Shown here: positions 1-64,000 of the stretch, in pieces
How the letters are laid out: each line of letters starts with the position of its first letter
Numbering within the stretch: position 1 is the stretch's first letter
DNA from: Aestuariivirga sp.
GTDB taxonomy: Bacteria > Pseudomonadota > Alphaproteobacteria > Rhizobiales > Aestuariivirgaceae
DNA length: 64,000 nt
Direction: 5' to 3'
Assembly: GCA_030680855.1 (NCBI GenBank)
Contig: JAUXUN010000068.1
Location: forward strand, 1 to 64,000
Program-made: the position numbers and the translations under genes
The notes under the pieces: generated by a model
Told to the model about the DNA's origin: nothing
Seen by the model: the letters and a program-made list of their open reading frames with translations, nothing else
Databases searched by the model: none

Positions 1-14
1 GTAAGGGTACTCAT
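1..14 (-). CDS. 5' end of an unidentified gene running off the left edge
   Basis: A leftward ATG preceded by an AAGGAG ribosome binding site about nine bases upstream starts a reading frame (Met-Ser-Thr-Leu) that leaves the window after four codons. A perfect FNR-type 14-mer lies about 70 bases upstream, a normal distance for an activator site. No product can be named from four residues. The only alternative leftward frame here, of 85 codons, has no recognisable content and would cover this promoter region, so I prefer the short start. Confidence 0.5.
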
Positions 15-83
15 CGCAGTAGTCTCCTTTCGCCGAAGTCGATCAGCCAGCTGCCATCTGCCCAACAGAGGATTCGGTCTGCA

Positions 84-97
84 TTGATATGCATCAA
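84..97. promoter_or_regulatory. FNR/NNR-type box
   Basis: TTGAT-ATGC-ATCAA is a perfect FNR-type dyad. It sits about 70 bases before the leftward start at the window edge and about 1.1 kb from the transporter start on the other side, so it most likely serves the gene that leaves the window. The rest of the first 318 bases shows no convincing gene. Confidence 0.6.
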
Positions 98-318
98 TCG
101 GCATTGAATATTGTCTGAGCCAACTCCGTTGTATTCAAAGCAATGTGCACTTGCCCCGACTTGTCCTGCGCCCATCGACCGATCTCGCGCCAATGGCATT
201 GAATTGCAGTGGATATAATTATAAAAAAGCAACTGAGCCTCAGTTTTGTGCGCTCCGAGAGCGCACACTCGAAGTTCGATAGGGATCTGGACGGATCACG
301 TTAGCCGTTGGGCACCGC

Positions 319-1188
319 CTAAGCGCGCTGGCGAAGATACACGAACCAATAGACAGCCCCCACCATAAGGCTGCCGCCGACAAGATTGCCTATGGTCGCA
401 ACGACGATGTTATGGAACGCGCCAATTACATTCAGCTCCTGATAGGCTGCCGCATTTTGCCCAATCGCAGTCCAAAATTCCGGGCCAGCCAATGTCTTGA
501 TCGCGAGGCCGTAGGGAAGAAGGTAGAGATTGGCGATCGAGTGCTCGAATCCTGCAGCCACGAAGGCCGCGACGGGCGGAACAATGACCATGATTTTATC
601 GGTCGTGCTTCGCGCCCCGAACGACATCCACACGGCAAGACAGACGAGCACGTTGCAAAGTACGGCCAGGAAGAAAAGTTGCACAGTTGGCAAGGCCGAT
701 TTCGCCGAAGCGACTGCAAGCGCTGTCTTGCCGACAGTACCGCCGTTAAATCCATGTTGCCCGGCGAGGAACACCAGTGCGGCTGTGCCCACCGCGCCCG
801 CGATGTTGCCGACATAGACCAATGACCAGGCGCGCAACAGCGCACCGAGCGTAATACGCCGGCTGGCACAGGCTACAATCATCAGAGAATCGCCGGTAAA
901 CAGTTCGGCGCCACCCACAATCACCAGGATAAGTCCGAGCGAAAAGACAAGGCCGGCGAGCAGGCGCGCAACGCCCCAAGGGAGATCGCCGGCACCAGTC
1001 AGTACCACGGTCATGAACATTGCACCGAGCGCAATGAAGGCACCGGCAAGCATTCCCAGGACGATGAGCGCGAAGGCATCGCGTCCCGCCTTGGCGGCAC
1101 CGGCGGCCTCGCAGGCGAGCGCCATCTCAGGCGGCAGCAACGCTTCGATGATCGCGCTGCCGGGTGTCCTATTGGTGATTTCAGCCAT
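319..1188 (-). CDS. Formate/nitrite transporter family (FNT) channel
   Basis: The 289-residue protein has the FNT layout of six hydrophobic segments after a short soluble N-terminus, with a family-like segment near residue 95 (GAELFTGDSLM) and a late segment with VVATIGNLVGGSLMVG. Its length is normal for FocA/NirC proteins, pentameric inner-membrane channels for formate, nitrite or hydrosulfide. A GAGGTGAA site precedes the ATG. With narGHI in the same region, nitrite is the likeliest substrate, but the sequence does not separate the FocA and NirC branches. No FNR-type box was found in the short upstream region it shares with the P-type ATPase gene. Confidence 0.85.
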   Translation of the reverse strand: MAEITNRTPGSAIIEALLPPEMALACEAAGAAKAGRDAFALIVLGMLAGAFIALGAMFMTVVLTGAGDLPWGVARLLAGLVFSLGLILVIVGGAELFTGDSLMIVACASRRITLGALLRAWSLVYVGNIAGAVGTAALVFLAGQHGFNGGTVGKTALAVASAKSALPTVQLFFLAVLCNVLVCLAVWMSFGARSTTDKIMVIVPPVAAFVAAGFEHSIANLYLLPYGLAIKTLAGPEFWTAIGQNAAAYQELNVIGAFHNIVVATIGNLVGGSLMVGAVYWFVYLRQRA

Positions 1189-1387
1189 TTGTTCTTCACC
1201 TCAATCCGATACAATGGTCGAGCAATCATGGCGCCCAACCCGTGACTTATGGGTAGTTCAAAATGCCCGCAATCCAAAGCGATTTCCAGCGGCATTCAGA
1301 ATCCCAGGTTCAGGATTGTGAAGGATTTTTTTGGAAGAATCCGCAAGGCAATCCACATTTCATCCGGCTTGAGGCCGCTACAAGGCC

Positions 1388-3202
1388 CTAGCGCAGGGCC
1401 CGGAGTGCATTCAAAATGACCGCGACATCGATCGCCTCCTGAAATAGGGCGCCTTCGACAACCGAAAGGTAACCGAAGGCGGCGGCCACCATTGCTCCCA
1501 GCGACAGCGCCAGACCGACGTAGACGCTCTGCAACGCGATCGCCCGGGAGCGCTGGGCGATCTCCACCGCCTCGGCAATTCGCCCGAGTTGGTCAACGAG
1601 CAGGACCGCATCCGCAGACTCGACCGATGCCGGCGAACCTTTCACCCCCATGGAAATGCCGACGTCGGCCGCAGCGAGGGCAGGCGCGTCATTGACGCCG
1701 TCACCCGCCATCAGCACTACGCCATTGGCCCGTTCTGCAATCACCACGTCCACTTTATCGCGCGGCAGCAACTCTGGCCGGATGTGATCAACGTCAAGCT
1801 GGGCGGCGATGGCGTCAACCACAGCTCGCTGGTCGCCCGAAGCCAATACGATACGCTTGAAGCCCGCCTTGCGCAGTTGCGCCAAAGCATGCGCCGCATC
1901 GTAGCGAAGCGCGTCCGCCAGAATAAGATAGCCGGCGAGATGACCGTCGACCGCCACCGCCACGATGACTGACCCTGGAGGGGCGGCGGGCTTTTGCATG
2001 GCGCGAAGCTTGAGTTTCTTGCGCACGAAATCGCTGCCGCCGACGATAACCCGCTTCCCGTTGACATGCCCTTCAACGCCCAAGCCACCTGTTTCCTTCG
2101 CATGGACCGGTATGCTGAGTGCGAGGCCCCGCCCGATGGCTGCCTCGACAACGGACGCGGCGATGACATGCTGGGACGCCTGATCAAGTGACGCGGCAAG
2201 GCGGAGAATCTCGTCGGGCCTGCGTCGACCCGACGTATGAACATTGACAAGAGTGGCGCGCCCTTCAGTGAGCGTACCCGTCTTGTCAATGACCAGCACC
2301 GAGGCACGTGCCAGAGTTTCGAGTACAGGCCCGCCCTTGACCAGCACGCCGCGCCGTGCGGCCTTGCTGATCCCGGAAATGACTGCAACCGGGACCGCGA
2401 GGATAAGCGGACATGGCGTCGACGAAACCAGCACCGCGAGCATACGCAGATGGTCGCCGGTTACAATCCACGTACCACCTGCGAGAAGCACGGTCAGCGC
2501 CAGGAACCACAAGGCAAAACGATCGGCGAGCCGCACCATGGGCGCCTTCGCCTCCTGCGCCGCCTGAACCAGGCGCACGATGCCTGAATAGGTGCTCTGC
2601 GATGCGGGCCGAATGGTGATGACGTCAAAGGCCGTGTCGAGGCTGGATGAGCCGCTCAGCACTTCGTCACCGATATTGCGATACACCGGAACAGATTCGC
2701 CCGTGAGGATGGACTGGTCAAGAAGGGCCTTGCCGCTTGCCACCTTGCCGTCGACAGGCACGATCTCCCCCTGCCGCACAAGGATGCGATCACCCGGCAC
2801 AAGCTTCTCGATGCGCACCTCGACGAGTTGTCCGTCAAAATACCGCAGCGCCTTCGTGGGGGCGCGGCCGAGCAGCGCGTTCATTTCCGCGCGGGCCCGT
2901 GCCTCGGCAAAGTTTTCCAGCAACTGGCCGCCGGAATACATAAGGGAGACGACCGCCGCGGCAAGCGTCTCGCCGAAATAGAGGGCCCCAGACATTGACA
3001 GGGCCGCCACAATGTCGAGACCAAATTCACCCCGCCACAGTGACGTTAATATCTCCCGCGCGAGGAACAGAAGAATGACTGTGGCTGCAAGTCCCCAAAA
3101 CGTGTGTTGCAGCGCACTCATGCCAAAGTAGGGCGCCAGGAACCCCGCCCCCAGCCCGGCGGCAGAAACAATAACCAACAGCAATTTGAGACGGTTCAGC
3201 AC
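1388..3202 (-). CDS. Heavy-metal P1B-type ATPase with a TPC motif
   Basis: A 604-residue P-type ATPase with the phosphorylation motif DKTGTLT, the hinge motif GDGVNDAP and a membrane metal-site motif T-P-C-P. It begins directly with membrane helices and has no N-terminal heavy-metal-associated domain, so it is short for the family. TPC replaces the CPC (Cu, Zn) or SPC (Co, Zn) signatures, so the metal cannot be assigned from the motif; export of a divalent transition metal is an inference. An FNR-type box about 90 bases upstream is shared with the divergent site-2 protease gene. This kind of ATPase recurs beside CBS-domain proteins in low-oxygen regulons. Confidence 0.85.
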   Translation of the reverse strand: MLNRLKLLLVIVSAAGLGAGFLAPYFGMSALQHTFWGLAATVILLFLAREILTSLWRGEFGLDIVAALSMSGALYFGETLAAAVVSLMYSGGQLLENFAEARARAEMNALLGRAPTKALRYFDGQLVEVRIEKLVPGDRILVRQGEIVPVDGKVASGKALLDQSILTGESVPVYRNIGDEVLSGSSSLDTAFDVITIRPASQSTYSGIVRLVQAAQEAKAPMVRLADRFALWFLALTVLLAGGTWIVTGDHLRMLAVLVSSTPCPLILAVPVAVISGISKAARRGVLVKGGPVLETLARASVLVIDKTGTLTEGRATLVNVHTSGRRRPDEILRLAASLDQASQHVIAASVVEAAIGRGLALSIPVHAKETGGLGVEGHVNGKRVIVGGSDFVRKKLKLRAMQKPAAPPGSVIVAVAVDGHLAGYLILADALRYDAAHALAQLRKAGFKRIVLASGDQRAVVDAIAAQLDVDHIRPELLPRDKVDVVIAERANGVVLMAGDGVNDAPALAAADVGISMGVKGSPASVESADAVLLVDQLGRIAEAVEIAQRSRAIALQSVYVGLALSLGAMVAAAFGYLSVVEGALFQEAIDVAVILNALRALR

Positions 3203-3290
3203 ATCACAGCCTTCAACTCCAATTCACCAGGCGCCCGGATCGTTGAAGACGAATTTGCCGACTTATGCACGTACCGGCAAGGCCATAGCA

Positions 3291-3304
3291 TTGATGTCAA
3301 TCAA
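3291..3304. promoter_or_regulatory. FNR/NNR-type box between ATPase and site-2 protease
   Basis: TTGAT-GTCA-ATCAA is a perfect dyad between two divergent genes, about 90 bases from the ATPase start and about 70 from the protease start. It could serve both directions. Confidence 0.7.
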
Positions 3305-3371
3305 CTATTCATCGAGTTTATTGCCATAAAATAATAGAAGCAGATGAGGAGCAACAGGAGAGGCCGGAAAG

Positions 3372-4466
3372 ATGCAGTGGTCGCTTACCATCGGACGGAT
3401 AGCCGGAACAGCAATCCGCATTCACATAACTTTCCTTCTGTTTTTGGTATGGATAGCGGCAAGTGACTACGCAAGCGGTGGTCTTGACGCGGCAAAGTTG
3501 TCAATTGTTTTTGTCCTGCTGGTTTTTGCCTGTGTCGTGGCGCATGAATTTGGGCATATTCTTACCGCGAGAAGCTTTGGCATAAAGACGCCCGAGGTCA
3601 CGTTGCTTCCCATCGGCGGCGTGGCCAATATGGAACGCATTCCGGAAGAGCCCTGGCAGGAACTGTTGGTGGCCATTGCAGGTCCTATGGTCAATGTAGT
3701 GATCGCCGGCCTGCTGATTGTTACGGGTGGGTTTGCTGTCGCAGACCTACAGTCCATCGTTCTTGAGAACACTACCCTTGTGCAAAGCCTTGCCCTCATA
3801 AACATCTCGCTCGTCGTCTTCAATTTGATACCTGCCTTTCCAATGGATGGGGGCAGGGTGTTGCGGGCCTTGCTTGCCATGCGGCTTGGAGCGCAGCGGG
3901 CAACGGAGATTGCCGCTAAATTTGGTCAGTTTTTTGCTTTTCTGTTTGTTGCCACCGGGTTGTTCTTAAATCCAATGCTCGTTCTTATTGGCATGTTCAT
4001 TTACCTCGCTGCCATGTCAGAACTCCAGGCCAACTCCCTGCGCTGGTTTGCACGTGACCTCACGGTGGCAGAAGGCATGGAGCGATCGGTGCGCAGCTTG
4101 TTCGAAAGTGCCTTGCTATCCGAGGCGGTTGAGGCACTGCTCGCCAGTTCCCAACGGGTCTTCCCTGTGATTAATGGGGTGGGGAAGCCAGTAGGCCTGC
4201 TTGATCGGGATGACTTGGTGCTTGGCCTCAAAGAAAAGGGGCCCGATGCGGCAGTCTCCTTGGTCATGCGGAAGCCAACCGTGATCGGCCGTGCATTGCC
4301 ACTCAACGATGCCGTCTCAGGCATGAACCGCCAGGGTTTGAGGTCTCAGGTTGTTGTGGATGGTGGCGGCCATCTCGTTGGCATGCTTACGCTTGAAAAT
4401 GTGGCCGAGATGATGATGATCCACGCCATACGGCCCGAATGGAAATTTTTGAGCCACGAAAAGTGA
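3372..4466 (+). CDS. Site-2 protease family (M50) metalloprotease with C-terminal CBS domains
   Basis: 364 residues. The N-terminal half is an intramembrane metalloprotease: the zinc motif H-E-F-G-H lies near residue 58 and the second site P-M-D-G-G near residue 157, both within hydrophobic segments. The C-terminal ~130 residues are soluble and resemble a pair of CBS modules (for example VMRKPTVIGRALPLNDAV). CBS-containing M50 proteins (Rip3 type) usually cleave membrane-bound substrates and may sense adenine nucleotides; the substrate here is unknown. An AACAGGAG site lies upstream of the ATG. It is divergent from the P-type ATPase under a shared FNR-type box. Confidence 0.88.
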   Translation: MQWSLTIGRIAGTAIRIHITFLLFLVWIAASDYASGGLDAAKLSIVFVLLVFACVVAHEFGHILTARSFGIKTPEVTLLPIGGVANMERIPEEPWQELLVAIAGPMVNVVIAGLLIVTGGFAVADLQSIVLENTTLVQSLALINISLVVFNLIPAFPMDGGRVLRALLAMRLGAQRATEIAAKFGQFFAFLFVATGLFLNPMLVLIGMFIYLAAMSELQANSLRWFARDLTVAEGMERSVRSLFESALLSEAVEALLASSQRVFPVINGVGKPVGLLDRDDLVLGLKEKGPDAAVSLVMRKPTVIGRALPLNDAVSGMNRQGLRSQVVVDGGGHLVGMLTLENVAEMMMIHAIRPEWKFLSHEK

Positions 4467-4500
4467 ATTTTATCGTGACGCTGCCACGGGAAAAAGCCAA

Positions 4501-4965
4501 ATGCGAGCTATGGTGCTTCATCGCCCGGGAGAGAAGCTGCAACTAGAAGATGTTCCTGATCCAGAGCCGGGAGGGGGTCGGATTCTCATTGTCGTCGAAG
4601 CCTGTTGTGTATGTAGAGCCGATCTCCATATTGACGACGGTGACCTGAACCAACCCAAACTTCCGCTTGTTCCAGGGCATGAAATTGTCGGTAGAATAGT
4701 CCGCATCGGAAAAGAAGTTGTGGGGTTTAAGACCGGCATCCGGGTGGGTGTGCTCTGGCCTGGCTACACCTGCGGGAATTGTTTGTATTGCGAGATTGGC
4801 CGTGAAAATCTCTGTGATAACGCGCGTTTTACTGGCTACGCTCTCAATGGTGGTTATGCCGAGCTCTGCGATCATCCATTCCTCGTGTTGTGGACTATTC
4901 CCGGACCCAGTCGCAGTTCAGATATTCAACGACCACACACGTGCATGATAGGTGTTTTTCCATAA
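4501..4965 (+). pseudogene. Truncated zinc-dependent alcohol dehydrogenase
   Basis: The first ~125 residues match the GroES-like catalytic domain of medium-chain zinc alcohol dehydrogenases: a CxxCRADLH segment, VPGHEIVGR, and a structural-zinc cysteine cluster (C-G-N-C-x-x-C-x(7)-C). Homology then stops and the frame continues ~25 unrelated residues to a stop. The whole nucleotide-binding domain, about 200 residues, is missing, so the protein cannot be an active dehydrogenase. The break point lies just before pstB, which suggests a deletion fused two unrelated segments. One of several decayed genes in this stress region. Confidence 0.8.
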
Positions 4966-5045
4966 TTCTCACTTGTGCCAGATCAATGCTGGAAGAATTT
5001 ACCTTCGTCAATTTGCGAGTCCGTTTAGGAAACAGATCCTTGAAG

Positions 5046-5867
5046 ATGAATACGCTCAACAGCAATCGGCTAACGTTCGGCAACGGCCATCACCATGCGA
5101 CGAACCATGTAAAGATAGAGATCAGCGCCCTCAACTTGTGGTATGACTACGGTAGCTTACATGCGCTCAAAAATGTTAATCTGATGATATACGACCGCGA
5201 GGTAACTGCCTTCATCGGCCCTTCTGGCTGCGGAAAATCGACACTTCTTAAATGTCTCAACCGCATCAGTGAAACCATACCCGGTGTAAAGATCACCGGC
5301 GACATTTTGCTCGATGGCATGAGTATCCATGACAAGGCAATTGAGGCTTGCAGACTGCGTCGCCGTTTCGGCTGGGTGGCACAGCAACCAAATCCATTTC
5401 CACGCTCTGTCTATGAGAATGTGGCTTATGGTGCGCGCATTAATGGCATCGTCACTGAGCGCAAGGACATGGACGCCTTCGTCGAAGGCTGCCTGCGTGC
5501 GGCCGACCTCTGGGACGAAGTGAAGGACCGGCTTTGGGAGTCAGGCACGCGGCTGTCGGGCGGCCAGCAGCAGCGTTTGTGCATCGCGCGTGCGTTGTCG
5601 ACAAAACCCGACGTCATTCTGATGGACGAACCTTGTTCGGCGCTCGATCCGAATGCCACGGCCCGCGTCGAAGAGCTGATTGATGAATTGCGCAAGAACC
5701 ACGCAATCGTAATAGTCACACACAACATGCAGCAGGCGTCCCGCGTTTCGCAGCTGGTGGCTTATTTCCACCTCGGTGAACTGATTGAGACTGGTAATAC
5801 GGAAGAGGTCATGCTGCGACCAAAGACACGAATGTGCAGTGACTATGTAACAGGCCGCTTCGGCTAG
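5046..5867 (+). CDS. pstB: Phosphate-import ABC transporter ATPase, PstB type, encoded alone
   Basis: 273 residues from the chosen ATG. Walker A is G-P-S-G-C-G-K-S-T, the signature is LSGGQQQRLCIARAL and Walker B is VILMDEPCSALDP, with the PstB-specific stretches TFIGPSGCGKST-like and KCLNRISE. PstB normally drives PstSCA phosphate import, yet no pstS, pstC, pstA or phoU lies nearby. Longer upstream extensions exist in frame but lack family similarity; the chosen start removes them. The gene follows directly on a truncated dehydrogenase. It may supply ATPase to a transporter encoded elsewhere, or be a leftover copy. Confidence 0.85.
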   Translation: MNTLNSNRLTFGNGHHHATNHVKIEISALNLWYDYGSLHALKNVNLMIYDREVTAFIGPSGCGKSTLLKCLNRISETIPGVKITGDILLDGMSIHDKAIEACRLRRRFGWVAQQPNPFPRSVYENVAYGARINGIVTERKDMDAFVEGCLRAADLWDEVKDRLWESGTRLSGGQQQRLCIARALSTKPDVILMDEPCSALDPNATARVEELIDELRKNHAIVIVTHNMQQASRVSQLVAYFHLGELIETGNTEEVMLRPKTRMCSDYVTGRFG

Positions 5868-6071
5868 ATGTAAAACGTGATAAATGTGTTTGCGGTATCT
5901 GAATAGAATCACTCCGAGAGGCGTTTCCAAGGCAACAGTCTCAATCACTTTGCTCATTCATTTCCGATGTGGGCATTCAATTGCGGTAAAACGCAAATCA
6001 CAGTAATTTCCGTTTCTGCCCTAACCGGACGTTTCTACCCTATAGTGGCAAGAATCGACGACTATCTCTGA

Positions 6072-6689
6072 CTACCAAGTCTCCGCTTCCCGCAATTCCG
6101 CAAAGAGTGCCCCAAAATCACCCTTGGAGCGGTTGAGCACGTCACTGAAACGCTTCTTCGTAGCGATCGTCAGCCACACCCCTTTAACATTGATGTCACT
6201 GATCTTGTAACCGCCACCCGCCGGAACGAGGCGCCACCTGACCTGTTCGCGGCCGCCACCCTTCTGCCTGATCGCACTCACAATTGTAATGAATCTGCCT
6301 TGCTTGGACGTGGAAATGATTTGCAGTTCGGAACCCTTGAAATCGTCTACATAATAGACAAACAGCGCCGCCGCATAATTGTTGAACAGGGCGTAGAATT
6401 CATTCCTGTCGCCAGGCGGCAGTTTCTTCTGATAGGGACCAAGCGCAAAATTGGCAATGGTACGAAGGTTGACGTAGCGGCTCAATAGGGAACTAAACCT
6501 GTTACGCAATGCCGTTCCTTTGACGCCGCTGTTTGCCAATAACATGACTTCATTAGAAATTTTCCTAACATACGACTCAGCCGGGCTGATGGCTGCGGCG
6601 ACGCAACTTGTATTTCCGACAATTGCCGTTCCAAAGATTAAGGCCGCAAATTCCCTGCGGGTGATATGGGGACTTGACGCGCGGGTCAT
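6072..6689 (-). CDS. MlaC/Ttg2D-type phospholipid-binding periplasmic protein
   Basis: 205 residues. The N-terminus has a signal sequence with a twin-arginine-like pair (T-R-R-E-F) followed by a hydrophobic stretch, so Tat or Sec export is likely. The body has the features of the MlaC/toluene-tolerance family: an FxxLLSRYVNLRTIANFALG-like segment and a YKISDINVKGVWLT segment near the C-terminus. Family members shuttle phospholipids between outer and inner membrane with MlaFEDB, but no mlaDEF genes are present here. It may be a solitary paralogue. About 600 bases of mostly non-coding DNA lie between it and ftsH. Confidence 0.75.
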   Translation of the reverse strand: MTRASSPHITRREFAALIFGTAIVGNTSCVAAAISPAESYVRKISNEVMLLANSGVKGTALRNRFSSLLSRYVNLRTIANFALGPYQKKLPPGDRNEFYALFNNYAAALFVYYVDDFKGSELQIISTSKQGRFITIVSAIRQKGGGREQVRWRLVPAGGGYKISDINVKGVWLTIATKKRFSDVLNRSKGDFGALFAELREAETW

Positions 6690-6837
6690 TTAACCTCTCC
6701 AAGCAATGCTCCTAAGTTAGCACCGGGGTCATTATAGGTATTCCAAATTGCTGCGTAACGATTATTTAGCGTGGGCGCTGAGGATACGCTTCAGCCAACC
6801 GAAAGTTATTCAGTCATTGGCTATTGTGGTTATGTAT

Positions 6838-7040
6838 TGAGGGCTCCCGTGAAGTATCATGACGGCGTACCTTCCGCTGGGGCTGCGAGTGATTTCTAAT
6901 AGACAAGAGTAGCCTTTTGCATTCTTACGCAAGGATGCGGCCACCACTTCATTGTTATTTAAATGCTGAGTTGCCAGCCGCTGTAGCAGCGTTGTACTGC
7001 GAGTTCGATTTGGACCCTCTGGGCAGTTTTTATTTCACAA
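6838..7040 (-). other. Open frame without a start codon in the 6690-7310 gap
   Basis: This 620-base gap has no ORF with a proper start. On the minus strand one frame stays open for about 66 codons and looks protein-like (contains YSCLLEITRSPSGRYAV) but has no usable start codon and no family I recognise. It may be a decayed small gene. The gap also holds the two dyads listed separately. Confidence 0.25.
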
Positions 7041-7041
7041 T

Positions 7042-7055
7042 GTCAATTTTTTGAC
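7042..7055. promoter_or_regulatory. Perfect inverted repeat GTCAA-N4-TTGAC
   Basis: GTCAA-TTTT-TTGAC is a perfect palindromic dyad about 255 bases before the ftsH start. Its half-sites are the outward-facing version of an FNR half-site, so it is not itself an FNR box. Its role is unknown. Confidence 0.3.
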
Positions 7056-7173
7056 CCAAACCGGACATCGCGGGTTTGGCGAGTGGCGTCAACCGACGCA
7101 CCAGACCCATTCCTTCTCGACGAGAGGTCATGCATGCAATAATCTCTCACAGTGTTTGGTACAAAATATCGGG

Positions 7174-7201
7174 CAGGCTAGGGTCAGGCTGACCCTGCCT
7201 G
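7174..7201. promoter_or_regulatory. Strong hairpin or operator dyad upstream of ftsH
   Basis: CAGGC-T-AGGGTCA, a GGC loop, then TGACCCT-GCCTG: a twelve-base-pair stem with one bulged base and a three-base loop, about 110 bases before the ftsH start codon. No T-tract follows, so an operator or a leader hairpin is likelier than a terminator. Confidence 0.45.
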
Positions 7202-7310
7202 TGATGGCATTGTTGTAGGTCATGGTAGTGTTGTCCAATCTATTTCGATAGTAATAGCCTTGGTCGTTCAGTTGACGGCGCGCCGGGGATATTTTTGGGA
7301 GGAACGGAAT

Positions 7311-9191
7311 ATGGGCAATCATGGGGCGCCTCCAAGCCCTTCCGGGCCTCCCTTTGTGACGCAACTGCTATGGCTGGTCCCCTTCGGGCTGATTGTGATC
7401 ATTTTGATTTCAATGCTAACACCGGGCATTTCTCCAACGACCAGGGCTGTGCCCTACAGTGAGATCAAGGCATTGATTCGGGAGGGGCGTGTCAGCGAGG
7501 CGACGCTTCAGGCCACAGCGATCATCGTAATCCTGGGAACCAAGAGTGGCGGAGACGTGGAACGAGTTCGCGCCATTACGCCGCAACAGCCCGATCCAAC
7601 GCTGCTGCCGCTCTTGGAGGAGATGGGCGTTGCGATCACGGCGCAGGCTCCTTCAGAGCAGTCAATCTTACTCTACTTTCTGCCTTGGATACTGATCATG
7701 GGGCTATATTTCTGGCTAATTCGCCGGACGTCGGGTGGTGTTAGCGATCTTCCCGGCGGCATCGGTGACTTTCTGAGTGGACGCTCGTCCAAGCCCACGA
7801 AACCAGTACGGAAGATCACATTTGCCGATGTCGCAGGCCAAGACGAGGCTAAGAATGAGGTGTCGGAACTGGTCGAATTCTTGCGCGATCCAGAACGGTT
7901 TCAGAAGGTGGGAGCCACGGTGCCACATGGCGTGTTGCTGATGGGGCCACCGGGCACCGGCAAGACGCTCCTGGCGCGGGCACTTGCAGGCGAGGCGGAT
8001 GTTCCGTTCTTTTCCACCTCGGGTTCGGAATTCATCGAGGTCTTCGTGGGAGTCGGCGCCGGCCGGGTCCGCAAAATGTTCGAGGAGGCGCGCAAGCAAG
8101 CCCCTTCCATCATCTTCATTGACGAGTTGGACAGTATCGGGCGTACCCGGGGTACCGGCCTGGGTGGAGGAAACGATGAACGCGAGCAGACACTGAACCA
8201 AATCCTTGCCGAATTGGATGGGTTCGCGGCGCGTGAGGCGGTGGTGGTTTTGGCCGCGACGAACCGCCCCGATGTCCTCGACCCGGCTTTGCTGCGTCCT
8301 GGTCGGTTTGACCGGCACGTGACGCTGTCACTGCCCGACAAGGTCGCCCGGCGCGCTATCCTTGATGTGCATGTCAAGGGTCTGCCGCTGCGGCGGGATG
8401 TCGATCTGGATGAGGTGGCCGCGGGAACGCCGGGCTTTTCCGGGGCGGACCTGAAGAATCTGCTGAACGAGGCCGCGATCACTGCGGCGCGCCGATCCGC
8501 GTCGGATATCACGTCGGCTGATCTGGACGAGGCGCGTGACAAGGTGATGATGGGGACCGTACGTACGCTGGCTATCCAACCTGAGGAAAAACATCGCCTC
8601 GCCGTCCACGAGGCCGGCCATACCGCGGCAGCCTTCTACAATCCCGGCGCTGACCCGCTTTACAAGGTGACGATTATTCCACGCGGCCGCAGTCTTGGTA
8701 GCACCCATACGCTGCCGGAAAATGATCGTCATACCTTGCCTGAAGGATATCTGCGGGTGCAACTGACCACCTATCTGGCAGGACGGGTGGCAGAAAAGCT
8801 ATTGCTCGGCTCGGTCAGTTCGGGCGCTGATGACGACATCCGGCGCGCAACGGCGGTGGCGCGGTCGATGGTTGCCCGCTGGGGCATGGACCCCGGGATC
8901 GGTCCGGTGGACTTGCGCGAAAGTGAGGATCATCCGTTCCTCGGCCAACAGATTGCTCAACCCCGAAGCTTTGCCGATGAGACCGCAGCTCGCGTGGATC
9001 TGGCAGTAATGGGACTGCTACATCATGCAGAAGAACAGGCGACTCAATTGATAGAAAATCATCTCGCGCAGGTTGAACAATTGGTCGCCAAGCTGGAAAC
9101 CGAGGAGACTCTGGATGCGGAAGCAATCAAGGCCTGCCTCGATCCCGACAACAAGGTCATGCCTTTCGTGAAGAAGCGCAAGAAAGTATGA
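7311..9191 (+). CDS. ftsH: FtsH-type membrane AAA+ zinc metalloprotease
   Basis: 626 residues from an ATG preceded by TGGGAGGAACG. Two N-terminal membrane helices flank a small periplasmic domain. The AAA+ domain has Walker A GPPGTGKT, a pore loop FVGVGAG (usually FVGVGAS), Walker B IIFIDELD (usually FIDEID) and an arginine-finger region ALLRPGRFDR. The protease domain has H-E-A-G-H. FtsH degrades damaged membrane proteins and regulators. The slightly divergent motifs and the stress-island context suggest an extra, acquired copy rather than the housekeeping one. A terminator-like hairpin follows. It opens a same-strand series with a small protein, CapA-like protein, NAPRTase and sigma factor. 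Confidence 0.93.
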   Translation: MGNHGAPPSPSGPPFVTQLLWLVPFGLIVIILISMLTPGISPTTRAVPYSEIKALIREGRVSEATLQATAIIVILGTKSGGDVERVRAITPQQPDPTLLPLLEEMGVAITAQAPSEQSILLYFLPWILIMGLYFWLIRRTSGGVSDLPGGIGDFLSGRSSKPTKPVRKITFADVAGQDEAKNEVSELVEFLRDPERFQKVGATVPHGVLLMGPPGTGKTLLARALAGEADVPFFSTSGSEFIEVFVGVGAGRVRKMFEEARKQAPSIIFIDELDSIGRTRGTGLGGGNDEREQTLNQILAELDGFAAREAVVVLAATNRPDVLDPALLRPGRFDRHVTLSLPDKVARRAILDVHVKGLPLRRDVDLDEVAAGTPGFSGADLKNLLNEAAITAARRSASDITSADLDEARDKVMMGTVRTLAIQPEEKHRLAVHEAGHTAAAFYNPGADPLYKVTIIPRGRSLGSTHTLPENDRHTLPEGYLRVQLTTYLAGRVAEKLLLGSVSSGADDDIRRATAVARSMVARWGMDPGIGPVDLRESEDHPFLGQQIAQPRSFADETAARVDLAVMGLLHHAEEQATQLIENHLAQVEQLVAKLETEETLDAEAIKACLDPDNKVMPFVKKRKKV

Positions 9192-9213
9192 TGCCCGCGC
9201 GTTCGGGCATTTC
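9191..9213 (+). terminator. Hairpin after ftsH
   Basis: ATGCCCG and CGGGCAT form a seven-base-pair stem with a six-base loop, followed by a short T run, overlapping the ftsH stop codon. It is a plausible weak intrinsic terminator. Confidence 0.45.
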
Positions 9214-9330
9214 GATTGGTTTCAGGTGATGCGGCCCTCGGCAAGTTGGTTGAATGTGCGCATCGGTGGTGATGAGCGGATGATTCTCGGCGCCAGTGCG
9301 GGAGCTTGAATCATGGACAACTCACGCGCA

Positions 9331-9682
9331 TCAACGGCGAACTACCATGTCCGTTACCCGCACCAAAGGACGCCTCGTAGTGGTGCCGAAAATGCAGAGA
9401 ATTTGTCGCATGAAGGCGCCCAGTCGGCCACCGCAGGCGTCACTTGCCGTTGGGCGACAGAAGTGCAGGTGGCGGCCGGTCAGGTGATAACGAAACTTGC
9501 GAGCTTGCGTGCCTTGGGCAACACCCAGTGTGATGATGCTTGGTTGCCCCCTCGACGACAACCCGGCCTGCAATAATGCCACCAAACATGCGCTCGAGCT
9601 CCGCCACATGCTTGCTGATGGCTGACCTCTGGGACTCGGTGGCCGCATGATTCTGAAAATCAATTTGCACGGGGGTCTTCAC
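9331..9682 (-). pseudogene. Frameshifted HPF/RaiA-type ribosome-associated protein
   Basis: From a GTG start the frame reads a recognisable N-terminal half of a hibernation-factor-like protein: VQIDFQNH, then KHVAELERMFG, then a strand RVVVEGATKHHHTG. After that the frame goes astray and ends without the rest of the domain, while an overlapping leftward frame continues with fragmentary resemblance (KFRYHLTGR). I read this as a frameshifted or decayed copy of the ~110-200 residue family that binds the 30S subunit and inactivates ribosomes in stasis. A near-perfect FNR-type box about 60 bases upstream would have controlled it. The 3' limit is uncertain. Confidence 0.55.
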
Positions 9683-9743
9683 AATTGTCCTGCCAAAAAT
9701 CTTAAGTTGGGTTTTAAATATACACGCCCTGCTTGCCGAGGCA

Positions 9744-9757
9744 TTGATCAGGGTCAA
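9744..9757. promoter_or_regulatory. FNR/NNR-like box, one mismatch
   Basis: TTGAT-CAGG-GTCAA differs from the ideal dyad by one base. It lies between the leftward raiA-like remnant and the rightward small-protein gene, about 60 bases from each start. Confidence 0.55.
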
Positions 9758-9815
9758 GATCATTGCGCCCTGGAAGTGGAATAATAGCAAAACGTCTTTG
9801 ATCGAAACCAAAGGT

Positions 9816-10079
9816 ATGAAAATGAAAAAGCAGAAACTTCACGAGCGGCCATTGGCCTCCTCTGCCGACATCCAGCGGCTATTTGGCGAGCTCGACGCAT
9901 CGACGATTTCGGCCGTTATGAGTTTGGGGCCCACCTTGGCAGAGGCCGAAGAGGCTGCACTTTGGACCGCCGGTGAAGGCGAGACATTGCCGGAAGCCCA
10001 CCAGCCAGGAAGCGTTATCGCGCAGATTCTTGATCTTGTGGTGCCCGAGGAGGACGACGAACCAAGAACCCCGCGTTAA
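9816..10079 (+). CDS. Small acidic protein of unknown function
   Basis: 87 residues from the Met-Lys-Met-Lys-Lys start. The N-terminus is basic, the rest helical and acidic, ending in VPEEDDEPRTPR. No signal peptide, membrane segment, cysteine pair or known domain is visible. It lies 19 bases before the CapA-like gene, on the same strand and so probably in one transcript, and about 60 bases after an FNR-like box. I do not recognise it beyond a likely conserved small protein of alphaproteobacterial stress islands. A longer in-frame start exists upstream but would overlap the FNR-like box. Confidence 0.55.
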   Translation: MKMKKQKLHERPLASSADIQRLFGELDASTISAVMSLGPTLAEAEEAALWTAGEGETLPEAHQPGSVIAQILDLVVPEEDDEPRTPR

Positions 10080-10098
10080 GTGAGTTGGTCCCCAGATC

Positions 10099-11208
10099 AT
10101 GATCAGGCTGTTTCTCGCCGGAGACTTAATGCTCGGCAGGGCTATTGATCAAATCCTGCGTCATCCCGGTGATCCGAAGCTTTTCGAAGGCTATCTCCAT
10201 TCGGCTGAGGATTATGTCCGCCTTGCCGAAAGAAGCAATGGCCCGATCCCGCGCGGCGTCGATCTCGACTATGTCTGGGGTGATGCAGGCGCGGTACTTG
10301 CCGGCGCGAAGGTCGACTATGGCATCGTCAATCTGGAAACCGCCATCACGGACAAAGGCACGCCCGAACCAAAGGGCATCAACTACCGGATGAACCCGCG
10401 CAATGCGGCCGGGTTGAAGCGGCTGGGGATCGATTGCTGCGTCCTCGCCAACAATCATGTGCTGGATTGGGGTGAAGCGGGCCTGAACCAAACCCTGGAA
10501 ACGCTCCGGGAATTGCCAATGGCCACGGCCGGAGCCGGGCGTGATGCGGCGGAGGCTGCCGCACCTGCGGTACTTGGTGGCGCAAATGGCCGCGTCCTCG
10601 TCTTCGCGTTTGCCGCAAGGGACAGTGGCGTTCCGCGCCACTGGAAGGCTCTGGCGGACAGGCCGGGGGTGAATTTTATCGACGGCTTCGATGGACGCAG
10701 TGTCCGCTCAATAAAGGCTCAGGTCCTGGATGCGAGGAGAAGCAACGACATCGTCGTTGCCTCGATCCATTGGGGAGACAACTGGGGATATGAGATCCCG
10801 CCGGCCCATGTCTCCTTCGCTCACGCGCTCATCGAAGAAGCAATGGTTGACATCGTCCACGGCCAATCCTCGCATCATCCAAGACGCTGGGAAGTCTATC
10901 GCGGCAAACTCATTCTCTATGGCTGCGGCGACTTTCTCAACGACTACGAGGGGATTTCGGGACATGAGGAATATCGCGGGGACCTGGCGCTGATGTATCT
11001 TCCGGTGATCGATGAAGCAACGGGTGGGTTTCTCGCCTCCCTCGACATCATTCCGTTCCAGATCAGACGTTTCCGGCTTAATCGTGCAACACTGGAAGAC
11101 GCCCGCTGGCTATGCGTGATGCTGAATTCCCGCTGCCGAAGTTCCGGAACGGGGATGACAGTGGACTTGGATGGTATCTTGCATCTTAATCGGGAGTGGC
11201 CGCGATGA
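10099..11208 (+). CDS. CapA-family metallophosphoesterase-like protein
   Basis: 369 residues, the full length of the PGA_cap/CapA domain. The opening LFLAGDLMLGR, the VNLETAIT segment near residue 80, LANNHVLDWG near residue 120 and the HGQSSHHPR segment supply the metal-binding Asp, Glu, Asn and His residues of the calcineurin-like fold. CapA proteins act in poly-gamma-glutamate capsule systems, but many family members occur alone with no known substrate. There is no signal peptide, so this copy appears cytoplasmic. Its stop codon overlaps the ATG of the NAPRTase gene (ATGA), so the two are translationally coupled. Confidence 0.8.
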   Translation: MIRLFLAGDLMLGRAIDQILRHPGDPKLFEGYLHSAEDYVRLAERSNGPIPRGVDLDYVWGDAGAVLAGAKVDYGIVNLETAITDKGTPEPKGINYRMNPRNAAGLKRLGIDCCVLANNHVLDWGEAGLNQTLETLRELPMATAGAGRDAAEAAAPAVLGGANGRVLVFAFAARDSGVPRHWKALADRPGVNFIDGFDGRSVRSIKAQVLDARRSNDIVVASIHWGDNWGYEIPPAHVSFAHALIEEAMVDIVHGQSSHHPRRWEVYRGKLILYGCGDFLNDYEGISGHEEYRGDLALMYLPVIDEATGGFLASLDIIPFQIRRFRLNRATLEDARWLCVMLNSRCRSSGTGMTVDLDGILHLNREWPR

Positions 11209-12605
11209 CGGTTCCAGAAGCGGAGTGGCCGGCAAAGCCCACGGCACTGTTCGCCGATCTTTATGAACTGACGATGATGCAAGCCTATCTGCGGGAAGGG
11301 CTGACGGGCAAGGCCGTGTTCAGCCTTTTTTCGCGCCGCTTGCCGCCCGTGCGCAACTATCTGATCGCCTGCGGTTTGGAAACGGTACTGGAGTTTCTTG
11401 AACAGTTCCATCTAGACAAGGACGAGATCGCCTACCTCGCAACGCTCAAGCTATTTACTCCGGATTTCCTCAACTGGTTGAGTGGCTTTCGCTTCACCGG
11501 CGACGTTTACGCCGTGCCGGAAGGAACACCGGTTTTTGGCAACGAGCCGCTTGTCGAAATCGTCGCCCCGTTAGCCGAGGGCCAGTATTTCGAGACTTTT
11601 GTGATGAACCAGATTCATCTCCAGACGCTTCTGGCCTCCAAGGCATCGCGCGTGGTCACCGCCGCAAGGGGCCGGAAAATCGTCGATTTTGGCGCAAGGC
11701 GCATGCACGGCACCGATGCTGCAAACAAGGCGGCGCGCGCCTTCCATGTTGCCGGAGTGCATGCCACTTCAAACCTCGCCGCAGGCCATGCCTTCGGCAT
11801 TCCCGTCGCGGGGACGATGGGACACAGCTACATCCAGGCCCATGAGACGGAAAGCGATGCCTACAGGGCCTTCGCCGGCATCTATCCGGAAACCGTTCTC
11901 CTCATCGACACTTACGACACCATTGAAGGGGCAAACCGGGTCATCGAACTGGCTAGGGCCCAAGGCAGTGAATTTCGCGTTTCGGCGCTGCGGCTCGATT
12001 CCGGCGATCTCGCCGCGCTGGCGCACGGCGTGCGGCAGCTGCTCGATGAAGCGGGGCTTCAGCGGGTGGAAATCGTGGCCAGCGGCGGTCTTGACGAAGC
12101 AGAAATCGAACGGCTAGTCGAAAGCGGCGCGCCCATCGACAGTTTCGGCGTCGGTACCAGCATGGGGGTCTCGGACGATTGTCCGGCACTCGACATTGCC
12201 TACAAGCTGACCGAATACAATGGCACTGGACGGCTCAAGCTTTCGACGGGAAAGGCGGTCCTGCCGGGGCAGAAACAGGTGTTCAGGCGCGCGGAGGCGG
12301 GCCAGTCGAAGGGCGATGAAATTGCCAGAATGGGAGAGACTAGACCGGGCAGCCCCTTGCTGCAGTGTGTCATGAAGAACGGCCACCGTGTCCGTGAGGC
12401 CGAGCCGATCGCCGCCCTGCGTGAGCGAGCTCGTCTTAGCCTAGCGCAGTTGCCGCCAGCGGTTCTTTCTCTCGCCACGGCAACACCTGGCTACCCGGTT
12501 GGGGTGAGTGCGGAGTTGCAGGAGTTTGACCGCCAGGTGAGACGCGAGATCGCGCAGAAACAGCAGGCCGGCGGCCCCGGCAAAATGGTCGACCGGCGGA
12601 CTTGA
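11205..12605 (+). CDS. pncB: Nicotinate phosphoribosyltransferase
   Basis: 466 residues. The N-terminus ALFADLYELTMMQAYLREG is diagnostic for NAPRTase. The catalytic phosphohistidine region reads GTMGHSYIQAH, and the later ALRLDSGDLAALA and SGGLDEAEIERL segments bind phosphoribosyl-pyrophosphate. The enzyme salvages nicotinate to nicotinate mononucleotide for NAD synthesis. The start is the ATG that overlaps the capA stop; an in-frame GTG three codons earlier is less likely because GGGAG is placed for the ATG. Its coupling to a CapA-like protein and neighbourhood with FtsH and a sigma factor suggest NAD maintenance during anaerobic stasis. Confidence 0.9.
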   Translation: MTVPEAEWPAKPTALFADLYELTMMQAYLREGLTGKAVFSLFSRRLPPVRNYLIACGLETVLEFLEQFHLDKDEIAYLATLKLFTPDFLNWLSGFRFTGDVYAVPEGTPVFGNEPLVEIVAPLAEGQYFETFVMNQIHLQTLLASKASRVVTAARGRKIVDFGARRMHGTDAANKAARAFHVAGVHATSNLAAGHAFGIPVAGTMGHSYIQAHETESDAYRAFAGIYPETVLLIDTYDTIEGANRVIELARAQGSEFRVSALRLDSGDLAALAHGVRQLLDEAGLQRVEIVASGGLDEAEIERLVESGAPIDSFGVGTSMGVSDDCPALDIAYKLTEYNGTGRLKLSTGKAVLPGQKQVFRRAEAGQSKGDEIARMGETRPGSPLLQCVMKNGHRVREAEPIAALRERARLSLAQLPPAVLSLATATPGYPVGVSAELQEFDRQVRREIAQKQQAGGPGKMVDRRT

Positions 12606-12765
12606 TAGTTGAGAGGCCGCACACCATCTCTGCATTCAAGATAGTGCTGCTGGCGCAGGAGCGACATGGGTCGCCGCGCCGCCACTCGATCCCTCGCAAA
12701 CTGCTGACCGGTGCTGGCCAATTCAACGGTTTCGCCTGACGAGAATTTTTGGAGAGATGACATTA

Positions 12766-14160
12766 ATGCTGGATAACCTGACCATCACGGATAGCCTGGA
12801 CTCCGAAAGCAACGAGCTCGTCCCTATTGATGCGTCGAAGCCCAAGGCCGACGCGGCGATATCACATGACCTGGTTGACACATACTTCCGCCAGATGGGC
12901 AACGGCGCGCGGCTCTCGCGCGAAGAGGAGACCGCCCTTGCCATACGGATCGAGGCGGCGCAACGGGCTGTTCTGATGGGGCTCTGCCAGATTCCGGTGA
13001 TCATTGAGCAGATTGCCCAGTGGGGTCGCGCCTTGGCTAATGGAGAGTTCCGCTTGGGCGATCTGGTCGATCTGTCGATGGCAGCCGAGTTCGGCGAGGA
13101 GAGTGGGCTGGATGAGCCCAAAGTGCTTGAATCCGTAGTGCTGGCGCGGCTGGAGAGGCTTGGCGAACTCGCTCCAGTTATTAGCTCGCTCAGCCGCAAA
13201 CGGCTGGCAGTGTTTTCGCGTGGCCGGGACCTTGCAAAGGGGGCCAGTGCCCGGTTGCAGGAACTCGTGTCGCATTTCGCCGACGAGGTTGCGACACTGC
13301 AGTTGCGCCCGGACCGTGTGTCCCAGCTTGTCGCTCAGCTTGAGAGCCCGCCGGAAACGCAGCTGGGCCTGCCGGCTGCCGAGTCCAAGAGCATCACCCT
13401 GGAGATCGGCAGGGCCCGACGGGAGCTCACGGCCGCGCGCGAGGAGATGGTCAACGCTCATCTGCGGCTGGTGGTTTCGGTTGCCAAGAGATATCGGCGG
13501 CGCAGTTCCCTTGATCTTCTGGACCTGGTTCAGGAGGGCAACATTGGGCTTATGCATGCGGTCGAGAAATTCAACTATCGGCGTGGTTTCAGGGTCTCGA
13601 CCTACGCCGAGTGGTGGATCCGGCAGTCCATCATCCGTGCCATCGCCGATAAGGGCCGCACCATCCGCATACCGGTTCATATGAAGGAAGTTGCCGCCCG
13701 GGTCCTGCGCGAGCGGCACAAGCTCTATAGAATGGAAGGACGCGAGCCGGAGCTTGACAAGATTGCCGAACGATCTGGAATTTCCGTCGGGCGTGTGGAG
13801 CAGGTCTTGTCCCTGGTGCAAGAGCCGGGCTCCCTGGATACGCCGGTGGGCGAGGACGGCGATGTAACGCTGGGCGATCTGATCGCCGCCACAGACGCCG
13901 TCAGCCCCTATGCGGCGGCAGAAGCGAGTGCCCTGCAGAGATCGATAGCCGAGGCGCTTGACCACCTCAACCCGCGCGAACAGCGCATTGTGAGCATGCG
14001 ATTCGGCATCGGCGGCTCCGGGGAACATACGCTCCAGCAAGTGGCAAAGGAATTCGGTGTGACCCGCGAACGCATTCGCCAGATTGAGGCAAAAGCGCTT
14101 GAGAAACTGCGCCATCCGGCACGCGCGCGCAAACTGGCAGGCTTCGCAAACGCCGCCTGA
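12766..14160 (+). CDS. RpoD-like sigma-70 factor, extra copy
   Basis: 464 residues from the second ATG, placed nine bases after GGAGAG. Visible regions are 1.2 ([10 protein letters not shown]), a non-essential-type insert, 2.1-2.4 ([12 protein letters not shown] to TYAEWWIRQ), 3, and 4.2 ([17 protein letters not shown]). It lacks the long region 1.1 of housekeeping RpoD. In region 2.4, the helix reads W-W-I-R-Q-S-I-I-R where Escherichia coli RpoD has Q437 and T440; the Thr is Ile here, which may alter recognition of the -10 element. This, and the island location, suggest an alternative sigma factor rather than the vegetative one. Confidence 0.85.
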
Positions 14161-14563
14161 CATAAGATGGAAGCCAAGGGTCCCTCTCCCGAATTTTTTC
14201 AAGAGAAAGGGAAGGGCAAAACTTCTATAGCAGAGTTGTGGCTGGGAGCTGAGTTACCGGCTCGTCCGCTCAACGTTACAGCGCAGGCATCCAAACGGTA
14301 GCGTCCGCTATGAAATGAACAGTAACCACGGCGTAGCATCTCCCGTTTTTCTTGCCAAGCAAGTGGTTGGCACTATTGTCTGCCTGAGCTAGTGTGCGGA
14401 TGATCTGGATAAGACTTCATCGTTTGGCCGTCTGGGTGGGTATAGGTGAGCCTTGCCAATGCGGTTTCTTGGCCAATCCTAGTCTTAATTTGCCGGCCAT
14501 CGTCGGAATGTCGATTAGGACCGCATGTGAAACGAGATTCTGGTTCAGTTTGGGAGATGCATC
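14161..14563. other. Gap between the sigma factor and PNPOx-like genes
   Basis: About 400 bases with no supported gene. I see a dyad TGCCAA...TTGGCA near 14355-14372 but no FNR-type box and no convincing promoter. A rightward frame running through it overlaps the next gene and has no family features. Confidence 0.4.
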
Positions 14564-15073
14564 ATGCATATTGAAGAACTCACAAGGGATGCCAGTTTAC
14601 ATTTCTTGGCTGGCAGCAGTCTTGGTCGGCTTGCCTGCGCGAACCAGTCGCAACCTTACATCACACCTTTCTATTTTGTCTATCACGATCAGTGGATTTA
14701 CAGTTTCTCCACTATTGGCCAGAAGATAGAATGGTTCCGCACTAACCCACTTGCTTGCGTAGAAGTAGACGAAATAACAAGCCCTCAGGAATGGACAAGC
14801 GTTATCGTCTTTGGACGATATGAGGAGTTGGCAAAAACCACTGATGGTCAGGCACCTCGCGAGATCCCTATTGAGCGACATGAAGAATCAACGAAATCGA
14901 TTGCCGATCAAGACGCTCGTAATCTCGATTTCAAGCTGCTTCAGCAACGTAAGTTGTGGTGGGAACCCGGTTACAGCAGAACAGTTCTCCACGGTACGCC
15001 ACGGCCACTGGAACCGGTTTACTTCCGCTTGTCCGTCGACGAAATTAGTGGTCACTGGGCTACCCTAGAATAG
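14564..15073 (+). CDS. Pyridoxamine 5'-phosphate oxidase-like flavin-binding protein
   Basis: 169 residues. The order LGRLACANQSQPYITPFYFVYHDQWIYSFS, IEWFRTNPLACVEVDEI and WTSVIVFGRYEEL is typical of the split-barrel PNPOx-like/flavin-reductase family; this full-length copy ends with YFRLSVDEISGHWATLE. The family binds FMN, F420 or heme and is common in dormancy and low-oxygen regulons. Its substrate is unknown. The ATG lies in GAGATGCATCATG, after a weak GGGAGATG-type site. No FNR-type box was seen in the preceding gap. Confidence 0.8.
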   Translation: MHIEELTRDASLHFLAGSSLGRLACANQSQPYITPFYFVYHDQWIYSFSTIGQKIEWFRTNPLACVEVDEITSPQEWTSVIVFGRYEELAKTTDGQAPREIPIERHEESTKSIADQDARNLDFKLLQQRKLWWEPGYSRTVLHGTPRPLEPVYFRLSVDEISGHWATLE

Positions 15074-15642
15074 CTTCAATAATTGTCACGCTTAACCTTC
15101 GGTGCCGTGCAGGCGCGCCTTTGAACCGTGGGAGCCGAATAGCCTCCATAGGCACGAGGTTCCCTCTTTACCAATCACTGTTGGTATTGCATTTGGGCAA
15201 GGTTGATCTAGGTTAACGTAATGGGAGAGCGGGTATGGTCACTTGTTGCCATGAGGCAGCGACAAATTCGGCCATTGATGCATTGGCATGGTGTCCGTGC
15301 GGGCCGCTGGAAGGTACCAACCCTGAGGCCGCCACGCTCAACAACTCGCGAAGGCTGAAAGACCAGCTCACCGGTTGCCTTCTCGTAGCAGTTGATGGCA
15401 AGGAAGGTATAGATAAGCGAGCTCGCAAGCGTGCGAAATTGTGCCGGGCCATAAGCAAACTCCCAATGTGCGGTCATCCCGTCGAGGTCCAGTGCGTTAA
15501 GGAGCGGCAGCAAAGCGGCGCATCGGGATTGAATGGCGGGATAGGTGCCATGTAAAGTGTCACCATTTGTCCAAGGCAATTACGGCTCCAGCCCGCTCAG
15601 CCGGATTCAGCAAATCATGGGACAAAGCGTTCCTGTCATTGA
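15074..15642. other. 569-base stretch without a recognisable gene
   Basis: Several short frames exist on both strands (about 80-120 codons) but none has a family resemblance, good ribosome site or reading-frame consistency. One leftward frame contains an aromatic, protein-like stretch (HWEFAYGPAQF), which might be a decayed gene. A degenerate half-dyad TTGAT-CTAG-GTTAA occurs near 15203-15216. I call nothing else. Confidence 0.35.
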
Positions 15643-16026
15643 TCAAATTGATTCCAAGACCTTTTTAAGCTTTCCGGCAACCTCGCTGGCGATCCCTGAG
15701 AGTTCGGGATTGCCAATCCGTTCCATGCCGACAAGCGGATCGACGGCGGAAACCTCGATGCCGTTCGCCTTTTCCTGCACGATAACGTTGCACGGCAGCA
15801 TGGCACCAATCTTGTCTTCGGCTTGCAATGCTTGATGCGACAAGGGCGGGTTGCAGGCGCCAAGAATCCGGTACGGCCGGAATTCCACACCCAGTTTCGC
15901 TTTCATCGTGGCGCTGACGTCAATGTCGGTGAGCACCCCAAAGCCCTCTTTCTCGAGAGCGGCAATTGTCCGTTCAACCACGTCATTGAAAGTTCCGGCT
16001 ATATGTCGGTCAAATGTATAATTCAT
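15643..16026 (-). CDS. DUF302-domain protein
   Basis: 127 residues from an ATG preceded by AGGAGT. The domain order is typical: MNYTFDRHIAGTFNDVVERTIAALEKEGFGVLTDIDV, then YRILGACNPPLSHQALQAE, then a C-terminal half with LLPCNVIVQE-like sequence. DUF302 proteins are small cytoplasmic or periplasmic proteins of unknown function, often found with ferredoxins, cupins and carboxymuconolactone decarboxylase-family genes in low-oxygen clusters, as here. The conserved Cys in the GACNP segment is present. A longer frame extends 16 codons upstream, but the internal ATG has the better ribosome site. Confidence 0.82.
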   Translation of the reverse strand: MNYTFDRHIAGTFNDVVERTIAALEKEGFGVLTDIDVSATMKAKLGVEFRPYRILGACNPPLSHQALQAEDKIGAMLPCNVIVQEKANGIEVSAVDPLVGMERIGNPELSGIASEVAGKLKKVLESI

Positions 16027-16349
16027 GTCATTACTCCTGCTTATTTTACCTTCCGCGATGCTCGTAAAAATCATAGCAAGTGGTGGGAGCTATCGCGGCA
16101 TCTTTGGATTCAAGAAAAGGAAGCCCTCCCTCCGTGAGACGGGGCTCCAGAAACACGCGGCCGATAAACGCGCAAAACCCGGAAAGCTGGAAAATGGATT
16201 CTGATTTACGACCCTAATTATGGGGCAACCCTTAGGGCCGCAGGCCAATGATACCCTCCCCATTGGGAATACTGATTGCTCGGGCAGGCGGCCCAGCAAT
16301 CTCGCCGCGAGGTACGCATGCGGCGGCGCCATCACTTGGAAGGGAATTC
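16027..16349. other. Gap downstream of two small genes
   Basis: About 320 bases. Leftward short frames are present but have no family similarity. I see no FNR-type box, repeats or strong terminator; this may be decayed DNA. Confidence 0.35.
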
Positions 16350-16559
16350 TTAGCAACGGCGTATTCGAAATTTTATGACATTTTCCTTCGCGTTCTGCAG
16401 AAACGCGGTCCCCACGATTTTACGCATCTGCACGACATTGGAGGCAACCACCTCGTAACTCTTTGCCGCCGCAATCTCGCTCGCCGGCATTTCGTCATGG
16501 AACGCATATTCAATTACATTTTGGTCGTTCAATCTAAATTGCGAGCGAAGTTCATGCAT
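16350..16559 (-). CDS. Small unknown protein, second of an FNR-linked pair
   Basis: 69 residues, basic, ending FRIRRC, with no known domain. Its ATG overlaps the end of the upstream gene, and a GGTGAG-type site precedes it, so it is translationally coupled. Both genes lie downstream of a perfect FNR-type dyad, which favours a real low-oxygen gene over a chance frame. Function unknown. It could still be a chance frame. Confidence 0.45.
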   Translation of the reverse strand: MHELRSQFRLNDQNVIEYAFHDEMPASEIAAAKSYEVVASNVVQMRKIVGTAFLQNAKENVIKFRIRRC

Positions 16560-16821
16560 ATGAATTACTCACCATGAGCAATGCTGCATCAATTATCTCT
16601 GATTCAGGAAGGGTAGAGTCAAAGATAACGACGATCGCCTTGGCGAGCATCATGCGCTGATGATGTGTTTGGACCGCCTTCGGGCGATCCCTGCACGCGG
16701 TGTAATATGCATGCCTCATGGCGGCCAAGTCTTCCGGACCAAAATAGCGATAGTCCAGGTCGTCAACGCGTACACGTTTCAAAGTGTTGTGCACGACGGG
16801 CCTCCAACCTACGCAATCCAT
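16552..16821 (-). CDS. Small unknown protein under an FNR-type box
   Basis: 89 residues. The composition is protein-like: LDYRYFGPEDLAAMRHAYY, followed by an alpha-helical KAVQTHHQRMMLAKAIVVIF segment and an acidic tail. No catalytic motif or metal cluster is visible. A GGGGGGAAG stretch just before the ATG serves as ribosome site, and a perfect FNR dyad is 48 bases upstream. It resembles no family I can name, though similar small proteins are common in rhizobial genomes. Overlapping downstream gene suggests a two-gene transcript. Confidence 0.6.
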   Translation of the reverse strand: MDCVGWRPVVHNTLKRVRVDDLDYRYFGPEDLAAMRHAYYTACRDRPKAVQTHHQRMMLAKAIVVIFDSTLPESEIIDAALLMVSNSYA

Positions 16822-16868
16822 ACTTCCCCCCCGGAAATTTCATTTATCGCCTTTCTTAAACGTGATCA

Positions 16869-16882
16869 TTGATCTGGATCAA
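16869..16882. promoter_or_regulatory. FNR/NNR-type box
   Basis: TTGAT-CTGG-ATCAA is a perfect dyad. It is 48 bases upstream of the leftward 89-residue protein start and 160 bases before the rightward exported protein, so it most likely serves the leftward pair. Confidence 0.7.
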
Positions 16883-17042
16883 GGCGCTCAGCGAGTTGGA
16901 TGATAGCCTGAAAAGACTAGGGCTTCCAAGATACGAGGGTAGATTGGGTCTGTTGGGGCGCGATGACTTGCACAACAGATTTCCGGGACTCATCGGAGGC
17001 CAGTAGCAGGTTTGCATCGACAAGGCTCAACAGGAGACTTCA

Positions 17043-17372
17043 ATGAGGAAGACACTTTTAGGTTTATTTGCAGCTGCCACGCTGTTTGGTGGCCCGGCGA
17101 CGGCTGCGGAAGCAAAGGTCAGCATCTATTTTGGATCGCCTTATTACAGCTATCAGCCCGGGCCGGGCTATCTCTATTATCCCAATCGCGGCTGGTATCG
17201 CAGTCAGCTATCCTGCACGCAGGCAAGGCGAATTGTCCGCAATCGCGGCTATCGCAATGTCTCGGCCATTGAATGCCGTGGGCGGACCTATACGTTCAGA
17301 GCTGTCAGGCCGAATGGTAAGCGCGTTATTGTGTATGTAAACTCTCGCACCGGGGGCCTTTGGCGCGGTTAG
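17043..17372 (+). CDS. Small exported protein of unknown function
   Basis: 109 residues with a clear Sec signal (MRKTLLGLFAAATLFGGPATA, cleavage after ATA or AEA). The mature part is Tyr/Pro/Gly-rich (YYSYQPGPGYLYYPNRGWY) followed by a basic module with one disulfide-type pair (CTQARRIVRNRG and IECRGRTYTF) ending in VNSRTGGLWRG. The C-terminal module is common in small periplasmic proteins of Rhizobiales, with unknown function. A good AGGAGA site precedes the ATG by about seven bases. Confidence 0.75.
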   Translation: MRKTLLGLFAAATLFGGPATAAEAKVSIYFGSPYYSYQPGPGYLYYPNRGWYRSQLSCTQARRIVRNRGYRNVSAIECRGRTYTFRAVRPNGKRVIVYVNSRTGGLWRG

Positions 17373-17628
17373 GCAACAAGCAGATAGCCCAGCATTGCAG
17401 CCGGGTTGAAAAACTTGGCTGCATCACTGAACTTAGCTGTGGAGGTATCTTGGGACTACTTGAGCACCACGGCATTACGTGAGTACTGGCAGCTTGGAAA
17501 TTTCCTGCATTCCCCTCCAAGCTGACCATACTTCGCCCCAGCCGCTTGTCCCCCTCGCGCGCTAGGGCGCTTTGTTTTACCCGGGGGACTCTCGTGCCCA
17601 CCGCTTTGAAACGTTAGGGAGTGGAAGT
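17373..17628. other. Gap before decayed cupin and ferredoxin
   Basis: About 255 bases with no supported gene. This begins an 830-base stretch that contains the two recognisable gene remnants listed next. Confidence 0.4.
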
Positions 17629-17700
17629 ATGAAGGGTTTTGTAGAGAACATTGAGGCCTTAAGTGTCGCGAATTTGGATTTCAGGCAGGTGCTTTATTAA
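17629..17700 (+). pseudogene. Truncated cupin-domain protein (N-terminus only)
   Basis: An ATG after GGGAGTGG opens a 23-codon frame, KGFVENIEALSVANLDFRQV, which matches the opening of small cupin-domain proteins of the KGFV-type, then stops at TAA where the family continues with ...YTGKHxQLVLM. The rest of the barrel (about 90 residues) is absent. It is too short for automated gene finding and no longer codes a functional product. It lies next to a decayed ferredoxin, as expected for a degenerating low-oxygen gene cluster. Confidence 0.55.
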
Positions 17701-17937
17701 AGGTTTTATCTAGGCCTCAGCTACTCAGGAATATTGAATTCCCGCTTCACCGTTTCCCGAGATCAAAGCCCAATTTTCTAGGGTTAGCAACTGCATCTCT
17801 GCACTCTAGACCTCTACATTAAGGCTAACCCAGGTATACATTTTTGGATGTTGTTGTCTCCTTGTGTGCGTCGGATCCTTAAAGAAGCTACAAGTTCTCC
17901 CGTGAATTTGTGCTGGCTTGTCAATAGTACGAAGGAG

Positions 17938-18130
17938 ATAAAGTTGCCGGATCCGAAATATTCCAAGCCCTGGCATGGCGTTCCACGCCAAAGCATAGCT
18001 TGGCATCCGACTATGGTCGACGTAGCGTGCAGCTGTTTCGGGACCTGTGTAACCGGTTGCAGTCGCCTCGTCTACCGCATGACTTTGGGCATCGCAAGGT
18101 GCTTGTGGTCGATCCGCTCAACTGCATGGA
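17938..18130 (+). pseudogene. Frameshifted 4Fe-4S ferredoxin
   Basis: After an AAGGAG site the frame reads a ferredoxin-like start (LPDPKYSKPWHGVPR, IAWHPT) and then a damaged cluster motif (A-C-S-C-F-G-T-C-V-T-G-C), with the fourth cluster cysteine still present. Immediately after LVYR the frame is lost; the next frame over resumes with RKVLVVDPLNCM, the family's second-cluster region. The remaining C-terminus is missing. This is a decayed dicluster ferredoxin, no longer translatable in one frame. Confidence 0.65.
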
Positions 18131-18199
18131 CAAAAAGCGCAAGTCTTGTTTATTTCTTGATTTGCGACTTCGCCCAGTAAGGAAACATTGGAGGTTAAC

Positions 18200-18559
18200 A
18201 TGAGCAAGGATTTTGCAAAGATCGCCGAAGAGGTTATCGCTGGAGTGGGACTGCTGAAGCAGGGTGCGCCCGAGACAGTCAAAGCTTTCAGTTCGTTGTC
18301 AATCGCTGCGACGTCGCCAAACGCCATTGATATGAAGACCAAGGAACTCATGGCATTAGCGATCGGCATCGCCGTTCACTGCGATGGTTGCGTTGCCTAT
18401 CACACCAAGATGGCCCATCAACACGGAGCGACCCGGCAGGAAGTGGCTGAAACGGTCAGCCTCGCGATTTATATGGGCGGAGGGCCAGCCGCCGTCTATG
18501 GGCCAGATGCTTTGCGGGCCTATGACCAATTCAGTGGACAGAGCAGCGGTGCCGCATGA
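18200..18559 (+). CDS. Carboxymuconolactone decarboxylase family (AhpD-like) protein
   Basis: 119 residues with a GGAGG site seven bases before the ATG. The segment MKTKELMALAIGIAVHCDGCVAYHTKMAHQHGATRQEV contains the Cys-x-x-Cys pair (C-D-G-C) and His of the AhpD-like active site, followed by ETVSLAIYMGGGPAAVYG. Family members are peroxidase-linked or disulfide-reducing enzymes, and this short single-domain form is frequent in anaerobic or stress clusters. No particular substrate can be given. Confidence 0.85.
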   Translation: MSKDFAKIAEEVIAGVGLLKQGAPETVKAFSSLSIAATSPNAIDMKTKELMALAIGIAVHCDGCVAYHTKMAHQHGATRQEVAETVSLAIYMGGGPAAVYGPDALRAYDQFSGQSSGAA

Positions 18560-18650
18560 CGAGAGTGCTCGACAGTCTGGTTCATTTGCCAAACACAGGT
18601 CTAGACATTCAGCAAAGTTGCGAGAAACTAGGAATATAAGGAACTGGGCA

Positions 18651-18839
18651 ATGATCAATATGCGCTACAAGAAACTAACCGGAATGCACACGGGTCACTC
18701 TTATGTGGTGGTAGAGCCGGCAAGTGAGATCGATAGCCCGATGCGCTGGATGCTGCATTGCGAATCGGTTGCCGATGAAAAACTCATCGTCAGCGAAGAC
18801 GAGCTGTCCGACCCAAAAAGCTGGCAGCCCCTAGACTAG
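18651..18839 (+). CDS. Small protein of unknown function
   Basis: 62 residues, starting at an ATG after an AAGGAACTG site. It is acidic and contains YVVVEPASEIDSPMRWMLHCESVADEK. No known domain. The final codons overlap by one base the stop codon of a leftward arsC remnant. It sits 90 bases downstream of the AhpD-like gene and may share its transcript. Treat as hypothetical. Confidence 0.5.
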   Translation: MINMRYKKLTGMHTGHSYVVVEPASEIDSPMRWMLHCESVADEKLIVSEDELSDPKSWQPLD

Positions 18840-19024
18840 GTGTCGGCTCGACGACCTTCAGCATCGATCAGAATTTGACCATCTTCCTTGAAGTATGTAT
18901 CCTTCGGCCATTGGACTAAGAGGTCGAGGAAAGTTTCGCTTGGCCGGCAAAGGCGAACGCCCATTGGCGTGCAGACGATGGGCCTGTTGACCTGAATGGG
19001 ATGGGCGACAATAGCATTGTGGAT
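18836..19024 (-). pseudogene. C-terminal remnant of arsenate reductase (ArsC)
   Basis: Leftward codons read IVAHPIQVNRPIVCTPMGVRLCRPSE, then FLDLL and FKEDGQ and a final GRRADT-stop, the C-terminal half of glutaredoxin-linked ArsC (IxxHPIxxNRPIV...P.G.RLCRPSE). It has no start codon: an in-frame stop precedes it and the active-site N-terminal half is absent. It is a 3' fragment only, adjacent to an IS element, and so has no frame of the usual length. Confidence 0.7.
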
Positions 19025-19197
19025 TTCTGCTTATGGCAGCTGAATGGACGTGTTGTGATCAACGGCGTTTGCCGCACTCCAGCTCCCGCATATTCACGGC
19101 TTTTCCAATTGAGAAGTGAGGAGGGGCCGGGCTATAAGGAGCGTGTGCAGTGACCCGTTTCGTGTGCGCCATGTGTGCAGTGAACTGAGGAAAGTAA

Positions 19198-20076
19198 ACT
19201 TAGGCCCTGTTGACAAAGGGGATTCCCAAATCAGTTTTGCCGTGATTCAAAGTGGCTTTTTCGGAGGTCATATTGATCCGGGGATTATTGAGCGACAAAG
19301 AGTGGGCGTGTCTTGAGCCGTTTGTGATTCAAAGTGGGGCGCTGAGCGGGCGAAGGCCAAGGAACCATCGCCTTGTACTGGATGGAATATTCTGGATCGC
19401 CCGCACCGGCGTAGCCTGGCGCGATCTGCCTGAGTATTTCGGCAAGTGGTCGAGTGTGTACCGGCAGTTCCGGCGCTGGACCTTGTCAGGTCTGTGGGAA
19501 TTGATCCTCGAAGCCCTTAACGACAGTGGCGGCGGCAATTCAAGTTTGCAGATGATCGATTCCACCATCATCCGGGCGCACCATTGTGCAGCAGGCGCTA
19601 AAGGGGGACTCCGCAACAGGGTCTTGGGCGCTCAAAAGGTGGCTTTACGACCAAGATCCATCTCCGCGTCAATGCTCTGGGCCTCCCTGTCGCCTTCACG
19701 CTGACAGGCGGGGAAGTCTCGGATTACAAGGGATACGGCCCGCTCATGGAACAGGAGGGACCTTCTGCAAAAGTCCTGCTTGCCGACAAGGGTTATGATG
19801 CCGACTTCATCCGCCAGGACATGGAGCAGCGCGGCGGCTTCGCCATGATCCCCACCAAACGCAACAGGCTTCTGCAAATCCCTGTCGATCCTGCCATCTA
19901 TGGGCTGCGCAACATCATCGAGCGCTGCTTCAACAAACTCAAGAATGCCCGGCGCCTCGCGACACGTTACGACAAGACCGAACTCAGCTATGCTGCCTTC
20001 GTCCACATCGTCTCAATCCGCCTCTGGTTCAGGCAGTTCGGATGTGCTTGAAACAGTTTGTCAACAGGGCCTAAGT
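19198..20076 (+). mobile_element. IS5-like insertion sequence with 20-base terminal inverted repeats
   Basis: An exact inverted repeat bounds the element: acttaggccctgttgacaaa at the left end matches the reverse complement at the right end. Within it the transposase is encoded in two overlapping frames. If a TA is taken as target duplication, the element is about 875 bases. It inserted beside the decayed arsC fragment. A second, unrelated direct repeat (gtgtgcagtga, twice, 30 bases apart) lies just left of it. Confidence 0.85.
19273..20051 (+). CDS. IS5-family transposase, two frames joined by a -1 shift
   Basis: The first frame carries an N-terminal DUF4096-like region (LSDKEWACLEPF, RNHRLVLDGIFWIARTGVAWRDLPEYFG) and DSTIIRAHHC. 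The second carries the rest (GFTTKIHLRVN, LTGGEVSDYKGYGPL, ADKGYDADFIRQ, RNIIERCFNKLKNARRLATRYDK), including the catalytic Asp-Glu residues. At AAAGGGGGA around 19600 a -1 slip joins them without loss: after Ala-Lys-Gly the new frame continues Gly-Thr-Pro-Gln-Gln-Gly-Leu. A start at TTG after TCGGAGG is the best fit. Whether the shift is programmed or a mutation is open. Confidence 0.8.
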
Positions 20077-20234
20077 CAATGACGTCAAACTCTCCTGAAG
20101 TATTGTGCCCTCATAGGGCCGCCATCTGAGAGACACTGGCAGGTTGAAGGTGTGGCTAAGAGAAAAAGACCGTTCAGAGGGATATTCCAGATCGAAAGCG
20201 CCATTCTACGTCCAATAGGCCCCTCGGCTCGCTG

Positions 20235-20606
20235 ATGTCCCGCGTGGCGATCCAGAAACGTAACTCCAATGCCCGGCTGAGGGGCTGGGTTGTCTTGTTC
20301 TTTGTTATTACTTTCGTCCTGGGCAATCTTCTCCATTCACAGTTGCCGGCCGCCGGATCCGCTCAGGCCTACGCCAGCTCGGTCGAGCAGGACGGCGAAC
20401 TTCCTGGGCAGGCGCACAATCAGTCAGTTCGCGAACTGCGTGGACGCAGCCCACCCAAATACAATTCTGATGCTTGCGGCACCTGCCCGCCAGGCCGGGA
20501 TGTCTTCGCGCACAAGCGCGCCCCCGCGGCGGCCACCGATTTTCCAAGCGTAGTCCTGTCGCAGCGCCGTCCGGCGCCAACTGAAACTCATCTCTTGGAG
20601 ACTTAA
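20235..20606 (+). CDS. Single-pass membrane or secreted protein upstream of YncE-like gene
   Basis: 123 residues: a basic N-terminus, one hydrophobic helix (VVLFFVITFVLGNLL, residues ~19-34), then a hydrophilic, proline-rich and cysteine-poor tail that contains one CGTC pair. No known domain. It ends two bases before the ATG of the YncE-like gene, so the two are probably co-translated. It may anchor or help secrete the beta-propeller. Start ATG chosen because the frame has no closer alternative; ribosome site is weak. Confidence 0.5.
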   Translation: MSRVAIQKRNSNARLRGWVVLFFVITFVLGNLLHSQLPAAGSAQAYASSVEQDGELPGQAHNQSVRELRGRSPPKYNSDACGTCPPGRDVFAHKRAPAAATDFPSVVLSQRRPAPTETHLLET

Positions 20607-20608
20607 TC

Positions 20609-21727
20609 ATGTCACTGATCAACTTGGCGTCGCGCGTGACGCCTCTCAATTCGCGCGCATTCATCGGGCTTGCCGTTGCTGCTTTTGCCGCCGTCGGCCT
20701 ATCCCTAACCCCCGCTGCCGAGCCAGCCCTGGCCCCCGGCTCAGTCTTCACTGCCAATGAAGAAGGCGGCAGCCTGTCGCGCATCGACATTCAGTCGGGA
20801 GCGGTGCAATCGATCACATTGCCGGTCATGCCGCACAATGTCGACATCAGCGCCGAAGCCCGCCTTGTGTTTGTGGTAGGCTTGGCGGCGAATGCCGGCC
20901 ATGGCATGTCAACCACGATGACGACGTCCACGGCTGGAGAAAGTGCAGAGGCACATGAAGACGAAGAGCCAGCCGGCCGCTTGGCCGTCTTCAAACTCGA
21001 CGCCATCGATCATGAGCCGGTCGCTATCATCGACGTTGGCCATCATCCGGCTCACGTCGTTCCTGATCTGAGTGGAAAGCGGGTCTTCGTGACCGATTCG
21101 GAATCGAACACTGTTTCGGTCATCGACCTGAATTCCAGCAAGATCGTGAAGGCGATTCCGACGGGCAGCTATCCGCACGGGCTGCGCCTCAGCCCCGATG
21201 GCCAGGAACTCTTCATCGCCAATGTCGAGGATGGATCGGTTTCGGTGATCGATGTCGCGAGTCTGGAAGAACAGGCGCGCATTCCTATCGGCAAGGCGCC
21301 GGTCCAGGTCGGGTTCACGCCTGACGGAACGCGCGTCTACGTATCGCTGCGCGACGAAAACAAAGTTGCGGTGATTGACCGTGCGGCTCGCCAGGTGATC
21401 ACAAAGATCGATGTGGGCTGCAATCCGATCCAGGTGTTTGCAACCCCGGACGGACGCCACGTCTATGTCGCCAATCAGGGAAGCGATACCGATCCGGACA
21501 ATCGGGTATCGATCATTGATGTTGCTTCAAATGAAGTCGTTAAGACACTGACCGTGGGCGCCGGCGCCCATGGCGTGACAATTTCGAAGGACGGGCAGTT
21601 CGCCTTTATCACCAATATCAAGGACAACAGTGTCTCGGTGATTGACACGGCAAGCCAGACTGTGGTGCGAACCATCCCCGCCGGCGAAGGCCCGAACGGA
21701 ATTGCCTTCTTCCCGGGCAATTCCTGA
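20609..21727 (+). CDS. YncE-like beta-propeller (YVTN-repeat) protein
   Basis: 372 residues with a signal peptide ending near SLTPAAEPALA and about seven repeats of the YVTN/lactonase-type blade (for example RVFVTDSESNTVSVIDL, ELFIANVEDGSVSVIDV, HVYVANQGSD). It has an extra His/Met-containing insert near residues 92-115 (GHGMSTTMTTS). Propellers of this kind act as periplasmic binding or electron-transfer-associated proteins; no enzyme activity is implied. A strong bidirectional hairpin terminator follows, separating it from the leftward cupredoxin gene. Confidence 0.85.
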   Translation: MSLINLASRVTPLNSRAFIGLAVAAFAAVGLSLTPAAEPALAPGSVFTANEEGGSLSRIDIQSGAVQSITLPVMPHNVDISAEARLVFVVGLAANAGHGMSTTMTTSTAGESAEAHEDEEPAGRLAVFKLDAIDHEPVAIIDVGHHPAHVVPDLSGKRVFVTDSESNTVSVIDLNSSKIVKAIPTGSYPHGLRLSPDGQELFIANVEDGSVSVIDVASLEEQARIPIGKAPVQVGFTPDGTRVYVSLRDENKVAVIDRAARQVITKIDVGCNPIQVFATPDGRHVYVANQGSDTDPDNRVSIIDVASNEVVKTLTVGAGAHGVTISKDGQFAFITNIKDNSVSVIDTASQTVVRTIPAGEGPNGIAFFPGNS

Positions 21728-21750
21728 CCCTGTGAAGCTGAAAGTCCAGC

Positions 21751-21781
21751 CGGCCCGGCTTTGCTGAGTGAAGCCGGGCCG
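21751..21781. terminator. Bidirectional intrinsic terminator hairpin
   Basis: CGGCCCGGCTT, nine-base loop, AAGCCGGGCCG: a perfect eleven-base-pair stem between two convergent genes. A T-rich tract follows on either strand only weakly, but the stem is very stable. Confidence 0.75.
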
Positions 21782-21814
21782 CTACGGGATTATTGTTCTG
21801 TCGGGACGGGCCAT

Positions 21815-22324
21815 TCAAGCGGTGCGGCCCCAAGGCTGCATTACCTCAATCACTGTCCACATGCCTGCCATGTAATGGCCGGCAATGTTGCAATAGAGGA
21901 TGTATTTCCCCGGCTTTAACTCCAGTGTTATCGACGCTGACTTGCTGGGGCCAATTTCGGCGACTTGACCCAGGGTCTTTAGCGTTTCCTCGTTCACCGT
22001 GTTCTTGACAGTATTGTAAGACAGCACTCTATTTTCGTCCGCTATGCGTGCATGAATTATTTCATGCACCAGTTTGCTGGCTATATTTGTAACGTCGAAT
22101 CTGACCTTGCCGCGATCCACCACTTTGGGGCTGATGTTGATACCCATCCTGGCCATTTTCATGTCGCCGTGCATGCCCATGCCAAAGCGCATGGAGTTGC
22201 TCAAATCGGGCATGCCGCTCTTGTCGATCAGCGTGACCCTCACCACGGCATCAGCGTGAGCCGGCACGGCCGCGGCAGAGCTGATGATTGCCACACCAAG
22301 CATGAATTTACAAAACTTGAGCAT
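21815..22324 (-). CDS. Exported cupredoxin (plastocyanin/azurin-like copper protein)
   Basis: 169 residues with a signal peptide cleaved after AHA. The C-terminal half holds a type-1 copper site: His in KLVHEIIHARI and the Cys-His-Met cluster in LYCNIAGHYMAGMW, with the typical LKPGKYILYC strand. An N-terminal Met/His-rich tract (RFGMGMHGDMKMARMG) is unusual. Cupredoxins act as periplasmic electron carriers, for example to nitrite or nitric oxide reductases. An FNR-type box 63 bases upstream fits the denitrification context. No partner gene is adjacent apart from the convergent YncE-like gene. Confidence 0.85.
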   Translation of the reverse strand: MLKFCKFMLGVAIISSAAAVPAHADAVVRVTLIDKSGMPDLSNSMRFGMGMHGDMKMARMGINISPKVVDRGKVRFDVTNIASKLVHEIIHARIADENRVLSYNTVKNTVNEETLKTLGQVAEIGPSKSASITLELKPGKYILYCNIAGHYMAGMWTVIEVMQPWGRTA

Positions 22325-22386
22325 GTGGTCCTCCTTTTTTGAAGGGACTACGGCTTCAGAGTCTATAGTCTGCCGATGGCTCGCAA

Positions 22387-22400
22387 TTGACTTAGATCAA
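22387..22400. promoter_or_regulatory. FNR/NNR-like box before cupredoxin gene
   Basis: TTGAC-TTAG-ATCAA, one mismatch from the ideal dyad, lies 63 bases upstream of the cupredoxin start. Confidence 0.6.
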
Positions 22401-22516
22401 GGCGAGGGATTAATGAGCCACTATTCTGGAAATTGCGTGCTTGGCAGCGACTATCGCGGAACTTGAGCCTCAGGGTTTCAAGATTAACCCATATTTTGTG
22501 CCAGGCGCGCCTGGCC

Positions 22517-24016
22517 TCAGGCGGTGTTTTCATAGCGCTGCTGAATGACCCTTAATTCGACTTGGATATGAGGCGCCAATCCGGCTGGTAGGTGATTTTC
22601 CAAAAGCTCATGAAGATCGGCATCAATGCGGTCGAACAGTTCCTCGTCCGGTTTTGCGCCATTGCTCAATGGAATATTCGCTCCGAAGTAGCGCGAGTTC
22701 CACACTTGTGCCCGGCAATTTGCCGCAGTGTGCCGCTGGGCGAGATAATTGCCGCGCGGTCCCACCTCTTTCGCAATACAAAGCGCCAGTTGCTCATCGT
22801 TAACCGGAACACCACGCCAAAGGTTGCGCAGTAATCCGGCAAGATCATTGCACAGGAGCAAGGCATGGGCAGAAAACGTCATGCCCTGGTCGAGAGAACC
22901 GAGGTAATCACAGGTCGCGGGCCGGCTATAGAACGCTTGGGTCATATTGGAGGATATTTCCCAGACCGCATCCTGGTTAAACCGTCTCGCCACCGAATGG
23001 CCGCCAATGCCGGTCAGCGATGGCAGGCCCAGCTTGCGGCGTAACTGACACATCGCCATGTCGGCAAGCGAGGTCTGTGCAAAGCTGCCGATGGCGCCTG
23101 TTGCCGGCTCCATGAAGTAAACGTCGGAACTTCCGATGCAGAAGGCGCCCGGGCTGGCAAGCTGTGCCAGCACCATGCCGGCGAAATCGGTGGCTAGGCT
23201 TTGGGCCATGCAGCCAGCAATCGTGATCGGCGAGGACGCGCCGCCGATGGGTAATGTGCCGGTGCTCACCGGCACTCCCGCGCGAGCCGCCATGATAATC
23301 TGCTCAATGTGGGTCGCCGCATAGTTGAGCGGCAGGGGCGTGACGATTTGAAGGAAGTAGGGTTTCCGCCTCAGTTCCTCATGTCCGCCACGAACCGTGG
23401 CCGCCATCTCGATCACCGCGCCAAGTGATCTGGCATTTTCACAGAGGTATTCAAGCGGCTTTGCCGTATTCTCCACCATGCAGGCAAATTCGTCGATTTC
23501 GCCGTATTCGTCGGTTCGGGACACATTCTTGCAGGCGATGCACACCCCATCGATATTCGCAAGGCCGTCCGCCAGCCGCGTGATCATTGCCAGGTCATCG
23601 CGCGTGCTTGCCCGCGCTTGCCCGGTTTTGACATCGAAAATTTTGATGCACGTCATTCCTGGGAAAAACCAAGTGTGCTTGCAGTCAATCTCGATTGCTT
23701 TAGTACCGTCCCGGTTCCACAGCTTGGTGCTGCGGGCCGTGGCGTCCAGCGCCCGCCTTGTGATTTCAGCGGGAAAGCGGACAACACCATCTTCGCTGAT
23801 GCTGCAGCCAGCATTGAGGAACATCGCGTCGGCCTCGGTGCCGGCCTCAACGCCAACGCCGGTCTCCGCCAGCAGGGTGAGTGCGGCAGCGAATATTTCC
23901 TCAAGCTGTTGTTCAGTCAGCGGACTGTATGGGGCGGTCGGGCCATGGTGCAGACCACGGTCCTCTGGCTCCGAAGTCTGTGCTGCCATTCGCAATCTCG
24001 CCGCTGATCTCCGCAT
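22517..24016 (-). CDS. MttB-family methyltransferase without pyrrolysine
   Basis: 499 residues, start ATG after a CTGGAG site. The family body is complete: LTEQQLEEIFAAALTLLAETGVGVE, VENTAKPLEYLCEN, LIPIGGASSPITIAGC-like segment and QDAVWEISSNMTQAFYSRP. No in-frame stop in the region where pyrrolysine occurs in archaeal MttB, so it is the non-Pyl branch that methylates cobalamin from quaternary amines such as glycine betaine (MtgB type). A partner corrinoid protein is not encoded here. It is divergent from a trimethylamine-dehydrogenase-like gene, so both likely act on methylated amines. Confidence 0.85.
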   Translation of the reverse strand: MRRSAARLRMAAQTSEPEDRGLHHGPTAPYSPLTEQQLEEIFAAALTLLAETGVGVEAGTEADAMFLNAGCSISEDGVVRFPAEITRRALDATARSTKLWNRDGTKAIEIDCKHTWFFPGMTCIKIFDVKTGQARASTRDDLAMITRLADGLANIDGVCIACKNVSRTDEYGEIDEFACMVENTAKPLEYLCENARSLGAVIEMAATVRGGHEELRRKPYFLQIVTPLPLNYAATHIEQIIMAARAGVPVSTGTLPIGGASSPITIAGCMAQSLATDFAGMVLAQLASPGAFCIGSSDVYFMEPATGAIGSFAQTSLADMAMCQLRRKLGLPSLTGIGGHSVARRFNQDAVWEISSNMTQAFYSRPATCDYLGSLDQGMTFSAHALLLCNDLAGLLRNLWRGVPVNDEQLALCIAKEVGPRGNYLAQRHTAANCRAQVWNSRYFGANIPLSNGAKPDEELFDRIDADLHELLENHLPAGLAPHIQVELRVIQQRYENTA

Positions 24017-24119
24017 GGCCAACTCCAGATTTGATATTGAATGGAAGTTCAGTCAATATAATTCCACAGTGTTGTATCGTTCATCAAGCTCGAAAGAGTC
24101 GCACGTCAAGGAGTTGTAA

Positions 24120-26144
24120 ATGCAGGTAAATAGCCGCTACGGCGCACTTTTTGACAAAGTGCGGATAGGCCCTGTGACCGCACCTAACCGCTTCTATCAG
24201 GTTCCTCATTGCACCGGCATGGGCTACGCCCGCCCGAAAACTCTTGCCGCCATGCGGGCAACGAAGGCTGAGGGCGGCTGGGGGGTGGTCTGTACCGAGT
24301 ATTGTTCAATCCACCCGAGTTCCGATGACGCCCCGTATCCTTATGCCTCGATCTGGGACGATGATGATGTCCGAAATCTCTCCGCCATGTCTGATGCCGT
24401 TCATCAGCACGGCGCCCTTGCCGGGATTGAGCTTTGGCACGGCGGGAGCTATGTGGCGAACCTGGTCTCGCGGGAGCCGACGCTTGGCGTCCGCTCCATG
24501 CCAAGCCGCACCGATCCAGTGCAGTCACATCCCATGGACAAGGCGGATATCCGTGCCCTGCGGGAGTGGCATCGTGCCGCCGCGTTACGGGCCCGCGCGG
24601 CGGGTTTCGACATCATCTATGTCTATCCCACCCACGGCTATTTGATTTCGGAATTTCTCTCCCGGGCATCCAACACGCGGATCGACGAATACGGGGGTAC
24701 CCTGGAAAACCGGGCCCGCCTGCTCAAGGAACTCATTGCCGATACCCGCGATGCGGTGGGCGACAGCTGCGCGATTGCCGTCCGCATGTCGGCTGATGGC
24801 CACGGCGACATGCACCTGTCCGCCGACGAGGCCCATGATCTGATTGCCATGCTGGACCCCCTTCCAGATCTCTGGGATATTGTCATCTCCGACTACAATG
24901 AAGAAATGGGATCATCCCGCTTCACACGCGAAGCCTCCCTGGAGAACCGCGTCGCCCATGTGAAATCGCTCACAGGCAAGCCGGTCGTAACCGTAGGGCG
25001 CTTTACTTCGCCTGACACCATGCTCAGCCAGGTGAAGCGCGGCATCACCGATTTCATCGGAGCCGCCCGCCCCTCGATTGCCGATCCATTCCTGCCTGCC
25101 AAAATAAGGGACGGCCAAACCGAAGATATCCGCGAGTGTATCGGTTGCAACATATGCTATGCGCATAATACGCGGGCCGCCCCTTTGCGATGCACGCAAA
25201 ACCCGACAATGGGTGAGGAATGGCGTCGCGGCTGGCACCCTGAGCGAATTTCACGTGACGGCGCTGGCTCCGTACTCATCGTCGGCGCTGGCCCGGCGGG
25301 GCTTGAAGCTGCCCATATTCTCGGAAAGCGCGGGTTTGCGGTATCCATCGCCGATGCTGCGAGCGAGGCTGGCGGGCGGGTTACGCGCGAAAGCCGCCTG
25401 CCTGGTTTGGCCGAATGGGCAAGAGTGCGCGACTACCGGTTGGGCCAGATCAGCAAACTGCCACAGGTTTCGCTCTATCTCGGCAGCCGCATGTCTGCCG
25501 CGGACGTCCGCGGCTTCGATGCCGACCATATCGTCATTGCCACCGGCTCGGCATGGCGGCGGGATGGCACGGGCCGCTGGCATGATACCGCCATTGCGGA
25601 ATTCAACCATGATGCTGTCTTCACGCCGGATGACATCCTTGATGGTCATATACCTTCTGGCAGAGTTGTGCTGTTCGACGACGACCATTACTACATGGCA
25701 CCGGTCATCGCGGAATTGCTCGTGCACGCAGGCGCAAACGTTACCTATGTCACGACGGAGGGAAAGGCAGGCTTCTGGAGCTATTACACGCAGGAGCAGC
25801 AAGCTACGCAGCGGCGGCTTATTGAGCTCGGCGTCGATATCCAAGTGAGCACGGCGATTATGGGCTTCGACGGAAAATCCGCTTCGCTGGCATGTGTTTA
25901 CACGGCGCGACAGCGTATTGTTGCCGCCGATGCCCTGGTACTGGTCACATCCCGCGAGCCGCATGCGGCGTTGTACGAAGGCCTGCTCGAATGCGGCCTG
26001 GACGCTGGGCGATTCCGCCGCATCGGAGATTGCTATCAGCCGTCAATAATTGCCGCGGCAATCCATGCCGGCCACAAAGCGGGCCGTGAACTTGGCGCCG
26101 GACAACAGTCTCAATTGCCACGTGATCGTCCAGTCATTGCATGA
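24120..26144 (+). CDS. Trimethylamine/dimethylamine dehydrogenase-like flavoprotein
   Basis: 674 residues closely following trimethylamine dehydrogenase. The FMN domain opens with NRFYQVPHCTGMGYARP; Cys31 matches the cysteine that carries 6-S-cysteinyl-FMN. A 4Fe-4S cluster is formed by C340, C343, C346 and C358, followed by an ADP-binding domain (VLIVGAGPAGLEAA). Tyr61 of the amine pocket is kept, but the segment matching Trp264 of the pocket reads N-E-E-M-G-S, so one pocket tryptophan is lost. It also lacks the last ~55 residues of the classical enzyme. The substrate may therefore be another N-methyl compound, perhaps a betaine (DgcA-like). Confidence 0.85.
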   Translation: MQVNSRYGALFDKVRIGPVTAPNRFYQVPHCTGMGYARPKTLAAMRATKAEGGWGVVCTEYCSIHPSSDDAPYPYASIWDDDDVRNLSAMSDAVHQHGALAGIELWHGGSYVANLVSREPTLGVRSMPSRTDPVQSHPMDKADIRALREWHRAAALRARAAGFDIIYVYPTHGYLISEFLSRASNTRIDEYGGTLENRARLLKELIADTRDAVGDSCAIAVRMSADGHGDMHLSADEAHDLIAMLDPLPDLWDIVISDYNEEMGSSRFTREASLENRVAHVKSLTGKPVVTVGRFTSPDTMLSQVKRGITDFIGAARPSIADPFLPAKIRDGQTEDIRECIGCNICYAHNTRAAPLRCTQNPTMGEEWRRGWHPERISRDGAGSVLIVGAGPAGLEAAHILGKRGFAVSIADAASEAGGRVTRESRLPGLAEWARVRDYRLGQISKLPQVSLYLGSRMSAADVRGFDADHIVIATGSAWRRDGTGRWHDTAIAEFNHDAVFTPDDILDGHIPSGRVVLFDDDHYYMAPVIAELLVHAGANVTYVTTEGKAGFWSYYTQEQQATQRRLIELGVDIQVSTAIMGFDGKSASLACVYTARQRIVAADALVLVTSREPHAALYEGLLECGLDAGRFRRIGDCYQPSIIAAAIHAGHKAGRELGAGQQSQLPRDRPVIA

Positions 26145-26201
26145 GCAGGTGCCAAGCGGCGGTGAAGCAGCCCTCACCGTGCCCCAACAATGGTAATTTC
26201 T

Positions 26202-27392
26202 TTAGACGGCACGGCGCAGGAGCAGCAGCGGCGCATAGACGATCACGAAGCCCATAAAGGCCATGATCCAGGCGGCGCCGGCAATTTCAAGGAGCCACGG
26301 GATAGCCGGAACAATTCCGGAAATGACGCGCGCAATGACGGCGGTGATTGCAAGGCCATAGATTGCCGTTGTGCCTTTTCCCGCGGCAAGGGGCTTGCCG
26401 GAGTGACCCAGGCTTGCCCGGGTCATCACCGCAAGCGTCATGAGCGCTATGGCGCCCGCCATCCAGGCGTGTTGGGCGGCGGCGGGCGGAACGATTTCGG
26501 GCCAAAGTGCGGCAGCCCCGGTCAGCAGGAATCCGGCGGGTACGAACAGGAACCCTGCATGGAGAATGGCGACCAACGGTTCCGCAAGGCAGCGCCAGCC
26601 CGTCCAGCGTGCCAGCCTGAACAAATTCAATGCACCGGCCAGCAATCCAATGACACCGGAAACGGCAGACGCCGGAAACGCGGTCCACAGGAGAAGAGCC
26701 AAGACGGTTACGGCGAGGACTGCCTGGTCAATCCAGTCGAACTGGGCTGGCAGCGCGCCCGGATCGCGCTTGGCAAGCCAGTTCCGCGTGAAGCTGGGCA
26801 CAATCCTTCCGCCAACAATTGCAATCAACAGGATGGCCGCAGCCACGCCGATGCGGACGCCGATGCCACTTGCCGCGTTGCCGCCGGCGATGGCCTGGAT
26901 GTGGAACACGAGATTGCCTGCGGCCAGGATGGCGACGACGGCCAGCACTTTGAGATTCTTCCAGTTGCGGCCCGCGACGATTTCCCTTGCCACGATAGCC
27001 AGCAGCACCGCAAGGAATGACAGATCGATGGCGGCTGCAAGCTCAATTGGCAAATAGCTGGAGAAGAACATGGCGAGGCGTCCGGCGAACCAGAAGCACC
27101 AGAGGATTGCCAGGGGCACGCCAACAATCGGCAGGCGACCGGTCCAATTTGGAATTGCGGTGAAGAGAAAACCGGCAATGACCGCGGGAAGATATCCCCA
27201 CATGAACTCATGGGCATGCCATTCCACCGGGCCATAGGCGGATGGAATGTTCCAGGCACCCGAAAGCGCTCCGATCCAAACGGCCATCGCCATTGCAGCG
27301 AAAGCGGCGGCCCCCAGAAAAAACGGGCGGAAGCCGTAACCAAGAACCGCAGGCCCCTGCCAGGCCCGAATCTGTTGCGCTGATGTGGCCAC
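26202..27392 (-). CDS. nnrS: NnrS family membrane protein
   Basis: 396 residues, about twelve hydrophobic segments, and the family segments GPAVLGYGFRPFF, EWHAHEFMWGYLPAVIAGFLFTAIPNWTGRLP and GGRIVPSFTRNWL. The His residues in the second and in VFHIQAI-type sites are expected ligands. NnrS is a heme- and copper-containing membrane protein that accompanies denitrification and NO stress; its molecular job is not settled. It starts ten bases after ubiV and is the last gene of the RIC-Ubi-NnrS operon. Confidence 0.9.
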   Translation of the reverse strand: MATSAQQIRAWQGPAVLGYGFRPFFLGAAAFAAMAMAVWIGALSGAWNIPSAYGPVEWHAHEFMWGYLPAVIAGFLFTAIPNWTGRLPIVGVPLAILWCFWFAGRLAMFFSSYLPIELAAAIDLSFLAVLLAIVAREIVAGRNWKNLKVLAVVAILAAGNLVFHIQAIAGGNAASGIGVRIGVAAAILLIAIVGGRIVPSFTRNWLAKRDPGALPAQFDWIDQAVLAVTVLALLLWTAFPASAVSGVIGLLAGALNLFRLARWTGWRCLAEPLVAILHAGFLFVPAGFLLTGAAALWPEIVPPAAAQHAWMAGAIALMTLAVMTRASLGHSGKPLAAGKGTTAIYGLAITAVIARVISGIVPAIPWLLEIAGAAWIMAFMGFVIVYAPLLLLRRAV

Positions 27393-27402
27393 TTTCGTTT
27401 CC

Positions 27403-28335
27403 TCAGCTTAATTCGGGTTGCGCGCCCACATGAAGGTAGCCAGGTTTGCGGTGGAAGAAGCCATTCATCACGGGTTGCGGCATTCCCAATTCGGCCAGCC
27501 TTGCAAATGTCTCATCTGCGGAAATCCGGCCATCGAGCAACTGCCGGTAGGCGCGTGCGACCGCTGTCATGTCGAGGCTGTGAGGCGAAAGGCGGAGGGC
27601 GGCGACGCCCATGGCTACCAGCGCAGGGATTTCAGCCGAGAGTTCGAGGTAGCGGTGCGATAAAGTCTGGATGCCGTTGATTGCCAGGAATTTGTGGTGC
27701 GAGCGGGTTTGCAGTTCCATGCCATCCGCATCGTTTTCGCAAACGAAAAGACAATTATCCTTGGTGCGGCCATGGGCGCGGGCGTGATAGCAACGCGCCG
27801 ACAGGGCCAATGTGACACGGCCAAAAACCTGCACTTCGGTCGTGGCACCTGCCGCTTCCGCTGCTTCGGTCAAGCGGGAGATCGTTTCCGCCGGAAGCTC
27901 CGGCTGCAGGCTGAAATGATAGGCGCCATTGGAGGCGAGATGGGTGATCGTGGCCTCGTTGTATACATTCAGATACTGGCCGATGCGGTGCGGCTTGCGA
28001 TGAAGCAATGGGAGGAGGGATGCATCATTGGCTTCGATGTCCGCGGTCTCAAATTCGGCGATACCGGTGGAGGCTCTGCGGTCAATGGCCGTGACAACCT
28101 GGGCCAATGACGACCAGACGACACGCTTGCCGGCCCGCGTGAGGCGCTCAGACACTTCTTCAATATGAGGATTAAAGAACGGCTCGCGCTTCGAGCAGAC
28201 GGCTTCGCCGAGATAGACGGTTTCAACCGGCGCTTCGTCAGCGACGCGGAACCAGAAATCGCGCTTAGTTTCCGCTGGCCAATGAAACAGCAGCGGGCCC
28301 ATGGTCAGTTCGGTGGTCACTGCGGCTATCTCCAC
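27403..28335 (-). CDS. ubiV: UbiV, oxygen-independent ubiquinone hydroxylation (U32 family)
   Basis: 310 residues from a GTG; a second GTG five codons later is better placed after GGAG and may be the true start. The U32-peptidase fold is seen in LTMGPLLFHWPAETKRDFW, AVCSKREPFFNPHIEEV, LHRKPHRIGQYLNVYNEAT and LSARCYHARAHGRTKDNCLFVCENDADGMEL, which bear the iron-sulfur cysteines. With UbiU it forms the iron-sulfur heterodimer that hydroxylates the ubiquinone ring without O2. Overlaps the end of ubiU by ten bases and is followed by nnrS. Confidence 0.9.
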   Translation of the reverse strand: MEIAAVTTELTMGPLLFHWPAETKRDFWFRVADEAPVETVYLGEAVCSKREPFFNPHIEEVSERLTRAGKRVVWSSLAQVVTAIDRRASTGIAEFETADIEANDASLLPLLHRKPHRIGQYLNVYNEATITHLASNGAYHFSLQPELPAETISRLTEAAEAAGATTEVQVFGRVTLALSARCYHARAHGRTKDNCLFVCENDADGMELQTRSHHKFLAINGIQTLSHRYLELSAEIPALVAMGVAALRLSPHSLDMTAVARAYRQLLDGRISADETFARLAELGMPQPVMNGFFHRKPGYLHVGAQPELS

Positions 28336-29348
28336 TTCTTGGTCTGGAAGGCGCCCTGGGTTTCCTTGCCGCCCTCAGTGAGCGCCACGAGCCCTGAGAG
28401 GTCGTGCCAGCGGCCAGCCGCAATATCGTCAACTGCACGGCGGTAGGCTGAAACGACGGCCTGCACATAGGAACGTGAGCGCTGGCGGCCTTCAATCTTC
28501 AATGCCGTTACCCCAGCCGCGATGAGATCCGGCAGCAGCGACGAGAGGTTCAGGCTGACCGGCTCTTCAAAAGCATAATAGGGCTCCTTCCGCACCGGCG
28601 AGAGATAACGGCCTTTGCAGATCGTCGGGTAGCCGGCGTGTTCGCCGGCGGCGAAGCAGTCGATCTCAAAATCACCAAGCCCGGCAGTTTTGCTGCCATC
28701 GGGCAGATCCATGTAATGGACCGCGTTTGCCGGTGAGCACACGCCATCCATGTTGGTCGAGGTGCCAGTCACATAGTTGGTCAGGCTGCACCGCCCTTCC
28801 GACATCATGCCGATGTTGCCGAAAACGAAGGCTTCGATCTCGCAAGGAATCTCGCGGTGAATGGCAGCGATCTCAGTGACGGTGAGAATGCGCGGAAGAA
28901 CAACGCGCTTCACATTGAATTCCGAGCAATAGTAGCGGATTGCCTCCGGCGATGAGGCCCCCGCCTGCACTGAAAGATGCAGCCGCAATTGCGGATGGTG
29001 CTCCGCGGCGTAGGAGGCCACGCCAATGTCAGCAACGATGACGGCATCCACGCCCAGCCGTGCAGCTGTATCGACGGCATCAAACCAAAGCTGGGTCCGG
29101 GGGGCCGTGGCAAAGGAATTCACCGCCAGCAGCACCTTGGTGCCGCGACCGCGGGCATAGGCGATGCCCTGTTCAAGCAGGTCAGGCGTGAAGTTCAAAC
29201 CGGCGAAGTTGCGGGCATTGGTTTCGTTGGCCAGTCCGCAATAGACCGCGTCCGCGCCCGAATCGACGGCAGCGCGCAAGGCGGCAGGCGTTCCTGCCGG
29301 GCAAACAAGTTCCGGCTTTGCATTCGGCGTGATGGCCTGGGTGTTCAT
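28326..29348 (-). CDS. ubiU: UbiU, oxygen-independent ubiquinone hydroxylation (U32 family)
   Basis: 340 residues. The motif ELVCPAGTPAALRAAVDSGADAVYCGL and the cysteine-bearing GRCSLTNYVTGTSTNMDGVCSPA and YPTICKGRYL segments are typical of UbiU. It pairs with UbiV to insert hydroxyl groups into the ubiquinone ring in the absence of oxygen, using prephenate as oxygen donor. Overlaps ubiT by four bases and ubiV by ten, a tight, translationally coupled operon. This explains how ubiquinone-dependent nitrate and NO reduction can be sustained anaerobically. Confidence 0.93.
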   Translation of the reverse strand: MNTQAITPNAKPELVCPAGTPAALRAAVDSGADAVYCGLANETNARNFAGLNFTPDLLEQGIAYARGRGTKVLLAVNSFATAPRTQLWFDAVDTAARLGVDAVIVADIGVASYAAEHHPQLRLHLSVQAGASSPEAIRYYCSEFNVKRVVLPRILTVTEIAAIHREIPCEIEAFVFGNIGMMSEGRCSLTNYVTGTSTNMDGVCSPANAVHYMDLPDGSKTAGLGDFEIDCFAAGEHAGYPTICKGRYLSPVRKEPYYAFEEPVSLNLSSLLPDLIAAGVTALKIEGRQRSRSYVQAVVSAYRRAVDDIAAGRWHDLSGLVALTEGGKETQGAFQTKKWR

Positions 29349-29863
29349 GCCTGCATCTCCAGCCGGCGCAATCTCTGGAGCAGGAGATGGGCCGGCATCA
29401 GCGCGGGACCGCCCATGTGAAGCAGGTCCTCAATCACGCTGCCTTCGAGATCGTCGAGCGCGTATCTGAGGCACACGGCGGCTTCGGTGTTGCCACTCAC
29501 CTTGAGGTTTCCAGAAAAGAACATGGCATCCGAGTCGCCACGTCCGTCGAGGACTTTGAAAAGTTCCATGAAGGGTCCGGCGATTGACGCGTCGCTTGCG
29601 ACTTTATCCGGCCGGCGGTGCGCCGTAAGTTCCGGATTCCTTGGATTTGGTTTCAGCAGCAGCACGAAGGGCAATTCAGTCACGTCGATTGCGTAGGATG
29701 AGTCAATGTGGGAGCCAAGACGTGCGAAAAATTCCGGGCGGCGCTGGGCAATGCCCCTCACCATCCGCGACAGAATGAATTGCAGTGGGAATAAGGGCAA
29801 TGGCGCCAAGAGCTTGCCAATCACCACTGGAAGCATCAGGCCCTTGAGATTCTCCTCAGCCAT
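29345..29863 (-). CDS. ubiT: UbiT, SCP2-domain ubiquinone-synthesis accessory protein
   Basis: 172 residues. The SCP2-type domain holds a hydrophobic start (PLPLFPLQFILSRMVRG) and a FVLLLKPNPRNPELTAHRR segment, with an FFSGNLKVSGNTEAAVCLRYALDDLEG end that is family-specific. UbiT binds lipid intermediates and organises the anaerobic ubiquinone pathway. Its ATG overlaps the end of the RIC gene by eight bases, so the two are coupled. Confidence 0.88.
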   Translation of the reverse strand: MAEENLKGLMLPVVIGKLLAPLPLFPLQFILSRMVRGIAQRRPEFFARLGSHIDSSYAIDVTELPFVLLLKPNPRNPELTAHRRPDKVASDASIAGPFMELFKVLDGRGDSDAMFFSGNLKVSGNTEAAVCLRYALDDLEGSVIEDLLHMGGPALMPAHLLLQRLRRLEMQA

Positions 29864-30386
29864 GGGCGCAGATGCAGCCGGACTTGGTTGTCAGTTCGAA
29901 ACGCGGAAACAGGATTTCATTTTCAACGCGAATGTGTTCGCCGATATCCTCGCAGAGTTTCTTCAGGCCGGCATATAACCTTTGCCACGAGCCGCAAGCG
30001 CCCTCCGGCACCACGAAACCTCTGGCCAGCTCTTCCAACAGACGGACTGTTCCGGCGTGCTCCCCATGGTCGTGGCGCAGCATGGTGATCGGCTGCATGA
30101 TGTTTTCCTTCACGCCCTGCTGCATGGCCGGAAACAGGACGAATTCCTCTTTCTGCATATGGGTTTCCAGCTCGGCGGACAGACGCTCAAGAACATCAGC
30201 CAAGCCGAGTGGCGCCTCGGGCACATCATGATGAACGCGCTCGACTTTCCGGGCGAGAGCCAGGAGCTCCGGCAATTCCTGCCGGTGAATCTCGTGATAG
30301 TGCGACACGATATGGTTAATGAGTGCCGCCACGTTCAGCGCCGCAAGCTGCGGAACCCAATTGGCCTGCTTCGCTTCAATTATCAT
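29856..30386 (-). CDS. RIC/YtfE-type di-iron repair protein lacking the N-terminal ScdA domain
   Basis: 176 residues of hemerythrin fold with di-iron ligands in NHIVSHYHEIHRQELPEL, ETHMQKEEFVLFPAM, LRHDHGEHAGT and HIRVENEILFPRFE. Typical RIC/ScdA/YtfE/DnrN proteins have about 220 residues because of an extra N-terminal ScdA_N domain, absent here. A terminal Cys-x-Cys (GCICAHG) is unusual for the family. RIC proteins repair NO-damaged iron-sulfur and di-iron centres. It is the promoter-proximal gene of the RIC-UbiTUV-NnrS operon and is divergent from nsrR. Confidence 0.85.
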   Translation of the reverse strand: MIIEAKQANWVPQLAALNVAALINHIVSHYHEIHRQELPELLALARKVERVHHDVPEAPLGLADVLERLSAELETHMQKEEFVLFPAMQQGVKENIMQPITMLRHDHGEHAGTVRLLEELARGFVVPEGACGSWQRLYAGLKKLCEDIGEHIRVENEILFPRFELTTKSGCICAHG

Positions 30387-30540
30387 GGCGTCTATCCTTC
30401 CCGGCAGTTCCGCAAGACTTTTTTGACCTCACGCGTTGGGCAGCCAATGCGCAATTCTTAATACATATTGAAAATACCACTTTACATGTATAAAAGCAGC
30501 ATTGCAAATGCAATTTTAACTGAAATGCCGGAGAAAACTC
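30387..30540. promoter_or_regulatory. Divergent NO-responsive promoter region (possible NsrR operator)
   Basis: The RIC operon and nsrR start on either side. The AT-rich interval contains inverted repeats, ATACAT...ATGTAT (30463-30492) and ATTGC-AAAT-GCAAT (about 30502-30515). These are candidates for the NsrR operator, though no textbook NsrR consensus is seen. No FNR-type box was seen. An NsrR-controlled RIC operon would be typical. Confidence 0.4.
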
Positions 30541-30990
30541 GTGCGCCTTACTGAATTTACCGATTTCGGGCTCCGCGCCCTGATGCGGCTGGCGGCCGAT
30601 CCCGAGCGCGTTTTTACGACAGATGAGATTGCCAATGAATTTGCAATTTCGCGGAATCATCTGATGAAAATCATTCATAACCTCGCCAAAGCCGGAATTG
30701 TCGTAACCCAGCGCGGGGCCGGCGGTGGCTTCAGGCTGAGCAAATCCCCCGAAGAGATGCCTCTTGGCGGGCTTGTCCGGTTACTTGAACAGCGCCATGC
30801 GCTGGTCGAGTGCTTCCAGGCGGATGGGGGCCATTGCCGGCTGACACCGGATTGCCGGCTGAAGGGAAAGCTGGCAGCGGCGCGCCAGGCTTTCTACGCG
30901 GAACTCGACCGCTCAACACTCGCCGATTGCGCTTATCCTGCGCGAAGGGAAGGCCTGAATATCAAGACACCGGTCTTGGCCGGCAGTTGA
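30541..30990 (+). CDS. nsrR: NsrR, Rrf2-family NO-sensing repressor
   Basis: 149 residues from a GTG. The Rrf2 helix-turn-helix (MRLTEFTDFGLRALMRLA, FTTDEIANEFAISRNHLMKIIHNLAKAGIVVTQRGAGGGFRL) is followed by three cysteines at residues 91, 99 and 105 that bind a 4Fe-4S cluster; the Asp near residue 8 that completes the cluster in NsrR is present. NO destroys the cluster and relieves repression. It is divergent from the RIC operon and followed by a membrane protein gene. Confidence 0.9.
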   Translation: MRLTEFTDFGLRALMRLAADPERVFTTDEIANEFAISRNHLMKIIHNLAKAGIVVTQRGAGGGFRLSKSPEEMPLGGLVRLLEQRHALVECFQADGGHCRLTPDCRLKGKLAAARQAFYAELDRSTLADCAYPARREGLNIKTPVLAGS

Positions 30991-31002
30991 GGCGGGAACG
31001 AT

Positions 31003-31473
31003 ATGGATTGGACCACCATCGCGCGTACCCTTCACCTTATCGCCATCGTACACTGGATTGGCGGATTGGCGATGGTTACGCTCGTCATCCTTCCGGGTAT
31101 CATGCGGATGCCGCAGGAAAGGAAACTTGAAACTTTTCTTGTGATTGAGGGTCGCTTCGCCAGACAGGCGAAGATTTCGGTGACGGCGGCAGGACTGACC
31201 GGCTTCTATATGGCCCACGGCCTGGTTGCGTGGGAGCGCTTTCTCGATCCCGGTTACTGGTGGATGCATGCGATGGTGCTGATCTGGGCGATCTTCACCT
31301 TCATGCTGTTCGTCGCGGAGCCGCTTTTTCTCCATGCGAAGGTCACCCGCATGGTGGAGCGCGATCCAGCCGCCACATTTGCCCTGATGCTGCGGGCGCA
31401 CCGGATCCTGTTGGCCCTTGCCACCGTGACAATTGGAGGCGCAGCGCTCGGGGCGCACGGCATGCTGTTTTAG
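31003..31473 (+). CDS. Four-helix membrane protein of the CopD/hypothetical type
   Basis: 156 residues with four hydrophobic helices and two His in the first (TLHLIAIVHWIGGL), then WWMHAMVLIWAIFTFMLF and HAKVTR. This resembles the CopD-like or heme-binding small membrane family often placed beside NnrS and NsrR genes. His in helices I and III could bind heme. Starts 12 bases after nsrR, so it is likely co-transcribed. Function unknown. Confidence 0.65.
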   Translation: MDWTTIARTLHLIAIVHWIGGLAMVTLVILPGIMRMPQERKLETFLVIEGRFARQAKISVTAAGLTGFYMAHGLVAWERFLDPGYWWMHAMVLIWAIFTFMLFVAEPLFLHAKVTRMVERDPAATFALMLRAHRILLALATVTIGGAALGAHGMLF

Positions 31474-31760
31474 GTTGGAGGGAACGGAGGGATTTCACCA
31501 AATCCAGAATAGCGCGATCCAATTGGCCGTGCCAACCAGGCCTTCGGCGCGCGGCATCGTCACCGTAAAGGCAAAACATCACACCAAAACAGTTTATTAG
31601 AAGAGTTCCGAGCTCCCAATCACGTTAATTCATGTGGAGCGGCAAGCAAGCGTGGTAATGCCGTGATGGCCAAGGCAAGAGTCGCTATGAGACCAATGCT
31701 CGACACCAGACATTGATCTCAAAGGAATTCAGGGCGATAAGAGGGAATGACGAGGGCGAA
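31474..31760. other. Gap upstream of the Crp/Fnr regulator
   Basis: About 285 bases with no supported gene and no FNR-type box. An in-frame TTG upstream could extend the regulator by 16 codons, but the GTG after GAGGGCGAA gives the usual family length. Confidence 0.4.
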
Positions 31761-32465
31761 GTGTCATTTCTGATCGAAGCTTCTGACAAGGCTATTGTGC
31801 GTGCGGCACCAATTTTTTCGGGCCTGCCTCAGCCAACGTTCGAATTGTTGCTCACCGGTGCGACGGTAAAAGTGGTATCGCGGGGCGAACTCCTCTTTGT
31901 GCAGGGAGATCCAGTCAACTACTTCTTTGTGGTGCTTGAAGGCTGGGTTAAAATATTCCGCCTGGCGCCATCGGGCGGGGAAACTGTCGTTGCGGTCTTT
32001 ACCCGTGGCCAAAGTTTTGCCGAGGCTGCGGCCTTTGTTGGCGGGCGTTTCCCAGCGAGCGGGGAGGCCGTGACCGAGGGCCGTTTATTGTGCGTCCAAA
32101 GTGGCAATCTTCTCCGGCTGATCCGCGAAAACGCCGAGATCGGATTAGCCATGCTGGCATCGACGTCGATGCATCTTCATATGCTGGTCCAGCAGATTGA
32201 GCAGCTCAAGGCTCATACAGGTGCGCAGCGTGTGGCAGAATTCCTCTCGTCACAGTGCAAGGACCAGACAGGCACTTGCCGGTTGAACTTGCCTTACGAC
32301 AAGACCTTGATTGCCGGACGTCTAGGCATGCAGCCTGAAAGTCTTTCCCGGGCCTTTGCAAAGCTCAAGCAAATTGGCGTCAGTATTGAACAGAACATTG
32401 CTATCATTGACGATATTGGCAAGCTGCGGCGGTATTTTGATGGGGGCTCTGAAAAGGATCGATGA
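31761..32465 (+). CDS. Crp/Fnr-family transcription regulator (DNR/NnrR-like)
   Basis: 234 residues from the GTG. A cyclic-nucleotide-type sensor domain (EIGLAMLAS preceded by GELLFVQGDPVNYFFVVLEGWVKIFRL) leads through a long dimerisation helix to an HTH of FNR type. The recognition helix reads GMQPESLSRAFAKL: the E-x-x-S-R pattern that contacts TTGAT half-sites. It lacks the N-terminal cysteines of FNR, so it is not an oxygen-sensing iron-sulfur protein but more like DNR/NnrR, which sense NO, perhaps through heme. It is convergent with the NOR operon whose upstream region bears a matching box. Confidence 0.85.
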   Translation: MSFLIEASDKAIVRAAPIFSGLPQPTFELLLTGATVKVVSRGELLFVQGDPVNYFFVVLEGWVKIFRLAPSGGETVVAVFTRGQSFAEAAAFVGGRFPASGEAVTEGRLLCVQSGNLLRLIRENAEIGLAMLASTSMHLHMLVQQIEQLKAHTGAQRVAEFLSSQCKDQTGTCRLNLPYDKTLIAGRLGMQPESLSRAFAKLKQIGVSIEQNIAIIDDIGKLRRYFDGGSEKDR

Positions 32466-32505
32466 GGGTTCGAAAGAATGACCTGCCGGCAGTGCCCCGT
32501 GCGGG

Positions 32506-32904
32506 CTAGACGCCCAGTTTCTTGTGCAGCCGCGCGTCCTTCGATTTGAAGTGATTGACAAACCAGTCCCGCACCGTGGACGACAGGCTATCGCCATAGG
32601 TGGAAGATGGGTTGTCCTGCTGCGCATCCATGATATCCCTAATCTCGTCGAGCAGCCGTTCATGTTCGGCTTTGTGCGCCTCATATTCGTCGTAGGCGTA
32701 CTTGCGCATGATCGATTCCTCAAGCGCGAAATGCGCCGCGATCTTGGCGAATACTTCACCGAGAAATTTCGTTACGTGGGATCGGTCTGCACCGCCCACT
32801 ATGTGCTCATGCAACCGGTTGATGATATCGACAAGTTCATGATGCTCGTGATCGACATCGGGTATGCCAGTTTCAAATTCCTTGCGCCATTCGATGAGTG
32901 ACAT
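32506..32904 (-). CDS. Bacteriohemerythrin
   Basis: 132 residues with the full hemerythrin ligand set: DVDHEHHEL, HFALEESIMRKYAYDEYEAHKAEHERLL and WFVNHFKSKD, including the I-P-x-V-D-x-E-H start of the family. Binds O2 reversibly at a di-iron site and can bind NO. It is the last gene of the NOR operon, nine bases after the unknown protein, and could supply or buffer O2 or NO near the reductase, or protect it. Confidence 0.92.
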   Translation of the reverse strand: MSLIEWRKEFETGIPDVDHEHHELVDIINRLHEHIVGGADRSHVTKFLGEVFAKIAAHFALEESIMRKYAYDEYEAHKAEHERLLDEIRDIMDAQQDNPSSTYGDSLSSTVRDWFVNHFKSKDARLHKKLGV

Positions 32905-32913
32905 TTTGCAATG

Positions 32914-33417
32914 CTACCTGAAGAGGAAGCCTCCCTGTTCGGCCTTGAAATCGATGGCGAGATTTTGCCGGGAAGACAACTCGCCTTCAAATTTGCTCTC
33001 ATAGTCGAAGCCTTCGGCCCTTTTGCTGTCTCGAAGCCGCGCCAGGATAACATGCCTGCCGGCAGGTACAGTAAATTTCTGGTAGGTCTTGGCCTGCCCA
33101 TCGCTGGAAAGACCGCTTGGCTGCAGCACGGCTTCATAGAGCAAATTGCCGTCGATCATCAGCTGGATTGCAATGGGCACGCGCTCGCGTGAACAATCGT
33201 TGGGTTTTCGCTTGTTGCTCGGCAGTTTCGAGAGCTCCTGTGCCGTAAGCCTCCGGCAATCTTCAACGCGCGCGCCGCTGTGATTGAATGCCAGTTTGAT
33301 CTGGGCCGAGCCGGCGGGCAATTGAGCGTGCTCCGGCCAGGACGCAAGGGTCCCGATAGCGGCGGCAAACGCGGCATAGAGCAGGGCCTGACCAGTGTAT
33401 TGCGTCAAACTAGGCAT
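32914..33417 (-). CDS. Unknown protein with an N-terminal membrane helix, in the NOR operon
   Basis: 167 residues: one hydrophobic helix near the N-terminus (QALLYAAFAAAIGTLASW), then a soluble domain with two cysteines (RVEDCRRLT, PNDCSRERV) and a strand-rich end that may be a carbohydrate- or metal-binding fold. No family I can name. It overlaps the upstream fusion gene by eight bases, so it is coupled and probably works with the fusion or its quinol site. Confidence 0.6.
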   Translation of the reverse strand: MPSLTQYTGQALLYAAFAAAIGTLASWPEHAQLPAGSAQIKLAFNHSGARVEDCRRLTAQELSKLPSNKRKPNDCSRERVPIAIQLMIDGNLLYEAVLQPSGLSSDGQAKTYQKFTVPAGRHVILARLRDSKRAEGFDYESKFEGELSSRQNLAIDFKAEQGGFLFR

Positions 33418-34987
33418 CGGACTTCTCTTCCGCAGCCATGACGCCGCTAACGGGTGATTTGGGTTTGAAAGGACCAAGGGCCGCAAGTCGTGCCGAAAGC
33501 TTGTAAATCTCCCGGCGAAGCATTGAAGCACCAAGCCTGCCTGCCCAGACTGCCATATGCCGCTCGCGCGGCACTCGCGTCCTAAGGTGCGGGTCGCGCT
33601 CGGAAGCCAGCCTATCTGCAGTCCATCTGGCACCGAACCTGTTGTGGCAGCTGTTTTCACTGCAGCCAGCAATGATTACGCCATCTGCAAGTTTCTGGCT
33701 GATGACATAATCTATGAAAGATGGTGGCAATTGCCCCGCACAGTTCAATGAAACGACGCCGACATTGTCCGAACGGCATGCCATTGCCACGCCGGCGTTG
33801 ATGCAGCCGAAAATCATGATGCGGGCTGGACCAGTGATTCGTGCACCCTCGTCTTCGACATCGGCACGAATAGCCGCTATGGACCGATCCGGCAGGTCGA
33901 TACCGGGTACCAGGTCTGACAAGCGGCGAAATGGGGTCGATGTCGGGCAAGCGCCGGCGCATATTCCACAAGCGACGCAGAGATCGGGATCAACGACGGC
34001 TTCGCCCTCAAAAGGCCTGCCGTCACTTCGGATTTGCATAGTGATCGCGCTGTATGGGCAATCATTCATGCAGCGGGCGCAGCCGTTGCAGTTAGCGAGA
34101 TCAACGACAGCAGCTCTCTGCCGCTTCATCGGTGGAAGCCAGGGAATTGCCGCCATGATTATGAGCAGGGTGACGGCCGTGCTCCACGTCACCGGTCCAG
34201 GAAGAGTTTCAAGCAGGGGATAGGCGCCGAGATAGAACCAGTCGAGGCCAATGCTGCCGGGAACTTTGGCCAGGTCTGCAGCGCCCTGGCTTGTTGCTGG
34301 ATAAATCGCAGAAAGAGCCAGAAGTGCCAGTGCGGTTCCGATGGCCAGTTCCCGGGGCGGATTGATCCGCGGCTTGCTCACACGCTGCAGGTGGAGCCAT
34401 AAACCAACAAGTGCGATCAGTGGAACCGCGATATGCATGAAAATCATCAGTGTGAAGAAGCGGCTTTCGAGCGTTTCGGGCGACAGGAAATTGCGCGCCA
34501 GCGGCTGCCCGAAGAAGGGCAAGTGGTCCAGCCATTCGGTCGAGACGATCGCAACATACTGGGCGAGGCTGTCCCATACCAGCCAGTAGCCGCTGATTCC
34601 GGCTATGTAGATGAACAGCAACACGGGAACTCCAGTTACCCAACTGAACCACCGGACGCCTCGATACCGGTCGCGGGAAAACTCGCGCAGGATATGGAGC
34701 AGCATTACGAAAACCAGGGCGTCGGAACCATAGCGATGCAGGCTGCGCATGAGACCTGCCGCGTACCATTGCTCATTTGTCATGTATTCGATGGAGGCGA
34801 AAGCCTGAGTTACGCCAGTGTCGAAAAAAACGTAGACGTAAATACCGCTGACGGTCACAATCCAGTAGAAGAAAAAGCCGAGCGCTCCAAGATTAAGCAG
34901 GGGGTTGGCGTTCGCAGGGAATGCCAGAGCGAGAAAGCGTTCACCCGCATCAAATCCGGTGCGGAGCGGTATTCTCAGAAAATGCAT
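33410..34987 (-). CDS. Fusion protein: cytochrome b, two-cluster ferredoxin, and MvhD-like iron-sulfur domain
   Basis: 525 residues. Residues 35-280 are a membrane cytochrome b with paired heme-ligand His (H84/H98 and H185/H199, in LHRYGSDALVFVMLLH and FMHIAVPLIALVGLWLH). Residues 300-347 have two 4Fe-4S motifs (C300, C303, C306, C310; C337, C340, C343, C347). Residues ~388-455 resemble the [2Fe-2S] MvhD domain of methanogen hydrogenase (C395, C404, C416, C442, C447). This combination in the NOR operon suggests a path for electrons from quinol, or from NAD(P)H or a flavoprotein, to the NOR. The name of the family is not known to me. Confidence 0.8.
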   Translation of the reverse strand: MHFLRIPLRTGFDAGERFLALAFPANANPLLNLGALGFFFYWIVTVSGIYVYVFFDTGVTQAFASIEYMTNEQWYAAGLMRSLHRYGSDALVFVMLLHILREFSRDRYRGVRWFSWVTGVPVLLFIYIAGISGYWLVWDSLAQYVAIVSTEWLDHLPFFGQPLARNFLSPETLESRFFTLMIFMHIAVPLIALVGLWLHLQRVSKPRINPPRELAIGTALALLALSAIYPATSQGAADLAKVPGSIGLDWFYLGAYPLLETLPGPVTWSTAVTLLIIMAAIPWLPPMKRQRAAVVDLANCNGCARCMNDCPYSAITMQIRSDGRPFEGEAVVDPDLCVACGICAGACPTSTPFRRLSDLVPGIDLPDRSIAAIRADVEDEGARITGPARIMIFGCINAGVAMACRSDNVGVVSLNCAGQLPPSFIDYVISQKLADGVIIAGCSENSCHNRFGARWTADRLASERDPHLRTRVPRERHMAVWAGRLGASMLRREIYKLSARLAALGPFKPKSPVSGVMAAEEKSDA

Positions 34988-34990
34988 GCC

Positions 34991-35782
34991 CTATCGCCCC
35001 TTGGCTTTGGCGGATTTTCGAGCCTCGCGAATGAGGAACGCAAGTATCCCAAGCAAGCTTCCAAGACCAATAAATATTGAGAGGGGCAACGCATAGCTGA
35101 AATAATAGCGGCCAGTCTTGCGGTCATAGATTGTGCAGAAAAGCCTGACCCGGTCGCTCAAGCCTGCCAGAGAGAAAGCCGGGCGCTGATGGCCGAACAC
35201 CAATTGTTTCAATGGCTCGACAATGGTGGGCGGCTCAAAGCTGCTCCCGTAGACCTGCTCATAGATCGTGCCATTCTTGTCGAGGATGGTTACCTGGGCC
35301 ATGTGGTCAAAGCCGCCGGCGGATGAAAAGTAATTGAAGCCGAGCGCCTCGCTTAGGAGACTGATGGTTTTAGTGTCGGAGCTCGCAAAATACCAATTGC
35401 TGCCTCCCGCATCGTGGGCGCGGGCAAATGAGCGCATGCGGTCCGGAGTGTCGTTGCGAGTGTCAAATCCGATGGTGATGATGTTAAAACTACCCTTGCC
35501 CAACGCGTCTTCAGCCGTCTCGGCGGCGACCGCCAGGCTCTCAATGATGGTGGGGCAAACATCAGCGCAGCCCGTATAGATCATCGTGACCAGCAAAGGC
35601 TTGCCGCGCAGGTCGCGGAGCGCGATCTTGCCTTTGTCCGCGCTTTGAAACGTGAAATCGGGAACACCGCTGCCAATCGCGCCTTGCGAAACGTTGAGAG
35701 CGGTGTCGACGCGCGTGTCTGCTCGTGCGGGAGACGACAGGGCCATGGCCAACAGCCATGCTGCGGCAAGGAGACGTCGCAT
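34991..35782 (-). CDS. SCO1/SenC copper-insertion protein
   Basis: 263 residues, secreted signal then thioredoxin-like domain with the copper motif YTGCADVCPTI (Cys-x3-Cys-Pro) and the distal His in SSAGGFDHMAQVTI. A C-terminal hydrophobic helix (ALPLSIFIGLGSLLGILAFLI) anchors it. SCO inserts copper into CuA of cytochrome oxidase subunit II. In sNOR clusters the equivalent gene is senC, after which the family is named. Its ATG overlaps the heme O synthase stop by one base. Confidence 0.88.
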   Translation of the reverse strand: MRRLLAAAWLLAMALSSPARADTRVDTALNVSQGAIGSGVPDFTFQSADKGKIALRDLRGKPLLVTMIYTGCADVCPTIIESLAVAAETAEDALGKGSFNIITIGFDTRNDTPDRMRSFARAHDAGGSNWYFASSDTKTISLLSEALGFNYFSSAGGFDHMAQVTILDKNGTIYEQVYGSSFEPPTIVEPLKQLVFGHQRPAFSLAGLSDRVRLFCTIYDRKTGRYYFSYALPLSIFIGLGSLLGILAFLIREARKSAKAKGR

Positions 35783-36666
35783 CAGAAGAATCCGATGGCG
35801 CGGTCGGCAATCGTACCTGACAAGAGCAAGACAAGTTGAAGCAGCGAAGCCAGAAAATTCTGGATGGCCCGCTTGCGCGTCGGTTCAAATACCAGCCGGG
35901 CGCTGGTCCAGAGGAAAAGGGCCCCGCCTGCTGCGGCGCCTGCGAGATAGACGTGGCCCATCGACCAGAATGCCGGAAGCAATGAGAGCGCGACGAGAAG
36001 GGCGGTGTGGGCGAATATCACCCTGGCAGTCAGCGCATTGCTGGTGATAACCGGAAGCATCGGAACCCTTGCTGCTACGTAGTCATCGTGTGCGGCAATG
36101 GCCAGGCTCCAGAAATGCGGCGGCGTCCACAGGAACAGCACAAGTGAAAGAATGACCGGTTCCGCCTGCCAGCCGGGATGAACAGCGGCGGCGCCAGCAA
36201 GGACCGCAAAGCTGCCTGCCAGCCCGCCGACAATGATGTTGGTCCAGCTTCGGCGCTTTAGCCACACAGTATAAATTATGCCGTAAACGAAAGCACCCAT
36301 GAAAGTGTGGAATGCGGCCCACCAGTTGGCTGCCCAGGCGGCCATCATAACTGCTATGGCGAGAAGCCCGAGGATCGCGGCCAGCCATGTACCATCAGCC
36401 CGGAAACGCCCGGCGGCAAAGGGCCGCGATGCCGTGCGCTTCATCTGGCGGTCGAGATCGGCTTCGGCCCATTGATTAAAGGCACCTGCGCTCGCCGAGG
36501 CGAGGAACACGGCCAACGCAAGAATGCCTACGCGCCATAGGTCAGGCATGATTCCTGGTGTGACCGCCACGCCTCCGACTGCACTCATCATGATGGCCAC
36601 TCCGATCCGCAATTTGAAGATCGACAACACGTCCCTGACGAGTGGAACGGCGGCGGCTGTGGTCAT
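35782..36666 (-). CDS. ctaB: Heme O synthase (protoheme IX farnesyltransferase)
   Basis: 294 residues, nine hydrophobic segments and the polyprenyl-transferase motif N-Q-W-x-E-A-D-x-D (AFNQWAEADLDRQMKRTASRP). A second Asp-rich loop (AIAAHDDYVAARVPM) completes the site. It farnesylates heme b to heme O, a precursor for heme a-containing oxidases. Its presence inside a NOR-type operon suggests that a modified heme is used in the active site here. Confidence 0.9.
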   Translation of the reverse strand: MTTAAAVPLVRDVLSIFKLRIGVAIMMSAVGGVAVTPGIMPDLWRVGILALAVFLASASAGAFNQWAEADLDRQMKRTASRPFAAGRFRADGTWLAAILGLLAIAVMMAAWAANWWAAFHTFMGAFVYGIIYTVWLKRRSWTNIIVGGLAGSFAVLAGAAAVHPGWQAEPVILSLVLFLWTPPHFWSLAIAAHDDYVAARVPMLPVITSNALTARVIFAHTALLVALSLLPAFWSMGHVYLAGAAAGGALFLWTSARLVFEPTRKRAIQNFLASLLQLVLLLSGTIADRAIGFF

Positions 36667-36678
36667 CGCCTCAACTCC

Positions 36679-38421
36679 TCACTGCATCGGCCAGAGTTCG
36701 GACAGATATTTCCAATTCACGAAGTAGTAGAGAATGAAGGTCGTGAAAAATAGGCCAACCAGCACATAGGTTCCCGGGAGATGCCATGTGCCCGCGTCGC
36801 CATACTTGGTGACAGCTTCATGTACGATCTTTTTCGGCATCGGCCCAAGCGAGGCAACGGCATTGGTCGCGTCCACTTTCTTGCCAAACAGGATACTCCC
36901 GACGGTGATGGCGATATAAAGGGCACCGCCGATCGCAGCGAGGATGGCGGATAGGCCATTCAAGCCCATCATCAGGGAGGCAATCGGCGGGTAGCCATAG
37001 GGCAATATCACGTCAGAGGCAGGAAAGGTGATATCCCAGTGGCGGCGCGCAACGCCCAATGTACCGGCACCCATCATGAAGACCGAAATTCCTGCGGCTC
37101 CAAGACCGAAGAGGTAGGGCTGCAATCTTGCCAATTTCGGCCAAATGATCTGGCGCTGGAAGATGAGCGGCACGATAAGATAGGTGGCCGCCATGAAGGC
37201 AAGTGTGGTTCCGGTCACGACCGTGGCGTGGAAATGCCCGGGCACGTAAAGGGTGTTGTGCATCATGATGTTGAGCTGTTCGGTGCCAAGGATGACGCCC
37301 GATATGCCGCCCAGGAAGCCGAACATGACAAGAGAGAGGAACATGCCGGCAAAGGCCGGATTGCCCCAAGGCGCCTTGCGCAGCCATTCAAATACGCCGC
37401 GGGTGTAGCCACTCTTGCGCTGGGCGGCCTCGATTGAGCCCGGTACCGTCATGCCGTGGATCATGCTGCCCAAGACTGCGAGATACATCATGTAAGAGGT
37501 GTTGACGATCTTCCATTCGGAGCTCAGGCCTGGTTCGACCAGCAAATGATGCGCCGAAGCCAGTTGAAGGAAGAAAATATACAGGAGGAACGCGGTGCGG
37601 CTGACTTTTTCGGACAGCGGCTTTGCGCCAACTGTCACAGCCGCAATCAGGTACCAGATGGCCACATGGGCGGATACATTGATCTGCTGCGATGAATGGC
37701 CCATCGCCCACCACACAAGCTTGTAGGTCAGGGTATCGATGTTGGCGATATATCCGACCGACCACAGGAAGGTTGGAATGAGGATAATCGCGCCGGACGC
37801 AATGGTGAAGACAGCGATGATGCAGGCCGTGAGCGCACCGAAAGTGACAAGTGGGATAGAGCCTTCATATGTCTTCTCCTCTTTCGCGATCACCAGAGTG
37901 CCGAGGAAGATGAAGCAACCGATGAGCGCGCCAACTGCGAACAGAATCAGTCCCAGATAGAAATGCGGCTGGGCCTTCAGTGGCACATAGGAGGTGAACA
38001 TCACGCTTGAATCGCCCTGGAGTACGGCGACATTGGTCATCAGGCCGCCAACGACCATCAGTGCAAAACCTACCCAACCCCATCGGGGCGCGGCAATGCG
38101 GCTGCTGAGTATGACGGCAGACGCGAAATAGAGAATTGCCATTTCAAAGAAAATAATCCACAGCAACAGCACGTCAAGGCCATGAGCAGTCAACACGAGG
38201 TAGAACATATCGGAAGACAACAGATGAACCGCTGGCCAGCGCGTTAACGCGACCAGGAGCCCGAAAGTACCTCCGATCATCAGGAATACGACGGCCGCGA
38301 CGGCGTTGGCCTTGATCAGGCGTTCCGCAGCGAGATCAACCTTGAGGCCGGTTGCGGGGCAGGTGCGGAATTTCGTCGCCAGTCTTCCAATATAGTCTGA
38401 TTCGGTTGCAGCTGTGGACAT
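36679..38421 (-). CDS. norS: Heme-copper catalytic subunit of sNOR type (probable NO reductase)
   Basis: 580 residues, twelve hydrophobic helices. Low-spin heme His H80 (LTAHGLD) and H398, CuB His H242 and H291/H292 (SAHHL), and high-spin heme H396 (VPGHFH) are all in place. In oxidases Tyr follows four residues after the first CuB His; here the site reads H242-S-S-Q-Q246, so the His-Tyr cofactor needed for O2 reduction cannot form. That is the hallmark of NO reductases that arose among oxidases (sNOR, eNOR, gNOR). Its partners CuA subunit and SenC match sNOR of Nitrosomonas (NorSY-SenC). Start at the ATG after GGGAGG; an upstream one would overlap the CuA gene. Confidence 0.8.
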   Translation of the reverse strand: MSTAATESDYIGRLATKFRTCPATGLKVDLAAERLIKANAVAAVVFLMIGGTFGLLVALTRWPAVHLLSSDMFYLVLTAHGLDVLLLWIIFFEMAILYFASAVILSSRIAAPRWGWVGFALMVVGGLMTNVAVLQGDSSVMFTSYVPLKAQPHFYLGLILFAVGALIGCFIFLGTLVIAKEEKTYEGSIPLVTFGALTACIIAVFTIASGAIILIPTFLWSVGYIANIDTLTYKLVWWAMGHSSQQINVSAHVAIWYLIAAVTVGAKPLSEKVSRTAFLLYIFFLQLASAHHLLVEPGLSSEWKIVNTSYMMYLAVLGSMIHGMTVPGSIEAAQRKSGYTRGVFEWLRKAPWGNPAFAGMFLSLVMFGFLGGISGVILGTEQLNIMMHNTLYVPGHFHATVVTGTTLAFMAATYLIVPLIFQRQIIWPKLARLQPYLFGLGAAGISVFMMGAGTLGVARRHWDITFPASDVILPYGYPPIASLMMGLNGLSAILAAIGGALYIAITVGSILFGKKVDATNAVASLGPMPKKIVHEAVTKYGDAGTWHLPGTYVLVGLFFTTFILYYFVNWKYLSELWPMQ

Positions 38422-38422
38422 C

Positions 38423-38977
38423 TCAGCCTCCCTGGCCCGGTTCGACGACATAAATGCGGCCGGTCATCTGATGGTGTCCCAGCCCGCAATATTCGTTGCA
38501 GACGACACCATAGGTGCCTGCCTCGGTCGGTGTAATGGTGATGATGTGCTCAAGGCCAGGATGAACCTGGATATTCATGTTGATGGGCAGCAGCGAGAAC
38601 CCATGTTGCAGGTCAACCGATGAAATATGCAGTTTGTAAGGCTTGCCTTTTTCAAGCTCGAGCACTGGCCACCAATCGAAAGTGCGCGCAAGCATGTAAG
38701 CATCACCACCGGGCGGCGGCCTCACAACGGGCACGCCGGTGTCACCTTCGTCCCGAACTTTGAATTTTTCGGCAAACTCGTTTGTTCGCTGCTCAAACAC
38801 GGCGGGATCGATGCGGCCAACTTGCGTGGACAGGTTCTGCTGGCCATAGATGTGCCAGTAGATCATCATGAAAAACATGATGAGTCCCCACAAAAATGCG
38901 ACAGAAATCCAGACCAATTCAGCTTTGGCGACTGGCTCATTCCACCAGATACGGGTCTGCGGAGGAAAAATTGCCAT
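38423..38977 (-). CDS. norY: CuA-containing electron-entry subunit of the NOR
   Basis: 184 residues. One N-terminal membrane helix (LVWISVAFLWGLIMFFMMIYW) precedes a cupredoxin domain with a full binuclear CuA site: His in VDLQHGFSLL, then GVVCNEYCGLGHHQMTGRI (two Cys, Glu, His, Met). The protein therefore accepts electrons from a soluble donor, probably the adjacent cytochrome c. Only one transmembrane helix and a proline-rich linker distinguish it from two-helix COX II proteins. It precedes the catalytic subunit by one base, so the two are coupled. Confidence 0.87.
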   Translation of the reverse strand: MAIFPPQTRIWWNEPVAKAELVWISVAFLWGLIMFFMMIYWHIYGQQNLSTQVGRIDPAVFEQRTNEFAEKFKVRDEGDTGVPVVRPPPGGDAYMLARTFDWWPVLELEKGKPYKLHISSVDLQHGFSLLPINMNIQVHPGLEHIITITPTEAGTYGVVCNEYCGLGHHQMTGRIYVVEPGQGG

Positions 38978-38986
38978 TGTAAACCC

Positions 38987-39160
38987 CTATTTTGCCAAAG
39001 GAATCTGGGTAATTTCCATCACCCCCCAGAGAATGTAGATGACGGTTGGAACCACGACGCCAATGAACAACAAGAGGAACGGGTTATCGAGCAGCCGCTG
39101 CATAAATGGAATTCGCTCAAGAGGAGCGGCAGCGCTTTCCGGCTTGGGTTTTTCAACCAT
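38987..39160 (-). CDS. 57-residue single-helix membrane protein, first gene of the NOR operon
   Basis: From an ATG with GGAGG about seven bases upstream, the frame encodes a basic/acidic N-terminus (MVEKPKPESAAAPLERIPF), then one hydrophobic helix (LLLFIGVVVPTVIYILWGV), then a short tail, and ends at a TAG nine bases before the CuA subunit ATG. It is too short for usual gene calling. It resembles small accessory subunits of heme-copper enzymes (CcoQ-like or COX IV-like) in size and position. A perfect FNR-type box lies 60 bases upstream. Confidence 0.75.
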   Translation of the reverse strand: MVEKPKPESAAAPLERIPFMQRLLDNPFLLLFIGVVVPTVIYILWGVMEITQIPLAK

Positions 39161-39220
39161 TGCAACCTCCAGCTAGGTAAATTCCGCCAGAAGGCTACGC
39201 GGAGTCGGTGGGTAAGTTCC

Positions 39221-39234
39221 TTGATGTAGATCAA
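39221..39234. promoter_or_regulatory. FNR/NNR-type box of the NOR operon
   Basis: TTGAT-GTAG-ATCAA, a perfect dyad 60 bases upstream of the first NOR operon gene. The first base past the dyad extends the symmetry (C-TTGAT...ATCAA-G). Confidence 0.8.
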
Positions 39235-39269
39235 GCCGGCGCGGGGAATGCGTGGAAAATCGAGGGAAG

Positions 39270-39641
39270 CTACTTTGTGGCCTCTTCAAGATATTCGAGG
39301 ATATTTTCGATCTCTTCTTGCTTCTTCAGTCCAGTAAATGACATTTTGGTGCCTGGCACTACGGCCTTTGGGTCTGCCAAATAGGCCTTCAGGGTGTCCT
39401 CGGACCATATGATGCCTGAGTTCCTCATGGCTTCGGAATAGCTAAAGCCTTCAACGTTTCCAGCGCTACGGCCAAACAGACCCTTGAGCGAGGGCCCCAC
39501 CCTATTCTTGGGCTCGGCTACCTCATGGCAAGCCTTGCATTTATTGAAAACCTTCTGGCCGAGCGCCGCGTCGCCAGCAGCGGCGGGCGAAACAAAAACG
39601 GCAATCGCTGCGAAGGCAAAGAGCCAAACTTTGATGTTCAT
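39270..39641 (-). CDS. Periplasmic class I cytochrome c
   Basis: 123 residues: signal peptide cleaved after AAA, heme motif CKACH near residue 35, and the axial methionine in the GTKMSFTG segment. Size and the LKAYLADPKAVVPGTKM region are typical of mitochondrial-type c2/c550. It is probably the soluble donor to the CuA subunit of the NOR. Its own near-perfect FNR box lies upstream, so it is a separate transcription unit. Start at Met-Asn-Ile-Lys, the fifth residue of a longer frame, gives the best signal peptide. Confidence 0.9.
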   Translation of the reverse strand: MNIKVWLFAFAAIAVFVSPAAAGDAALGQKVFNKCKACHEVAEPKNRVGPSLKGLFGRSAGNVEGFSYSEAMRNSGIIWSEDTLKAYLADPKAVVPGTKMSFTGLKKQEEIENILEYLEEATK

Positions 39642-39693
39642 TCCGGTCTCCATATTCTAAGTCGAAATAGAGCAGATCAGGCCGTGAGCTGCC

Positions 39694-39707
39694 TTGACAA
39701 TTATCAA
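39694..39707. promoter_or_regulatory. FNR/NNR-like box before cytochrome c
   Basis: TTGAC-AATT-ATCAA, one mismatch from the ideal dyad, 53 bases upstream of the cytochrome c start codon. Confidence 0.65.
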
Positions 39708-39735
39708 GCGCCACTCAGCAAGAAACTTCATGATA

Positions 39736-40323
39736 TCAGTGGATTACGCCGCGCCGGATCTTCATCCCCTGGCTGATCGTCTTTCGGTCTTTGGGCGTCA
39801 GTCGAATACGGGCAATTGCCAGTAGGACGCCATTTTCAACTGTTAGGTGCTGGTTCTCACTGACAACATAGGCCCGGATCAGGCTACAGATGCTGGTGCT
39901 CAGATGAACGGTCTTTTCGGCCGGATGCTGCATCAATGCACTGGTGATATTCTCAACCATTGCCTTGCTGCGGTTATGATCTTCGCCGAGATGCGTGAGT
40001 AGGGTGCCAAGCTCATCTTCTGGCAACGCACGCAGGCGTACAAATGGAAAAAGCTCCTCTTCTTCATCGGCATGGTGAAGAACCAGGTCGTTGGTCAGAA
40101 ACGTTGCGATCGAATCAGCATCGGCCCGACTCGCCGAAGCATCCTCTGCAAAATGCTGCAGCATTGTGAGAACAACTCTTTGGCGAAAATGATCCGCGAA
40201 CATATATTCAAGAGGTTCATCCAACAAAGTGTCTGGAATCTGCTCTATGAAAGGCATGAGCCATTTGCCCTTGTCGCTCGGCAAGGTCTTCTGGTTGCTC
40301 GGTAAGGGGTTACGGCTTGTCAT
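39736..40323 (-). CDS. Hemerythrin-like protein, end of the nar operon
   Basis: 195 residues. Helical, with di-iron ligand-like sites: MFADHFRQRVVLTMLQHF, LVLHHADEEEELFPFV, HLGEDHNRSKAMV and NQHLTVENGVLLAIAR. Similar to hemerythrin HHE-type proteins attached to nitrate-reductase operons; possibly an iron- or NO-handling accessory. The ATG overlaps the upstream gene's end. A longer frame exists but its extra residues are out of family. Proposed function is inferred. Confidence 0.75.
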   Translation of the reverse strand: MTSRNPLPSNQKTLPSDKGKWLMPFIEQIPDTLLDEPLEYMFADHFRQRVVLTMLQHFAEDASASRADADSIATFLTNDLVLHHADEEEELFPFVRLRALPEDELGTLLTHLGEDHNRSKAMVENITSALMQHPAEKTVHLSTSICSLIRAYVVSENQHLTVENGVLLAIARIRLTPKDRKTISQGMKIRRGVIH

Positions 40324-40666
40324 GGCTGGCAGTTCCGCCGGCTCCGCAGGAACAGCCAGCTTCTGCATCGACGGGAGCTGCCTCCCGTGCATCACGAAGC
40401 AGGGACCACCTGACCATGGTGGCCAGACACGTTGCGGCGGGGGATTTCGAATTCTCCAATGCTGTCATCAGTTTAAGCCAGTCTTCATCTGATGCCAGGT
40501 GCGCGAAACGCTGGGCGGCGCCGGCCGCATATTCGCCAAGGCTCTCGTCATGGACGAGCCGCGCGGCCTCAACTTCGTTTAGAAGCATGATATCGCCAAG
40601 TGACAGGAGAGTCACTTTCGCGGCGGCTTCGTCCTTCAGTTCTGTCATCAGTGCACCGAGCAGCAT
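40310..40666 (-). CDS. Unknown nar-operon protein with a cysteine-rich tail
   Basis: 118 residues, mostly alpha-helical (LLSLGDIMLLNEVEAARLVHDESLGEYAAGAAQRFAHLAS, LKLMTALENSKSPAATCLATMVRWSLL), ending with a short cysteine pair (AGCSCGAGG). No known domain. It lies ten bases after the ppiC-type gene and overlaps the hemerythrin-like gene by 14 bases, so it is co-translated with them. A role in NarG assembly is possible but not shown. Confidence 0.65.
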   Translation of the reverse strand: MLLGALMTELKDEAAAKVTLLSLGDIMLLNEVEAARLVHDESLGEYAAGAAQRFAHLASDEDWLKLMTALENSKSPAATCLATMVRWSLLRDAREAAPVDAEAGCSCGAGGTASHDKP

Positions 40667-40675
40667 GGCTTCAAC

Positions 40676-41518
40676 TCACTGCAGGAGGGCGGCATTGGAA
40701 GCGGCTAGATCGATGCCGCTCACGGTCGCACGGCCGGCAAGCAAGCTGATGTATTGGCGGATTGCCGTTCGCCTCACATGTTCTTCAAGATAGGCGGCAA
40801 TGCGCGGATGCACCATTTCAAAAGGCAGTTGCCTGCCGTCCACACGACGGTCCAGCCGAACGATATGAAATCCGTAACGGCTTTCAATCGGATCCCCGTG
40901 AATAACCCCGACCGCAAGAGTTCCCAGTGCCTGTTCGAATTCCGGCACAGTCTGGCCAGGGCCAATTTGTCCAAGATTGCCGCCGACTTCGCGGGATGGG
41001 CAAGCAGAATACTGTTTCGCCAAACTTGCGAAAGCGGCGGGGTGGGCTTGCAGCTCTGCCATGACCAGCACAGCCTGGCCACGCGCGGCCGCCCGCGCCT
41101 TCGCATCACCCGGTGCGGCGATAAGCAGGATGTGCGAGGCTTCGAAAATCGCTGGCGAGCGGAAGCGCCGGAGGTTCTGGGTATAGTAGCGCTCGCAGTC
41201 GTCAACACTGGCTTTTGGTGTAATGACTTCGCTCTCTATTACCAGACGAACCAAAGACTCGTCTTCCGTCTCGCGGCGCCCTTCATCATCCCCCATTGGA
41301 TGTGACACGATATTGAGCCGCTTTGCCTCCTGGAGTAGCAATTCGCGGATGGCAAGTGCCTGAGCTGCGGCCTTCCAGGCCTCAATCGGAGACTTGGCAG
41401 GATGATTTTGTGTTTCCCGCGCGATCTCTGCCCGCGGAATCTCAATACCATTGACGGTTACTGCCTTTGGTTTGGGAGCGACAGTCGACTTCACCGTGCA
41501 ACCGGCTGATATATTCAT
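40676..41518 (-). CDS. Parvulin-type peptidyl-prolyl isomerase (PpiC/NifM-like)
   Basis: 280 residues from the ATG after GGAGTGAAGG. The rotamase core reads EASHILLIAAPGD, FASLAKQYSACPS, GGNLGQIGPGQTVPEFEQAL and YGFHIVRLDRR, typical of PpiC. An N-terminal helical region (NGIEIPRAEIARETQNHP) resembles NifM/SurA chaperone modules. There is no signal peptide, so it should act in the cytoplasm. A PpiC gene after narI is a recurring arrangement in proteobacterial nar operons, where it probably helps NarG folding. It starts six bases after narI. Confidence 0.88.
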   Translation of the reverse strand: MNISAGCTVKSTVAPKPKAVTVNGIEIPRAEIARETQNHPAKSPIEAWKAAAQALAIRELLLQEAKRLNIVSHPMGDDEGRRETEDESLVRLVIESEVITPKASVDDCERYYTQNLRRFRSPAIFEASHILLIAAPGDAKARAAARGQAVLVMAELQAHPAAFASLAKQYSACPSREVGGNLGQIGPGQTVPEFEQALGTLAVGVIHGDPIESRYGFHIVRLDRRVDGRQLPFEMVHPRIAAYLEEHVRRTAIRQYISLLAGRATVSGIDLAASNAALLQ

Positions 41519-41523
41519 TGCCT

Positions 41524-42255
41524 TCACTCCGCTGGTTGATGTGTTGATTTTGGACCGCTTCGGCCCGTCAGAACCCTGCGGGTACGCACCACCTGATAGC
41601 CGCGGCGGCCAAGATACCAAACTGGCGCCGACCAGATATGCACGAGACGTGAGAATGGGAACACCAGGAACAGCGTCATGCCAAGCACTAGGTGCGTCAG
41701 ATAGGGCCAGTCCAGCCCCTGCAACGTGCTCGCGTCCACGGGATGCAGCGTCAGGATGCCCTGAGCCCAATGCGCTAATACCAGCATGGCCGAGCCGTCC
41801 GAATGGGTGAGGGAATAGGGCAGGGTAATCAGGCCGAGCGTGAGCTGCACCCAGAGAATGATCAGCACTGCAATATCCATTCGCGTGCTCGTGGCCCGGA
41901 TGCGAACATCAAACAATCGTCGATGAAGAAGAAGCGAAAGACCAATGAAGCAGGCCACGCCAGCCACGCCACCTGCAATGACAGCAACCAATTGTTTCAG
42001 TTCGACGGTCATGAACAGGGTGTAAATCGACGTGGGCGTGAGAAGTCCCACTGTATGCCCAAAGAGCAGGAAGAGTATGCCAAAATGAAAAAGGTTCGAT
42101 CCCCAAGTCAGTTGCTTCCTGCGCAGGATCTGGCTCGAACTCGCCTTCCATGAATATTGCTCGCGGTCATAGCGGATGAGGCTGCCCACGAGAAAAGCGG
42201 TGAGGCAGACATAGGGATACCAGACGAAGAGAATGGTGAAGATGCTGTCGCGCAT
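41524..42255 (-). CDS. narI: NarI, gamma subunit of respiratory nitrate reductase
   Basis: 243 residues, five transmembrane helices, with His in FHFGILFLLFGHTVGLL and in the later MLVLAHWAQGI and YLTHLVLGMTLFLVFPFSRLVHIWS that bind the two heme b groups. The N-terminal DSIFTILFVWYPYVCL is typical. It takes electrons from quinol and passes them to NarH. Its ATG overlaps or abuts narJ by three bases. Confidence 0.95.
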   Translation of the reverse strand: MRDSIFTILFVWYPYVCLTAFLVGSLIRYDREQYSWKASSSQILRRKQLTWGSNLFHFGILFLLFGHTVGLLTPTSIYTLFMTVELKQLVAVIAGGVAGVACFIGLSLLLHRRLFDVRIRATSTRMDIAVLIILWVQLTLGLITLPYSLTHSDGSAMLVLAHWAQGILTLHPVDASTLQGLDWPYLTHLVLGMTLFLVFPFSRLVHIWSAPVWYLGRRGYQVVRTRRVLTGRSGPKSTHQPAE

Positions 42256-42258
42256 GGC

Positions 42259-43020
42259 TTAGGCTCCTGGCCGGGTAGCGTTGCTGGAATAGGCGAATGT
42301 GGTGCGGGGCCCACTTCCGGGTGCAATTTCCAGTCCGAGAGCGGGCCTTCTGGCCTGGCGGAGCTTGGCGGAAAGGCCATCCTTGCCGCAGGAATCCGCA
42401 ACTGCTCCGGGCCCGAACAGAACTTCCTCCTCAGCCCAGGCGGCATCGAGCGCCTCAAGATCGTCCGGTTCGGGATCAGGTTCCGCCAGAAGCCGTGCGA
42501 TCATGTCTTCGTCGAGCTCGGCCTGGCTTAATTGGATTAATGCAGCGAAAACTGCCTCGTAGACGGAACTGCGTTTCTTAAGGCGCTCGCGCAACGCGGC
42601 AAAAACATGCGATGGCTGTCCAATGAGTTCAATTGCCTGGGCCGGTGCCCGGGTTGAGGCAAACTCCAGAAACAGCGGCAGAAAGTCGGGAAGTTCCGCC
42701 GTTGTAGGGCTGTAGCCACCGTCCTCATAGACCTTGATCAGATCCACCATCGCCTGGCCGCGATCACGGCTTTCGCCATGAACATGCTCGAACAGGTGAA
42801 GCGACAAGGAGCGTGTGCGGTCAAAGAGCAGGATGTAGCGTTCCTGGGCATCCATCAGATCGCCACTGGCAAGATCATCAAGCAGGTTCTGCAATGCCTT
42901 GCGGTGCGGCTTTGGCAGAACCGCCTCCTGCTCAAGGACCAGGCCAAGCTCGTCATGGGCAGCCATCATATCGGCTGTCGGATAAGAGAGGAGGGCAGAA
43001 AGAACTTTGAGCGTTTTCAT
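42259..43020 (-). CDS. narJ: NarJ, nitrate-reductase assembly chaperone
   Basis: 253 residues. The family segments LSALLSYPTADM, AQERYILLFDRTRSLSLHLFEHVHGESRDRGQAMVDL and YSPTTAELPDFLPLFLEFAS are intact, with an acidic MIARLLAEPDPEPDDLEALDAAWAEEEVLFGP tail. NarJ binds the NarG N-terminus until the Mo cofactor and iron-sulfur clusters are in place. Overlaps the narH stop by four bases. Confidence 0.95.
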   Translation of the reverse strand: MKTLKVLSALLSYPTADMMAAHDELGLVLEQEAVLPKPHRKALQNLLDDLASGDLMDAQERYILLFDRTRSLSLHLFEHVHGESRDRGQAMVDLIKVYEDGGYSPTTAELPDFLPLFLEFASTRAPAQAIELIGQPSHVFAALRERLKKRSSVYEAVFAALIQLSQAELDEDMIARLLAEPDPEPDDLEALDAAWAEEEVLFGPGAVADSCGKDGLSAKLRQARRPALGLEIAPGSGPRTTFAYSSNATRPGA

Positions 43021-44546
43021 CCCAGCGCTCCTGTCTTGGCCTTGTCATTCTTGAGTTTGACGCCACCAAACAGGTTCACCTTGCTGTCGCTTGGCATGCA
43101 ACCATCGCCAAAAGTGAAGCCGCACTGGCCACGAAGCTCATAGGCGTCTTCGGTCGCTTCACGGTGCGTTGTCGGGATGACGAAACGGTCCTCATAATTG
43201 GCAATGGCCATGATGTGGTACATCTCTTCAATCTGCTTGGACGTAAGCCCCACTTTCCTGGCAATAGCCTCGTCGATCACGCCGTCGATGGTTTTCGCCC
43301 GCATATAGGTGCGCATGGCGAGCATGCGCTCGAGACCCTTGGCTATAGGCTCCTCGTCACCGGCAGTCAGAAGGTTGGCAAGGTATTTCAACGGAATGCG
43401 GAGCGAGCGAACGTCCGGCATGGCGCCATCCGTTCCCATTTTTCCGGCCTCCGCTGCTGCTGTGATCGGCGAAAGCGGGGGGACATACCAGACCATGGGT
43501 AACGTGCGGTACTCAGGATGCAGCGGAAAAGCCACCTTCCACACCATAGCCATCTTGTAAACCGGCGAAAGCCGCGCTGCTTCCAGCCACGCGTCCGGCA
43601 CGCCGTCGGCCCGCGCTTGGGCGATCACGGCAGGATCCTCCGGATTGAGGAATATCTCCGTCTGCGCGCCATAGAGGTCCTTCTCGTCAGCAACGCTTGC
43701 GGCTTCTTCAATGCGGTCAGCATCATACAGCATGACACCGAGATGGCGGATGCGGCCGACGCAAGTCTCCGAACATACGGTGGGTTGCCCGGCCTCGATC
43801 CGGGGATAACAGAAGATGCACTTTTCGGATTTGCCGCTTGACCAGTTGAAATAGATCTTCTTGTAGGGGCAGCCTGAAACACACATGCGCCAGCCCCGGC
43901 ACTTGTCCTGATCAATCAGAACGATTCCGTCTTCCTCGCGCTTGTAAATCGCGCCAGATGGGCAGGCGGCGGCGCAGGTCGGGTTGAGGCAGTGCTCGCA
44001 CAACCGCGGCAAATACATCATGAACGTGTTTTCAAACTGGCCGTAGATATCTTTCTGGACGCCCTCAAAATTGGCATCCTTTGAACGCTTTGCGAACTCG
44101 CCGCCGAGTATTTCCTCCCAGTTCGGCCCCCATTCGATCTTTTCCATGCGTTCGCCGGTAATAAGCGAACGCGGGCGCGCGGTTGGAAACGCTTCCAGCT
44201 CTGGCGCGGATTTCAGGTGATCGTAGTCAAAAGTGAATGGCTCGTAGTAGTCGTCAATTTCCGGCATGTTCGGATTGGCAAAGATGTTCGCCAGAATGCG
44301 CCATTTACCACCGATCTTCGGTTCTATCTTGCCATTGCGCTTCCTGCGCCAACCGCCATTCCAGCGGTCTTGGTTCTCCCAGTCCTTCGGGTAACCTATT
44401 CCAGGCTTAGTCTCGACATTGTTGAACCAGGCGTATTCCATGCCTTCCCGGCTGGTCCACACGTTCTTGCAGGTCACCGAGCAGGTGTGGCACCCGATGC
44501 ATTTGTCGAGATTGAGTACCATGGCGATTTGCGCACGAATTTTCAT
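43017..44546 (-). CDS. narH: NarH, beta (iron-sulfur) subunit of respiratory nitrate reductase
   Basis: 509 residues. Four cysteine clusters are visible: CIGCHTCSVTCKNVW, CEHCLNPTCAAACPSGAI, CRGWRMCVSGCPYKK (with Trp replacing one Cys, giving the 3Fe-4S) and CIFCYPRIEAGQPTVCSETCVGRI. It carries electrons from NarI hemes to the NarG site. Starts 14 bases downstream of narG and overlaps narJ at its end. Confidence 0.96.
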   Translation of the reverse strand: MKIRAQIAMVLNLDKCIGCHTCSVTCKNVWTSREGMEYAWFNNVETKPGIGYPKDWENQDRWNGGWRRKRNGKIEPKIGGKWRILANIFANPNMPEIDDYYEPFTFDYDHLKSAPELEAFPTARPRSLITGERMEKIEWGPNWEEILGGEFAKRSKDANFEGVQKDIYGQFENTFMMYLPRLCEHCLNPTCAAACPSGAIYKREEDGIVLIDQDKCRGWRMCVSGCPYKKIYFNWSSGKSEKCIFCYPRIEAGQPTVCSETCVGRIRHLGVMLYDADRIEEAASVADEKDLYGAQTEIFLNPEDPAVIAQARADGVPDAWLEAARLSPVYKMAMVWKVAFPLHPEYRTLPMVWYVPPLSPITAAAEAGKMGTDGAMPDVRSLRIPLKYLANLLTAGDEEPIAKGLERMLAMRTYMRAKTIDGVIDEAIARKVGLTSKQIEEMYHIMAIANYEDRFVIPTTHREATEDAYELRGQCGFTFGDGCMPSDSKVNLFGGVKLKNDKAKTGALG

Positions 44547-44560
44547 GGATGAGGTCCTTC

Positions 44561-47500
44561 TTACTCGGCAGCTTGCGGGGTAACGGAAATGTTCGTGACG
44601 GTGTCGGGATGTGGCCGCTCCAGCCAGTCAATGGCTTTCATTTTCCGGATCACCACAAACTCGTCGCGGTTGGTGCCGATCGTGCCGTAGTAGTTGAAGT
44701 CATAGGCCAACTGGACATAGCCGCCGATCATGTGAGTCGGATTGATCACGATGCGCGTCACGGAATTGTGGATGCCGCCGCGGTTTCCGGTCATCTCGGA
44801 GCCCGGCACATTCACGATCTTTTCCTGGGCGTGGTACATGAAGAGAGTTCCCTCCTTCATGCGCTGCGAAACGACAGCACGGGCGACCAGCGCACCATTG
44901 GCGTTAAACGCTTCGACCCAGTCATTGTCGACAATGCCCGCCTTGCCGGCATCAGTTTCGCTCAACCAGACAATCGGCCCGCCGCGTGACAGGGTCAGCA
45001 TCAGCAGGTTGTCTGTGTAGGTGGAATGGATGCCCCATTTCTGGTGCGGCGTAATGAAGTTGAGGACGATTTCCTTTTCGCCGTTCGGCTTCAACCCGCG
45101 AACCGGGGCAATCGCCTTGAGGTCCAGGGGTGGACGGTAAACGCAAAGCGACGCACCGAATGCCCGCATCCATAAATGGTCCTGATAAAGCTGCTGGCGG
45201 CCGGTTAGTGTGCGCCATGGGATCAGTTCGTGGACGTTTGTATAGCCGGCGTTGTAGCAGACTTTCTCGCTTTCAAGACCCGACCATGTGGGCGCCGAGA
45301 TGATTTTGCGGGGCTGGGCGACAACATCGCGGAAGCGGATCTTTTCGTCCTCTTTTGGCAGGGCAAGATGGGCATGCTCGCGGCCTGTTGCCTTCGACAA
45401 CGCCTCCCAGGCTTTAACCGCAACCTCGCCATTGGTTTCGGGCGCCAGCATCAGGATGGTTTCTGCAGCGTCGATGTCTGTGACAATGCGGGCCAGTCCC
45501 TTGTTGGCTCCTTCGAGATGCACCCCATTTAACGCCTTGAGGTGTTCGACCTCATGGCCGGTTTTCCATGCCATGCCCTTGATGCCATTACCGATGGAAT
45601 CCATCAGCGGCCCGAGCGCGGTAAAGCGCTCGTAGATGTGCGGATAGTCGCGCTCGACACTCACCACCACCGGCATGGTTTTTCCGGGGATGGGCTCGCA
45701 CTCACCCTTTTTCCAGTCTTTCGGTTCGAACGGTTGGGCGATCTCATTGGCCGTGTCATGCTTGATAGGATTGAGGACCACATCTTTTTCAATACCAAGC
45801 ACTTCCGGCGCAACCCGGGAGAATGCCTTGGCAATGCCCTTGTAAATCTCCCAGTCTGATCGTGCTTCCCAGGCCGGGTCAACTGCGCCGGTAAGGGGAT
45901 GAATGAACGGGTGCATGTCTGAGGTATTGAGGTCGTTCTTCTCGTACCAGGTCGCGGTCGGCAGAACGACGTCCGAGTAGACACAGGTAGTAGACATGCG
46001 GAAATCAAGCGTCACCAAGAGGTCGAGTTTTCCTTCCGGCGCCTTGTCATGCCAGACGGCTTCCCTGGCCCGCGCCCGGCCCTCTTCGCCCAGATCCTTG
46101 CCCATGACGCCATGGGTGGTTCCAAGGAGATGTTTCAGAAAGTATTCATGGCCTTTGCCTGATGATCCCAGCAAATTCGAACGCCAGACAAAAAGGTTGC
46201 GCGGCCAATTCTTCGGATTGTCGGGGTCCTCGCAGGAGAGCTTCAGCGTGCCGTCCTTCAGCGATTTGGCGACATAATCCTTTGCTTCCATTCCGGCGGC
46301 AGCGGCGTCCTTGGCTACTTGCAACGGGTTGGTTTGCAGCTGTGGCGCCGATGGCAGCCAGCCCATGCGCTCGGCGCGGATGTTGTAGTCAATTGTTGCT
46401 GCATCCCAATCACCGGCAGGGGCGGTTGGCGAAAGCAATTCATTGATTTTGACCGTCTCGTAGCGCCACTGGTCGGTGTGGGCATAAAAAGCCGAGGTTG
46501 AATTCTGCTGGCGCGGCGGGCGGCCCCAATCGAGCGCGAAGGCCAGCGGCGCCCAGCCAGCTTGCGGCCGCAATTTCTCCTGGCCCACATAATGCGCCCA
46601 GCCACCGCCGGATTGCCCCACGCAGCCGCACATGATGAGCATGTTCATCACGCCGCGATAGTTCATGTCGGCGTGATACCAGTGGTTCATGGCGGCGCCG
46701 ATGATGATCATCGAGCGGCCATTGGTTTTCTCGGCGTTCGTCGCAAATTCACGCGCGACCTGAATGATCTTGTCGCGCGAGACACCGGTTATTTTCTCAG
46801 CCCAGGCCGGGGTGTAGGGCGTATCATCGTCAAGGTCCTTTGCGACATTGTCGCCGCCAAAGCCGTGATCAACGCCGTAGTTGGCAAGGAACAGGTCATG
46901 CACGGAGGCAACCAGCGTTTGGCCATTGGCGAGCTTGAGCTTTTTCACCGGCACCCGGCGTTTCAGGATGCTGGCATGTGATGTCGATTCAAAATGCTCG
47001 TGTTCAATGTTGCCAAAGTACGGGAAGGCGACCTCGACCATGTCGTCCTTGATGTCGGCCAGCGACAGGCGGAGCTTGGTTGGTTGTCCGGTTGCGTCCT
47101 TTTCCTCCAGGTTCCACTTGCCGGTTTCACCCCAACGGAATCCAATAGTGCCGCCAGGCACAACGATCTTGCCGCTGGTTTCGTCATAGGCAACCGTCTT
47201 CCATTCCGGATTATTGCTTTCCCCAAGCGACTTGCTGAAATCGGAGGCGCGGACAAAGCGGTCGGGAACGAGCGCATCGCCCTGCTTGACCAGTTTCACC
47301 AGCATCGGCATGTCGGTGTACTGTCGAACATAGTCCTGAAAATAGGGAACCTGCCGTTTGACGTGGTATTCTTTCAGGATCACGTGGCCCATCGCCATGG
47401 CAAGCGCCGAGTCAGTGCCCTGCTTTACCGAGAGCCAGATGTCACCGAATTTCGAGGCCTCCGAATAGTCCGGACAGATCACGGCGCTCTTCATCCCGCG

Positions 47501-48316
47501 ATAGCGCGCCTCGGTGTAAAAATGGGCGTCGGGTGTGCGCGTCTGGGGTACGTTTGAACCCCAGAGAATGATAAACCCAGCATTGTACCAGTCGGCACTT
47601 TCGGGAACATCGGTCTGCTCGCCCCAGGTTTGCGGCGAGGCTGGCGGCAGATCGCAATACCAATCATAGAACGACATGCAGACGCCACCGATCAGTGAAA
47701 GGTAGCGTGAACCTGCCGCATAGGAGACCATCGACATGGCGGGAATCGGTGAAAAGCCGAAGACCCGATCGGGTCCATAGGTTTTGGCCGTATAGGCATT
47801 TGCCGATGCAATAAGCTCGGTGGCTTCGTCCCAGTTCGCCCGCACGAAACCACCGTGACCACGTTTTTTCGTATAGCTGGCGCGCTTGTCCGAATTCTCG
47901 ACGATTGAGGCCCAGGCTGCAACCGGTGCCATCGTGGCACGCGCCTCACGCCAAAACTTCAGGAGCCGCGCCCGGATTAGGGGATATTTCACGCGGTTGC
48001 CGGAATAGAGATACCAGCTGTAGGATGCCCCGCGCGAACATCCGCGAGGCTCGTGATTGGGCAGGTCGGGGCGCGTGCGCGGGTAATCCGTCTGCTGTGT
48101 CTCCCAGGTAACGATCCCGCCCTTGACGTAAATCTTCCACGAGCATGAACCCGTGCAGTTGGCGCCGTGGGTTGAACGCACGATCGTGTCGTGCTGCCAG
48201 CGCTTGCGATAGCCATCTTCCCAGCGGCGGTCTTCGGAGGTTGTGATGCCGTGGCCGTTGGAAAATGGCTCTGACACTTTGTTGAAGAAGGTCAGGCGGT
48301 TAAGAAAATGGCTCAT
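44561..48316 (-). CDS. narG: NarG, catalytic molybdenum subunit of respiratory nitrate reductase
   Basis: 1251 residues. The N-terminal FS0 cluster motif is H-G-A-N-C-x-x-x-C (HGANCTGSCSW), with the last Cys in EPRGCSRGAS, and the Mo-ligand region LWGSNVPQTRTPDAHFY follows. The twin-Arg-like N-terminus is absent, as usual for membrane-bound cytoplasm-facing NarG. Reduces nitrate to nitrite with NarHI. The ATG at the MSHFL start is preferred over an upstream start that would overlap the small membrane-protein gene by 43 bases; the two genes still overlap by four bases. Confidence 0.96.
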   Translation of the reverse strand: MSHFLNRLTFFNKVSEPFSNGHGITTSEDRRWEDGYRKRWQHDTIVRSTHGANCTGSCSWKIYVKGGIVTWETQQTDYPRTRPDLPNHEPRGCSRGASYSWYLYSGNRVKYPLIRARLLKFWREARATMAPVAAWASIVENSDKRASYTKKRGHGGFVRANWDEATELIASANAYTAKTYGPDRVFGFSPIPAMSMVSYAAGSRYLSLIGGVCMSFYDWYCDLPPASPQTWGEQTDVPESADWYNAGFIILWGSNVPQTRTPDAHFYTEARYRGMKSAVICPDYSEASKFGDIWLSVKQGTDSALAMAMGHVILKEYHVKRQVPYFQDYVRQYTDMPMLVKLVKQGDALVPDRFVRASDFSKSLGESNNPEWKTVAYDETSGKIVVPGGTIGFRWGETGKWNLEEKDATGQPTKLRLSLADIKDDMVEVAFPYFGNIEHEHFESTSHASILKRRVPVKKLKLANGQTLVASVHDLFLANYGVDHGFGGDNVAKDLDDDTPYTPAWAEKITGVSRDKIIQVAREFATNAEKTNGRSMIIIGAAMNHWYHADMNYRGVMNMLIMCGCVGQSGGGWAHYVGQEKLRPQAGWAPLAFALDWGRPPRQQNSTSAFYAHTDQWRYETVKINELLSPTAPAGDWDAATIDYNIRAERMGWLPSAPQLQTNPLQVAKDAAAAGMEAKDYVAKSLKDGTLKLSCEDPDNPKNWPRNLFVWRSNLLGSSGKGHEYFLKHLLGTTHGVMGKDLGEEGRARAREAVWHDKAPEGKLDLLVTLDFRMSTTCVYSDVVLPTATWYEKNDLNTSDMHPFIHPLTGAVDPAWEARSDWEIYKGIAKAFSRVAPEVLGIEKDVVLNPIKHDTANEIAQPFEPKDWKKGECEPIPGKTMPVVVSVERDYPHIYERFTALGPLMDSIGNGIKGMAWKTGHEVEHLKALNGVHLEGANKGLARIVTDIDAAETILMLAPETNGEVAVKAWEALSKATGREHAHLALPKEDEKIRFRDVVAQPRKIISAPTWSGLESEKVCYNAGYTNVHELIPWRTLTGRQQLYQDHLWMRAFGASLCVYRPPLDLKAIAPVRGLKPNGEKEIVLNFITPHQKWGIHSTYTDNLLMLTLSRGGPIVWLSETDAGKAGIVDNDWVEAFNANGALVARAVVSQRMKEGTLFMYHAQEKIVNVPGSEMTGNRGGIHNSVTRIVINPTHMIGGYVQLAYDFNYYGTIGTNRDEFVVIRKMKAIDWLERPHPDTVTNISVTPQAAE

Positions 48317-48774
48317 AATGAGTCTCCGGAGTGGGTTGATCGGCGCCGCAGGCAATTCAGTTTCAGACAGGCCAAAATGGCGATTATGACCCAGAGAACA
48401 GAGCGCAGCAGCATGGCCATTACTGTGCGCATCTCATAGGCGCCCCCGGACATCACGTGATTGGCAAAAAGGGCGGAAGTGACGAGAATTGATATGGCAA
48501 GCAGCAATGAGAGCTGTCCACCCCAGCGCCGCCGTTGCATCAAGCCGATGCCCGCCGCGATGTAGACGAAACCAGTCAGAAAATTGAACCAGAGCACAAA
48601 CAGCACGACATCGCCGGCGGCGGCTCTCGATTCGGGATCTCCAAACAGTACGCGCCCTCCAGACACGATGCTGGCGAGCCCGAACACAATGGCGATGGTT
48701 GCAAGAATCAACAGCCATCGAGGACGCCTGGCCGAACTTGCGTAAACTGGATTCTGGTCGTCGCCACTCATCAT
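48313..48774 (-). CDS. Four-helix membrane protein between narK and narG
   Basis: 153 residues with four hydrophobic helices (LLILATIAIVFGLASIVSGG, AGDVVLFVLWFNFLTGFVYIAAGIGL, LSLLLAISILVTSALFANHVM, VMAMLLRSVLWVIIAILACLKL). Contains a His in ALFANHV and one Cys. No known domain. It overlaps narK by four bases and narG by four, which suggests a coupled function in nitrate import or quinone access. Similar genes occur in some alphaproteobacterial nar operons. Confidence 0.7.
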   Translation of the reverse strand: MMSGDDQNPVYASSARRPRWLLILATIAIVFGLASIVSGGRVLFGDPESRAAAGDVVLFVLWFNFLTGFVYIAAGIGLMQRRRWGGQLSLLLAISILVTSALFANHVMSGGAYEMRTVMAMLLRSVLWVIIAILACLKLNCLRRRSTHSGDSL

Positions 48775-51527
48775 GCCGACTTCCTCTTTGAAACTGCCAT
48801 CGAAACCGAGCTTCTTTCCACATCAAACAGCAGCCCGCCACGCCGCGCGTAGAACCACCAGGTGATGGCGATACAGCTCACATAAAAGGCAAGGAAGGCA
48901 TACAGTGCTGTTTCCGCTCCTCCCGTCAGGGCAAGCGAGGTGCCAAAGCTCTTCGGGATGAAGAAGGCGCCATATGCCGCGATGGCAGAGGTGAAACCGA
49001 TAATCGCGGCGGCTTCCTTGTCCGATTGCTTGACGCGGCCACCCGCGTCAAGCCCGGGTTCGAGCCGCGCCAATTCCTTGCGCATGATGGCGGGAATCAT
49101 CTGGAAGGTCGAGGCGTTGCCGATACCCGATACGGCGAACAGGAAGAGAAAGCTCGCAAAGAACACCGGGAATGCTGTCGGGCTGCCCTTCATGCCTATA
49201 GCGTAAAGAACGCCAACAACACCGGCACTCATTGCGACGAAGACCCAGAGCGTAATCCGCCCGCCGCCAATCCGGTCACAGGCCTTGCCCGAGAAGGCGC
49301 GAGATAACGCGCCGACCAGCGGCCCAAGGAAAGCATACTGAAGCACATTAATTTCCGGGAACAGAACCTTCGAAAGCAGCGGGAAGGCCGCCGAGAAACC
49401 GATGAATGAACCGAATGTGCCGGTATAAAGCCAGCACATGATCCAGTTGTGGGTACGCCGGAAGATCACCGCCTGGTCGGCGAATGAGGCTTTCATCGTT
49501 GCGATGTCATTCATCCCGAACCATGCCGCGAAGGCCGAGGCAACAATGAAGGGCACGAACACATAGCCGGCGTTTTGCAGCCACAGGGTTGTCGTCACAC
49601 CATTGGCCGTTGCTGTTTGTGGATCGCCGCCAAGCCAGCCGAAAACACCGGCGGTTATCACTATAGGCACCACGAACTGCACGACACTGACACCAAGATT
49701 GCCGAGCCCGGCATTGATGGCGAGCGCATTACCTTTTTCCGCCTTGGGAAAGAAGAAGGAGATGTTGGCCATCGAAGAAGCGAAGTTGCCGCCACCGAAC
49801 CCACAGAGCAGCGCCAGGGCGAGAAATATCCAGTACGGGGTATCCGGATTCTGCACCGCATAGCCCATGCCGACAGCCGGAATGAGCAGTGACCAGGTAG
49901 CCAGGGTCGTCCAGAGCCGGCCGCCAAAAATGGCCGGCATGAAACTGTAGAAGATGCGCAGTGTGGCACCCGAGAGACCTGGCAATGAAGCCAGCCAGAA
50001 GAGCTGCTCCGTTGTGAAGGCAAAGCCAACGCTTGGCAGCTTTGCCACAACGACCGACCAGACCATCCAGACCGAAAATGAAAGGAGGAGGCAGGGCACG
50101 GATATCCACAGGTTGCGGCGGGCGATGGCCCGTCCGCCATGCTCCCAGAAGGTCTTGTCTTCAGGGCGCCAGTCTTCGATCGCGCCATGAGCCGCCAAAG
50201 CACCCCTTTGCGCTGCGCCATGAATTGTTTGCATTTCCGGCAACTCCGGCAGGCTCTTTGCGGGCACTCCAGACTCAACAGCCGAACGCTCCATTTGGCG
50301 AATTGTGACATGCATCCATGCCAATGCCACGGAAACGACAACGAACAGCAGCCAGAAGCAGCTCTGCCATATGCCAGTCAGGTCATTAAGTGCGCCAAAG
50401 GCGATGGGCAAAACGAAGCCACCCAGTCCACCGACAAGACCAACAACGCCGCCAACAGCACCAACACGATTTGGATAATAAACCGGGATGTGCTTGTAGA
50501 CTGCCGCCTTGCCAAGGCTCATGAAGAAACCCAGGATAAAGGTCACGACGATGAAACCGGTGATGCTCATTTCGGTATTGAAGGTCACTGGCCCGCGGAT
50601 GCCCTGCATCACATACTGGGTTGGCGGATAGGAGAGCGCGAATGTGCACACGACCGAGACCGCGAATGTCCAGTACATGATGCGTCGGGCGCCAAACTTG
50701 TCTGAGAGATGCCCGCCATAGGCCCGGAAAATCGAAGCGGGAATCGAGTATGCCGCGCCGATCATGCCTGCGGTGGTGATATCAAGCCCATAAACGCCAA
50801 TGAGATAGCGGGGCAGCCACAGGGCCAGTGCCACGAAGGCACCGAACACGAAGAAATAATAGAGCGAGAAACGCCATACCTGGATGTTCTTGAGCGGCTC
50901 CAGCATTGCGGCAAGTGATTCAGGTTTTTCTCCGGTAGCACGCCGCCGTGCGAGGTCAGGGTCGTCCTTGGCAAAGAGAAAAAAGATAATACCCATGGCC
51001 GCGAGAACCGCCGCCCAGATGAGGGCAACGGTTTCCCAGCCGTAGGCCACCATGATCACGGGCGCTGCGAATTTGGTGACCGCGGCGCCTACGTTGCCTG
51101 CGCCAAAGATACCAAGGGCCGTGCCCTGCTTCTCGGTAGGATACCATTTTGCGACATAGGCGATGCCGACAGAGAAAGAGCCACCGGCAATGCCAACGCC
51201 AAGTGCGGCCAGAAGGAAAGTGGGATAGTCGTAGGCATAGGTGAGCAGCGCCGTCATTACGGCCGCGCTCAGCATGGTGAGCGAATAGACTATGCGCCCG
51301 CCATATTGGTCCGTCCAGATGCCGAGCATGAGGCGTATGAGAGATCCGGTCAGGATGGGCGTACCGACTAGAAGACCAAACTCTGTGTCCGTCAGGCCGA
51401 GGTCTTTCTTTATCTGAATGCCGATAATCGCAAAAATCGTCCACACTGCGAAACAGACGGTGAAAGCGACTGTCGATAGCCAGAGCGCGCGACCCTGGTC
51501 CGACGGATTAAATACTGTCTTGGACAT
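48771..51527 (-). CDS. narK: Fused NarK1-NarK2 nitrate/nitrite transporter
   Basis: 918 residues in two MFS halves: residues ~1-430 (RALWLSTVAFTVCFAVWTIFAIIG...RWLPRYLIG) and ~470-918 (NLWISVPCLLLSFSVWMVWSVV...). Each has the family GGxGGFVLPIAFGAL or GNFASSMANISFFFPKAEKGNALAINAGLGNLGVSV motif. Fused NarK1K2 occurs in Paracoccus, where the first half is a proton-nitrate symporter and the second a nitrate/nitrite antiporter. Start ATG lies six bases after GGGGAG. A perfect FNR box sits 75 bases upstream. Confidence 0.95.
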   Translation of the reverse strand: MSKTVFNPSDQGRALWLSTVAFTVCFAVWTIFAIIGIQIKKDLGLTDTEFGLLVGTPILTGSLIRLMLGIWTDQYGGRIVYSLTMLSAAVMTALLTYAYDYPTFLLAALGVGIAGGSFSVGIAYVAKWYPTEKQGTALGIFGAGNVGAAVTKFAAPVIMVAYGWETVALIWAAVLAAMGIIFFLFAKDDPDLARRRATGEKPESLAAMLEPLKNIQVWRFSLYYFFVFGAFVALALWLPRYLIGVYGLDITTAGMIGAAYSIPASIFRAYGGHLSDKFGARRIMYWTFAVSVVCTFALSYPPTQYVMQGIRGPVTFNTEMSITGFIVVTFILGFFMSLGKAAVYKHIPVYYPNRVGAVGGVVGLVGGLGGFVLPIAFGALNDLTGIWQSCFWLLFVVVSVALAWMHVTIRQMERSAVESGVPAKSLPELPEMQTIHGAAQRGALAAHGAIEDWRPEDKTFWEHGGRAIARRNLWISVPCLLLSFSVWMVWSVVVAKLPSVGFAFTTEQLFWLASLPGLSGATLRIFYSFMPAIFGGRLWTTLATWSLLIPAVGMGYAVQNPDTPYWIFLALALLCGFGGGNFASSMANISFFFPKAEKGNALAINAGLGNLGVSVVQFVVPIVITAGVFGWLGGDPQTATANGVTTTLWLQNAGYVFVPFIVASAFAAWFGMNDIATMKASFADQAVIFRRTHNWIMCWLYTGTFGSFIGFSAAFPLLSKVLFPEINVLQYAFLGPLVGALSRAFSGKACDRIGGGRITLWVFVAMSAGVVGVLYAIGMKGSPTAFPVFFASFLFLFAVSGIGNASTFQMIPAIMRKELARLEPGLDAGGRVKQSDKEAAAIIGFTSAIAAYGAFFIPKSFGTSLALTGGAETALYAFLAFYVSCIAITWWFYARRGGLLFDVERSSVSMAVSKRKSA

Positions 51528-51601
51528 GCCCACTCCCCTGATATCAAAGCGCCGTTGCCGGATGCCGGGATGAGTTTTTAGCCAGAGACCCCGATTTTCC
51601 T

Positions 51602-51615
51602 TTGATGCAGATCAA
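51602..51615. promoter_or_regulatory. FNR/NNR-type box of the nar operon
   Basis: TTGAT-GCAG-ATCAA, a perfect dyad, 75 bases upstream of narK. It is the likely activator site for narK-orf-narGHJI. Confidence 0.8.
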
Positions 51616-51715
51616 TCGTTTGCGATCAACAGGCTGGTTCAACATAGACAAACACAATTGTCATTTGGAATCTGGGAAAGCTAAGGCCGTTTGGCGACTT
51701 ATGGGGTACCGTGAC

Positions 51716-51729
51716 TTGATAAATGTCAA
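51716..51729. promoter_or_regulatory. FNR/NNR-like box upstream of narR-like gene
   Basis: TTGAT-AAAT-GTCAA, one mismatch from the ideal dyad, 47 bases upstream of the divergent regulator gene, so it probably mediates autoregulation. Confidence 0.65.
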
Positions 51730-51775
51730 GAAGATCATTGCGCCTGACGTTCTTGTAATCTAGGTTCTTTCGGCC

Positions 51776-52474
51776 ATGCGTCAAGAAGATCTCCAGCAAA
51801 TGCGCTCGCTGCGCCTGTTCGATGGGATGGCCGAAAGCCACATCGAAAGCATCTTGCGGGTATCATTCCTTCAGCGCTTTCCTGCTCGTGTCGAATTGGT
51901 GCGCGAAGGAGAGCCGGCTGACTTTCTCCACATGATCATTGACGGACAAGTGGAAGTGTACTCGAGCCATTGCCAGCGCGAAACTACTGTCAGTATTTTG
52001 GGACCCGGCCAGAGCTTCATCGTGGCGGCAGTTCTTCTTGATCGAGTCTATCTCAAGTCGGCACGCGCACTTTCGCCTTCCCGCGTCCTCCTGATCCCGG
52101 CCGACACCGTAAGACAGTATTTCGAGAAAGATGTTCATTTCGCACGCTCCCTGGGCATCGAGCTTGCGGTCGCCTATCGCGGTTTGGTCAAGGAACTCAA
52201 AAACCAGAAACTGCGCTCGAATCTCGAGCGCTTGGCCAACTGGCTGCTGGTCAGAAATACTGAAACCGGCGCGATGAGCCGGTTTGACTTGCCCTTTGAC
52301 AAGAAGGTTCTCGCTGCACGCCTTGGGATGGCACCGGAAGTCCTGTCGCGTTCGTTTGCGTCGCTTGCGGCTTATCATGTCGATGTCGATGGCTCCTCGG
52401 TGCATCTCCGCGATATTGATGCCTTGCGCAAGCTTGCTCATCCATCCGCGTTGATAGATGACCCTTCAACGTGA
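51776..52474 (+). CDS. narR: Crp/Fnr-family regulator (NarR-like)
   Basis: 232 residues, sensor domain (RVELVREGEPADFLHMIIDGQVEVY) then an HTH with recognition helix GMAPEVLSRSFASL, the E-x-x-S-R pattern for TTGAT. No N-terminal cysteine cluster, so it is not FNR. Divergent from narK with an upstream FNR-like box, the arrangement of NarR in Paracoccus, a nitrate/nitrite-responsive activator of nar. The signal it senses here cannot be read from sequence. Confidence 0.8.
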   Translation: MRQEDLQQMRSLRLFDGMAESHIESILRVSFLQRFPARVELVREGEPADFLHMIIDGQVEVYSSHCQRETTVSILGPGQSFIVAAVLLDRVYLKSARALSPSRVLLIPADTVRQYFEKDVHFARSLGIELAVAYRGLVKELKNQKLRSNLERLANWLLVRNTETGAMSRFDLPFDKKVLAARLGMAPEVLSRSFASLAAYHVDVDGSSVHLRDIDALRKLAHPSALIDDPST

Positions 52475-52703
52475 AAGCAAATTTCGCCAGGTCAACAGCC
52501 ATTCCGTAGATACACCGCAATCAGCCGTCTCCCTTACCGAAAATTTGATGTGTCGAATGCCGCTTGTGGGTCACAGGCGAACACCACGCTCGGAAAGTTG
52601 ACCCTCCGCAAAACGAGTGGCGACAGGGCAGATATGATTCTGCAGCTTTCTATGGGGCAACGCCGTGAGAACCCCCCCTGCACAATTGTGGGGTAAGAAA
52701 TCG

Positions 52704-54167
52704 TCAATTACCGGTCATTAGGCGTTCCACAAGTTGCTTCACCGTGGGAATGAAAACATGGCCGTTTTCGTCGCGGTAGAACGGATCATTCTTCGCCTTA
52801 TAGGCATTATGGCCGGCAAAGATAAGTTGTTTGTCCAGGTCACGGCCCTGAATAGCCTCCACCAGTCTTTTCCGAATGCAGTGAAAACGCGGATCTGGCC
52901 TTTTGCCAGTTGTATATTTTTGTTCGGAACTCTGGCTCCAGGAGCTGAGTTTGCAGGTGGATAGACAGCCTACGCAATCCGCTTGGTACGCCTTGATTTC
53001 CCGAGCTACGCCGCGGGTGACAAAAACTAGTGTGTTATCCGGAGTGCGCATGGGAATGTTGAACCCCTTGGCAATCCAGGAATCAACTTTCACCTTATCT
53101 TGCTGAGTGACGCAATATCGGTTTTTGGGAACACCGCACCCCTCAACAGGTTCGCTCATGCTACTATCGCGCTTATGCCCAAAAGGCACCTGCCTCTCTG
53201 AGCGCTGGTATAACTCTTGTATCATGCTGTTCTTGTACGCCGACGAATAGAAACCGGTAGGGCTGAATTGGTTAAGGGCTACATCGCCCTCATTCATCGA
53301 AAGGAGCAGAAGTTTCCATTCTTCCGTCACAGGACATTCGCGCGTCAACAGATCCCGCGTACCAAACTGGAAAGCAATGGGGCCAATTTCGCTGTTGTCC
53401 AGCCAGTGTTCCCAGTCCCGGAGATACCACACGCCGCCGGCCATGATAATGGCGACATGTTCCATGCTGTTTTCATTCATGATGCGGCGTAATTCTTTGA
53501 CGCGCTCATAGGGGTCTTCAGGCTTGTCGGGGTCTTCCCGGGAAGTGATGCCATTATGGCCGCCGGCCAGCCAAGGATCCTCGTAAACAACGGCGCCAAT
53601 TACGTCGGCGTATCTGTCCGGCCAATTCCTGAAGGTGCGCTTCAGCAGTACCTTCAGCGCCACAGCACTGGAAATAATTGGATCCAGGTACACCCCTTCA
53701 TCGGCGCAAATCTGGGCGTCTTCCTCCGTGGGCAGGCCGGCCCCCATGGTCACGGCATTTATCATGTTGCCGCCGTCTGTCAGACGAGTGCCTTCGAGCA
53801 CGCCACGCATAATACGCATCGAGCCACCGGCCATCTTGAGGAAATTCATGCGGACACGGCCCTTACCGCGCGAGGCCTCATAGGCAATTGCAGCCTGTAA
53901 AATGCCACCTTCGATGGACCATGCCACCAGTTCTTCATGCCGTTCCCGGCGTGAGCGCCCGGTGTGTGGGTAAGAAATCTCCCGGCCATTTTCATCGTAC
54001 CCGATTGCCGCTCCGGTACCGGCAATGGTGCCACCAGTATTTTCTTTCGCCCAGGCACCGGCACTCTTGCCATTTGTGGCACCTACGCCCTTGCCACCCT
54101 GGATGAGCGGGAGTATCCACGCACCGTCAATGAATACATCCCCCTTGACCATATTCTTGACCGTCAT
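52704..54167 (-). CDS. Nitronate monooxygenase/NMO-like FMN oxidoreductase
   Basis: 487 residues. An FMN-barrel of the NMO/2-nitropropane dioxygenase type is indicated by AAIAYEASRGKGRVRMNFLKMAGG, GAGLPTEEDA, AVALKVLLKRTFRNWPDRYADVIGAVV and MEHVAIIMAGGV. It is longer than usual (about 320-380) because of a C-terminal extension with a cysteine cluster (ADCVGCLSTCKLSS) and FHCIRKRLVEA. This extended form is common in Proteobacteria, though I know no characterised function. Its location at the edge of the nitrogen-oxide block fits detoxification of nitro compounds or nitronate. It is preceded by about 600 bases without a clear gene. Confidence 0.75.
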   Translation of the reverse strand: MTVKNMVKGDVFIDGAWILPLIQGGKGVGATNGKSAGAWAKENTGGTIAGTGAAIGYDENGREISYPHTGRSRRERHEELVAWSIEGGILQAAIAYEASRGKGRVRMNFLKMAGGSMRIMRGVLEGTRLTDGGNMINAVTMGAGLPTEEDAQICADEGVYLDPIISSAVALKVLLKRTFRNWPDRYADVIGAVVYEDPWLAGGHNGITSREDPDKPEDPYERVKELRRIMNENSMEHVAIIMAGGVWYLRDWEHWLDNSEIGPIAFQFGTRDLLTRECPVTEEWKLLLLSMNEGDVALNQFSPTGFYSSAYKNSMIQELYQRSERQVPFGHKRDSSMSEPVEGCGVPKNRYCVTQQDKVKVDSWIAKGFNIPMRTPDNTLVFVTRGVAREIKAYQADCVGCLSTCKLSSWSQSSEQKYTTGKRPDPRFHCIRKRLVEAIQGRDLDKQLIFAGHNAYKAKNDPFYRDENGHVFIPTVKQLVERLMTGN

Positions 54168-54781
54168 TTCTGAAAAAAGCTCCTAGTTTGTGGAAGTGAA
54201 AAGCCCAATTTCCGCTTGTAGAGCAAGATACATCTCGTACCAACAGGAATGCGTCGCAATAGCGATAGCGTATTGCTATTCTCCTATCTATAGCTTGAAG
54301 CTGTAGCGGTCACTATGCCCGATGGCTAATGCGTCACCCGGATTATCAGTTATGTTTCGTTTTGCTCTGCTCTGGCTCATAAGGCGACCTTGGCAGAAAT
54401 TATTTCAGTGTCCGTTCTGAATGATGTTACGACATGATTGTCAGCGGTTGAAATGTTTGACGCTGGCGTGATTTTGGTCCCGCCAACGAACTTTGAGCAT
54501 GAGATACACGCTCACCTGCGGAGCAGCCTGCTTCTCATTGCTGCTTGATCGAAGTCAAATCGTATACTGAAGTGTAGCCGATAGAAATCGGTATCGGACA
54601 TGGCAGACTTTCGTCGGGCAAAAGTGGCCGCCTCTGGTTTTCTCTTGTTAGAGTTCGACGCCAACGCTCCCGCTGGTGCTAATGAGCTTTGGGGCAGAGG
54701 GGTGGGGCATTGCCGGACCCTTTGCCAATGGTCGGTTTCGTTAGAAAGTATTTACACGAACAATTCGTCTAATTCGTTGAT
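54168..54781. other. Gap between NMO-like gene and tRNA region
   Basis: About 610 bases. No supported gene; contains one FNR-like dyad and a dyad AATAGC...GCTATT near 54258-54280. A rightward frame after an ATG at 54600 (61 codons, to 54785) is without family features and probably non-coding. Confidence 0.4.
54545..54558. promoter_or_regulatory. FNR/NNR-like box, no clear target
   Basis: TTGAT-CGAA-GTCAA, one mismatch from the ideal dyad, lies 42 bases upstream of a rightward ATG that opens an unconvincing 61-codon frame. It may be an orphan box from a decayed gene. Confidence 0.4.
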
Positions 54782-55000
54782 GTGAATAAGAGCTATGATG
54801 GCTCGAGAAACGTCGTTGACGGCTTAAATCTGAATGTCAGGCGCGGAGAATTCCTGACGATGCTTGGCCCTTCGGGCTCTGGCAAAACAACGTGTTTCAT
54901 AATGTTGGCGGGCTTCGAAGCTGTCACTTCCGGTAACGCACTCATCGACGGATGTTCAGTCCGAAACGCTTCCCCCAGTATGTGTTTGTTTTTTAAGTGA
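54782..55000 (+). pseudogene. Truncated polyamine-type ABC transporter ATPase (PotA-like)
   Basis: The frame reads NKSYDGSRNVVDGLNLNVRRGEFLTM and a Walker A (LGPSGSGKTT), continuing LAGFEAVTSGNALIDG, all typical of the first 90 residues of PotA-like spermidine/putrescine ATPases. It then decays and stops; Walker B and the signature are missing. In-frame stops lie just upstream. A fragment at the tRNA boundary of the accessory region suggests an imprecise insertion or deletion here. Confidence 0.7.
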
Positions 55001-55005
55001 AAAAC

Positions 55006-55081
55006 TGGTGCCGCTTAGGTGACTCGAACACCTGACCCCATCATTACGAATGATGTGCTCTACCAACTGAGCTAAAGCGGC
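55006..55081 (-). tRNA. tRNA-Thr (anticodon CGT)
   Basis: Reading leftward: acceptor GCCGCTT, D-loop AGCTCAGTTGGTAGAGC, anticodon arm with loop TTCGTAA (anticodon CGT, threonine ACG codon), T-arm GGTGTTCGAGTCACC and acceptor AAGCGGC, then A-CCA encoded. The 76-base gene is complete. Its 3' end faces the accessory region on the left, as expected of an integration site, while housekeeping genes lie to the right. Confidence 0.95.
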
Positions 55082-55125
55082 AACGCCAATGAACAGGGGG
55101 TGGATATACGGTTTTGGCCAGGGAT

Positions 55126-56571
55126 TCAACCGTCTGTCGCAAGGGTTCTGTTCCGAAGCCCGATGTCATCATCCAGGCCCGGATCGTCGGGTGGCCGGGG
55201 CAATCCAGCCATGGCGGGCTTGGCAATCTTGATGGGTGTGGATTCGACCACCGGCGTGGGTGCGGCGATTGTTTCAGGCTTCTGTTCGGCCAGCATTTCA
55301 AAGGGAGTTTTCCAGTGGCAGGGGACGATTTCGCCTGAAACGGGCGAAATGGGCACCCAGCGGGGGCTGGCCACGCCATCGGACACCCACATGGGATCCC
55401 TCGGCGCGCGGATGGCGCGGGCCAGCCATTCGCGGGCCCGGCCCTTGTCGCCGCTGGCTTCCTCGATATCGGCCATGAGGGCGCAAACCCTCGCCTGGGG
55501 CTGGTCGGCCAGAAAAGGCTCGAGGGTTTTGCGCGCGGCGTCCCAGCGCTGGGCGGAAACCGCGGCGCGGGCAAGGGCGTAAGCGCCTTCAAGTGAATCA
55601 GAGGAGCCACTCACCAAATCACGCACACGTTCGAAGCGGGGCTCCGGGCCATCGCCCGGCTTGGCGTGGGCCAGGACCTCCGCCAGATCGGGATGGGGCG
55701 CGCGGCCCCAGGTTTCACGGATGATCTTGTTCACCTTGCGCGGTGAATTCTGGCTGGCATAAATGCGCGCGGCAACAAGGGCTGCGGGAACAAGGCCCGC
55801 ATCAAGCTTGTGGGCCTTGAGCGCCAAAGCAAGAGCTTCGGTAGAATTAGTGTCTTCTATGGCGAGCGCCTGGGCCGCCAGCATGATCGCCTGCTTCTGA
55901 TTGCTTTCTTCATTCGGCATAAGGCCCGATTTTGCCTGTTGCTGCAGGGTCGCGGCGGCGCCCGGCCAATCCTTGCGAAGCGATTGCAGTTGCAGAACTG
56001 CGGATGAAGCCCAGGCCAAACGCGGATTGAGTTTAAGCGCACGCTCCGCATGATTCATTGCGGAGGTTACATCGCCATTCTGGCGGGCCTCGGCAAAAAG
56101 CCCGCGCAGGCCCAATGCTTCGGTCTCCGATGATTTCGTCATCTCTTCAAAGATACGCTTGACCGAGGCGCGGTCGCCCTTGAGCTGGGCGGCTTGCGCG
56201 GCCAGCACATTCACAAGGGGCTCATCGGCCAAGGCATTGCCGGCGATGGCTGCGTGCTTGGAAGCCGCGATGCTATCGCCAGCACCGGCAGCAATGATGC
56301 CGCGCGACAGGGATTCATAGGCCTTGCGGTTTTTGCGAAAGCGCCAATAGTCGCGCGCCGTGGTGGGGCTGCGCCAAATCCTGCGGAAAAATCCCCAGAC
56401 AAACCAGAAAAGCGCAAGGGTGAGAAAGGCAAGTGCCACCGCAATAACGAAGGCCATCTGAACTTCACGGCCCATCCATTGAATGGTAACGGTGCCGGGC
56501 CGGTCAGCCAGCCAGGTAAAGAACAGGGCGGCGATGATCAGAAGGCCGAAGCGCCAGAGCAGCTTGATCAT
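55126..56571 (-). CDS. hemY: HemY-domain membrane protein
   Basis: 481 residues: two N-terminal hydrophobic helices (LLWRFGLLIIAALFFTWLA, AFVIAVALAFLTLALFWFVWGFF), then a TPR-like helical body typical of HemY_N proteins, and a Pro-rich, acidic tail. In alphaproteobacteria it follows hemD-linked genes; its precise function in heme biosynthesis is unresolved. It overlaps the mitofilin-like gene by four bases. Confidence 0.88.
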   Translation of the reverse strand: MIKLLWRFGLLIIAALFFTWLADRPGTVTIQWMGREVQMAFVIAVALAFLTLALFWFVWGFFRRIWRSPTTARDYWRFRKNRKAYESLSRGIIAAGAGDSIAASKHAAIAGNALADEPLVNVLAAQAAQLKGDRASVKRIFEEMTKSSETEALGLRGLFAEARQNGDVTSAMNHAERALKLNPRLAWASSAVLQLQSLRKDWPGAAATLQQQAKSGLMPNEESNQKQAIMLAAQALAIEDTNSTEALALALKAHKLDAGLVPAALVAARIYASQNSPRKVNKIIRETWGRAPHPDLAEVLAHAKPGDGPEPRFERVRDLVSGSSDSLEGAYALARAAVSAQRWDAARKTLEPFLADQPQARVCALMADIEEASGDKGRAREWLARAIRAPRDPMWVSDGVASPRWVPISPVSGEIVPCHWKTPFEMLAEQKPETIAAPTPVVESTPIKIAKPAMAGLPRPPDDPGLDDDIGLRNRTLATDG

Positions 56572-57680
56572 GGCGTGGCGCCCATGCTGGTGATTTGGCG
56601 CAGAACGGCTTGCGAGGTGTCTTCGAGGGCTGCTTCAAGGGCGATGCGTGCCGCCGCACGGTCACGCCAGCCCGTTAGGGCCGAAGGCTTTGCGCCTTCC
56701 GCCCTGTCGATTTTTTCGATGGCCTGGGCGAGATCGCCGCTTTCGGCAAGGGCGGCGCATTTCGCCGCAAGGTCTGGCCAATCGGTATCACCAATGCGGC
56801 GGATGGTGATCACGCTCTTCATGGCGTCCCAGAAACTGTCGAGGTAAGAATTTTCCGATGATGGCAATGCAATTTCCGGCTTGGGCAGCAAGGGTATGAG
56901 GGCGGTCAACTCCGCCGCCAGGCCCGCAGCGGTGGGCAGGCCTTCATTGGCGTTGGCGGATAGAGTGTCGAGGCCTGCTGCGGCGGGCACCATGCGCGAA
57001 ATGCGTTCAAGCTCGGCGCGGTAGGAAGCGCCCGCGGCGATCTTGGCTTTCAGATCGGACAGGGATTGGGAGAGGGTTGCAGTGGCGGCAGATTGATCTG
57101 ATGGCGCGCTGACCGTCTTCAGGCTGGCCACATCTTTTTCCAGGGCGTCGAGGCGCTGGGCCAATGCCGCCACGGCGCTGGTGTCCACCGGTGTGCTTGA
57201 CGTTCCTCCAGTGGCAGGAGTGGATTTCAGTTTTTCCAACTCAGCATTTGCCGATTGCGTTGCAGCTTCGAGACTGGCAAGGCGCGTTTCTAGGGCAGCC
57301 GTCGTGCTTTGCGCAGCGGAAGATTTTTCGGCGGCACCTTGAATTTCGGATTTCAATTGATCGTATCTGGCAGCGACGGATGCAAGCTGTTCGCCCAGCG
57401 TTTTGCCCTGGGCCTCCAGGGCATCAATGCGGCCTCGGGTCGTGAGCAGTTCATTGCTGGGCAGGTAGGACGACAGAACATCCTTATAGAGCCAGCCACC
57501 GGCAGCAACCCCGCCAAGCACGGCGATGGCGAGCCAGGTTGTGGGGAAAATTGATTTCTTCGGCGGCACAGGTGGCGGTGGCGGAGTTTCGGGAGCGCCC
57601 GACTCCTCCATAACCACGTCCTCGGCCTCCAGGTCGATGACCTGAGGTTTCAAGGGCGATTCAGGATTGTCATGTGTCAT
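56568..57680 (-). CDS. Mitofilin-like inner-membrane protein (COG4223 type)
   Basis: 370 residues. A Pro-rich cytoplasmic N-terminus (EETPPPPPVPPKK), one hydrophobic helix (TWLAIAVLGGVAAGGWLY), then a long coiled coil (residues ~80-215, QLASVAARYDQLKSEIQGA..) and a C-terminal domain with a mitofilin-like signature (LAAKCAALAESGDLAQAIEKI). Bacterial relatives shape inner membranes. It lies between hemD and hemY in the core block. Confidence 0.82.
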   Translation of the reverse strand: MTHDNPESPLKPQVIDLEAEDVVMEESGAPETPPPPPVPPKKSIFPTTWLAIAVLGGVAAGGWLYKDVLSSYLPSNELLTTRGRIDALEAQGKTLGEQLASVAARYDQLKSEIQGAAEKSSAAQSTTAALETRLASLEAATQSANAELEKLKSTPATGGTSSTPVDTSAVAALAQRLDALEKDVASLKTVSAPSDQSAATATLSQSLSDLKAKIAAGASYRAELERISRMVPAAAGLDTLSANANEGLPTAAGLAAELTALIPLLPKPEIALPSSENSYLDSFWDAMKSVITIRRIGDTDWPDLAAKCAALAESGDLAQAIEKIDRAEGAKPSALTGWRDRAAARIALEAALEDTSQAVLRQITSMGATP

Positions 57681-57707
57681 GTCACAGGCCTAACGGGTTC
57701 GCGGGCG

Positions 57708-58391
57708 TCAATCAAGAAGGGCCAGCATCGCAGCTTCATCGGGCGTTTTTGCGACACGCTTTTGCCATGATCCGGGAAGGGCCTTTGCGACGTTTTCCGA
57801 CAGGCAGTAATAGATGAGGGCCGCCGCCCGTCTTTCCAGGCCGGAATTCTCGATGAGATCACGCCAGAGGCGGGCACTGCGCGGCGAATAGAGCAATACG
57901 CCATCGGCTCCCTTGACTGCCAAGCCGATATCATCAGGTGTTTGAATAACGGCATCATAGGTGATGACCCGCTCCACCGCGAAGCCGGAAGCCATCAACA
58001 GGGCTTGCAGATCAGCGGAGGTTTCCGCTCCCGATAGATAAAGCACCGGGCCTTTTTGCGGATCAAACTTCGCGGCCGCATGAGCCGCAAGCCCCTGCAC
58101 ATCACCGCCATGGGCCTCGGCAAATTTGAAACCATTGTCCTGCGCGGTTGAGAGCGACTGGGGACCAACCGCCAGGAGGGGAATGGTTTTCAGCCTGTCC
58201 TCGACGTTCAGAAACTTGAGGGCGTTGGCGCTGGTTGTGCAAATGAGTTGATAGGCCAGGGGTGGAACATAAGCTCCGGGCCGTGGGACAATTTTCAGGA
58301 GTGGCGCGAGGAGCGCAGTATGGCTGCGGCTTTCCAGTTTTGCTTTTAAGGAAAGCGCGTCGTCTTCCGGCCTGGTGATGATGAGGCGCAT
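57708..58391 (-). CDS. hemD: Uroporphyrinogen-III synthase
   Basis: 227 residues, a short HemD: starts MRLIITRPEDDALSLKAKLE, with LICTTSANALKF and VLYLSGAETSADLQALL segments of the two-domain fold, and GVLLYSPRSARLWRDLI near the end. Closes hydroxymethylbilane to uroporphyrinogen III with inversion of ring D. Overlaps hemC by one base; adjacent mitofilin-like gene downstream. Confidence 0.87.
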   Translation of the reverse strand: MRLIITRPEDDALSLKAKLESRSHTALLAPLLKIVPRPGAYVPPLAYQLICTTSANALKFLNVEDRLKTIPLLAVGPQSLSTAQDNGFKFAEAHGGDVQGLAAHAAAKFDPQKGPVLYLSGAETSADLQALLMASGFAVERVITYDAVIQTPDDIGLAVKGADGVLLYSPRSARLWRDLIENSGLERRAAALIYYCLSENVAKALPGSWQKRVAKTPDEAAMLALLD

Positions 58392-59305
58392 CAGAAGGAA
58401 ATCAGCGCGCCGCCGAGCGCCTTCACTTCCTTGCCTGCATCTTCGCCCATTTTTGCCGCATCACTTGCAGAACCTGTGCGGGTGGTTTCAAAACAATGGA
58501 CGCCATCGGGCGTCAAAGCGTGGCCGCGAAAGCTCAAGCTGTCGCCATTCAATGTCGCGAGGCCGGCAAGCGGCGAGCGGCAGGAACCATCCAGGGTCTT
58601 AAGGAAGGCGCGTTCACAACTGACAGCAATCTCGCTCTGGCGATGATTGATGGCGGCCAGCAGCTTGCGCGTTGCTTCATCATCTTCACGGATTTCAATG
58701 CCGATGGCCCCCTGGGCGATGGCGGGCAGCATGACGTCCACCGGAATGGCCACGGTAATCTTGTCGGCAAAGCCCAAGCGATTCAGCCCGGCGCAGGCGA
58801 GGAAGGTGGCATCGGCAACACCTTCCGACAATTTGCGCAACCGCGTTTCAACATTGCCGCGAAATTGCACGGTTTTCAGATCAGGCCGCAGTCTCAACAC
58901 CTGTGCTGTGCGGCGAACCGAAGAGGAGCCGATGGCTGCGCCCGTTTTGAGTTCGGCCAGGGAATTAGCAACGGGACTTATGAAGGCATCTCTTGGGTCC
59001 TCGCGGGGGAGGACGGTGGCAATGGTGAGGCCACCGGGCAGATTGGCCGGCAGATCCTTCATGGAGTGAACCGCGAGCTGGATTTCGCCTGACAAGAGGG
59101 CATCTTCGATTTCCTTGGTGAAGAGGCCCTTACCGCCGATTTCATTCAGCGGGCGGTCCTTGATGCGGTCTCCCGTCGTTGTAATGGGAACAACTTCAAT
59201 GTCCGAGGGGTCCAGGCCATGGGCGGCAATCAGGCGGTCGCGGGTTTCGCGGGCCTGGATCAAGGCCAGGGGTGACCCCCGGGTTCCAATTTTTATACGC
59301 GGCAT
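58391..59305 (-). CDS. hemC: Hydroxymethylbilane synthase (porphobilinogen deaminase)
   Basis: 304 residues from the ATG at MPRIKIGTRGSPLALIQ. The dipyrromethane-binding Cys lies in GLDGSCRSPLAG near residue 240, and VHSMKDLPANLPGGLTIATVLPREDPRDA plus the GSSSVRRTAQ motif complete the active site. An upstream ATG would overlap tsaD regulatory sequence. Divergent from tsaD. Confidence 0.95.
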   Translation of the reverse strand: MPRIKIGTRGSPLALIQARETRDRLIAAHGLDPSDIEVVPITTTGDRIKDRPLNEIGGKGLFTKEIEDALLSGEIQLAVHSMKDLPANLPGGLTIATVLPREDPRDAFISPVANSLAELKTGAAIGSSSVRRTAQVLRLRPDLKTVQFRGNVETRLRKLSEGVADATFLACAGLNRLGFADKITVAIPVDVMLPAIAQGAIGIEIREDDEATRKLLAAINHRQSEIAVSCERAFLKTLDGSCRSPLAGLATLNGDSLSFRGHALTPDGVHCFETTRTGSASDAAKMGEDAGKEVKALGGALISF

Positions 59306-59380
59306 TTGCAAGTTGTATCCGGTGGATGCTAGAGCGGGCCTCGTTCTAGCCGCTAATTCGTGAGACGTCATCCATTACCC

Positions 59381-60475
59381 ATGGCCGCAGCTGCTACCCA
59401 TATTCTCGGTATCGAGACCTCCTGTGATGAGACGGCCGCCGCCGTCATTCGCCGGAATGCCGATGGCAGCGGAGAAATCATCAGCAATATCGTGCTTTCG
59501 CAAATTGCAGACCACGCGCCCTATGGCGGCGTGGTGCCGGAAATCGCGGCGCGGGTCCACATCAAGCACCTGGACCATTTGGTCGCGCAGGCCATGGATG
59601 AGGCAGGGATTGCTTTCCCGATGCTTGATGGCGTGGCGGCCACGGCGGGGCCGGGGCTTCTGGGCGGTGTCATCATCGGCCTCACAACCGCCAAGGCCAT
59701 CGCCATGGCGCATGGCAAGCCCTTGCTGGCCATCAATCATCTCGAGGGTCACGCGCTTACGCCCCGCCTGCTGGAACCTTGCCCCTTTCCCTATTTGCTC
59801 TTGTTGATTTCCGGGGGGCACACGCAGTTTCAACTGGTTGAAGGTGTCGGGCGCTATCGCAGGCTGGGCACGACTATCGACGATGCCTTGGGGGAAGCAT
59901 TCGACAAGACGGCAAAGCTCTTGGGACTGGGTTATCCTGGCGGCCCGCTGGTGGAGCAATACGCGCGCAAGGGCAATGCGTGGCGCTTTGATTTTCCGCG
60001 CCCGCTCAAGGGGCGGAAGGACTGCAACTTTTCCTTTTCAGGGTTGAAGACGGCGGTGCGCGAGGCGGTTCAAACTCTGGAACATTTGTCGGAACAGGAC
60101 ATTGCGGATGTCTGCGCCAGCTTTGAACTGGCGGTTGCCGAAACGCTGCAAGACAGATTGAAGATGGCTTTTGCAGCTTTCCGGGAAGCCTGTCCGGAGG
60201 CGCGGGAGCCTGCCTTGATTGTGGCCGGTGGCGTTGCGGCAAACATGACGTTGAAAGCTGTTCTGGCAAGCTCGGCCGAAGAATTTGGATTCAAGCTCAT
60301 AGTTCCGCCGGCCAGCCTTTGCACCGACAATGCGGCGATGATCGCCTGGGCCGGGGCGGAGCGCTTGGCCCTTGGCCTTGTTGATGATCTCAATTTCATG
60401 GCACGGGCGCGCTGGCCGCTCGATGAGGTTTCAACCCCCATCTATGGCTCCGGCAAGCTGGGGGTGAAGGTTTGA
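59381..60475 (+). CDS. tsaD: TsaD, tRNA t6A37 threonylcarbamoyltransferase
   Basis: 364 residues. The family sequence is intact: [30 protein letters not shown] (His metal motif), [14 protein letters not shown] and [14 protein letters not shown], with [12 protein letters not shown] near the end. With TsaB, TsaC and TsaE it makes N6-threonylcarbamoyladenosine on ANN-decoding tRNAs, which include tRNA-Thr. ATG chosen because a GTG seven codons earlier would lie in the hemC promoter. Overlaps gpsA by four bases. Confidence 0.95.
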
Positions 60476-61377
60476 AGCGGCGCATCGCCATTGCGGGAAA
60501 TGGCGCATGGGGTCAGGCGCTGGCCCATGTCGCAAGGACCGCAGGCCATGACGTCAGCATGTGGTCGAGGCAAAAATCTGATGTGGTCTCGTTCGCAAGC
60601 CTCGATGCCATCATCGTGGCGGTGCCGGCGCAGGCGGTGCGCCATGTGCTGACGCTGATCAAGCCACCAAAGGGCATTCCCTTGATCATCGGCGCCAAGG
60701 GCATTGAACAGCAGACAGCCAAATTCATGAATGAGGTGGTGGCGGACGTAGTGCCGGGGGCGCTCACCTTTGTGCTTTCGGGCCCGAGTTTCGCCAGCGA
60801 TGTTATAAAGGGCCTGCCAACCGCCGTTACGCTCGCCGCGCCCACCCTGGCGGAAGCCGGTGAATGGGCCCAGGCCCTTTCGCTTCCGACGTTCCGGGTT
60901 TACGGCTCCGACGATGTTCTGGGCGTCGAGATCGGGGGGGCGCTAAAGAATGTCCTGGCCATTGCCTGCGGCATTTCCGATGGCAAAGGCCTTGGGGACA
61001 GTGCGCGGGCGGCGCTGACAACGCGGGGCTTTGCCGAACTGATGCGCTTTGGCAAAAAACTCGGGGCAAAACCTGAAACCCTGACGGGGCTTGCAGGCTT
61101 GGGTGACCTGCTGCTCACCTGCTCCAGCCATCAGTCGCGCAATTATTCCTTTGGCCTTGCAATCGGGCAGGGCACTTCGGTCAGCGCGGCGCTGGCTGCA
61201 TCACTCGGTGTCGTTGAAGGCGCCCATACGGCCAGGGTTGCGCAGGCACTTGCCATACGGCATGAGGTTGACATGCCCATTGTGGCGGCGGTTTCGGCGA
61301 TTGTCGATCACGGCGCGGAACCAGCCCAGGAAATCGCCAGGCTTCTGGCGCGGCCGGTTCGCGAAGAAATCAGATAG
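60472..61377 (+). CDS. gpsA: Glycerol-3-phosphate dehydrogenase (NAD(P)+)
   Basis: 301 residues from a TTG that overlaps the tsaD stop. The NAD(P)-binding Rossmann motif reads [10 protein letters not shown], and the substrate segment [36 protein letters not shown] is diagnostic, with [14 protein letters not shown]. It is shorter than many family members (~330). Supplies glycerol-3-phosphate for phospholipids. Confidence 0.92.
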
Positions 61378-61386
61378 GGAGAAGAC

Positions 61387-61674
61387 ATGCTTTTTGCATT
61401 GATATGCACCGACAAGCCAAACAGTCTGGAACTGCGCCAGCAGTCACGGCCCGACCATCTCAAGTTTCTGGAAGGCCTTGGTGGCAGCCTGAAGGCTGCC
61501 GGCCCTTTCACCGACGATGAGGGCAAGCCCACGGGCAGCCTGGTGGTGATCGAGGCCGCAAACCGCGCGGCAATTGCGGAAATCGCGGCGCGCGATCCCT
61601 ATGCGGCTGCCGGGCTTTTTGCTTCCGTTGAGATCAAGCCATGGAAATGGCTGATCAAGAATCCGGAGGCTTGA
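61387..61674 (+). CDS. YciI-family protein
   Basis: 95 residues with the YciI fold: MLFALICTDKPNSLELRQQSRPDHLKFLEGL, then AAGPFTDDEGKPTGSLVVIEAANRAAIAEIAARDPYAAAGLF and ASVEIKPWKWL. Small cytoplasmic protein of uncertain role, often next to gpsA in alphaproteobacteria. Ten bases after gpsA; GGGAGAAG precedes the ATG. Confidence 0.88.
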   Translation: MLFALICTDKPNSLELRQQSRPDHLKFLEGLGGSLKAAGPFTDDEGKPTGSLVVIEAANRAAIAEIAARDPYAAAGLFASVEIKPWKWLIKNPEA

Positions 61675-61676
61675 GC

Positions 61677-62111
61677 ATGGCCTATTGGCTTTTCAAATCG
61701 GAACCCGGCGTATGGTCATGGGACATGCAGAAGACCAAGGGAAAAACCGGCGAGGAATGGACCGGGGTCCGCAATTACCAGGCGCGCAACAACATGCGCT
61801 TGATGAAGCTTGGCGAAAAGGGTTTCTTCTATCACTCGAATGAATCGCGGGCGATTGTTGGCATCGTTGAGGTGTGCAAGCCTGCGCACAAGGACTCGAC
61901 CGCTGATGTTGATACGTGGGAGTGTGTGGATATCCGCGCACTGATCGATGTGCCGAAACCGGTTTCGCTTGACGACATCAAGTTGGACAAGCGCCTGAAG
62001 GAAATGGTTCTGGTGAAGAACTCGCGCCTTTCGGTGCAGCCGGTAACGGCGGAGGAATGGAAAATCATCTGCGATCTCGGTGGGGTCAAAACACCGCCGC
62101 GGCTGACGTGA
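61677..62111 (+). CDS. EVE-domain protein
   Basis: 144 residues starting MAYWLFKSEPGVWSWD, then GVRNYQARNNMRLMKLGEKGFFYHSNE and GIVEVCKPAHKDST, and ending with NSRLSVQPVTAEEWKIICDLGG. EVE domains belong to the PUA-like fold and bind modified DNA or RNA bases. A GGAGGC site precedes the ATG, which lies just after the YciI stop. Confidence 0.92.
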   Translation: MAYWLFKSEPGVWSWDMQKTKGKTGEEWTGVRNYQARNNMRLMKLGEKGFFYHSNESRAIVGIVEVCKPAHKDSTADVDTWECVDIRALIDVPKPVSLDDIKLDKRLKEMVLVKNSRLSVQPVTAEEWKIICDLGGVKTPPRLT

Positions 62112-62752
62112 GCAAGGCGGAGTTCATCCGGCAAAATACGAGTGTGATGCCGCCGCCGCTGGTGCCGGAAATAAAATTGCATCTGGCCCATGAGGCGGTG
62201 CCCCTGTGGCAGAAAACCGAGGAGGAACTCGGTGAAATGGGCCTGGCCCCGCCATTCTGGGCCTTTGCCTGGGCCGGTGGGCAGGCCCTGGCGCGCTATG
62301 TGCTGGATCATGCGGGCACGGTTGGAAATCTCCGGGTGGTGGATTTGGCGACGGGCTCCGGGCTGGTGGCAATCGCTGCCGTGCAGGCTGGTTCCGCTTC
62401 AATTGTGGCAACCGATATCGATGAATTTGCCACGACCGCGGCGGAGATGAATGCCGCGCTCAATCAGGTGAGCCTGGATATCAAATTGGAGGATGTGCTG
62501 CATCAGCAACCGCCACCCACTGATGTCATTCTTGTCGGTGATCTGTTCTATGAGAAGACCTTGGCCATACGTTGTTTGACATGGCTGCGGCAGGCGCAGC
62601 GGCAGGGCGCTAAAGTGTTCATCGGCGATCCCGGGCGAAGTTATTTGCCCAAAGAGCAGCTGGAGAAACTTGCCGAGTATAATGTTCCGGTGACCCGTGA
62701 CCTGGAAGATGCGGAAATCAAGAGGACGTCTGTGTGGCAACTACGGGCCTGA
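62108..62752 (+). CDS. SAM methyltransferase of ETF-beta lysine methyltransferase type
   Basis: 214 residues from the GTG overlapping the EVE stop (GTGA). The SAM site is VVDLATGSGLVAIAAVQAG; PPFWAFAWAGGQALARYVLD and LVGDLFYEKTLA, with IGDPGRSYLP, follow the electron-transfer-flavoprotein beta lysine methyltransferase pattern. The likely target is ETF-beta, though other protein targets are possible. Convergent with the EamA transporter gene, with which its end overlaps. Confidence 0.85.
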   Translation: MSKAEFIRQNTSVMPPPLVPEIKLHLAHEAVPLWQKTEEELGEMGLAPPFWAFAWAGGQALARYVLDHAGTVGNLRVVDLATGSGLVAIAAVQAGSASIVATDIDEFATTAAEMNAALNQVSLDIKLEDVLHQQPPPTDVILVGDLFYEKTLAIRCLTWLRQAQRQGAKVFIGDPGRSYLPKEQLEKLAEYNVPVTRDLEDAEIKRTSVWQLRA

Positions 62753-63626
62753 CGGATGAGCCGGTGTTATTGAGCCAGAGCGCCAGCATCAGGATCGACA
62801 GGGATAGCCAAAGCCAAACATCGGCGCCGCCGCCATAGAAGAATATGGCAAAAAGCACGGCCGCGGGCGTTGAAACATAGACGGCCTGAATGGTGTAAAC
62901 CGCGCCCTTGTCACGGATAAGGGTGAAGAAGGCGATGCGTTCGATGATCCACAGGAAGCCTGCCACGAGAACCGTCCAATAGGCCAGAAGCTCCGGCGTG
63001 GCCGGCCCCCAGGGAACTGCGAAATAGAGCATGAAGGGAACGGCAAGCAGCCCGGACCAAAAGCTTTCAGACGCGCCAATGGAATAGACATCCCTGTCTT
63101 TTGGCCAGAAGTGGGCGGCGAACCAATTGTAGCCCGTGTACATGATGGGTGCGCTGAAGGCCGCCAGGGTCCACCAGGAAATCTGCCCGGACAGCATGCC
63201 TTCGCGCGAGAGGATCAGAATTGCACTCGATGCGAAACCTGCTGCCACGGCAAGCAGCCGGCGGGGAACGGCGTTTTCACGGCCAGTCGCCAATGCGATC
63301 ACATAGTTGAAGATAGGGGCGGTGGAGACGATCAACGCCATTTCTGTGGCGGGCAGGTGGCGGATCAAATAGAGGCCGATGGCAAAGGGAATGTTGAGCA
63401 GAATGGCGCAGCCCAGGCCAAAAACAACAACCTCGCGGCTGTAATCAGGTTTTGTGCCCGCCAACCGGGCAGCAACCACAAGGCCAGCGCCCACGCCAAA
63501 GCCCGCATAGACAATCACATGGCTGATGGGCATGTCCTGCAGCGCCATGGCCTTGTAGAGCGATTGGGACAGCCCCCAGAACAGGCCCAAAAATATGAAA
63601 TATAGAAAATGCCGGGAAATGATCAT
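62718..63626 (-). CDS. EamA/DMT-superfamily permease
   Basis: 302 residues, ten hydrophobic helices in two EamA repeats (FLGLFWGLSQSLYKAMALQDMPIS..., WTLAAFSAPIMYTGYNWFAAHFWP...). Members export or import metabolites; the substrate cannot be read. Its 3' end overlaps the methyltransferase gene by about 35 bases in antisense. Promoter faces the acs gene. Confidence 0.85.
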   Translation of the reverse strand: MIISRHFLYFIFLGLFWGLSQSLYKAMALQDMPISHVIVYAGFGVGAGLVVAARLAGTKPDYSREVVVFGLGCAILLNIPFAIGLYLIRHLPATEMALIVSTAPIFNYVIALATGRENAVPRRLLAVAAGFASSAILILSREGMLSGQISWWTLAAFSAPIMYTGYNWFAAHFWPKDRDVYSIGASESFWSGLLAVPFMLYFAVPWGPATPELLAYWTVLVAGFLWIIERIAFFTLIRDKGAVYTIQAVYVSTPAAVLFAIFFYGGGADVWLWLSLSILMLALWLNNTGSSVRPVVATQTSS

Positions 63627-63719
63627 GGCTGCTCTATGGCATGTGCTTAAACTTTAAGCTACTTGATAGGGACGCAGAACTGACCTTACATTGGGGCATA
63701 ACAGAAGAGGAAAACGCCC

Positions 63720-64000
63720 ATGTCGTCCAAGACTTATCCGGTTCCGGCCAGTTGGAAAAAGCGCGCTTTTGTTGATGAAGCGGGCTACAAGGCAATGTAT
63801 GCGGAGTCGGTGAAAAGTCCCGGCAAGTTCTGGGCGAAACATGCCAAGCGGCTGGACTGGTTCAAGGCGCCGACAAAAATCAAGAACACCTCCTTTGCCT
63901 ATGACAAGGTTTCGATCAAGTGGTTCGAGGACGGGGTTCTCAATGTTTCCTACAACTGCATTGACCGGCATCTGAAGAAGCGGGCCAACCAGACAGCAAT
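63720..64000 (+). CDS. acs: Acetyl-CoA synthetase, 5' end
   Basis: The ATG follows GAAGAGG by seven bases and opens [31 protein letters not shown], then [49 protein letters not shown], the canonical ACAS_N start of AMP-forming acetyl-CoA synthetase. The catalytic domain lies past the window. About 90 bases separate it from the divergent permease gene. Confidence 0.88.

Follow-up and report, generated by a model that had tools for sequence, protein, structure and literature searches.

In the window analysed here, a 64,000-nt stretch of Aestuariivirga sp. (contig JAUXUN010000068.1, assembly GCA_030680855.1), the operon of a nitric oxide reductase of the eNOR family, whose product, nitrous oxide, is a greenhouse gas, encodes a protein that joins a membrane cytochrome b to a pair of [4Fe-4S] ferredoxin motifs and a FlpD domain. 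The individual parts are known and their combination is new; the gene is followed by that of a 167-residue partner (ORF167). The fusion accompanies eNOR almost everywhere that eNOR was found in the sampled proteobacterial genomes, and the pairing is systematic, more so than an earlier, preliminary description of this DNA could know. The interpretation that we favour, albeit tentatively, is that the fusion works together with ORF167 as an electron-input module that spans the membrane and is dedicated to the eNOR of Pseudomonadota. In the literature searched, which included the available portions of PMC8756737, PMC6967387, PMC8114936, PMC12569097, PMC10734462 and PMC4653789, no description of the fusion in an eNOR operon was found; an earlier mention in Murali 2024, the main eNOR paper, is possible. 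In the portions of PMC8756737 covered, a cytochrome b6/FlpD domain combination is listed without an eNOR link, and eNOR is described as a two-subunit enzyme, with no cytochrome b/FlpD partner, that has seldom been reported, is more diverse than was assumed and is frequently annotated in error as a cytochrome c oxidase.

The operon runs in the order cytochrome c, subunit II, subunit I, heme O synthase, SCO, fusion, ORF167 and bacteriohemerythrin (Table 1), and from subunit II to bacteriohemerythrin adjacent genes either overlap or are separated by no more than 12 bases. The reading frame initially proposed for the fusion was recovered with the same limits, and so was the coupled 167-residue protein, whose gene overlaps that of the fusion by 8 bases. 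The SCO residues Cys72, Cys76 and His160 are present in all 74 aligned rows (4 of 77 were omitted as short). Of the 80 related loci, only 4 have a match to the upstream cytochrome c550-like protein.

Table 1. Coordinates of the operon features and of the candidate regulatory site within the window.
Feature	Position	Strand	Basis or remark
Bacteriohemerythrin	32506..32904	minus	NF033749, 107.3 bits (cut-off 84); next operon gene after ORF167
ORF167, 167 aa, N-terminal membrane helix and beta-sandwich	32914..33417	minus	ORF and structure model
Cytochrome b / 2x[4Fe-4S] / FlpD fusion, 525 aa, ATG start	33410..34987	minus	ORF and domain profiles
SCO/SenC protein	34991..35782	minus	Profile match
Heme O synthase (CyoE/CtaB)	35782..36666	minus	TIGR01473, 251.5 bits (cut-off 210.3)
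eNOR subunit I	36679..38451	minus	His ligands, Gln256 in place of Tyr
eNOR subunit II, CuA motif CNEYCGLGHHQM	38423..38977	minus	Profile and alignment
Perfect candidate FNR/CRP-type palindrome TTGATGTAGATCAA	39221..39234		Gap before subunit II
Cytochrome c550-like protein	39270..39653	minus	Profile match; upstream

The domain composition of the fusion was established by two kinds of search. Against Pfam, residues 22-202 match Cytochrome_B (73.7 bits, cut-off 27.2), the ferredoxin pair at 293-350 matches Fer4 (40.7 bits, cut-off 21.1) and residues 397-505 match FlpD (PF02662; 36.3 bits, curated cut-off 22.3), the family of the delta subunit of the methyl-viologen-reducing hydrogenase (MvhD). 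Against the PDB, a profile of 40 fusion sequences retrieved cytochrome b6 (6rqf, E 2.4e-26) and the MvhD chains 9sw2_D (2.7e-12) and 5odc_D (1.6e-11), and the C-terminal part alone retrieved four MvhD-type chains (E from 7e-7 to 3e-4); the MvhD likeness first noted for this region is thus assigned by profile. In an alignment of the window with 77 of the 80 related loci (the short ORFs of L089, L093 and L099 were left out), the heme ligands His84, His98, His185 and His199 and the ferredoxin cysteines 300, 303, 306, 310, 337, 340, 343 and 347 are found in all 78 rows, as expected of the membrane cytochrome b with four heme histidines and the two 4Fe-4S motifs of the preliminary description. That description also gave the MvhD-like domain five cysteines. 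Its identity stood; however, while Cys395 and Cys416 occur in 78 rows and Cys442 and Cys447 in 77, position 404 is a Cys in only 6 of the 78, so that the conserved set comprises four. Mean identity of the aligned rows to the window is highest in the ferredoxin pair (0.68), followed by the cytochrome part (0.65) and FlpD (0.45).

The order of a ferredoxin pair and then FlpD is that of the HdrA2 C-terminus and MvhD of methanogens, and residues 292-507 of the fusion align with 571-774 of HdrA2 (NCBIfam), far below the cut-off of that model. In contrast to those systems, this unit is joined here to a membrane cytochrome b, and it contains the sole FlpD domain found in the genome (E up to 0.001). 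A hydrogenase link, as the MvhD likeness might suggest, is unsupported on this account, and a Pfam scan of 20 proteins from the operon and its neighbourhood recognized no hydrogenase or Hdr genes. The conservation of the cofactor ligands bears also on a sensing role, in which NO-labile clusters would signal to the operon instead of carrying catalytic electrons. The window does contain NsrR-like and Crp-type regulators, and the hemerythrin gene adjoins; the fusion, however, has no known output domain, and the joint conservation of heme sites and cluster ligands suggests electron throughput, making this the least probable of the roles considered.

An AlphaFold2 model of the fusion (mean pLDDT 83.6) presents six long membrane-fitting helices, located between residues 29 and 283, followed by the ferredoxin and FlpD domains. 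Basic residues outnumber acidic ones in segments 1-29 (3 versus 2), 105-112, 203-211 and 284-300, whereas acidic residues predominate in the other loops. From this charge distribution, both termini are probably cytosolic, which would place the ferredoxin-FlpD tail in the cytosol, and the quinone-site motif and the ORF167 sandwich on the periplasmic side. This motif emerged when the fusion profile was aligned (hhalign) with 16 ordinary cytochromes b of related genomes: the alignment covers residues 18-288, shares the heme ligands with the bc1/b6f cytochrome b, and sets the LDWF stretch of the fusion, with invariant Asp249 and Trp250, on the PEWY of the periplasmic quinone site, of which it is a variant and not the PEWY itself. 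Unlike the bc1/b6f cytochrome b, the fusion has fewer helices and carries the Fe-S/FlpD tail.

ORF167 is modelled (pLDDT 94.5) as a single N-terminal helix (residues 2-26) followed by a beta-sandwich. Cys54, Cys75, Arg77, Arg79 and Gly102 are present in all 76 rows of its alignment (1 of 76 was omitted as short), His46 in 70 and His122 in 72. The protein has no Pfam match, no family matches more than one of the 38 members of its profile set, and no PDB fold reaches E 0.001 with the model. An Ig-type domain, presumably of the kind found in CcoG/FixG, was considered as a candidate identity and rejected, given that neither a fold at E up to 0.001 nor a profile match was obtained.

With respect to the reductase itself, the heme and second-metal ligands of subunit I are fully conserved (His90 in 61/61 rows; His252, His301, His302, His406 and His408 in 63/63; 9 of 71 rows were omitted as short), as are the CuA residues His125, Cys160, Glu162, Cys164, His168 and Met171 of subunit II (60/60). 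At the position of the active-site Tyr, all 63 rows contain Gln256, within a helix VI that reads GHSSQQ. According to the portions of PMC8756737 covered, Gln at this site defines eNOR, whereas sNOR has Asn (Table A4). Judged by this residue, the enzyme of the window is an eNOR, and assignment as sNOR is ruled out; the operon had therefore been placed correctly in the NO reductase family, and only the sNOR class suggested for it does not hold. The Gln was checked in the aligned subunit I rows and in G411, G472 and G688, and the genome matches counted below were called eNOR by similarity, at 52-79% identity besides the window itself.

Relatives were found with the fusion as query (80 of 123 kept), and neighbours were counted where enough flanking sequence was available. 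ORF167 lies beside the fusion in 73 of 73 such loci, SCO upstream of it in 70 of 73, eNOR subunit I beside it in 58 of 61, heme O synthase upstream in 36 of 61, and hemerythrin nearby in 53 of 65 (46 on the same strand). Three loci (L087, L088 and L096) have neither SCO nor eNOR at the fusion, and eNOR is encoded elsewhere in their genomes, so that the pairing persists there without linkage. The genomes of L081, which is from the isolate Magnetovibrio blakemorei MV-1 and has this operon, and of L086 also hold eNOR (in two pieces in L086), and that of L095 (G065), whose contig begins inside SCO, has no eNOR-level match (best 1.2e-11). The whole gene set is carried by a Defluviimonas plasmid. 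Other arrangements were observed as well: the fusion occurs in two tandem copies in L116, L118, L122 and L123 (family f197); a heme-copper-like protein, of 460-480 aa where complete, is encoded downstream of ORF167 in L116, L118, L119, L122, L078 and L090, with helix VI GGHVLQF in L119 and L118 and no NCBIfam match for the L119 copy; and in Candidatus Magnetaquicoccus (L096:10446-15910) the fusion-ORF167 pair adjoins genes that, by eye, resemble those for heme d1 synthesis.

The pairing was equally apparent genome by genome. In a class sample of 289 genomes, eNOR was found in 18, the fusion in 19 and both in 18; in a phylum sample of 398 genomes, the figures were 30, 34 and 29 (the genome of the window belongs to both samples). 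Given the frequency of the fusion (19/289 and 34/398), chance would have it shared with eNOR in approximately 1.2 and 2.6 genomes. The proposed link to NO reductase genes is thus very strong both at the loci and across the genomes. The sole genome with eNOR and no fusion is G411 (L120), in which the contig ends just after SCO. Conversely, the fusion was found without an eNOR match in G342, G458, G473, G480, G559 and G608, which, like the genome of L095, counts against an electron-input module, although many of these genomes are incomplete; in G342, G458, G559 and G608 a contig breaks off within SCO or the fusion or a short way upstream of one of them, and G473 and G480 are not so explained. 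Among 61 relatives, a full-length fusion was present only in G000, G009, G034 and G038, the remaining matches covering only the cytochrome part or the ferredoxin part or, in G050, residues 298-463.

Outside the phylum, the picture is different. The eNORs on plasmids of Thermus thermophilus and Thermomicrobium roseum are about 45% identical, with the Gln and the CuA subunit present, and no match to the fusion, ORF167 or SCO was found within 12 kb of them; this check covered 2 of 11 Thermus records and one Thermomicrobium record, all of them plasmids. Since none of the three genes was found near these enzymes, eNOR chemistry as such does not need the module and, as far as seen, the electron module belongs to the Pseudomonadota branch and not to eNOR chemistry generally. 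A Haloarcula protein (one record) was ruled out as an eNOR because it has Tyr at the site. As a separate observation, helix X of the Thermus eNOR (L128, L129) reads GHFK, versus GHFH in the other aligned sequences, and the low-spin heme His appears to be replaced there by Lys.

How, then, might the fusion serve eNOR? Electron transport across the membrane on behalf of the reductase is the probable function. Briefly, a cytosolic reductant, either an NAD(P)H flavoprotein or a ferredoxin, would reduce FlpD; electrons would then cross the two 4Fe-4S clusters and the two hemes and exit on the periplasmic side, where the acceptor would be quinone or else the CuA of eNOR, reached via a cytochrome c. 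The roles initially suggested, namely transfer between the quinone pool and CuA or a connection to a cytosolic flavoprotein, are compatible with this anatomy. The outward direction is preferred because outward electron flow is favoured by the membrane potential and because related fusions include one with an NAD(P)H-reductase domain and one with a cytochrome c. The former is encoded within an eNOR operon of L119 (G688; positions 6637-8619), where its gene lies between SCO and ORF167; a second version of the same cytochrome b is joined here to a 2Fe-2S and FAD/NAD reductase part whose best matches are MmoC and BenC, below their cut-offs, and the FlpD version is also present. The latter is RME88945.1, which Table A3 of PMC8756737 gives as an ORF containing a cytochrome c homolog, under cytochrome b6, DMSOR-beta and FlpD. 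Taken together, these two proteins suggest that the input is cytosolic and the output periplasmic.

Several facts count against an electron-input module. The NAD(P)H-reductase fusion is rare (1 of 130 loci), none of the operon genes was recognized as a conserved flavoprotein or dehydrogenase, and profile scans revealed no recognized cofactor motif in ORF167. Furthermore, such bacteria already supply their CuA enzymes with electrons through a bc1 complex and cytochrome c. In a different role, the module would pass cytosolic electrons to quinone, bc1 and cytochrome c would feed eNOR, and the link to eNOR would be regulatory or metabolic only. The PEWY-like motif of the cytochrome b and the lack of a cofactor motif in ORF167 fit such a quinone reductase. 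We nevertheless regard it as unlikely, for it leaves unexplained both the near-obligate pairing with one NO reductase family and the conserved partner ORF167.

The same quinone-site motif can be read in the opposite direction, with quinol oxidized on the periplasmic side and electrons driven to the FlpD end, possibly by bifurcation, with eNOR as the high-potential branch. This inward flow would be uphill against the membrane potential, and no Rieske or cytochrome c1/f model matched any of the operon and neighbour proteins scanned, and it is accordingly judged very unlikely. A similar scheme has been proposed, in the part of PMC12954380 seen, for anammox Rieske/cytochrome b complexes with NAD(P) modules; these resemble the fusion in joining cytochrome b to a cytosolic Fe-S and nucleotide module, but they retain the Rieske and multiheme cytochrome c parts that the fusion does not have. 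In its most specific form, for which the prospects are slimmer still, a Rieske-less bifurcating complex at LDWF would split quinol, sending one electron via the CuA of eNOR to NO and the other via the hemes, the ferredoxin pair and FlpD to a low-potential cytosolic reductant. If that were true, the formation of NAD(P)H or ferredoxin would be driven by NO reduction.

A further explanation is that the fusion is a maturation reductase, its cytosolic electrons keeping copper or the SCO thiols reduced during assembly of the CuA or the binuclear centre of eNOR. The frequent presence of SCO and of heme O synthase upstream, together with the invariant Cys54 and Cys75 of ORF167, agrees with this idea, as does the likeness to membrane redox proteins that support heme-copper enzymes. 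Among the latter, in the portions of the sources covered, CcoG is a membrane-bound ferredoxin-like cupric reductase important in cbb3 oxidase assembly (PMC8475189), and CrpH, of the PepSY_TM family, supports heme-copper enzymes (PMC13038864). Copper reduction by CcoG is, however, cytosolic. FixG/CcoG and PepSY are absent from the Pfam hits (17 families), and the CcoG/FixG family is not among the matches listed, the best 25 of 82 NCBIfam families. Moreover, L124 and L125 keep SCO together with eNOR, with the fusion-ORF167 pair apart or divergent, indicating that the pair is not tied to SCO. Across 58 sequence sets, distances of the fusion correlate more closely with those of eNOR subunit I (r=0.885; none of the six gene pairs scored higher, and this one comprises the two longest and hence also least noisy proteins) than with those of SCO (0.799). 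Finally, a maturation role needs no quinone-site motif. On balance, this explanation is a serious alternative, though less probable than electron input.

For the electron-input module, the clearest functional parallel, with no sign of homology seen, is NosR. Based on the sections of PMC7660919 covered, the likeness is one of layout only: a membrane part, two cytosolic 4Fe-4S clusters, a periplasmic part and service to one denitrification enzyme, NosR being thought uninvolved in the copper assembly of N2O reductase and perhaps its electron donor. NosR differs in having a periplasmic FMN domain, instead of which the fusion has hemes, and no match to an FMN-binding model was found in the fusion or ORF167. 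The best NCBIfam match of the cytochrome b part is ExtP (NF040969), from selenite/tellurite operons; identification as ExtP was rejected because the score (103.1 bits) is far below the cut-off of 290 and the profile, of 205 positions, lacks the tail.

If the eNOR of Pseudomonadota does need its own module, the two-subunit enzyme fed by cytochrome c would be an incomplete picture, heterologous expression of eNOR may fail without the fusion and ORF167 genes, and the fusion would be a handy marker separating these eNORs from oxidases. An electron port of the HdrA/MvhD type would then work far from the methanogen enzymes.

In the surroundings of the operon, narI is found at 41524-42255, and NnrS, NsrR-like and YtfE-like genes lie nearby. 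The palindrome in front of subunit II, whose pattern we take to be of the FNR/CRP type, is one of five perfect sites in the window, and 44 sites with up to 2 mismatches were counted versus 24.3 expected. When the genome was scanned, a NirK model stayed far below its cut-off; a cytochrome d1 model gave only two partial matches (at 21056-21685), both above the cut-off, in one 380-aa frame. At 27403-29863 of the window, two U32 peptidase-type genes and an SCP2 gene follow one another, presumably the UbiUVT layout of oxygen-independent ubiquinone synthesis. Lastly, a 920-aa ORF beside the nar genes (48771-51533) looks, by eye, like two fused major-facilitator transporters.
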